Shown here piece by piece: positions 1 to 33,500 of a DNA stretch of 33,500 nt. Position 1 is the first letter of the stretch; every line of letters starts with the position of its first letter. Below the pieces are notes generated by a model. That model ran no database searches, had not been told where the DNA came from, and worked only from the letters and a program-made list of their open reading frames with translations. Position numbers and translations under genes: made by a program. This DNA is from Gammaproteobacteria bacterium (GTDB lineage Bacteria > Pseudomonadota > Gammaproteobacteria > JAJDOJ01), in assembly GCA_027030565.1 (NCBI GenBank), contig JALVEU010000140.1, forward strand, positions 1 to 33,500. The letters run 5' to 3'.

Positions 1-62
1 TGCCCCCGTGGCCCGGCGTGGCGGCGGCTCCGCCCCCCGAATAGACGCGCGCGCAGGGACCG

Positions 63-1910
63 ATGAGCCTCAGCCCCCCACGGATCAATGCCTTTCTGAC
101 CCTGCTCGCCGTAGTGTTCGCCGCCGTCGGCTGCTTTCTCCAATGGGAGCTGATTGAGAGTCAGAGCCGCGCCGACCGCAGGGCGGCCAAATTCCGACAG
201 GCCATGGAGAACTACGAGCGCGAGAACATCTACTACGATCCCCAGGCCACCATCACCTGGCTGCGCAACCGGCAAAATCCCGCCGGCTACTTCGTCCCCA
301 ACCCGGATCTCATCTTCGAGCCCTCCCAGCGCAATGCCAACACCCTGCGGGCCACGCGCTATGCCATCGCAACGCTCCGTGAACTGGACGCCCTGGACCA
401 AATCAACCGACGGGCCGTGGTGGAGTTTGTGCTGGCCAACTACGTGCCCAACGTGGCAGAGACCCAGAGCGGCCCCTACGCGGACATCTATCGCAACGGT
501 CGCTACGCAGGCTTTCGCACACTGGAAGGCAAGCCGGTGGGCGTCAGGCCGACGATGGACGCCCTGATCATCCTGGACGCTCTGAACGCGCTGGACGATC
601 CCCGCATCCGGCTCGAGGACATCCGCCGCTTCATACTCGTACACCAGAATCCGGATGGCGGGTTCTGGGACGAACACTACCCCGAAAGTGGGCAGTCCTC
701 CTGTCTGAAATGCACCTCTTTCGCATTGCGTGCCCTGGGGGTGATGCATCGCCACACCCACGCACCATTCCCGCCCGTGTTCAAGGAGCAGGTGGCGGGC
801 TTCGTCGCCCGCTGTAGGGACCCGGAAAGTGGGGGATACGGCTCGGCTCCGGGCAAGGCGGCCGAAGACCTCTACAACGTCTTTCGGGCCTTCATCACGC
901 TGTGGTGGCTCGGCGGCGGCTCGGATGCGGCAGGCCAGGCCTTTGTTCGTGCCCACATGGATGTCGGCGGCGCCCTCGACTACGCCAATCGCGAGCACTA
1001 CCTGCCGGCGGCGGGCGCATTCGCCCGCTATCGGAACCATGGCGATCCGCGCCACCCTTCCCTCAAGGCCACGCATCTCATGGTCTGGCTGGCCACGGCG
1101 CTGGGACGTGTGGACAGCCTGGACGTTCAGGCCATCGCCCGTTTCACGGCGAGCAAGGAAAGCCGTCCCGGGGAATATGGGGGCGACATCTATTCCACTT
1201 ATTCCGCCACGGGGATCTTCAAGAAGCTGGGCGTGCGAACGAGCCCGCTGCCCAAACCCGTCCGGCCGCCCCCGTATCGCCCCCCCTTTCCTGCATATCT
1301 GCCGCCGCTGTTCTTCGTCCTGGCCCTGGTCACCCTCACGCTGAGCTACTTATCGAAGCGGCAAGAGCTGGAAACCATCAATCAACTCCTCGCGCATCAG
1401 GCGGCCGTGGACGGGCTCACCGGTGCCCTGAACCGGCTGCGCTTCGAGGAGCTGCTCAGCGCGGAGATGCGACGTGCACAGCGGTATGGGTCGCCACTGT
1501 CGGTGATCCTCTTCGACGCCGACCGTTTCAAGCACATCAACGACCGCCACGGGCATCTCGCCGGGGACCGCGTACTCAGGGCGCTCGCGGAACAGGTCAC
1601 GAAGGCACTGCGGGCCCCGGACCAGCTCGCCCGGTGGGGCGGAGAGGAATTCATCGTACTGGCCCCGGGGACGGACCTGCAGGGCGCGCTGCGACTCGCC
1701 GAGAAGCTGCGCCAGCTCGTCGAACGGACCACCTTCGAGGAGGTGGGACACATCACATGCAGCTTCGGCGTGGCGCAGTACCGGCCCGGCGAGCCGAGTG
1801 AGCGCTTCCTGGAGCGGGCGGACCAGGCCTTGTATCAGGCCAAGCATGCAGGACGCAACCGGGTATGTGCGGAGCGCCGCTACGGAGATGTGGCACGGGT
1901 GTCGGCCTGA
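63..1910 (+). CDS. Membrane-anchored diguanylate cyclase with N-terminal prenyltransferase/squalene-cyclase-like repeat domain
   Basis: C-terminal GGDEF domain (DGLTGALNRLRFEELL, DADRFKHINDRHGH, RWGGEEF). Two hydrophobic segments (~aa 10-28 and ~aa 415-435) flank repeats such as HQNPDGGFWDE and CRDPESGGYGSAPG, which resemble the QW/prenyltransferase repeats of alpha-alpha toroids. Confidence 0.85.
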   Translation: MSLSPPRINAFLTLLAVVFAAVGCFLQWELIESQSRADRRAAKFRQAMENYERENIYYDPQATITWLRNRQNPAGYFVPNPDLIFEPSQRNANTLRATRYAIATLRELDALDQINRRAVVEFVLANYVPNVAETQSGPYADIYRNGRYAGFRTLEGKPVGVRPTMDALIILDALNALDDPRIRLEDIRRFILVHQNPDGGFWDEHYPESGQSSCLKCTSFALRALGVMHRHTHAPFPPVFKEQVAGFVARCRDPESGGYGSAPGKAAEDLYNVFRAFITLWWLGGGSDAAGQAFVRAHMDVGGALDYANREHYLPAAGAFARYRNHGDPRHPSLKATHLMVWLATALGRVDSLDVQAIARFTASKESRPGEYGGDIYSTYSATGIFKKLGVRTSPLPKPVRPPPYRPPFPAYLPPLFFVLALVTLTLSYLSKRQELETINQLLAHQAAVDGLTGALNRLRFEELLSAEMRRAQRYGSPLSVILFDADRFKHINDRHGHLAGDRVLRALAEQVTKALRAPDQLARWGGEEFIVLAPGTDLQGALRLAEKLRQLVERTTFEEVGHITCSFGVAQYRPGEPSERFLERADQALYQAKHAGRNRVCAERRYGDVARVSA

Positions 1911-1921
1911 CCGACGAAACC

Positions 1922-3100
1922 TCAGCTCGCTCGATCGAGCGGGGACCCGTCCGTCGTACCTGACACCTTCGGATCCAGTGTTTCACCGCCACGGGGGTGC
2001 GTCGGATCGGCCGAGCTCAGATGGCGCGAGAGGAACGCCCCCAGCTCCCGATAGACTGCGCGCGACTCCGGCGAATCGGGCACACCGATGTAGTCGCCGT
2101 GCGAGAGGCCTTCATACACATTGAGCTCGGCTGGCACACCAGCCTCTCGGAGTCGGCGGTGCACCCGAATGGTGTGACTCAGAAAGAGGTCGCGCGTCCC
2201 AGTGACCAGATAGGCGGGCGGCAGACCGGCGAAGTCCCCGTAGACCGGGGACAGCAGCGGATCTCTCAGATCATGGCCGCCGGCGTACAGCCGTGCTGCC
2301 GCGTGCAGTGGGCCGTCGTAGGTGACCAGCAGGCGATCGATCCCCTCGTTGATCCACAGGCTGTCGCCTGTCTTGGTGAGATCCGCCCAGGGCGTGCCCA
2401 GATACATGGCTCCCGGCAAAGGCAGGCCGAGCGACTTCAGCCGCTGCATCAGGGCCAAGGTCAAACCGCCCCCCGCAGAGGTGCCCCCCACCGCGAGTGT
2501 GCATGGATCCCGAGTCTCGAGCTGTGCCCGGTACACGGCCACCGCGTCTTCGAGCGCCGCCGGAAACGGGTGAGCGGGCGGCATGCGGTAGTCCACGGCG
2601 AGCACTGGGATGCCGATGCGAGCCGCGATCAGCACGGGCTCCATGAGTCCCGCCACCCCTGCATTCAGCACGTAGGCGCCACCATGGAAATAGAGCAGCA
2701 GGTGATTCTGATGTTCCCGCGCGATGGCGGGGGGCCAAACGCGGTGCACACGCGCGCCCGCAATGGTCGCAGGCTGGAGCGAAACGGAGGCGCGCCGGGC
2801 CGCCTCCCGCACCGCTCTGGCGGCCGCCCGATCATTGCGCTCGGCCTCCCGCGCCCAGTCCGCCGGCACCGCCTTGCGAGCCGCCTCGACATTGGGTACC
2901 GGCCCGCTGCGTAGCACCTCGCGCAGCTCGGGGCTGGCCGCGGCGGGCAGCGGCAGCTGCCTGCCCGGTACCCACCAGCCTTCCCGGACCTCTTGGACCA
3001 GGGCGATGGATGCGAGGCCCAGCAAGGCCACAGCCCCCAAGCCGAGCCGATATCCCCCTTTCATGTGGGTCTGTTGTTTGCTGGCCCGTCGTTTGCGCAT
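1922..3100 (-). CDS. Alpha/beta hydrolase (hormone-sensitive lipase/esterase family), N-terminal membrane anchor or signal
   Basis: HGGAYVLN oxyanion motif, GGTSAGGG nucleophile elbow, VTGTRDLFLSH (Asp) and YEGLSHGDYIG (His). Confidence 0.85.
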   Translation of the reverse strand: MRKRRASKQQTHMKGGYRLGLGAVALLGLASIALVQEVREGWWVPGRQLPLPAAASPELREVLRSGPVPNVEAARKAVPADWAREAERNDRAAARAVREAARRASVSLQPATIAGARVHRVWPPAIAREHQNHLLLYFHGGAYVLNAGVAGLMEPVLIAARIGIPVLAVDYRMPPAHPFPAALEDAVAVYRAQLETRDPCTLAVGGTSAGGGLTLALMQRLKSLGLPLPGAMYLGTPWADLTKTGDSLWINEGIDRLLVTYDGPLHAAARLYAGGHDLRDPLLSPVYGDFAGLPPAYLVTGTRDLFLSHTIRVHRRLREAGVPAELNVYEGLSHGDYIGVPDSPESRAVYRELGAFLSRHLSSADPTHPRGGETLDPKVSGTTDGSPLDRAS

Positions 3101-3228
3101 CGCCGGCGCGTCATCACCCCCTCCGGGATCTGCGCCTCCCTACACGCCTGCTTCACACGCCGCACCCATGGCGCCGGTCCAGGGAGACCAGCCCGAGCAC
3201 CCGCACCGCGCGACCGGAGTCAGGCCAC

Positions 3229-3741
3229 TCACACGCCGCCGCTGTGGACGACCTCGTAGTAGAGCTTCTCGAGCTCGCGCTTGTGCTCAGCCTCCTCCTT
3301 GGCCAAAAAGACGAACAGGTCGCGGATGGGACCCTCCGGGGCCGACTCGGCCAGGGACTGGTACTGCTCCATGGCCGTTTTCTCGCGGCCCATGGCGTAC
3401 TGCAGGATGGACTGATCGTCGGGATGCTCGCCCAGATCCGGGATGTGGATGTGGTCGGAGAAGCGGGTGTTGCTGGGCGGCGTCTTGACCTTCTCCTTGA
3501 GCTGGTCCTCAAGGCCCGGGGTCTTGGCCAGGTTCATGAACAGGTCGTAGTGGCGCTGTTCCTCCTGGGCCAGCTCGTCCACCAGCCAGCGGATGTTCTT
3601 GCTCACCTTGGGCGCCAGGTCCCGGTAGAAGTCCCGCGCGGTGCGCTCGAACTCCGAGGCGGTCTCCAGGATCTCGGCCAACGTCGTCTTGGACTGGATG
3701 CGCGCGTAGGCGCTGGGCTGTCCCTCGGTCGGCTCGCTCAT
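3229..3741 (-). CDS. Rubrerythrin/ferritin-like diiron-domain protein
   Basis: Two ferritin-like helical motifs (LAQEEQRHYDLF and LAKEEAEHKRELE). The probable start MSEPTEGQ overlaps the upstream stop by 4 nt (ATGA). Confidence 0.75.
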   Translation of the reverse strand: MSEPTEGQPSAYARIQSKTTLAEILETASEFERTARDFYRDLAPKVSKNIRWLVDELAQEEQRHYDLFMNLAKTPGLEDQLKEKVKTPPSNTRFSDHIHIPDLGEHPDDQSILQYAMGREKTAMEQYQSLAESAPEGPIRDLFVFLAKEEAEHKRELEKLYYEVVHSGGV

Positions 3742-5591
3742 GCCGTCTTCTCCAGTTGCGTGAGACAAGCGTCGATGCTCGCCGCCACCCGGTGGCCGTC
3801 GGCCACGGCATGGACCACATCGGGGCCGTGCACATCGTCACCGGCGGCCCACAACCAGGGCACCGCAGTGCGCCCCTCCTCGTCCACCTGCAGGCGCCCC
3901 CGCACCCATTCGAGCTGTTCGATCAGATCCTCGCCGAGCAGGCTCATGTCGGCCATCTGACCGATGGCCTCGACCACCCACTCGCCCTCGTGGAAGCGCT
4001 CGTCCTCGGGGTCCAGCTCGGGGGCGAACCGGCCCTTCTCGTCGAAGATGGACTTCACCCGCCAGGTGACCAGCCCCTTGATGCGGCCGTCCTCGATCAC
4101 CACCTCGCGGGGTCCTCGCGAATCCAGGATCTCGATGCCCTCCTCGCGCGCCTCCTTGACCTCCACCGGGTCGGCCAGGAAGTGATCGAAGTCCTCCAGC
4201 GCCACCACGGTGATGCGCACCTCGCCGTACTTCTGCATCTGGAAACGGGCCATGGTGCGGGCGATGTCCATGGCCACGTTGCCGCCGCCGATGACCACGG
4301 CGGTCTGCGGCACGTCCAGCGCGCGGCCCTCGCCCGCCTCGCGCAGCAGGTCCACCGCGCGCTTGACGTCCTCATGCTCCGAGCCCGGGATGCGCGTGGA
4401 ACGGCCCATCTGCAGGCCGATGGCCAACACCACGGCGTCGAACTCCTCACGCAGCGCCTCCATGGTCACATCCCGACCCACGCGGGTGTTGTAGCGGATC
4501 TCCACGCCCAGGGACTCGATGACCTCGACCTCCCGGTCCAGGATCTCCTCCGGCAGGCGGTAGTAGGGGATGCCGTAGCGGGTCATGCCGCCGGCCTTGG
4601 GCTGCGCCTCGAAGACCACCACCCGATGGCCCTTCTTGACCAGATCGTAGGCGGCGGTGAGCCCGGCCGGCCCCGCGCCGACGATGGCCACGGATCGGCC
4701 GGTGACGTAGTCGGCCTTGCCCTCGGCGGCGATCGCCTTGATGCGTTCGTGGGGAACCCGATCCGTGGCATAGCGCTTGAGCCAGCGGATCGCCACGGGC
4801 TCTCCGCGACGCCCGATGGAGCAGGCGGCCTCGCAGCGGTGGGTGCAGACCCGGCCGCAGACCTGGGAGAACGGATTGGTGCGGTACATCCAGCGCACCG
4901 CCTCCTCCGGCTCCCCGCGCCAGATGGCCCGGATGTACTCGGGGGCGTGCATGTGCGTGGGACAGGCGTCGTGGCACATGCCGCACTGCACGCAGCGCGA
5001 GGCCTCGATGATCGCCTGCTGATCGTCGTAGCCCAGCACCATCTCCTGGAAGTTGTCCACCCGTTCCTCGGGCGGCAGCTCCGGCATGGGCTGGCGCTCC
5101 AGGTCCAGGAGGTCGTTGGTGGGCGTCTTGGTCCAGCCCAGCGGATAGGGTGTGCCGTGGATGCCGTGCTCGTCCGGCAGCACGAAGTAGCTGTCGATCT
5201 CCTCTTGCGTGCAGGTGTGCACGTACTCGCGCGACAGCTTGATGGCGCTGGTGGGGCAGATGTCCACGCACAAGGCGCACCAGCAGCAGCGTCCGTAGTC
5301 GATGGCCGGGCGCAATGGCCGGATCCCCTTGACCGGGTCCTCCGGGGCCCCCGGCACGTGGACCATGGTGATGGCCGCGTTGTCGCAGACCTTCTGGCAG
5401 CTCCCGCAGCCGATGCAGGCGTTCCAGTCGTTGAGGTGAAAGCCCCGGTAGATCTCCGCGGCCGGCCGTGGTTCCAACGGCTCGGTCACCGGCGGCCGGA
5501 ACAGGAACTGCAGGTTCTTGAGCGGCGCCAGCAGCGAGCCGCGGTCCTCGTAACGGACCTCCGAGCGCCGTGCCTTGGGCTTACCGGTCAT
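3738..5591 (-). CDS. NuoI-like 2[4Fe-4S] ferredoxin fused to GltD/NfnB-type FAD-NAD(P)-dependent oxidoreductase
   Basis: N-terminal CIGCGSCQKVC and CCWCALCVDICP; GltD-type Cys region (CVQCGMCHDACP, CGRVCTHRCEAAC); two Rossmann motifs (VAIVGAGPAGLTAA; AVVIGGGNVAMDIA). Confidence 0.85.
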   Translation of the reverse strand: MTGKPKARRSEVRYEDRGSLLAPLKNLQFLFRPPVTEPLEPRPAAEIYRGFHLNDWNACIGCGSCQKVCDNAAITMVHVPGAPEDPVKGIRPLRPAIDYGRCCWCALCVDICPTSAIKLSREYVHTCTQEEIDSYFVLPDEHGIHGTPYPLGWTKTPTNDLLDLERQPMPELPPEERVDNFQEMVLGYDDQQAIIEASRCVQCGMCHDACPTHMHAPEYIRAIWRGEPEEAVRWMYRTNPFSQVCGRVCTHRCEAACSIGRRGEPVAIRWLKRYATDRVPHERIKAIAAEGKADYVTGRSVAIVGAGPAGLTAAYDLVKKGHRVVVFEAQPKAGGMTRYGIPYYRLPEEILDREVEVIESLGVEIRYNTRVGRDVTMEALREEFDAVVLAIGLQMGRSTRIPGSEHEDVKRAVDLLREAGEGRALDVPQTAVVIGGGNVAMDIARTMARFQMQKYGEVRITVVALEDFDHFLADPVEVKEAREEGIEILDSRGPREVVIEDGRIKGLVTWRVKSIFDEKGRFAPELDPEDERFHEGEWVVEAIGQMADMSLLGEDLIEQLEWVRGRLQVDEEGRTAVPWLWAAGDDVHGPDVVHAVADGHRVAASIDACLTQLEKTA

Positions 5592-5610
5592 GGCCGTCCC
5601 CTGGAATACG

Positions 5611-5696
5611 CACCGCGAAGGCGCGAAGCATATGTGTTTGGAGAAACGAGTACACCAATTCCATTTTCTCTTCGCGTCCTTCGCGCCTTGGCGGTG
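5611..5696. repeat. Intergenic inverted repeat, CACCGCGAAGGCGCGAAG ... CTTCGCG(TC)CTTCGCGCCTTGGCGGTG
   Basis: Arms at 5611-5628 and ~5670-5696 are imperfect reverse complements; the same arm sequence recurs at 6873-6890 and 7037-7054. Confidence 0.7.
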
Positions 5697-5708
5697 AAAA
5701 ATATGACA

Positions 5709-6851
5709 TCACCGGTCCACCTCCGGCGGGCAGGCATCCAGCGTGAACATGATCTGGGCCACGTCCTCGATGCGGGCGCCACGGGCCAGGTGCTCCAGGA
5801 CCTGCACCGCGTGCATCATGGAGGCGCCGCGCACGTGGACCCGGTAGGGCTTCTCGCCCCCGTCGGAGACCACGTACCAGGCGAGCTCCCCCTTGGAGGA
5901 CTCCACCCGCGTGTAGGCCTCGCCGGCCGGGACCTTCCAGGCCAGGGGGTTGGGGATCGGCGCGCGCACCGGACCCGGGATCTCCGGGAGCCGCTCGATC
6001 ACCTGGCGCACGATGCGGATGCTCTGGACCAGCTCGGCACGGCGCACCAGGGTGCGGGCGTAGGCGTCGCCCGCCGACTCGGTGGGGATGTCGAACTCGA
6101 GCTGGTCGTAGACCAGATACGGGTCGTCGCGGCGCACGTCGAAGGCCAGGCCCGTGGCGCGCAGATTGGGTCCCGTCACACCCAGCTCCAAGGCGGTCTC
6201 CTGATCCAGCACCCCGACCCCCTTGGCGCGGTCCACCAGCACCTGATTGCGGAAGAACAGGTTGTCGTAGTCGGGCAGGCGCGATTCCAGATAGTCCATG
6301 GTCGCCGCCACCCGACCCAGGAAGCCGGGCGGGACGTCGCGCCGTACGCCCCCGGGGATGTTGAAGATGTGATAGACACGGCCCCCACTGAGCTCCTCGA
6401 ACAGGTCGAGAATGCGATCCCGGTCGGCCACACCCCAGAACATATTGGTGTACATGCCGGTGGTGGAGGCATGGCCGCCGAAGGTGAACAGATGCGCGGC
6501 GATGCGGGAGAGCTCGAGCTGGAGCACACGCAGCCACTGGGCCCGCTCGGGCACCTCCAGCCCGCAGAGCTCCTCCACCGCCAGGGAATAGGACACCTCC
6601 ATGGGCACCGGGTCCGGCACGCAGATCCGGGGCACCAGGGCGATGTTCTGAATCCACAGCCGCCCCTCCATGAGCTTCTCGAAACCGCGGTGCAGATAGC
6701 CGGCGTCGGCCTTGCCCTCGATCACCCGGTCGCCGTGCAGGCGCAGCTTGAAGGCGTAGTTGCCCTCGATGCCGGGGTGGTTGGGCCCGATGAAGAGCTC
6801 GTACTCGTGGCTCGGCGGATGACTCCGGGCCTGGTAGTTCTCAGGACGCAT
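5709..6851 (-). CDS. NuoD / group 4 hydrogenase large-subunit-like (49 kDa) subunit lacking a full [NiFe] site
   Basis: IGPNHPGIEGNYAFKLRLHGDRVIEGKADAGYLHRGFEKLMEGR; GGRVYHIFNIPGGVRRD; GPNLRATG; C-terminal DACPPEVDR. Confidence 0.92.
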   Translation of the reverse strand: MRPENYQARSHPPSHEYELFIGPNHPGIEGNYAFKLRLHGDRVIEGKADAGYLHRGFEKLMEGRLWIQNIALVPRICVPDPVPMEVSYSLAVEELCGLEVPERAQWLRVLQLELSRIAAHLFTFGGHASTTGMYTNMFWGVADRDRILDLFEELSGGRVYHIFNIPGGVRRDVPPGFLGRVAATMDYLESRLPDYDNLFFRNQVLVDRAKGVGVLDQETALELGVTGPNLRATGLAFDVRRDDPYLVYDQLEFDIPTESAGDAYARTLVRRAELVQSIRIVRQVIERLPEIPGPVRAPIPNPLAWKVPAGEAYTRVESSKGELAWYVVSDGGEKPYRVHVRGASMMHAVQVLEHLARGARIEDVAQIMFTLDACPPEVDR

Positions 6852-6872
6852 GGGGACTCACCATCGGTCACT

Positions 6873-7054
6873 CACCGCGAAGACGCGAAGTAGCTGTAGG
6901 CCGGATAAGCGAAGCGCATCCGGCACGCCGAGGTTCCAATCGCCCGATGCGCTGCGCTTATCGGGCCTACGGCTTGCCCTGCCCGATGTGCCACCACGAT
7001 CGGGTCCGCGAGGAAGCGCCGTTCGTTCTCGGTGCCCTTCGCGCCTTCGCGGTG
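6873..7054. repeat. Composite nested inverted-repeat element (outer CACCGCGAAG-type arms, inner REP/BIME-like arms)
   Basis: Outer arms CACCGCGAAGACGCGAAG (6873-6890) and CTTCGCGCCTTCGCGGTG (7037-7054). Inner arms GTAGGCCGGATAAGCGAAGCGCATC (6896-6920) and GATGCGCTGCGCTTATCGGGCCTAC (6946-6970). Confidence 0.85.
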
Positions 7055-7062
7055 CACGCCCA

Positions 7063-7647
7063 TCAGTCCTCCCGGCGGCTGTAGCGCTGTTCGTCTGGGG
7101 GGATGGCGATACCGCCCCCCTGGGCCTCGAGCTCCTTGAGCCAATCGGGGCGGTACTCCTGCCAGTTGAAGAATTGATTGATATAGGCCTCGCTGTCGAA
7201 GTCCTTGCGCATGGGCGGAGGGCCGTCCCACTCGGTGAGGATGAACTTCTCCATGAACGGGCTGCCCTCGAAATAGACGCCGAACATCTCGTAGATGTCG
7301 CGCTCGAAGAAGGCTGCGGGCTTGTAGAGATCGTAGACCGACAGATACCTGCCAGGCTCGCGCGGGATGCGCGTGTGCGCCGAAATCAGGGACTGGGTCT
7401 CATAGGACCACACGTGGTAGATCAGCTCGAACTCGCCCTCCGCGATCCAGTCCACGCAGGTGATGGCCGACAAATGCACGTAGGAGGCCTTGCCCTTGAG
7501 GAGCTCAAGGAGGGTGGGCAGGGCGTCGGCATCCACGTCCAGACGCATGCGTCGCTCGCGTTTGCGTCGCATCTCCACCTGCTCGATCTCGGCGAGCAGG
7601 TCGTCCAGCCAGACCTGGAGCTCACGAGAGCCCTGGTTCATCGGCAC
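7063..7647 (-). CDS. NuoC-like 30 kDa subunit
   Basis: ITCVDWIAEGEFELIYHVWSYE and FERDIYEMFGVYFEGSP are typical of the complex I 30 kDa family. Confidence 0.9.
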   Translation of the reverse strand: MPMNQGSRELQVWLDDLLAEIEQVEMRRKRERRMRLDVDADALPTLLELLKGKASYVHLSAITCVDWIAEGEFELIYHVWSYETQSLISAHTRIPREPGRYLSVYDLYKPAAFFERDIYEMFGVYFEGSPFMEKFILTEWDGPPPMRKDFDSEAYINQFFNWQEYRPDWLKELEAQGGGIAIPPDEQRYSRRED

Positions 7648-7648
7648 C

Positions 7649-8341
7649 TCACTTGAGCCGCATCCGATGGGGGATCAGGGGCTGTTGCACCTGCTGCAAC
7701 AGGGCGGTGTGCTCACCCTCGGTCTCGGGCCCATGCAGGCCGTATTGCTGCGCCTCGCCCAGCACGTCCGTGGGCGTCTGCCAGCGCTCGCCGAACAGGG
7801 CCTGCTGATTGCCCAAGTAGTGGTCGTAACGCCGGTAGTAGTCCTTCCAGCTCTCGGCCTTGCCGGTCTTGATGAGGCCCATGAGCTTGCGCATGCCGGA
7901 AACCACCGCCTCGGGCCGCGGCATGCAGCCGGCGATGTAGAGGTCGACCGGCAGGTAGTCGGCCAAGACCTTGGCGGTGGCGTAGCTCTGCCAGTACATG
8001 CCCCCGTTGACCGTACACGAACAGATGCCGATGACGTACTTGGGCGCGGGCATCTGCTCGTAGGTGAGGATGATCCGTTTGAGCGTCTTGACCGAGACGT
8101 AGCCCGTCACCAGCAGGATGTCGGCCTGGCGCGGGGTGACCATGGGCTGAATCCCCAGGCGCTCCATGTCGAAGCGCGAGGTCATCGCCGGGGGCAGCTC
8201 GATGGCCCCGCACCCGGTGCAGTAGTGCAGCATGAACAGCGAGTGCGAGCGGCAGAAGCGCACGAACTCGTCGAAGACATGGGCCAACGGATTGGTCCGC
8301 TTGGCAAAGGCCCCTTCGGTCCGGACAGGCAGCTCTTTCAT
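7649..8341 (-). CDS. NuoB / hydrogenase small-subunit-like subunit
   Basis: Start MKELPVRTEG (4-nt overlap with NuoH). HYCTGCGAIELPPAMTSRFDMERLGIQP, ADILLVTGYVS, IGICSCTVNGGMYWQSYA and IAGCMPRPEAV. Confidence 0.9.
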   Translation of the reverse strand: MKELPVRTEGAFAKRTNPLAHVFDEFVRFCRSHSLFMLHYCTGCGAIELPPAMTSRFDMERLGIQPMVTPRQADILLVTGYVSVKTLKRIILTYEQMPAPKYVIGICSCTVNGGMYWQSYATAKVLADYLPVDLYIAGCMPRPEAVVSGMRKLMGLIKTGKAESWKDYYRRYDHYLGNQQALFGERWQTPTDVLGEAQQYGLHGPETEGEHTALLQQVQQPLIPHRMRLK

Positions 8342-9225
8342 GACCACATCACCACCGCTAGGCCCAGCAGACCCGCCAGGACCGGCCACTTCCACAGCGA
8401 GCCCAGCATCTGCTCGGCCCGGTAGCGCGGAAACTGAAACGCGATCGTCATGGGGATGGCCACCACCAAGAAGGCCTTGACCAGAAAATCGATCCAGGTC
8501 ACGCCACCGCCCAGGAACAGGGTGGTGTACAGGATACCGGCCGTATACAGGGAGAAACTCTGCATCACGATCAGGCTCCCCAGATACTTGCCGCCCATCT
8601 CCACCATGGGACCGGTGGCGATCTCCGCCGGGGCCACGTAGATCTCGAAGGGCTGCTTGCCCAACATGCCCTGCAGGGCGAACAGCCCCGCAAACGCCAG
8701 CAGCGGCGCCTGGAACAGCCCCCAGCCATGGGCCTGCTGGTATTCGACCATCTGCACCAGGTTGGTGGTTCCATACATCCACGACATGCCGAAGATCACG
8801 ATCACGAACGGGATGTCGTAGGCCAGCATGGCGGTGAGCGCGCGGGAGATGCCGATGGAGGCATTGGGATTGGCGCACTGGCCGGCCGCCAGCGCCATGC
8901 CCAGCGACGGCACCATCAGGAAATAGATGAGCGTGATGACGTCCGTACGGTCGGCGATTCCCGTCATCCCCGGCACGGGAATCAATGTCTCGGCGGCGAT
9001 GTAGCCCCCCACCGCCACGATGATCCCCACGTCGTGGATGAGCCCGTGGGAGATCTGGGTCTGCTTGCCGAAGAACTTCACCACGTCGTACAGGGGCTGG
9101 AAGAACGGCGGACCCACACGCCGCTGAATCTTGGCGGCGATCTTGCGCATCATGAGGAGCATGGCGAGCCCCACCACGAAGGCCACCGCGGGCATCAGCA
9201 CCAGCTCGACGATCAGCGCCATCAT
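8338..9225 (-). CDS. NuoH-like membrane subunit
   Basis: IQRRVGPPFFQPLYDVVKFFGKQ, with FAGLFALQGMLGKQPFEIYVAPAEIATGPMVEMGGKYLG. The upstream stop overlaps the start by 4 nt. Confidence 0.92.
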   Translation of the reverse strand: MMALIVELVLMPAVAFVVGLAMLLMMRKIAAKIQRRVGPPFFQPLYDVVKFFGKQTQISHGLIHDVGIIVAVGGYIAAETLIPVPGMTGIADRTDVITLIYFLMVPSLGMALAAGQCANPNASIGISRALTAMLAYDIPFVIVIFGMSWMYGTTNLVQMVEYQQAHGWGLFQAPLLAFAGLFALQGMLGKQPFEIYVAPAEIATGPMVEMGGKYLGSLIVMQSFSLYTAGILYTTLFLGGGVTWIDFLVKAFLVVAIPMTIAFQFPRYRAEQMLGSLWKWPVLAGLLGLAVVMWS

Positions 9226-11093
9226 GCCGCCACCCACCAGAGCGCCAGGACGGTCACCCCCAGGAGCCAGGCGGCAGGCTGAACCACCCGGTAGACCCCC
9301 GCGGCGGCCTGGGCCAGCAAGTCCGTGGCGGCGACCACGGAATCCTGCAGCCACTGGAAGCTGCCGCGATACCAGGGACCGATGCGGTGCATGAGCCCGG
9401 CATAGAAGTTGTCGCTGTAGTGGTAGCGCACCTCGGCGGTGAGAAAGTGGCCGCCGGCATAGTTGTCCAGTTGATGCACGGTGCGCGCCCGGCCGCCGGC
9501 CAGGAAGATCAAGGCCCCGACACCGAAGCCGGCGAACAGGATGCCCACCACCCAGAGCATGTCCAGCCCCCCGTCCGGCCTCTCCACACCCCCCAGGGTG
9601 GGCGCCAGCACGGCCAGCCCAAGCTCACGCTGCACCGTGGTCAGCCAGTCGAGGACCAGGCCCGGGGCGAGCCCCGTGACGAACACGATGAGGGAGAGGG
9701 CGAGCATGGGTGCCAACATGGACCCGGGGACCTCGCGCACCGACTCGTGCTCCACGCGCAACTGGCCCAGGAAGATGTTGTGCAGCAGCTTATAGACCGA
9801 GACGATGGTGCCCAGGGTACCCACCACCGCCGCCACGAAGAGCAGCGGCTGCCCGTCGTCGATGAGCGCCCGGTAGATGAGCCACTTGGACACGAAGCCA
9901 TTCATGGGTGGGAGCCCCGCCAGGCCGATGATCCCGACGAGCAGCACCAGGAAGGTCAGCGGCATGCGGGTGACCAGACCGCCCAGCTTGTTGAGATCGG
10001 CCGTGCCCGTGCGGTAGACCACCGCCGTGACCGCCATGAAGAGCGCCGCCTGATAGGTCGCATGGTTGAACACGTGCATCAAGCCCCCAGCGCTCGCCAG
10101 GGCATCCCCCATGGCCACCCCCATGAGCATGTAGCCGCCCTGCCCGATGCCGTGCCAGGCGAGGAGCCAGCGCGCATCGTTCTGCTTGAGCGCCGTGAAG
10201 GTCGGCAGGACGATGGTGAAGGCGGCGATCCAGGCCAGCAGCTCGTGGGCCTCCAATGGTGTCCACGGAATGCTGAGGGCCTTGAGCGTCCCCAGCCCCA
10301 GCACCCCGAACAGGGTGAGCAGCATGGCATACAGGCCCATGCGCGAAGAGATGGCCCCCAGGAACGCCGATCCGGGTCCCGGCGTCTCGGCGTAGGCGCC
10401 CGCCTGCCAGAGGTGGAAGGGCAACAGGCCCATCTTCACGCCGAAGCCACCGGACAACAGGATCACCAGGGACCACAAAGTCCCGGCAGAGAGGTCCGGC
10501 ACCACCGCCGCCAATGCGCCAAACTCGAACGAACCGGTGAGCGCATGGGACAACACCATCGCCGCCATGACCGCCATGGCCCCCCCGATGGCATACACCA
10601 GGTACCGCAGCGCCCAGCGCACCCCCACGCCCCCGGCTGCGAGCATCAGCACGAAGCTCGCCCAGCTCACCAGTTCCCAGCCCACGAACAGGGAGAGGAA
10701 GTCGCGGGAGGCCAGGAGCACGTACATGGTCGAGGGGTTCAGGGCCAGGGCGAGCTGCAGCAGGCGCAGATCACCACCTTGCTCGGCGTAGTGCCGCCCC
10801 CAGGCGCCACTCATGAACCACGCCGCCGCCAGCGCGGCACCCGCCGTGATCACGGCGAAGAACCACGACAGGGCCGTGAACTGCCAGCTCAGGCCGTACC
10901 CCAGAACGCTGAATGCGGGGGAGGCCGGCACCGGATCCGCCCCGTAGGCCAGCGGACCCATGAACGCCACCAGCAGGAACTGCACTCCATACAACGCAGT
11001 GAGCCACGGCCCAGCCGAGGGCGAGCGCCCGAAGAGCCCCGCGGCCAGGGCGGTCAGGGCAGAGGCCAACCAGAGCCCGTCCAGCAGCGTCAC
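9222..11093 (-). CDS. MrpD/NuoL-family proton/cation-pumping membrane subunit (first of two)
   Basis: Proton_antipo_M-type core (LASRDFLSLFVGWELVSWASFVLML; FNHATYQAALFMAVTAVVYRTGTADLNKLGGL; GLAGLPPMNGFVSKWLIYRAL). A GTG start at 11093 gives a GTGA overlap with the upstream gene. Confidence 0.88.
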   Translation of the reverse strand: MTLLDGLWLASALTALAAGLFGRSPSAGPWLTALYGVQFLLVAFMGPLAYGADPVPASPAFSVLGYGLSWQFTALSWFFAVITAGAALAAAWFMSGAWGRHYAEQGGDLRLLQLALALNPSTMYVLLASRDFLSLFVGWELVSWASFVLMLAAGGVGVRWALRYLVYAIGGAMAVMAAMVLSHALTGSFEFGALAAVVPDLSAGTLWSLVILLSGGFGVKMGLLPFHLWQAGAYAETPGPGSAFLGAISSRMGLYAMLLTLFGVLGLGTLKALSIPWTPLEAHELLAWIAAFTIVLPTFTALKQNDARWLLAWHGIGQGGYMLMGVAMGDALASAGGLMHVFNHATYQAALFMAVTAVVYRTGTADLNKLGGLVTRMPLTFLVLLVGIIGLAGLPPMNGFVSKWLIYRALIDDGQPLLFVAAVVGTLGTIVSVYKLLHNIFLGQLRVEHESVREVPGSMLAPMLALSLIVFVTGLAPGLVLDWLTTVQRELGLAVLAPTLGGVERPDGGLDMLWVVGILFAGFGVGALIFLAGGRARTVHQLDNYAGGHFLTAEVRYHYSDNFYAGLMHRIGPWYRGSFQWLQDSVVAATDLLAQAAAGVYRVVQPAAWLLGVTVLALWWVAA

Positions 11094-12667
11094 GAGCGTG
11101 CCCCTCGAGTCGGCGACCCCGCCGGCCACCCATAGGCCCGATCAGCACGGCCCATCGGGCGATCGGAACCTCTGGAGGCGGGATGCGCTTCGCTGATGCG
11201 GTCTTCGCGCTGCCCGCGCCGGGCTACCGCGCGATCACCGAGCACGGTGCGTATATAGCCCTGGACGTCGGCCGCTTGCGCGGCCATGGCCTTCAGACCA
11301 TCGCCCAGCGGGTGCAGGGCGAATACGGAACCCACGAGCACCAGGCCGGCGAGGGAGGCCGTCACCAAGTCCAGCCCCCGATGCGGCCCGGGACTCGTGT
11401 AGCCGGCTTCACGCGCCAGTAGCACCGACAAGGTGCGAAACAGATAGGCCGCCTCCACAACCGTGGCCGCCATGACGGTCAGAGCGCCGAGCCACGCCAG
11501 TCCGGTGCCCAACCCCATCAGGCCCATCACGGTGAGGAGCTTGGCCCAGAAGCCCGGCAGGGGCGGCAACCCCACCAGCGACAGCGCGAACAGGATGAAC
11601 AGCCCGCTGGCCAGCCAGTGGCCGCGACCGGCGCCGCGCAGGCCTTCGATGGACCCGCCCCAACGCTCCGCCAACAGGAACAGCGCGGGCTTCACCAGCA
11701 GATGGTGCAGGGCCACGGCGAGCCCGGCGACGATGCCCGCCTCGCCCGGCACCGAGAAGGCGACGAACACGATGCCGAGCTGCCCGATGGACGAGAATGC
11801 GAACTGGCGCCGGAGGTCACGGGCCCGCCAGGCGGCCAGCTCGCCGGCCACGATGCCCAGCATGCCCAGCACCAGCATGAGTTGGGCCGCCTCGGGTTGC
11901 GGAAAGATCAACACCAAGATCCGCACCACCACCAGAACCGCGAGCTTGGACACCAGCCCCGCCAACAGCCCAGCCAGACGCCCGGATACGCTGCCATACA
12001 CCTCCGGCACCCAGCCGTTGACCGGGAACAGCTCGCCCTTGACCCCGAGGCCGATGAGCATGAGGGCAAAGGCCGCCAGCCCCACCGGGTCCTGGAGCCG
12101 CTCCGGGGCGAGTGTGGCCAGATGGGCCAGGTTCAACGTGCCGGTGCGCAGGTAGACGATGGTGATCCCGGCCAGCAGCAGCACCGAGCCCGCCGCGCTC
12201 AGCAGCAGGTAGCGCAGCGCGGCCCCCTGCGCCGCACCGGTACCGCGGCCGGCGATGAGCCCGAAGGAGGCCGCCGCCGTGAGCTCGTAGAAGACGTACA
12301 GGTTGAAGATGTCGCCGGAGAGCGCCAGACCGGTGGCCGAAGCGGTGAGCACCAGCGTGAGCGCGAACTGCTGCGGCGTGCCCTCGCGCGGCCACAACAG
12401 CAACGCCATGAGAGGCACCGCCAGCCCGAACAGCAGGGCCACGGCATCCAGATAGAAGACGATCCCCAGCGGGGGGCGGAAGCCGCCGATGGCAATGGCC
12501 ACCGTGCCACCGTCCAGGCGCGCCCATGCGACCCACAGGACGCCGATGCAGACGGCCAGCGTCCCCCAGCCCAGCCACTGTGCCAGGGCGCGCGAACTGC
12601 GCCCCAACGCTGGAGTCAGGAAGCCAGCGAGCAGGGGCAGGGCCACGGCCAGGACCACGAAGTTCAT
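11090..12667 (-). CDS. MrpD/MnhD-family antiporter subunit (second NuoL/M/N-type subunit)
   Basis: SGDIFNLYVFYELTAAASFGLIA; FPVNGWVPEVYGSVSGRLAGLLAGLVSKLAVLV; LLVKPALFLLAERWGG; LVGLPPLPGFWAKL. Confidence 0.9.
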   Translation of the reverse strand: MNFVVLAVALPLLAGFLTPALGRSSRALAQWLGWGTLAVCIGVLWVAWARLDGGTVAIAIGGFRPPLGIVFYLDAVALLFGLAVPLMALLLWPREGTPQQFALTLVLTASATGLALSGDIFNLYVFYELTAAASFGLIAGRGTGAAQGAALRYLLLSAAGSVLLLAGITIVYLRTGTLNLAHLATLAPERLQDPVGLAAFALMLIGLGVKGELFPVNGWVPEVYGSVSGRLAGLLAGLVSKLAVLVVVRILVLIFPQPEAAQLMLVLGMLGIVAGELAAWRARDLRRQFAFSSIGQLGIVFVAFSVPGEAGIVAGLAVALHHLLVKPALFLLAERWGGSIEGLRGAGRGHWLASGLFILFALSLVGLPPLPGFWAKLLTVMGLMGLGTGLAWLGALTVMAATVVEAAYLFRTLSVLLAREAGYTSPGPHRGLDLVTASLAGLVLVGSVFALHPLGDGLKAMAAQAADVQGYIRTVLGDRAVARRGQREDRISEAHPASRGSDRPMGRADRAYGWPAGSPTRGARS

Positions 12668-13095
12668 GCCGGACGCTCCACGGCCGGCGCGTTGCGGCTG
12701 GTCTCCGGCGGCAGGCCGGCGGCCGCGTCCAGGTCCTCGTGCAAGCGCGCCCGCAGGGTGCGCATCTCCACCGTCCCATAGGCGCGGCGCACGCGCAGCA
12801 CCAGGGCCAGGGCCAGGGCCTGCACGCCCACCCCGATGACGATGGCGGTGAGCACCAGGGCCTGGGGAATCGGGTCCACCATGGGCCCGGGAACCCGACC
12901 CTCCAGTAGAATGGGGGCGAACGCACCCTGACGAAAACCGGACAGCACCAGCAGCAGATTCACCCCAGCCTCGGCCACCGCCAGGGCCAGGACCAGACGC
13001 ACCAGATTGTCCCCCATCACCAGTCCGGCCAACCCGATGATGAGCAGGCTCACCGCACCCGTATACAGGACGATCTCCAGTGGGGGCAGGGTCAC
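12664..13095 (-). CDS. MrpC/MnhC (NuoK-like) antiporter subunit
   Basis: VSLLIIGLAGLVMGDNLVRLVLALAVAEAGVNLLLVL and PIPQALVLTAIVIGVGVQALALALVLR are MnhC/NuoK signatures. Confidence 0.88.
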   Translation of the reverse strand: MTLPPLEIVLYTGAVSLLIIGLAGLVMGDNLVRLVLALAVAEAGVNLLLVLSGFRQGAFAPILLEGRVPGPMVDPIPQALVLTAIVIGVGVQALALALVLRVRRAYGTVEMRTLRARLHEDLDAAAGLPPETSRNAPAVERPA

Positions 13096-13787
13096 GGCTC
13101 AGCGGCCTCCGTCTCCTGCAGGGTGCTCATCAGGCCCGCGATCTCGGCGCCCACCTTGAGCCCTACGGCGATGTAGAGCAGCGGCAGGGTGCCGGCCGAA
13201 AACAGGCTGCCCAAGGCGCCCTTGCCCAGCATCGGTGCGAGGAAGTCGCCCTTCACCGCCAGTGCCCACAGGCCGATCAACACGAACGCCCCACCCGCCA
13301 GCCCCTCGACCCAGTTCACCACAGCGTGGTTCAGGCTGTCCCCAGGGCGGCCCAGCAGCGGCAGGAAGAAGGCGGCGGCGAGGATCACGCCCCCCTGGAA
13401 ACCGCCACCCGGAGTCAAATGGCCGTGCAGGACGATGTACAAACCCACGATCACCAGAAGCGGAAACAGGAGATCGGCCGCCGCCAGCAGGATGAACCCG
13501 CCCTCGGGATCGGGCCGCTGGTCGGCACGTCGTCTCATGCCCGAAAGGATCAGTCCCACGCCGGCGGCCGCCGCGAACAGGATTGAGAGCTCACCCAGGG
13601 TGTCGATACCGCGATAGGCCAGCACCACGGCGGTCACCAGGTTTGCCGCCCCAACGGCCTCGGGACCCTGGCCGAGGATCCCCTCTCCCGCGACCATGGG
13701 CGCCGCCCCCACCGGCAGATCCGCTGCGAGCACGAGCAGGAAGAAACCGAGGCCACCGGCAAACAGCAGCGAAGTGAAGTTACGCAT
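13092..13787 (-). CDS. MnhB/MrpB-domain protein with MbhE/MrpA-C-like N-terminus
   Basis: VTAVVLAYRGIDTLGELSILFAAA (MrpA C-terminal-like) followed by LLFPLLVIVGLYIVLHGHLTPGGGFQGGVILAAAF (MnhB). Confidence 0.88.
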   Translation of the reverse strand: MRNFTSLLFAGGLGFFLLVLAADLPVGAAPMVAGEGILGQGPEAVGAANLVTAVVLAYRGIDTLGELSILFAAAAGVGLILSGMRRRADQRPDPEGGFILLAAADLLFPLLVIVGLYIVLHGHLTPGGGFQGGVILAAAFFLPLLGRPGDSLNHAVVNWVEGLAGGAFVLIGLWALAVKGDFLAPMLGKGALGSLFSAGTLPLLYIAVGLKVGAEIAGLMSTLQETEAAEP

Positions 13788-14076
13788 CGTCGCCCGACCC
13801 CTGCAGGGAATCCCCCGGCCGCGGGTGGTTGTCGTCGCCGAGCCCCCAGAGGCCGAGGCGGCGCAGCGCCAACACCAGGATCACTCCGCTGAGACCCGCC
13901 CCCACCGCAGCCTCGGTCATGGCCACGTCCGGCGCGCGGATGATGACGAACACCACGGAGAGGGCCAACGAGACCACCGAAGAGGCCGCCACGGCGGCCA
14001 GCAGATTGGGCAGCAGCAATACCGCCAGGGCCGAGAGGATCATGATCGCCACCACCAGGACCGTGATCCAGTACAT
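13780..14076 (-). CDS. DUF4040-type/MrpA-C-fragment (MbxD-like) subunit
   Basis: MYWITVLVVAIMILSALAVLLLPNLLAAVAASSVVSLALSVVFVIIRAPDVAMTEAAVGAGLSGVILVLALR (APDVAxTEAxVGAG motif). Confidence 0.8.
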   Translation of the reverse strand: MYWITVLVVAIMILSALAVLLLPNLLAAVAASSVVSLALSVVFVIIRAPDVAMTEAAVGAGLSGVILVLALRRLGLWGLGDDNHPRPGDSLQGSGDDA

Positions 14077-14396
14077 CAGCCCTCCTCCCGGGCCGGCGCT
14101 TCCCGGTCTTCCGGCGCCCGCCAGGGGCGCACGCCCGCGATGAGGAAGGCACGGGCCAGCGCCGACGAGCTCACCGGGCTCGTCACCAGGATGAAGCCGC
14201 CGATACAGACCAGCTTGGTCCACCACTCGGGGTGCAGGAAACCGATGCCGAGCAGAAACGACAGCGCGCCGAGGGTCACCGCCTTGGTGCCCGTCTGGAT
14301 GCGGTTGAATACGTCCGGCATGCGCACGAGCCCCAGTGCGCCCAGGAAGGAGAACGCCGCCCCGATCAGCAGGAACACGTCACCGACCCAGCGCAT
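14076..14396 (-). CDS. MrpG/MnhG antiporter subunit
   Basis: GAAFSFLGALGLVRMPDVFNRIQTGTKAVTLGALSFLLG matches the MnhG signature (RxPDxxxRxxAxxKxxTLG). Confidence 0.9.
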   Translation of the reverse strand: MRWVGDVFLLIGAAFSFLGALGLVRMPDVFNRIQTGTKAVTLGALSFLLGIGFLHPEWWTKLVCIGGFILVTSPVSSSALARAFLIAGVRPWRAPEDREAPAREEG

Positions 14397-14468
14397 GCAC
14401 CACACCTCTGCTGCGGCCCACCGCGCCGGCACCAGACCGGACCGAGCCGGCAGCCGCGGGCAGTGCTC

Positions 14469-14729
14469 TCACGAACGATTCCCTTCCACCACACGGGCCA
14501 GGGCCACCATGCCCACAAAGGAGAGCACGCCGTAGATCATGGCCACGTCGAGGTAGAGGGGGCTTTCGAACACCGCGGCAAAACCGGCCAGCGCCACGGT
14601 GGTCACCACCGAGACCATGTCGGCGCTCACAAAGCGGTCCGGGTTGGTGGGACCCACCACCAGGCGCCCCAGCCCCAGCAGCACGGCTGCACACAAGAGT
14701 ACGGTGGCGACGATCTCGACGGCGGTCAT
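14469..14729 (-). CDS. MrpF/MnhF antiporter subunit
   Basis: LGRLVVGPTNPDRFVSADMVSVVTTV and DVAMIYGVLSFVGMVALARVVE match MrpF. Confidence 0.87.
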   Translation of the reverse strand: MTAVEIVATVLLCAAVLLGLGRLVVGPTNPDRFVSADMVSVVTTVALAGFAAVFESPLYLDVAMIYGVLSFVGMVALARVVEGNRS

Positions 14730-14819
14730 CGTATCTCCCTGGACGGCGACCCGTCCCCAGCTTGCCCGCAATCTACACCGATCGGGCGGCCCGCTACTGA
14801 TCTGGATCAGACCCGATGT

Positions 14820-15332
14820 CTACTGGAGAAAACCCCGAATGTGGCGTTCGAAGCCCGCAGCGATCCGCCGGGTGGCCGACTCCAGATCGGTACCGGGTGA
14901 GGCGTCGATCCAATGGACCAGTATCCGGTCCCCACGCACGTCCACCGACAACGTACCCGGCGTCAGTGTAATGCTGTTGGCCAGTAAGAGCCGCCCAAGA
15001 CGTGATTTCAGCCCGGTCCGCACCTCCACCACCGCCGGCCGGATGGGCAACGACGGCGACAAGACACGTCTGGCCACGTCCAGATTGGCGCGCACCAGGG
15101 CGTAGAAGAAATAGCCGAGATAGGCGACCAGGGCAACGGCTGCCGAAGGCACCAGGCGCACCCCGCCGAGGATGGCGAGCCGCGGCCCTGCGACCGCCAT
15201 GGTCGCCGCCACCACCAGCACCCCGGCGAGCAGTTCCTGTCCGTCGGACGTGCCGGTGAGCAGGACCCAGAGCAGCATGCCCGCAGCAAAACCGACCACG
15301 TACTGGGACAGACGGGGCGAGACTTCGGTCAT
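14820..15332 (-). CDS. MrpE/MnhE antiporter subunit
   Basis: FAAGMLLWVLLTG; YLGYFFYALVRANLDVARRVLSPSLPIRPAVVEVRTGLKSRLGRLLLANSITLTPGTLSVDV. Confidence 0.9.
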   Translation of the reverse strand: MTEVSPRLSQYVVGFAAGMLLWVLLTGTSDGQELLAGVLVVAATMAVAGPRLAILGGVRLVPSAAVALVAYLGYFFYALVRANLDVARRVLSPSLPIRPAVVEVRTGLKSRLGRLLLANSITLTPGTLSVDVRGDRILVHWIDASPGTDLESATRRIAAGFERHIRGFLQ

Positions 15333-15373
15333 GGATCCACTCCCCATAGTGGTCGCCCGGCCACTGAGGACCG

Positions 15374-15417
15374 GGCCTTCCGGAAGGCCAGTCTAGGCCT
15401 TTCTTTCCCGATTGCAA
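15374..15417 (-). promoter_or_regulatory. Putative sigma70-like promoter (TTGCAA-N16-TAGACT) with a 16-bp palindrome GGCCTTCCGGAAGGCC at the predicted start
   Basis: Minus strand: TTGCAA = 15412-15417 and TAGACT = 15390-15395, spacer 16. Perfect palindrome at 15374-15389, about 45 bp upstream of the mrpE-like start. Confidence 0.45.
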
Positions 15418-15528
15418 GGTCGGGTCCCGGCCTGGTCCATCGGAGACATCCGGGCGCGACGGGTTGCACACCGGATGCCACGTCCCACCCGCCGCCGGGC
15501 ACCCAGACCCTTGGCCCATGAGCGAGGC

Positions 15529-16362
<834 letters not shown>

Positions 16363-16466
16363 TCACAACGGGGACGCAGCAGACCTGCAGCGCGGGCCAG
16401 GCACCGATGCAGGATGCATCTCCCCATTTATGCCAACGGCTCCGCGTTCTGCGTGCGAAATCCCCC

Positions 16467-17612
16467 TCAGCCCGAGATGCGCTGCTTGATTTCGTCGAAG
16501 AAATGTTTCACGCCGTCCAGCCACCCGTGGGCTCGGGGGCTGTGGCGCCTGCCACCCCGGCGCATGGTCTCGTCCAGTTCTTCCAGGAGCTCGCGCTGGC
16601 GGCGGGTCAGGTTCACCGGCGTCTCCACGACCACCGTGCAGATGAGATCTCCTGCCGGCCCACCACGCACCGGCCGTACACCCTTGCCTCGCATACGGAA
16701 CTGCTTGCCGGACTGGGTTCCCTCGGGGATCTTGAGCAACACCCGACCCTCCAGTGTGGGAACCTCCACCTCCCCGCCCAGGGCGGCCGTGGTGATGGAA
16801 ACCGGCACCTCACAGAGCAGATCGTTGCCCTCGCGGTGGAACAGCGGATGCGGCCTGACCCGCACCTGTACGTACAGGTCTCCCGGCGGACCGCCATTCT
16901 CTCCGGGCTCCCCTTCGCCGGCCAGGCGTACACGGTCACCGCTGTCCACGCCCGGCGGGATGCGCACGGCCAGGGTCCGCTCCTCACGCACGTAGCCGCT
17001 GCCCCGGCAGGCGCGACACGGCTCCCGCACGACCCGTCCAGAACCACCGCAGTGCGGGCAGGTCTGCTGCACCGAGAAGAACCCCTGCTGCATGCGCACC
17101 TGTCCCACCCCACCGCAGGTGGGGCAGGCCTCCGGCGCGGTGCCCGGGGCCGCACCCGTTCCGTGGCACACCTCACACACCGCCTTGGAAGGGACCCGGA
17201 TCTTGACCTCGGTACCGAAGACGGCCTCCTCCAGGCTCAGCTCCACGGTGAACTGCAGGTCCGAACCGCGGCGCGCACGGCGCGTGCTCCCACGCGCACC
17301 ACCGCCGAAGATGTCTCCGAAGATGTCCTCGAAGATGTCTCCGAAACCGCCGCGGAATCCACCGCCACCGAAGCCCCCGCCCGCCCCCGGAGCCTCCGTA
17401 TGGCCGAACTGGTCGTAGGCGGCGCGTTTCCGGGAGTCGGACAGGCAGGCATACGCCTCCTGGATCTCTTTGAAGCGTGCCTCGGCTTCGGGGTTATCGG
17501 GATTGCGGTCGGGGTGATACTTCATGGCCAGCCGGCGATAGGCCTTCTTGATCTCGGCCTCGCTGGCCGTGCGCGACACGCCCAGAATCTCGTAGTAGTC
17601 CTTCTTCGCCAT
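16467..17612 (-). CDS. dnaJ: Chaperone protein DnaJ
   Basis: J domain with YHPDRN; four CxxCxGxG-type zinc motifs ([32 protein letters not shown]). Confidence 0.97.
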
Positions 17613-17632
17613 AATGGTCCGTCAGACACACC

Positions 17633-17660
17633 AAAAGGCCCGGCCCCTCACCGGGGCCGG
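17633..17660 (-). terminator. Hairpin with short T-run between dnaK and dnaJ (possible intercistronic attenuator)
   Basis: CCGGCCCC (17640-17647) / GGGGCCGG (17653-17660) stem; read on the minus strand it is followed by TTTT (17636-17633). A second hairpin GCCCGCC-AGA-GGCGGGC lies at 17680-17696. Confidence 0.5.
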
Positions 17661-17733
17661 ACCACACGTAGCCCGCTCTGCCCGCCAGAGGCGGGCGCTG
17701 CGGTGGGAACATCCGGCGCCGGCCGGAGACCCG

Positions 17734-19686
<1,953 letters not shown>

Positions 19687-19740
19687 CGTTGTTCTCCACG
19701 CCTCTCGAATCTGAAAAATTTTCCGAAAATCTGCTTGCAG

Positions 19741-19769
19741 ACATGGGGGCGCGACCGCCCCCTTTCAAC
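19741..19769 (-). promoter_or_regulatory. Sigma32-type promoter upstream of dnaK
   Basis: Minus strand GTTGAAA (19769-19763), N14, CCCCATGT (19748-19741); close to sigma32 consensus CTTGAAA...CCCCATnT. Confidence 0.75.
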
Positions 19770-19805
19770 CAGTGCCGCTCTGTCCTCGCCCGGGGATCCC
19801 GCCGC

Positions 19806-20387
19806 TCACCCCGTCTCGGGGGGCTTGGAGACGATCACCATGGCCGGACGCAGCAGACGGTCGTTCAGCCGATAGCCCTTCTGCACCACCGTGAGCACCG
19901 TGTTGGGGGGCAGTTCGGCGTTCTCCTGGATGGACATGGCCTGATGCAGCTCCGGATCGAAGGGTTCCCCGAGTGGGTTGACCTCCTGCACGTTGAACTT
20001 TTGCAACACCTGCCCGAGCATCTTCAGGGTCAGCTCCATGCCCTCGCGCAATTTCTCCGCATCCACGTGCTCTGTGGCATGCCCCAGGCCCAGTTCCAGG
20101 CTGTCGACCACCGGCAGGAGCTCGCCGATGAACTTCTCCAGACCGTACTTGTGTGCCTGGGCCACATCACGCTCGCTGCGCTTGCGCAGATTGTCCAGGT
20201 CGGCCTGGGCACGCACCAGCTGGTTCCAGGTCTCCTCGGCCCGCCTGCGCGCGGCCTCGAGCTCCTCGCGCAACCGCTCAATCTCCTGGACCTCCGTCTC
20301 CTCTGTGCCCGTGCCGCTCTCGGCCGCCGGCGAGGCTCCGGCCTGCACTTCTTCGGCGATACGCTCGTTCTCGTGCTGTTGACTCAT
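19806..20387 (-). CDS. grpE: Nucleotide exchange factor GrpE
   Basis: RAQADLDNLRKRSERDVAQAHKYGLEKFIGELLPVVDSLELGL; LNPLGEPFDPELHQAMS-type C-terminal region. Confidence 0.96.
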   Translation of the reverse strand: MSQQHENERIAEEVQAGASPAAESGTGTEETEVQEIERLREELEAARRRAEETWNQLVRAQADLDNLRKRSERDVAQAHKYGLEKFIGELLPVVDSLELGLGHATEHVDAEKLREGMELTLKMLGQVLQKFNVQEVNPLGEPFDPELHQAMSIQENAELPPNTVLTVVQKGYRLNDRLLRPAMVIVSKPPETG

Positions 20388-20466
20388 GGTCGCTCCATAG
20401 CGCAACTGGGTTGAATCCGTAAACCGACCCCGCCGGTTGTACGGGGTGCCCGAATGCATTCGAGCG

Positions 20467-20497
20467 ACATGGGGCTGGACCGACGGCATTTCAAGGG
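20467..20497 (-). promoter_or_regulatory. Sigma32-type promoter upstream of grpE
   Basis: Minus strand CCCTTGAAA (from 20497), N14, CCCCATGT (20474-20467); essentially consensus. Confidence 0.8.
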
Positions 20498-20561
20498 ATG
20501 TGCGGCCCGCCCGACGCCGTGCTCATCGATCGTGCCCCGCCCCTGCCCATACCGTTCCGGT

Positions 20562-21611
20562 TCACGCGCTGAGCGCCTCGCCCAGCAACCGTGCCGTGGC
20601 GTCCACCACGGGGATGACGCGTTCGTAGTGCATGCGCGTCGGTCCGATCACACCGAGCACCCCCACGATATCACCTCCGACACGGTAGGGCGCGGAGACC
20701 ACGCTGCAGCCGGCCAGCGCGTCGTACCCCGACTCCTGACCGATGAAGATCTGTACACCCTCGGCCTCGATGCACTTGTCCAGCAGTTCCAGGATCTCGC
20801 GCTTCTCCGTGAACGCCTCGAACAGCTGGCGGAGCTTCTCCACATCGGAGAGCTCGGCGTAACGCATGAGATGGGTCTGCCCCATCATCACGAAGTCCTC
20901 CGGATCGCGCAGGGTCTCCGCGAAGACCTTGTCCCCGAGCTCGGCAGCCGTACAGGCGAGCCGGTCCATGTCGCGACGCATGCAGTCCAGATCCTCCACG
21001 ATGCGGGCCCGCACCGCCTGCAGGTCCATGCCCGAGAAACGCTCGTTGAGGAACGCCGCCGCACGCTCCAGTGCCTCGCGCGAATAGGGCCGCTCCAGCT
21101 CGATAATGAGGTTCTGTACTTCGTGGGGTTCCAGCACCAGCACCACCAGGACCTTGCCACCGCTCAGCTCCAGGAACTCGATGCGGCGCAGAACGGCGTG
21201 CTCGGCCCGTGGCACCGTCACCAGACCCGCCAGCTGCGTGACCCGTGACAGCAGGGTCGAAGCCCGCTCCACCAGCTCATGGGGACCCTGTCCCGGACCG
21301 AGCACGTCCCGGAACTCCTCCATCAGCGCTTCGTCCAGGGGACGCACCTCGATCATGCGATCGACGAACAGACGGTATCCCAGCACCGTGGGCACACGGC
21401 CGGCCGAGGTGTGCGGCGAACGCACCAACCCCATCTCCTCCAGATCGGCCATGACGTTGCGTACCGTGGCCGGGCTGAGATCCAGCCCCGAGGCTCGCGC
21501 GAGTGTCCGCGAGCCCACCGGCAGTCCCTCACGGATATATTGCTCGACCAGCACGCGGAGCAGATGCTCGGCACGCTGCGTCAATTCGATCTGGAGTGCC
21601 CGTTCCTCCAT
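20562..21611 (-). CDS. hrcA: Heat-inducible transcription repressor HrcA
   Basis: YIREGLPVGSRTLARASGLDLSPATVRNVMADLEEMGLVRSPHTSAGRVPTVLGYRLFVD; C-terminal GVLGVIGPTRMHYERVIPVVD. Confidence 0.96.
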   Translation of the reverse strand: MEERALQIELTQRAEHLLRVLVEQYIREGLPVGSRTLARASGLDLSPATVRNVMADLEEMGLVRSPHTSAGRVPTVLGYRLFVDRMIEVRPLDEALMEEFRDVLGPGQGPHELVERASTLLSRVTQLAGLVTVPRAEHAVLRRIEFLELSGGKVLVVLVLEPHEVQNLIIELERPYSREALERAAAFLNERFSGMDLQAVRARIVEDLDCMRRDMDRLACTAAELGDKVFAETLRDPEDFVMMGQTHLMRYAELSDVEKLRQLFEAFTEKREILELLDKCIEAEGVQIFIGQESGYDALAGCSVVSAPYRVGGDIVGVLGVIGPTRMHYERVIPVVDATARLLGEALSA

Positions 21612-21647
21612 GGGGGAAACCATCGTCCGTCGGCGACATCCGCTAAT

Positions 21648-21674
21648 TTAGCACTCAAAAACCACAAGTGCTAA
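21648..21674. promoter_or_regulatory. CIRCE element (HrcA operator)
   Basis: TTAGCACTC-N9-AAGTGCTAA; one mismatch to consensus TTAGCACTC-N9-GAGTGCTAA, directly upstream of hrcA. Confidence 0.92.
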
Positions 21675-21772
21675 CGATCTCATAATGAGGGTGCTCAACC
21701 CGTGACACAAGCCCAGTCAGGGGCGGTCGGTGCGCTTCCCCCGACACGCCGTGTTCAGAGTAGAATCAGCGG

Positions 21773-22645
21773 ATGCCCGTCTTCCGCACGATACTCCTCG
21801 TCAGTAAACCGGGCGATCCTACCCTGCGTTCAACCTTGGAAACCCTGTGGTCTTTTCTCGAGCGCCGGGGCTGCCGCGTGTTGCTCGACCCGTCGGCCTG
21901 CACCCTGCTGCAGGCGCAGGGTCGCGCCCCTTGTACCCATGGCGAGACACCCCCTCCCGATCTCGTGCTGGCCGTGGGCGGCGACGGCACCCTGCTCCAC
22001 GCCGCACGTCGTTTCGTGGACCGAGGCGTCCCCCTGGCGGGTGTCAACCGGGGCCGGCTGGGCTTCCTGGCCGACATCTCCCCGGATGAGATGCTGGAAC
22101 GCCTGGAGGAAATCCTCTCCGGTCAGTATCAAGAGGATCAGCGCACCATGCTCTGCGGCCGCGTGTTGCGAGACGGCACGGAGATCCTGAGCAACTCCGC
22201 CCTCAACGACGTCGTGCTCCATGCACGCCGCAGCGTGCGCATGATCAGTTTCGACGTCTACGTGGGCGGCCGGCTCCTGGCGCGCCAGAACGCCGACGGC
22301 ATCGTGGTCGCCACCCCCACCGGATCCACCGCCTATGCCCTGTCGGGCGGGGGCCCCATCCTGCATCCCGACGTGGCGGCCTTGACCCTGGTACCCATCT
22401 GCCCACACACCCTGAGCAACCGGCCGATCGTCATCGACGACCGTTCTCGACTGGGACTGACCCTATGTCCCGACAACACCGTGCCGGCGGTGGTGTCCTT
22501 CGACGGGCAGGTGGACTGCGACCTGGAACCAGGGGACTGCGTCGAGGTGTGGCTCAAGGAGGCCCGGCTGCGACTCATCCAACCGCTGAACCTGGATTAC
22601 TTCGAGATCCTGCGCGCCAAGCTCAAGTGGAGCGAGCTGCCCTAG
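21773..22645 (+). CDS. nadK: NAD kinase
   Basis: LAVGGDGTLLHAAR; GVNRGRLGFLADI; NALND-type SNSALNDVVLHA; TPTGSTAYALSGGGPILHP. Confidence 0.96.
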   Translation: MPVFRTILLVSKPGDPTLRSTLETLWSFLERRGCRVLLDPSACTLLQAQGRAPCTHGETPPPDLVLAVGGDGTLLHAARRFVDRGVPLAGVNRGRLGFLADISPDEMLERLEEILSGQYQEDQRTMLCGRVLRDGTEILSNSALNDVVLHARRSVRMISFDVYVGGRLLARQNADGIVVATPTGSTAYALSGGGPILHPDVAALTLVPICPHTLSNRPIVIDDRSRLGLTLCPDNTVPAVVSFDGQVDCDLEPGDCVEVWLKEARLRLIQPLNLDYFEILRAKLKWSELP

Positions 22646-22664
22646 CGCCCGGCTTCCCACGGCC

Positions 22665-24329
22665 ATGCTCACCCGGATCACGCTACGCGACTTCGCCATC
22701 TTCCAGGCCCTGGAGCTGGAGCCCGGGGCGGGGATGAACGTGTTCACCGGCGAGACCGGTGCGGGCAAGTCTCTGGTGGTGACGGCCCTGGGACTGGTGC
22801 TGGGCGATCGCGCCACACGCGGCACCGTGCGCGCCGGTGCCGCCCGCGCCGACCTGGCCGTGGAGTTCACGCTGGAGGCCGCCCCCGGAGCCCGCCGCTG
22901 GCTGGCCGAGCGCGATCTCGACCAGGAGGACACCTGCCTGTTGCGCCGGGTGATCACCCGTGAAGGTCGCTCCCGAGCCTACATCAACGGCGTCCCCATG
23001 CCGCTGCAGGCCGTGCGCGAGCTGGGAGAACAACTCGTGGACATCCAGGGACAACACGCCCATCAGGCCCTGCTGCGGCCCGGCATGCAACGCCGCCTGC
23101 TGGACGAGTTCGCCGGTCATGACACCCTCTTGGAAGAAGCGGGTGCCCGCTATGCGCAATGGCGCCGGCTGCACGACCGGCTCCAGGATACGGACCGTCG
23201 AGCCGGTGAGATCCGCGACCGCAAGGCACTGCTCGGCTTCCAGATCCGCGAACTGGAGACCCTGGGGCTGCGCGCAGGGGAGTATGCCGAGCTGGACGCC
23301 GAGCAGACGCGGCTCGCCAACGCCGAGTCGGTGCGCGAACAGACCTGGGAGGCGGCCCAGGCACTGTACGACGCCGACAGGGACACCCTCTACGAGCGAC
23401 TGGCCCACATCGCCTCCGGGCTGCGTGAGGCGGCAACGTCCCATCCCGCACTGGGTGACTCGGCCGAGGTCGCCGAAGGTCTGGCTATCCAGGCCCAGGA
23501 ACTGGCCGCTGCGCTGCGCCAGTACGCCGAGACGCTGGAGAGCGATCCGGAACGCCTGGCACAGGTGGACGAACGCCTTCGGGCCATTCACGACCTTGCT
23601 CGCAAGTACGCGGTGGAGCCCGAGGCCCTACCGGAACTGCACCACCGGCTCAAGCGTGAGCTGGCGGAACTGGAATCGCCGGAGTACGACGTCGACACAC
23701 TGCGCACCGCCCTGCGCGAGGCCGAAGAACGCCTGGACGAGACCTGCGAACGCCTATCGCGGGCGCGCCGAGCAGCGGCACAGCGGCTCGCCGAGCAGGC
23801 CGCCGGACATCTGGCCGCGCTGGGGATGCCCGAAACTGAGCTGGAGATCCGCGTCACACCGCGGGGCCCCGAAGGCCGCGGCCCCCAGGGCTGGGACGAA
23901 GTACGAATGTACATCCGCACCAACCCGGGGCAGCCCCCGGGCCCGCTGGAGACAGTGGCCTCGGGGGGCGAGCTCTCGCGCATCAGTCTGGCGGTGCGGC
24001 TGGCGGCCGTGGACGCCTTGCCTCTGCCCACGCTGGTGTTCGACGAGGTGGACACTGGTATCGGGGGCGCGGTGGCCGAGGCGGTGGGCCAGCGCCTGAA
24101 ACAGCTCGCCGGCTCGCGTCAGGTCCTGTGCGTCACGCACCTGCCGCAGGTGGCCGCGCAGGGTGACCACCACTTCCGCGTCCGCAAGGAAAAGGCCGAG
24201 CAGGGCGTGGCCACCCGTGTGGAGCATCTGGACCCCGATGGGCGGGTCCAGGAGATCGCCCGCATGCTTGGAGGCCGTCGGGTCACGCAGCGCGCCCTGG
24301 AGCATGCACGCGAGATGCTCGGCCGCTGA
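22665..24329 (+). CDS. recN: DNA repair protein RecN
   Basis: Walker A GETGAGKSLVVTALGL; YINGVPMPLQAVRELGEQLVDIQGQHAHQALL; VASGGELSRISLAVRL; LVFDEVDTGIGGAVAEAVG. Confidence 0.97.
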   Translation: MLTRITLRDFAIFQALELEPGAGMNVFTGETGAGKSLVVTALGLVLGDRATRGTVRAGAARADLAVEFTLEAAPGARRWLAERDLDQEDTCLLRRVITREGRSRAYINGVPMPLQAVRELGEQLVDIQGQHAHQALLRPGMQRRLLDEFAGHDTLLEEAGARYAQWRRLHDRLQDTDRRAGEIRDRKALLGFQIRELETLGLRAGEYAELDAEQTRLANAESVREQTWEAAQALYDADRDTLYERLAHIASGLREAATSHPALGDSAEVAEGLAIQAQELAAALRQYAETLESDPERLAQVDERLRAIHDLARKYAVEPEALPELHHRLKRELAELESPEYDVDTLRTALREAEERLDETCERLSRARRAAAQRLAEQAAGHLAALGMPETELEIRVTPRGPEGRGPQGWDEVRMYIRTNPGQPPGPLETVASGGELSRISLAVRLAAVDALPLPTLVFDEVDTGIGGAVAEAVGQRLKQLAGSRQVLCVTHLPQVAAQGDHHFRVRKEKAEQGVATRVEHLDPDGRVQEIARMLGGRRVTQRALEHAREMLGR

Positions 24330-24379
24330 GATGCAGGCTCACCCGCCGGCCCAGGGCGTCCACCCCCGGAGGGAGGGCC

Positions 24380-24802
24380 TCAACTCTCGCTTGCCGATTC
24401 GTCGTCGATGAACTCGCCGTACAGGATCAGGGAGTGATCGCGGATCCGGAAGCCGTGCGCCTTGGCGATCTCCTGCTGGCGCTTTTCGATGATCTCGTCG
24501 TAGAACTCGACGACACGGCCGGTGCGGCTGCAGACCATGTGGTCGTGGTGGGTTCCCCGGTCGAGTTCAAACACCGCTTGCCCACCCTCGAAGTGCAGCC
24601 GATTGACCAGGCCGGCAGCCTCGAACTGGGTGAGCACCCGGTAGATGGTGGCCAGACCGATCTGTTCACCCTCCTCGAGCAGCTTCCGGTAGATGTCCTC
24701 GGCGGTCAGGTGGTGCTCCGGGGCTCGCTCCAGGATCTCGAGGATCTTCATCCTCGGATGTGTCACCTTCAAGCCCGCCTTCTTCAGGTCTTGTGTCTCC
24801 AT
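24380..24802 (-). CDS. fur: Ferric uptake regulator Fur
   Basis: DLKKAGLKVTHPRMKILEILE; GLATIYRVLTQFEAAGLVNRLHFEGGQAVFELDRGTHHDHMVC. Confidence 0.96.
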   Translation of the reverse strand: METQDLKKAGLKVTHPRMKILEILERAPEHHLTAEDIYRKLLEEGEQIGLATIYRVLTQFEAAGLVNRLHFEGGQAVFELDRGTHHDHMVCSRTGRVVEFYDEIIEKRQQEIAKAHGFRIRDHSLILYGEFIDDESASES

Positions 24803-24946
24803 GAGACGGCTCCCGATCCTCAGACTCTGCCGGCCGATACGCAGGCCACCGATACGGATAGAATGGCGTCGGCATCGCCCCGGGGCTGATACGCGCAGCC
24901 CCGCCCGGCGAAACCGCCACCGCTCACATGACTTCCGCATGCGATT

Positions 24947-25330
24947 ATGAGAAAGATTCTCAATTTTTTCATCCCCGTATGGGTGGGGGTCACCTGCGCT
25001 GGCTGCAGCTGGTCCTGGGACTATGCGCGGGATCTGTTCAGCATCCACCGCATCGACGTCCAGCAGGGCAACGCGCTGGAGGAGGACGAGATCGCCCTGC
25101 TGCGCGAGGGCATGACCCCGGAGCAGGTCCGTTTCCTCCTGGGCACGCCGCTGGTGACCGATCCGTTTCGTCCCCAACGCTGGGACTATGTGTACTACTT
25201 CCGTCCCGGGAGCCGCAAGCCGGTCCTGCGCCGGGTCACGGTGTTCTTCGAAGGTGGCGAGGTGGTGCGGATCGAAAAGCAGGGACTGGACGAAATGCAC
25301 CCTGCACAGGGCGCGTCGCCCGAAGGCTGA
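24947..25330 (+). CDS. bamE: Outer membrane assembly lipoprotein BamE (SmpA/OmlA)
   Basis: Lipobox-like TCAGC; IDVQQGNALEEDEIALLREGMTPEQVRFLLGTPLVTDPFRPQRWDYVYYF. Confidence 0.95.
   Translation: MRKILNFFIPVWVGVTCAGCSWSWDYARDLFSIHRIDVQQGNALEEDEIALLREGMTPEQVRFLLGTPLVTDPFRPQRWDYVYYFRPGSRKPVLRRVTVFFEGGEVVRIEKQGLDEMHPAQGASPEG
24948..24962. promoter_or_regulatory. Fur-box-like inverted repeat TGAGAAA-G-ATTCTCA overlapping the bamE start codon
   Basis: 7-1-7 architecture close to the Fur consensus TGATAATnATTATCA, in the fur/bamE divergent region. Confidence 0.45.
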
Positions 25331-25332
25331 AC

Positions 25333-25683
25333 TCAGCGCCCTCCGGCGCCTTTCTTCATGGGCTTGCCGGCGGCGGCACGTTTGCGGCGGATCTCCTTGG
25401 GGTCGGCGATGAGCGGCCGATAGATCTCCACCCGATCATGGGCACGCAACGCGCGGTTCAAAGGCACCACCTTGCCGAAGATTCCCACCTTGTTGGTGCG
25501 TCCCAGGTCGATTTCGGGAAACTCACCGAGGATGCCCGAGGCGCGAATCGCCTGCTCGACGGTGGTCCCCTCGGGTACGTCCAGCTCCACGATCAGCTGG
25601 CGCTCGGGCTTCGCGTAGGCGACCTCCACCGGGATCATTCGAGGCGGCGGCCGCCGGGTCGGAGAATGCTCAGGACTTTCCAT
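25333..25683 (-). CDS. rnfH: RnfH family Ubl-like protein (RatB)
   Basis: IPVEVAYAKPERQLIVELDVPEGTTVEQAIRASGIL; KVGIFGKVVPLNRALRAHDRVEIYRPLIADPKEIRRKRAA. Confidence 0.93.
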   Translation of the reverse strand: MESPEHSPTRRPPPRMIPVEVAYAKPERQLIVELDVPEGTTVEQAIRASGILGEFPEIDLGRTNKVGIFGKVVPLNRALRAHDRVEIYRPLIADPKEIRRKRAAAGKPMKKGAGGR

Positions 25684-26107
25684 ACACCTCACGGGCCCGC
25701 TTGACGAAGGCGTCCACCAGGGAATTGGTGATCTGTGTGAACAGGGGCCCCAGGGTCATGCGCAGCACCGGATTGGCGATCTCGAAGTCCAGATCCAACG
25801 AGACCCGGCTGGCGCCCTCGCCCAGCGACTCGAAACGCCAGAAACCCTGAAGATGCTTGAAAGGGCCGTCGACCAGTCGCATCTCGATCATCTTTCCGGG
25901 CTGGAGACGGTTCAGGGTGGTGAAACTGGTGCGAATGGCGCCTTTCTCGAAATGGAGGCGGGCCTTCAGCTCGTCCTCTCCTTCATGGAGCACCTCGGCC
26001 CGCGTACACCAAGGCACGAACTCGGGGTAGCGCCGCACATCGTTGACCAGGCGGAACATGGCCGAGGCCTCATAAGGCACCAGGGCACTGCGCCGGACGA
26101 CCGTCAT
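25670..26107 (-). CDS. ratA: RatA-like START/coenzyme Q-binding family protein
   Basis: VRRSALVPYEASAMFRLVNDVRRYPEFVPWCTRAEVL; GPFKHLQGFWRFESL; the neighbouring rnfH is the usual partner. Confidence 0.93.
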   Translation of the reverse strand: MTVVRRSALVPYEASAMFRLVNDVRRYPEFVPWCTRAEVLHEGEDELKARLHFEKGAIRTSFTTLNRLQPGKMIEMRLVDGPFKHLQGFWRFESLGEGASRVSLDLDFEIANPVLRMTLGPLFTQITNSLVDAFVKRAREVYGKS

Positions 26108-27465
26108 ATCACCTCGATCACGTTGAGGAACACCAGACCCACCCCGACGGGCGTGATATAGCGCACCAGGAAACGCCACAGCCGATAGCCGAGGGAGTCG
26201 TCCATCTTGAGTTCCTCCTTGACCGAGCGTTCCTTCATCAGCCAGCCGGCGAAGATGGCGATGAGCAGTCCGCCGATGGGCAGCATGATGTTGGAGGTGA
26301 GGTAGTCGAGCAGATCGAAGAACGTGCGTCCGAACAGCCGGTAGTCCGACCACAGGTTGAACGAGAACACGGTGCCCAGCCCCACGAACCAGGTGAGCAT
26401 GCCGCAGACCACGGCCGCATAGACCCGAGTGTGACCCCGGTTCTCCACCAGCCAAGCCACTGCAGGCTCCACCAGCGAGATCGCCGAGGTCCACGCGGCG
26501 AACACCAACAGAATGAAGAACAAGGTGCCGAAGAACGCCCCACCCGGCATCTGCCCGAAGGCGATGGGCAGGGTCTGGAAGATCAGGCCCGGGCCCGCGT
26601 TGGGCTGCAGGCCGTATTCGAACACGACGGGAAAGATGGCCAGCCCGGCGATCAGGGCCACCAGGGTGTCGGCGCTGGCCACGGCGATGCTCGTGCGCGC
26701 GATGGAGGCGTCGTGGGGCAGATACGAGCCGTAGATCATGATCGCCCCCATGCCCAGACTGAGACTGAAGAAGGCCTGCCCCATGGCCATGAGGATCACC
26801 TCGGGCGTCACCTTGCCGAAATCCGGGGCGAAGAGGAACTGCAGACCATGGACGAACTGGCCCTCCGCCATGGCATAGCCGACCAGCAGCAGCAACAGGA
26901 CGAACAGGCCCGGCATGAGAAACCGCACCGCCGTCTCCAGGCCTGCCGCCACCCCGCGCGCCACCACCACCATGGTCATGATCAGGAACAGCGTATGCCA
27001 GGCGATGAGCTTTTCCGGATCGGAGATCAGATTGGAGAACACCTGTGCGGTGAAATCCGCCGTCGCCCCGTCGAACAGACCCGCGGCGGTGCGAAACACG
27101 TAGGCCAGCGCCCAGCCGGCGATCACGCTGTAGAACGACAGGATCAGGAACCCGGCCAGTACGCCCATCCAGCCGAGCAGACCCCAGCGCGGCGAGCGAC
27201 CCTCCTCGGCGGCCAGGGTGCGCATGGTGTTGATGGGGCTCTGCCGGCCACGCCGACCCAGCATGACCTCCGCCATCATGATGGGTACGCCGATGATCGC
27301 CACGCAGGCCACGTAGATGAGCACGAACGCACCGCCGCCGTTCTGGCCGGCCACATAGGGAAACTTCCAGATGTTTCCGAGTCCGACCGCCGATCCCGTG
27401 GCAGCGAGCACGAAGGCCAGCTTGCTGGACCACTCACCGTGGATCGATGTGCGCACACCGGCCAT
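26104..27465 (-). CDS. Sodium-dependent transporter, NSS (SNF) family
   Basis: WSSKLAFVLAATGSAVGLGNIWKFPYVAGQNGGGAFVLIYV; AMGQAFFSLSLGMGAIMIYGSYL. Confidence 0.96.
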   Translation of the reverse strand: MAGVRTSIHGEWSSKLAFVLAATGSAVGLGNIWKFPYVAGQNGGGAFVLIYVACVAIIGVPIMMAEVMLGRRGRQSPINTMRTLAAEEGRSPRWGLLGWMGVLAGFLILSFYSVIAGWALAYVFRTAAGLFDGATADFTAQVFSNLISDPEKLIAWHTLFLIMTMVVVARGVAAGLETAVRFLMPGLFVLLLLLVGYAMAEGQFVHGLQFLFAPDFGKVTPEVILMAMGQAFFSLSLGMGAIMIYGSYLPHDASIARTSIAVASADTLVALIAGLAIFPVVFEYGLQPNAGPGLIFQTLPIAFGQMPGGAFFGTLFFILLVFAAWTSAISLVEPAVAWLVENRGHTRVYAAVVCGMLTWFVGLGTVFSFNLWSDYRLFGRTFFDLLDYLTSNIMLPIGGLLIAIFAGWLMKERSVKEELKMDDSLGYRLWRFLVRYITPVGVGLVFLNVIEVI

Positions 27466-27551
27466 CTCCGTCCCCCTGTCAGGCCCTGCACGAGGCCGCG
27501 GTATTCTGTGGGATTCGCCGCCACCCGGCAACCTGGCCCGAGAGCCCTGCG

Positions 27552-27557
27552 TATAAT
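27552..27557 (+). promoter_or_regulatory. Perfect -10 hexamer TATAAT 8 nt upstream of the smpB ATG
   Basis: gTATAATgccccgccATG; no Shine-Dalgarno-like sequence between the hexamer and ATG at 27566. No clear -35. Confidence 0.5.
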
Positions 27558-27565
27558 GCCCCGCC

Positions 27566-28048
27566 ATGGGAAAGGCGAAGAAAAAGAAAAAGTCCGACGG
27601 CGGCGCCCTCATCGCCGTCAACAAGAAGGCCCGCCACGACTACTTCATCGAAGAGACCCTCGAGGCAGGTCTGGCCCTGCAGGGCTGGGAGGTCAAGAGC
27701 CTGCGCGAGAAGCGGGTGCAGCTCAAAGAGGCCTACGTACTGATCAAGGACGGCGAGGCCTGGCTGTTCGGCGCCCACATCTCGCCCCTGCCCACCGTCT
27801 CGACCCACTACGTGGCCGATCCCCTGCGCACGCGCAAGCTCCTCCTTCACCGGCGCGAGATCGACCGCTTGACCGGCGCCGTGGAGCGGCGGGGCTACAC
27901 CCTCGTGCCGCTGTCCCTGTACTGGAAACACGGTCGGGTCAAACTGGAGATCGGGTTGGCCAAGGGCAAGAAGCTCCACGACAAACGTGCGGCACAGAAG
28001 GAGCGGGACTGGCGGCGCGAGCAACAGCGGATCCTGAAGCACGGCTGA
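27566..28048 (+). CDS. smpB: SsrA-binding protein SmpB
   Basis: [84 protein letters not shown]. Confidence 0.97.
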
Positions 28049-28093
28049 GGCCGGTCTCCACATGCCCGCTCCGGCCCGGTGCCGGCCCGTCAC

Positions 28094-28124
28094 GGGTGGA
28101 CCGGTCCCACACCACGGTCCACCC
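28094..28124. terminator. Hairpin between convergent smpB and M4 protease genes
   Basis: Perfect 10-bp stem GGGTGGACCG-N11-CGGTCCACCC; no clear U-tract. Confidence 0.4.
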
Positions 28125-28147
28125 GCCATCTAGGCTGGGCGGGAAAC

Positions 28148-30970
28148 TCAGCCCGGGTTGCGGCGACGGCGTGCCGCCCAGCCGGCCGCCGCCAGACCGA
28201 GCAGCGTCCATGGGCCCAGCGCGCCACCACCACTGGCGCCCTCCACCCGCACCGCCACGGTATCCGTCGCGCTGGCGCCGCTGTCGTCGCTCACCGTCAG
28301 CTCGAAGACCAGGGTGCCATTCTCGTTGGGCGCCTGGAAGCTGGGCGTGGCCGTATCCGCGCCATGCAGCACCACGGCCGGACCGGAGACCTGGGTCCAG
28401 CGATAGCTGAGCGGATCCCCCTCCGGATCCGTACTGGCACTCCCGTCCAGTCGGACCGTCGTCTTGGCCTGCACCGTCTGGTCTGCACCGGCATCGGCAC
28501 GGGGCTTGAGGTTGATCTCCAGGGTCACGGTATCGGTCTCGGACGCGCCGAAGCGGTCCACCACCGTGAGCTGGAACGCCAGGATGCCGTCCTCGCCGGG
28601 GACCGTGAAGCTGGGCGTCTTGCTGTCCGGATCACTCAACTGGACGGCCGGGCCGAGGGTCTGCACCCAGGTATAGGTGGCGCCGTCGCCCTGGCTGCGG
28701 CTGCCATCCAGGGTCACCCGCTCGCCCTCGGTGACCTTGCCGCCGGGACCCGCGTCGGCGATCAGCGCCGTCTTGCAGATGTAGAGCCGCACGTCGTCCA
28801 GATACCAGCCCCGCGCCCCCACGTTGGGGTCCGTGGAGATCCGCCACCGGAACCGCACGTGCTGGCCCGCCAGCGGCCCCAGATCCAGGCGCGTCGACAC
28901 GTAGCCATGGCTCAGGCGCGTGAACGCCGCGTGGCCAGGGTTGGGATTGCCCTGGTTGGGATCCAGCGCCCCGTTGTAGCCCTGGCCGGAGTCGATGAGG
29001 TGACCCGCGTCGAACCAGGTCTTCCCGTTGTCGGTGCTGTACTCGAGAAACCCGCCGTCGAAGGTGCGCGTACCCGACTGCCCGAACTCGAACTCGAAGG
29101 CATGACGGAAGTGCAGATAGGCCTTGGCGGGGACGCCCACCGCCGGCACCATCTCCGCCACCGAATCGGTGGTCTCAGGCAGATCGGGCGCACTGAGCAT
29201 GGACCGGCCGGAGGTGGCGTAACCCTGCGCGTAGGCCCAGGCCACCGGCCCGCTGAACGTCTTGAAGGCCCAGTATCCGCGACTCGGATCCTCCATGTCG
29301 TCGAAGAACAGGTGGTGCGGCACCAACCCGGCCGGACACAGGGCCGCCTCGGGATTGAATCCCGGCTGCGGCTGCTCGTTCATCTCCACCGCTTCGGTGG
29401 CAGCGCGGACCTGGTCACAGTCGTCGGCGGTGATGCCCCGGGTCCCCACCAGATTGAGGCAGGCCTGATGCAGATCGTAATACAAGTCCAGATAGTCGCT
29501 GCCCGAGGTGAGCAGATTGGTCAGGGCCTCGTAATAGATGGCGGCCACCTTGTCGATGCCGAGTCCGCGGACAGTGACACCGTTGAAGGTGTCGCCATCG
29601 GTCATCAGGTAGGCGGCCTTGTTGTTGATGCCACTGTTGATGTGCACCCCGCCGTTGTCGGTGGCGGCCCGGTGGTAGAGGGGGCTGCTCATACGGTCCG
29701 GCTGCACGGTCCCGAAGGGCCCCAGGCGTTGATCGCTGGCGGGGTTGCGCATGTCGCGCACGGCACCGGAGAAGGCGATGGCATCCTCGCCGAGCAGCCA
29801 GCGAACCTCGGGAGAGTCGTCTCCAGCCCCGTCGGTCAGGTCGATGAACTCACCGAAGATGTCCGACAGCGACTCGTTGATGGCCCCAGACTGGAAGTAG
29901 TAGAAGAGGTTGGCCTCGAACTGGGTGATGCCGTGCACCATCTCGTGGCCAGCGATGTCGTCGGTGACCGCGCCGTCGCAGTACGTCATTTCGTCACCGT
30001 CCCAGAAGGCGTTGGGGCAAGACACCCCATCGTTCCAATGCACGGTGGAGATCAAGGGCGAGCCCAGGTCGTCGATTCCATCGCGACCGAATCGCTGGAA
30101 AAAGAAATCATAGGTATGGCCCGCGAAGCGGTGGGCGTCGTCGCCCTCTGGGTCGAGCCCCCCCGTGCAGTCCGGCTGCGCCTCGGTGCACAGGAGGGTC
30201 TTGCGCTGGACCGCGGTCCCGTCCGCCGAGTAGGTCAGCCGGTCCCGGGCGGCGTGGATCTGATTGAAATGCAGCGCGACCGAACCGTCGTGGGCATCGA
30301 TCAGGACCAATTCACGTACGGGGAGGCCAGTGGCCTTCACTTCCAATTTCCAGACCAGGCGCGCAGGTCCATCGCCGGGTTGCAGCAGGCGGGGGACGTA
30401 GACGAACAGCTGCGCCTCACCGGCCTGGAGTGCCGAAGGGTCCAGCCCATGCCATTTGGCCACTGCGGACAGGGCGGTGGCCCGGGCCTGCGCTGCGTCG
30501 ACCAGGGGCTGCGTGTCCACCGCTGGGCTTGCCCCCTCCCCGTTGATGGCCAGCACCGCCCCATCGGGCGACAGGTGCACCCGAAGCTCGCCGCCCAGCA
30601 CTGGGACACCGCCCACCTCCTGGCGGTAGCCCACCACGGCGCGCCCCCCATCCAGCACCCGTTTCCATACGGGCCGCAGCTGCGCGGCGGGGTCCCGCAC
30701 CCCGAACAGCGGCGCATACTGCTGGAGTGCGGCCGAGGCACGTGCCTTCACGGAGGCCCGGGCATTGAGGGGTGCGTCCACAGGCAGGGCGCCACCCGGC
30801 GGGGCACCCACGAACCGCACCTGCTGGGTGGCCGTGTCGGTGCCTACCCGCACCCCCTGCTTCTCCAGAGCGGTGACCGAAAGCGAGGCTTCGGCCCCGG
30901 TCGAGGTCCAGAGTGTCACCCCCAATGCCGCGCCCACACACCAGCGCAATCGTTCCCCGGTCGTCCACAT
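28148..30970 (-). CDS. Secreted M4 (thermolysin-like) metalloprotease with MAM-like and tandem PKD/REJ-like domains and GlyGly-CTERM-like tail
   Basis: DDIAGHEMVHGITQFEANL...GAINESLSDIFGEF (HExxH + E); propeptide QEVGGVPVLGGELRVHL; ADAGPGGKVTEGERVTLDGS...TLEIN and ADAGADQTVQAKTTVRLDGSAS...; C-terminus GASGGGALGPWTLLGLAAAGWAARRRRNPG. Confidence 0.92.
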   Translation of the reverse strand: MWTTGERLRWCVGAALGVTLWTSTGAEASLSVTALEKQGVRVGTDTATQQVRFVGAPPGGALPVDAPLNARASVKARASAALQQYAPLFGVRDPAAQLRPVWKRVLDGGRAVVGYRQEVGGVPVLGGELRVHLSPDGAVLAINGEGASPAVDTQPLVDAAQARATALSAVAKWHGLDPSALQAGEAQLFVYVPRLLQPGDGPARLVWKLEVKATGLPVRELVLIDAHDGSVALHFNQIHAARDRLTYSADGTAVQRKTLLCTEAQPDCTGGLDPEGDDAHRFAGHTYDFFFQRFGRDGIDDLGSPLISTVHWNDGVSCPNAFWDGDEMTYCDGAVTDDIAGHEMVHGITQFEANLFYYFQSGAINESLSDIFGEFIDLTDGAGDDSPEVRWLLGEDAIAFSGAVRDMRNPASDQRLGPFGTVQPDRMSSPLYHRAATDNGGVHINSGINNKAAYLMTDGDTFNGVTVRGLGIDKVAAIYYEALTNLLTSGSDYLDLYYDLHQACLNLVGTRGITADDCDQVRAATEAVEMNEQPQPGFNPEAALCPAGLVPHHLFFDDMEDPSRGYWAFKTFSGPVAWAYAQGYATSGRSMLSAPDLPETTDSVAEMVPAVGVPAKAYLHFRHAFEFEFGQSGTRTFDGGFLEYSTDNGKTWFDAGHLIDSGQGYNGALDPNQGNPNPGHAAFTRLSHGYVSTRLDLGPLAGQHVRFRWRISTDPNVGARGWYLDDVRLYICKTALIADAGPGGKVTEGERVTLDGSRSQGDGATYTWVQTLGPAVQLSDPDSKTPSFTVPGEDGILAFQLTVVDRFGASETDTVTLEINLKPRADAGADQTVQAKTTVRLDGSASTDPEGDPLSYRWTQVSGPAVVLHGADTATPSFQAPNENGTLVFELTVSDDSGASATDTVAVRVEGASGGGALGPWTLLGLAAAGWAARRRRNPG

Positions 30971-31163
30971 GATTTGTTGTCCTCGCTGCCTTTCCAGCCC
31001 TTCCGACTTCTTTCTGTCTGCGACCCCGCGCACCGCGCGGTCTGCAAGCAATGGTCCTGCGGCAAGTGCTCGCAAGCCTGTGACCGCAGGCCGCAGTACA
31101 CCCTCGCCCGCACAGCCGGGCCGGCCTCGGGTCGCGGCCCCGGCGGCGGAGCGCCGGTCACAT

Positions 31164-31679
31164 TCACTCTTCGGGCACTTGCCCCAGGCAGTCCTTGCGC
31201 GAACCGGCCGACTCGAGAAGCGCGAAATAGCCGGCCAGCTTCCTGATGAGCGCCTGACGGGGATCCGATTCCGGAAGCGGCCCCACCCAGGCGGTCCGGT
31301 GCACGCCGCGCGCATCGATCAACGTGAGATCGTAGTCCAGGCAGTCACGACACGCTGTGGACAAGGCGGCAGACGGTGCCGTTTTCCGGTCGAACTCCAC
31401 CCTCGCGGCCATCGCCGCCAGCGCGTCCAGCTCCTGCCGCGTGGCCGCGCCACGGGCGCAACGTCCCCGACGGCGGTCCGCGACCCACACCACACCATCG
31501 CCCCGCACGCGGAGCACTCGCACGAGTCCCGTCAGGCCACCGGAGACCTGGAGGCGCAGCTCCTCGAAGTCCGCACGTGTTCCTCCGGAGTCGGGGTGGG
31601 TGACGGCACAACCGAGCAGGAACAGGGAGAGCAGGGCCATGGCCGCCGTGCGGGCGCCGAGCCTACTATGTGGAGCCAT
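31164..31679 (-). CDS. Small putative lipoprotein of unknown function
   Basis: Signal peptide plus lipobox-like ALLSLFLLGCAV; overlaps the 3' end of lptE. Confidence 0.65.
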   Translation of the reverse strand: MAPHSRLGARTAAMALLSLFLLGCAVTHPDSGGTRADFEELRLQVSGGLTGLVRVLRVRGDGVVWVADRRRGRCARGAATRQELDALAAMAARVEFDRKTAPSAALSTACRDCLDYDLTLIDARGVHRTAWVGPLPESDPRQALIRKLAGYFALLESAGSRKDCLGQVPEE

Positions 31680-32214
31680 GGCCGGCGCCCTGCGATGGGT
31701 TCTGGGTGGGCGAGTGCATCGTCTGCAGTCGATACAGGATGAGTCGCACGGCCTCACGCTCCATGTCCTCGCGTCGGGCCGCCGCTTCGGCGTCGACGGC
31801 CAACACCTGGTTGGGGTCGAACAACAAGGTGCGGGTCAGGTGAAGCTGCGCCGGCCGGAGCAGGGTCCGTCCCCGGCGATCCACCACATCGTAGCGCACG
31901 TCCATGAACAGTGCATATTCTTGCGCCTTGCCGCTGGGGGCCACGGAAACCACACGCAGGCCGGAACGGTTGTGCAGGATGCGCAGGACCGCATCGGCCG
32001 GCTCCCCGGGTCCCGCCACCCGCACCCCATGGGCCTGGAGCCGCCGGCGCAGCTCGGCGCCGAGCACGGTGAAACCCGGCGCTCCCCGGATCTCGATCCG
32101 CTCGAGTCCCTGGGGCACGGCGATCTGCCCCCGCGGGTGGAAGCCGCAACCCGCGCCGACCAGCAGGCAGACCACGATCCCCCAGCCCCAAGGGTGTACC
32201 CGCCCGCCGCTCAT
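31666..32214 (-). CDS. lptE: LPS assembly lipoprotein LptE
   Basis: Lipobox-like [38 protein letters not shown]; directly downstream of leuS (ATGA overlap). Confidence 0.9.
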
Positions 32215-33500
32215 GCCACCACGAAGTTGACCAGCCGGCCGGGCACCACGACGACCTTGCGCACGGTCCTGCCCTCCAGATGGCGGGCCACGTTGGGCTG
32301 CGCCCGGGCCAGGGTCTCGAGGGTCCCGCGGTCCGCATCGGCCGGCACCACGATGCGCGCGCGCAACTTACCGTTGACCTGCACCCCGATCTCCACCGTG
32401 GCCGAGACCAGCGCGGCCTCGTCCACCTGCGGCCAACCCGCCTCGAGCACATCCTCACCCAGACCGAGTGCACGCCACAAGGCGTGGGTGATGTGCGGTG
32501 CGATGGGGGCCAGCAGGCGCAGCACGATGGACAGTCCTTCGCGCAGCACGGCATCGGCATCACGGCCGGACCCGAGCCGCGTCAAGACGTTTACCATGGT
32601 CATGGCCGCCGAGACTACCGTGTTGAACTGCTGGCGTTCGTAGTCGTAGAGTGCCTTCTTCAAGGCCGCGTGGATTTCGCGCCGGGCGTCACGCAGCGTC
32701 TCGTCCAGCCCGGCGGGATCCACTTGTGCGGCCTCCCGCACCGATGCTGCACGCTCCTGCGCCAGATTCCACAGACGGCGCAGGAAGCGGTGCGCCCCTT
32801 CGACCCCCTCGTCCGACCACTCCAAGGTCTGATCCGGGGGTGCGGCGAACATGACGAACAGGCGCACGGTATCGGCCCCGAACCGGTCGATGAGCGCCTG
32901 CGGGTCCACGCCGTTGTTCTTGGACTTGGACATCTTCTCGAGGCCACCGGGGGTGACCGGTTGCCCGTCGTGCCGCCACACCGCGCGCAGCACCCGGCCC
33001 TTCTCGTCGCGTTCCACCTCCACCTCGGCCGGATTGAACCACTCGATGCGCCCGTCCTCGTGCCTGCGATAATAGGTCTCGGCGACCACCATGCCCTGGG
33101 TGAGCAGCCGCGTGAACGGCTCGTCACAGTGCACGAGTCCCTCGTCACGCATCACCTTGTGGAAGAACCGGGCGTAGAGCAGATGCAGGATGGCATGCTC
33201 GATGCCCCCCACGTACTGATCCACCGGCATCCAGTAGTCGACCCGTTCGTCCACCATGGCGGTGGCACAGTCGTGGGAGCAATACCGCGCGAAATACCAA
33301 GAGGACTCCACGAAGGTGTCGAAGGTGTCGGTCTCCCGCCGCCGGCCGTCGCCCAGGTCGTAGAACTCGGGCATCCGTGCCAGGGGCGAGCCGGTGCCGT
33401 CCACCACCACGTCCTCGGGCAACACCACGGGGAGCTCGGGGGCAGGCTCGGGGGTACCGTCAGGAGCGTAGACCACGGGGATGGGACAGCCCCAGTAGCG
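32211..33500 (-). CDS. leuS: Leucyl-tRNA synthetase, C-terminal portion (5' end lies outside the window)
   Basis: [54 protein letters not shown]; the reading frame runs to the window edge. Confidence 0.96.

Follow-up and report, generated by a model that had tools for sequence, protein, structure and literature searches.

An MBS-type gene unit with a fused flavin domain, predicted to read NADH, in dsr-carrying proteobacteria

MBS, a sulfur-reducing complex of hyperthermophiles, is regarded as an ancient relative of complex I. In Pyrococcus furiosus (PDB 6u8y) it is encoded by the mbx genes PF1453 to PF1441 (PMC2678158 Table 4), the proximal cluster of its MbsJ subunit has only three Cys ligands, and residues C85 and C385 are not catalytic (PMC7684303). 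Thermotoga maritima possesses a 13-subunit MBX that sulfur up-regulates (PMC9431562). In 2024 a "putative Mrp-Mbx complex" was described in the gammaproteobacterium Candidatus Endoriftia, in a text that mentions it in passing and says nothing of a fused NAD module, a predicted coenzyme or a link to dsr (PMC11636981). Our literature search found no biochemistry on any member of the MBS-type subfamily of dsr bacteria.

The window analyzed here is the whole 33,500-nucleotide stretch at positions 1 to 33,500 of contig JALVEU010000140.1, from a gammaproteobacterial genome. On its minus strand, between positions 3229 and 15347, 14 genes form a unit with a single direction of transcription, running from MrpE to a ferritin-like gene, with mostly touching or overlapping, operon-like borders (Table 1). 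An earlier note made from the sequence had listed these genes in this order; all were found and supported by Pfam, the start at 3229 being confirmed and the end shifting from 15332 to 15347, which MrpE reaches. As also noted there, NuoE, NuoF and NuoG are absent from the 14-gene unit; separate canonical NuoD and NuoF genes are both located on another contig of the genome. No conserved neighborhood wider than the 14 genes was found, near relatives excepted. The core Asp/Arg of MrpF are conserved across relatives, and the N-terminus of the MnhB subunit gives a weak MbhE-like Pfam match, under the cut-off.

Table 1. Genes of the MBS-type unit, with window coordinates and the matches supporting each assignment.
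Feature	Position	Strand	Pfam	Other evidence
MrpE/MbsA-type subunit, 175 aa	14820..15347	-	MNHE, E 6e-38	
MrpF/MbsB-type subunit, 86 aa from ATG	14469..14729	-	MrpF_PhaF, E 4e-15	
MrpG/MbsC-type subunit, 106 aa from ATG	14076..14396	-	PhaG_MnhG_YufB, E 2e-22	
MbhD/MbsD-type (DUF4040) subunit, 98 aa	13780..14076	-	MbhD, E 2e-18	
MnhB (MbhE+F-like) subunit, 231 aa	13092..13787	-	MnhB, E 6e-21	
MnhC/MbsG-type subunit, 143 aa	12664..13095	-	Oxidored_q2, E 4e-19	
MrpD-like pump subunit, MbsH, 525 aa	11090..12667	-	Proton_antipo_M	Best PDB match 6u8y_H, E 2e-55
NuoL-like pump subunit, MbsH', 635 aa, long C-terminal extension	9222..11129	-	Proton_antipo_M	Best PDB match 6u8y_X, residues 64-629, E 5e-57
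NuoH-type membrane anchor, MbsM	8338..9222	-	NADHdh	6u8y_M, E 5e-57, sole PDB match at E<=1e-15
NuoB-type subunit, MbsJ, CTGC motif (proximal cluster)	7649..8341	-	Oxidored_q6	Best PDB match 6u8y_J, E 4e-63; runner-up 3e-32
NuoC-type subunit, MbsK	7063..7647	-	Complex1_30kDa, E 2e-26	
NuoD-type large subunit, MbsL	5709..6851	-	Complex1_49kDa	6u8y_L, E 2e-123, vs 2fug_4 (complex I), 6e-80; signature residues; tree
NuoI/MbsN::flavin fusion	3738..5591	-	Fer4_20, Pyr_redox_2	NCBIfam NF010590/PRK13984; ALE instead of YRR
Ferritin-like (rubrerythrin-family) diiron-type protein, EExxH motifs	3229..3768	-	Rubrerythrin, E 4e-14	

The subunits follow the order A-B-C-D-(E)F-G-H-H'-M-J-K-L-N of an MBS/Mbx-type complex, and the resemblance to the Thermococcales order pointed out in the earlier note proved to be an identity with the 13 subunits of P. 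furiosus mbx, in composition as well as order. MBS (6u8y) is the top PDB match, by wide margins, of the H, H', M, J and L subunits, and for the NuoI part it is the best among complex-I-type subunits. In the tree of the large subunit, the NuoD-type protein is placed outside canonical Nuo and [NiFe] hydrogenases and groups with P. furiosus MBS (support 100/99), the single archaeal MBS sequence included, which sits on a long branch. A position within canonical Nuo, named in the earlier note as refuting its reading, is not what the tree gives for NuoD. A multiple alignment of 40 relatives revealed that RICVPDP and DACPPEVDR, at the positions of MbsL C85 and C385, are invariant, that the quinone-binding H38 of Nqo4 is replaced by Glu and that Y87 is absent. 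MbhL E21 is missing, as expected of MbsL, and the CTGC motif of the NuoB-type protein aligns with MbsJ without gaps through the shortened CxxC motif. As C85 and C385 are not catalytic, the MbsL signature marks ancestry more than chemistry. A group 4 [NiFe] hydrogenase (Mbh/Hyc) was ruled out, RICVP and DACPP holding one Cys each rather than both NiFe-binding pairs. Membership in canonical complex I was ruled out by the missing NuoE/F/G, the replaced quinone His/Tyr and the tree; the unit shares with complex I homologous B, C, D, H, I and L/M/N-type subunits and NADH as proposed substrate, but differs in its Mrp-type distal arm. Judged by sequence, the window unit is related to MBS, an archaeal ion pump that reduces sulfur. 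The pump residues, including the Glu, Lys and His of the MbsH motifs, are conserved. An MBS-type complex would be expected to reduce polysulfide or dimethyl trisulfide and to translocate H+/Na+.

Compared with P. furiosus MBS, the NuoI subunit carries in addition a C-terminal NfnB/GltD-like flavin part. The fusion comprises a NuoI/MbsN-type region with two [4Fe-4S] clusters (residues ~1-150), a Fer4_20 domain (176-279) and a FAD/NAD domain (~299-600, Pyr_redox_2). The architecture is not new: the protein matches NF010590/PRK13984 over its full length (E 4e-247), although its 821 bits fall below the 946-bit cut-off, which one relative (G374) clears with 1000 bits and which the T. maritima protein exceeds, in agreement with the suspicion in the earlier note that Thermotoga has a related cluster. 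Where the NADPH-binding YRR would stand, the window protein has ALE. In NfnB, YRR binds the phosphate of NADP, and in DsrL-2 it is the mark of NADP(H) use (PMC7596348); it is kept only in L060-L062, and ALE-type residues occupy the site in most carriers. This loss leads us to predict NADH as coenzyme, and the flavin enzyme of the window unit thus probably reads NADH. We therefore propose two coenzyme subtypes, not described before: an ALE-type form found in most carriers and predicted to use NADH, and a smaller YRR form. The eight Fer4_20 cysteines show no variation, and Lys occupies the position of the NfnL Glu, which argues against an Nfn-like bifurcating site. DsrL, the NAD(P)H:acceptor oxidoreductase of rDsrAB, resembles the window protein in its GltD/NfnB-type flavin core and in the YRR/non-YRR coenzyme split, but DsrL bears a ferredoxin domain of its own at the C-terminus and partners rDsrAB, whereas the window core is fused to the NuoI of a membrane complex. 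ALE is not among the exact YRR replacements listed for DsrL-1.

A further difference from P. furiosus is the ferritin-like gene that follows the fusion and is the conserved last gene of the unit across relatives. The earlier note had called its product rubrerythrin-like; the ferritin-like domain was recovered, and a rubredoxin domain was not found. Tree conflict shows that the flavin/NAD domain has been exchanged between lineages, an exchange that is also new here. The fusion stretch 164-299 does not decide the matter on its own, as A+B2 was not rejected for it (p 0.17). In its grouping, the ferritin-like sequence follows the NAD-type flavin domain, and the gene apparently moved together with it. 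Together, the two subtypes and this exchange would mean that a complex-I-type enzyme can switch electron donor when a domain is replaced, a route comparable to the one by which complex I must originally have acquired its NADH module.

The cluster is not confined to its source genome but widespread among dsr-carrying proteobacteria: dozens of other genomes share the gene order at roughly 30-95% identity, and the arrangement down to the ferritin-like gene is found in Gamma-, Beta- and Alphaproteobacteria. Culturable carriers include Lamprocystis purpurea DSM 4197 and Parasulfuritortus cantonensis. Tubeworm symbionts related to Endoriftia (L014-L016, L018, L021) carry the unit, and the Endoriftia Mrp-Mbx complex is probably the same system. 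These hosts are dsr-carrying proteobacteria and not fermenting hyperthermophilic archaea. In two genome samples, dsrA (dissimilatory sulfite reductase) is present in 24/24 carriers, against backgrounds of 125/370 and 39/397 (class sample: P about 4e-10). Conversely, 106/125 dsrA carriers have no MBS-type complex, which is consequently not essential for the dsr pathway. NuoF is likewise present in 24/24 carriers; the MBS-type complex is thus an addition, and replacement of complex I by it was rejected. Rnf was uninformative as a distinguishing partner, being common in carriers and non-carriers alike. The home genome also holds dsrA, a dsrF/tusC homolog, dsrK and RuBisCO.

On balance, we think it probable that the window complex is a reversible, ion-translocating NADH:sulfane-sulfur oxidoreductase working beside complex I. 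In the mechanism that we infer, which covers substrate, NADH use, electron path, direction and coupling ion, the flavin domain fused to NuoI would exchange electrons with NAD(H), and these would pass through two Fer4_20 [4Fe-4S] clusters and then the two of NuoI before reaching the proximal cluster at NuoB/NuoD, where sulfane sulfur (polysulfide or persulfide) would be the acceptor in place of quinone. The redox step would power the passage of H+/Na+ through a membrane arm built of NuoL-, MrpD- and MrpE/F/G-type subunits. The suggestion in the earlier note that donor or acceptor differ from those of complex I may in this way be narrowed to NADH at one end and, from the active-site signature, sulfane sulfur at the other. 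The redox potentials of NADH and sulfane sulfur are about -320 mV and about -260 mV. Since this gap is small, the complex is expected to be reversible, and the little energy released would impose a low pump stoichiometry or let the enzyme run the opposite way; the likelier direction would be oxidation of NADH under anoxia, with (stored) sulfur as acceptor. If correct, the form with the NAD(H) module would link the NADH pool directly to sulfur in dsr-carrying proteobacteria, tubeworm symbionts included, and explain anaerobic burning of stored sulfur, or cheap NADH production, in such cells. This amounts to a testable prediction of how sulfur bacteria connect NADH, sulfur and ion gradients.

The same complex might instead work in reverse, the ion gradient pushing electrons from sulfide or persulfide to NAD+ and supplying cheap NADH for carbon fixation while bypassing the quinone pool. 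We consider this unlikely, though it has several points to commend it: the small energy gap, the dsr background of the carriers with RuBisCO in the home genome, the co-expression of the Endoriftia Mrp-Mbx genes with the reductive TCA cycle (PMC11636981), and the YRR loss, which suggests NAD(H) use of the kind seen in DsrL-1A, an enzyme biased towards NAD+ reduction (PMC7596348). However, MBS has been shown only as a sulfur reducer, with no report of reversal found in the literature, and complex I, always present in carriers, could do the same work. A broader version, slightly less likely again, would make the unit a plug-in complex of dsr bacteria whose flavin domain and ferritin-like partner are swapped among lineages between NADPH and NADH, the NADH form running backwards so that an ion gradient drives NADH formation directly from sulfide or sulfane sulfur, independently of the quinone pool.

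It is more doubtful that the complex is a Fd:NAD oxidoreductase in which ferredoxin supplies the NuoI clusters and NAD(P)H is formed at the flavin domain, or the other way round. In favor of this, MBS takes its electrons from ferredoxin (PMC7684303), P. furiosus Mbx was once proposed to pass electrons from ferredoxin to NADP (PMC2678158, PMC6349859), and NfnB-type flavin domains couple to ferredoxin; yet such a role does not need the MBS catalytic pocket residues, which are kept, the Fer4_20 cysteines and the Lys described above speak against Nfn-like bifurcation, and Rnf is already common among carriers. An NADH:quinone oxidoreductase with an Mrp-type membrane arm is very improbable: the complex I homology and a flavin module able to deliver NADH electrons would suit it, but no member has the quinone-site His38 and Tyr87, and the NuoD-type protein groups with MBS. 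That Mrp antiporter genes merely adjoin a Nuo-like cluster is scarcely credible: although Mrp subunits occur alone elsewhere and the unit is split in a few genomes (L006, L024, L038), recurrence across genomes rejects chance order, and the order is that of the MBS complex whose structure has been solved, and it persists across classes at 30-48% identity.

Pfam scans bore out the 14-gene order that the earlier note had proposed, with all genes on the minus strand (Table). The contig also carries dnaJ, dnaK, grpE, hrcA, NAD kinase, recN-type and fur genes, and among the compared loci, close relatives aside, no neighbours beyond the 14 genes are conserved. dapB also lies directly upstream of mrpE in L041 (2059), a related locus from a metagenome genome labelled Dichelobacter nodosus, a label that looks doubtful. 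In the home genome (2.78-Mb assembly, 398 contigs, 93.5% complete), contig C24 encodes a canonical NuoD and a canonical NuoF; the genome also has RuBisCO, and dsrA (dissimilatory sulfite reductase) near a dsrF/tusC homologue and dsrK.

Table. Position of the 14-gene unit, its 3' genes and other features in the window
Feature	Coordinates	Strand	Remark
14-gene unit	3229-15347	-	MrpE to ferritin-like gene
Ferritin-like gene	3229-3768	-	last gene of the unit
NuoI::GltD fusion	3738-5591	-	
dapB	15529-16359		flanks the unit, directly upstream of mrpE
alpha/beta hydrolase gene	1922-3100		flanks the unit
M4 (thermolysin-family) metallopeptidase	28148-31315		PKD-type domains

The gene order is identical to that of the Pyrococcus furiosus mbx operon as tabulated in PMC2678158, which encodes the membrane-bound sulfane reductase (MBS, PDB 6u8y). 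In PDB searches, NuoD scored 415 bits against 6u8y_L and 272 against Thermus thermophilus complex I, NuoB scored 217 bits against MBS with the next best match at 116, and MBS was likewise the first match of NuoL, MrpD and NuoH. The best NuoI-type match of the fusion was 6u8y_N, its flavin part matching Nfn-type and other GltD-like flavoproteins. A large-subunit tree of 36 sequences placed all relatives and MBS together (100/99), apart from Nuo and MBH/HycE; as the MBS row sits on a long branch, this support is for its membership of the group rather than for a position inside it.

MBS lacks the quinone residues His38 and Tyr87 as well as Glu21 of MBH, retains two of the four NiFe cysteines (C85/C385, which are not catalytic), and has a shortened NuoB motif that leaves one iron of the proximal cluster without a Cys ligand (PMC7684303). 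The large subunit of the window and of 40 relatives keeps the MBS pattern (RICVPDP, DACPPEVDR, Glu at His38), and the CTGC of the window NuoB aligns gap-free with MbsJ. By homology, the site therefore looks like a sulfane-sulfur site rather than a quinone or hydrogenase one.

In the fusion, the NuoI domain contains eight Cys. Downstream of it lie Fer4_20, whose eight Cys are all invariant, and the FAD/NAD domains. This architecture is not new, since it corresponds to NCBIfam PRK13984, already present in Thermotoga maritima. Where P. furiosus NfnL has KLERF, the fusion family has WLKRY, and it differs further by an extra Cys before GRVC. Both features suggest that the Fer4_20 clusters are all-Cys ligated, and thus that this part would be a plain relay and not an Nfn-type bifurcating site. 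At the NADP-phosphate site NfnB carries YRR. NADPH is the sole coenzyme of DsrL-2, which has this motif; DsrL-1 lacks the motif and either favours NADH or depends on it (PMC7596348). The window fusion has ALE there, its relatives ALE, AID, AME, ALQ and similar, and YRR is kept in three relatives of the class sample (L060-L062). The ferritin-like protein may be a partner of the flavin domain, as hinted by PRK12775, a known NCBIfam family joining GltD and ferritin-like domains; because its gene travels with the flavin domain, it may protect or serve the flavin end.

The biochemistry and structure of MBS have been reported (PMC7684303), T. maritima MBX is sulfur-induced (PMC9431562) and MBS occurs in other thermophilic bacteria (PMC10356935). 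In Endoriftia, a "putative Mrp-Mbx complex" is co-expressed with the reductive TCA cycle, its function and direction being given as unknown (PMC11636981). In the openly accessible literature, we found no description of an NAD module fused to such a complex, of its link with dsr or of subtypes that differ in coenzyme. We favour a reversible, H+/Na+-moving NADH:sulfane-sulfur oxidoreductase. Plausibly, it would oxidise NADH under anoxia with stored sulfur, and reduce NAD+ at the expense of the gradient under sulfidic, oxidised conditions.

A scan of named genomes returned 48 loci, most of them in known sulfur-oxidising taxa, including Lamprocystis, Sedimenticola, Thiolapillus, Parasulfuritortus, Gallionellaceae, tubeworm symbionts, Thiomargarita and Magnetospira. 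At about two dozen loci all 14 genes are kept in the order of the window, the ferritin-like gene coming last. Elsewhere (L006, L024, L037, L038, L052) the fusion and ferritin-like gene, with or without NuoB/C/D, are separated from the membrane-arm genes, NuoH lying about 7 kb away in Thiomargarita (L038). In the Lamellibrachia barhami symbiont (L015, 5367-9990), NuoB, NuoC and NuoD occur twice in tandem, either a duplication or a scaffold artefact.

In the class sample (370 genomes), all 19 genomes with a full-length fusion have dsrA, vs 125/370 overall (hypergeometric P about 4e-10 for genomes and about 3e-8 for families, 167 families being assumed), kinship among genomes lowering the weight of these values. 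The phylum sample (397 genomes) added five carriers, all with dsrA (39/397 overall), and complex I is present in 24/24 carriers of both samples. One relative (G374, contig C1 of 4719581 bases) carries the NAD-type unit and dsrA.

The relatives form three groups: A (window type), B1 (YRR; L060-L062) and B2 (L063, L072-L075). NuoD of B2 is 58-64% identical to B1 and 47-49% to the window, and the NuoI part places B2 likewise, but the flavin part of B2 is 57-61% identical to the window and 41-46% to B1. With groups defined from NuoD and the topology test picked after the identities were known, the NuoI+NuoD tree rejects A+B2 (p-AU 4e-11), and the GltD-part tree, in which B1 sits on a long branch, rejects B1+B2 (p 0.009), more strongly for residues 300-617 of the fusion alone (p 3.5e-4). 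Sliding identity locates the switch within about residues 240-390 of the fusion; the ferritin-like gene downstream of it tracks the flavin domain (A-B2 52%, B1-B2 30%). These conflicting groupings suggest that the FAD/NAD domain was exchanged between lineages as a block at the operon 3' end, apparently together with the ferritin-like gene, and that the coenzyme motif moved along with it.
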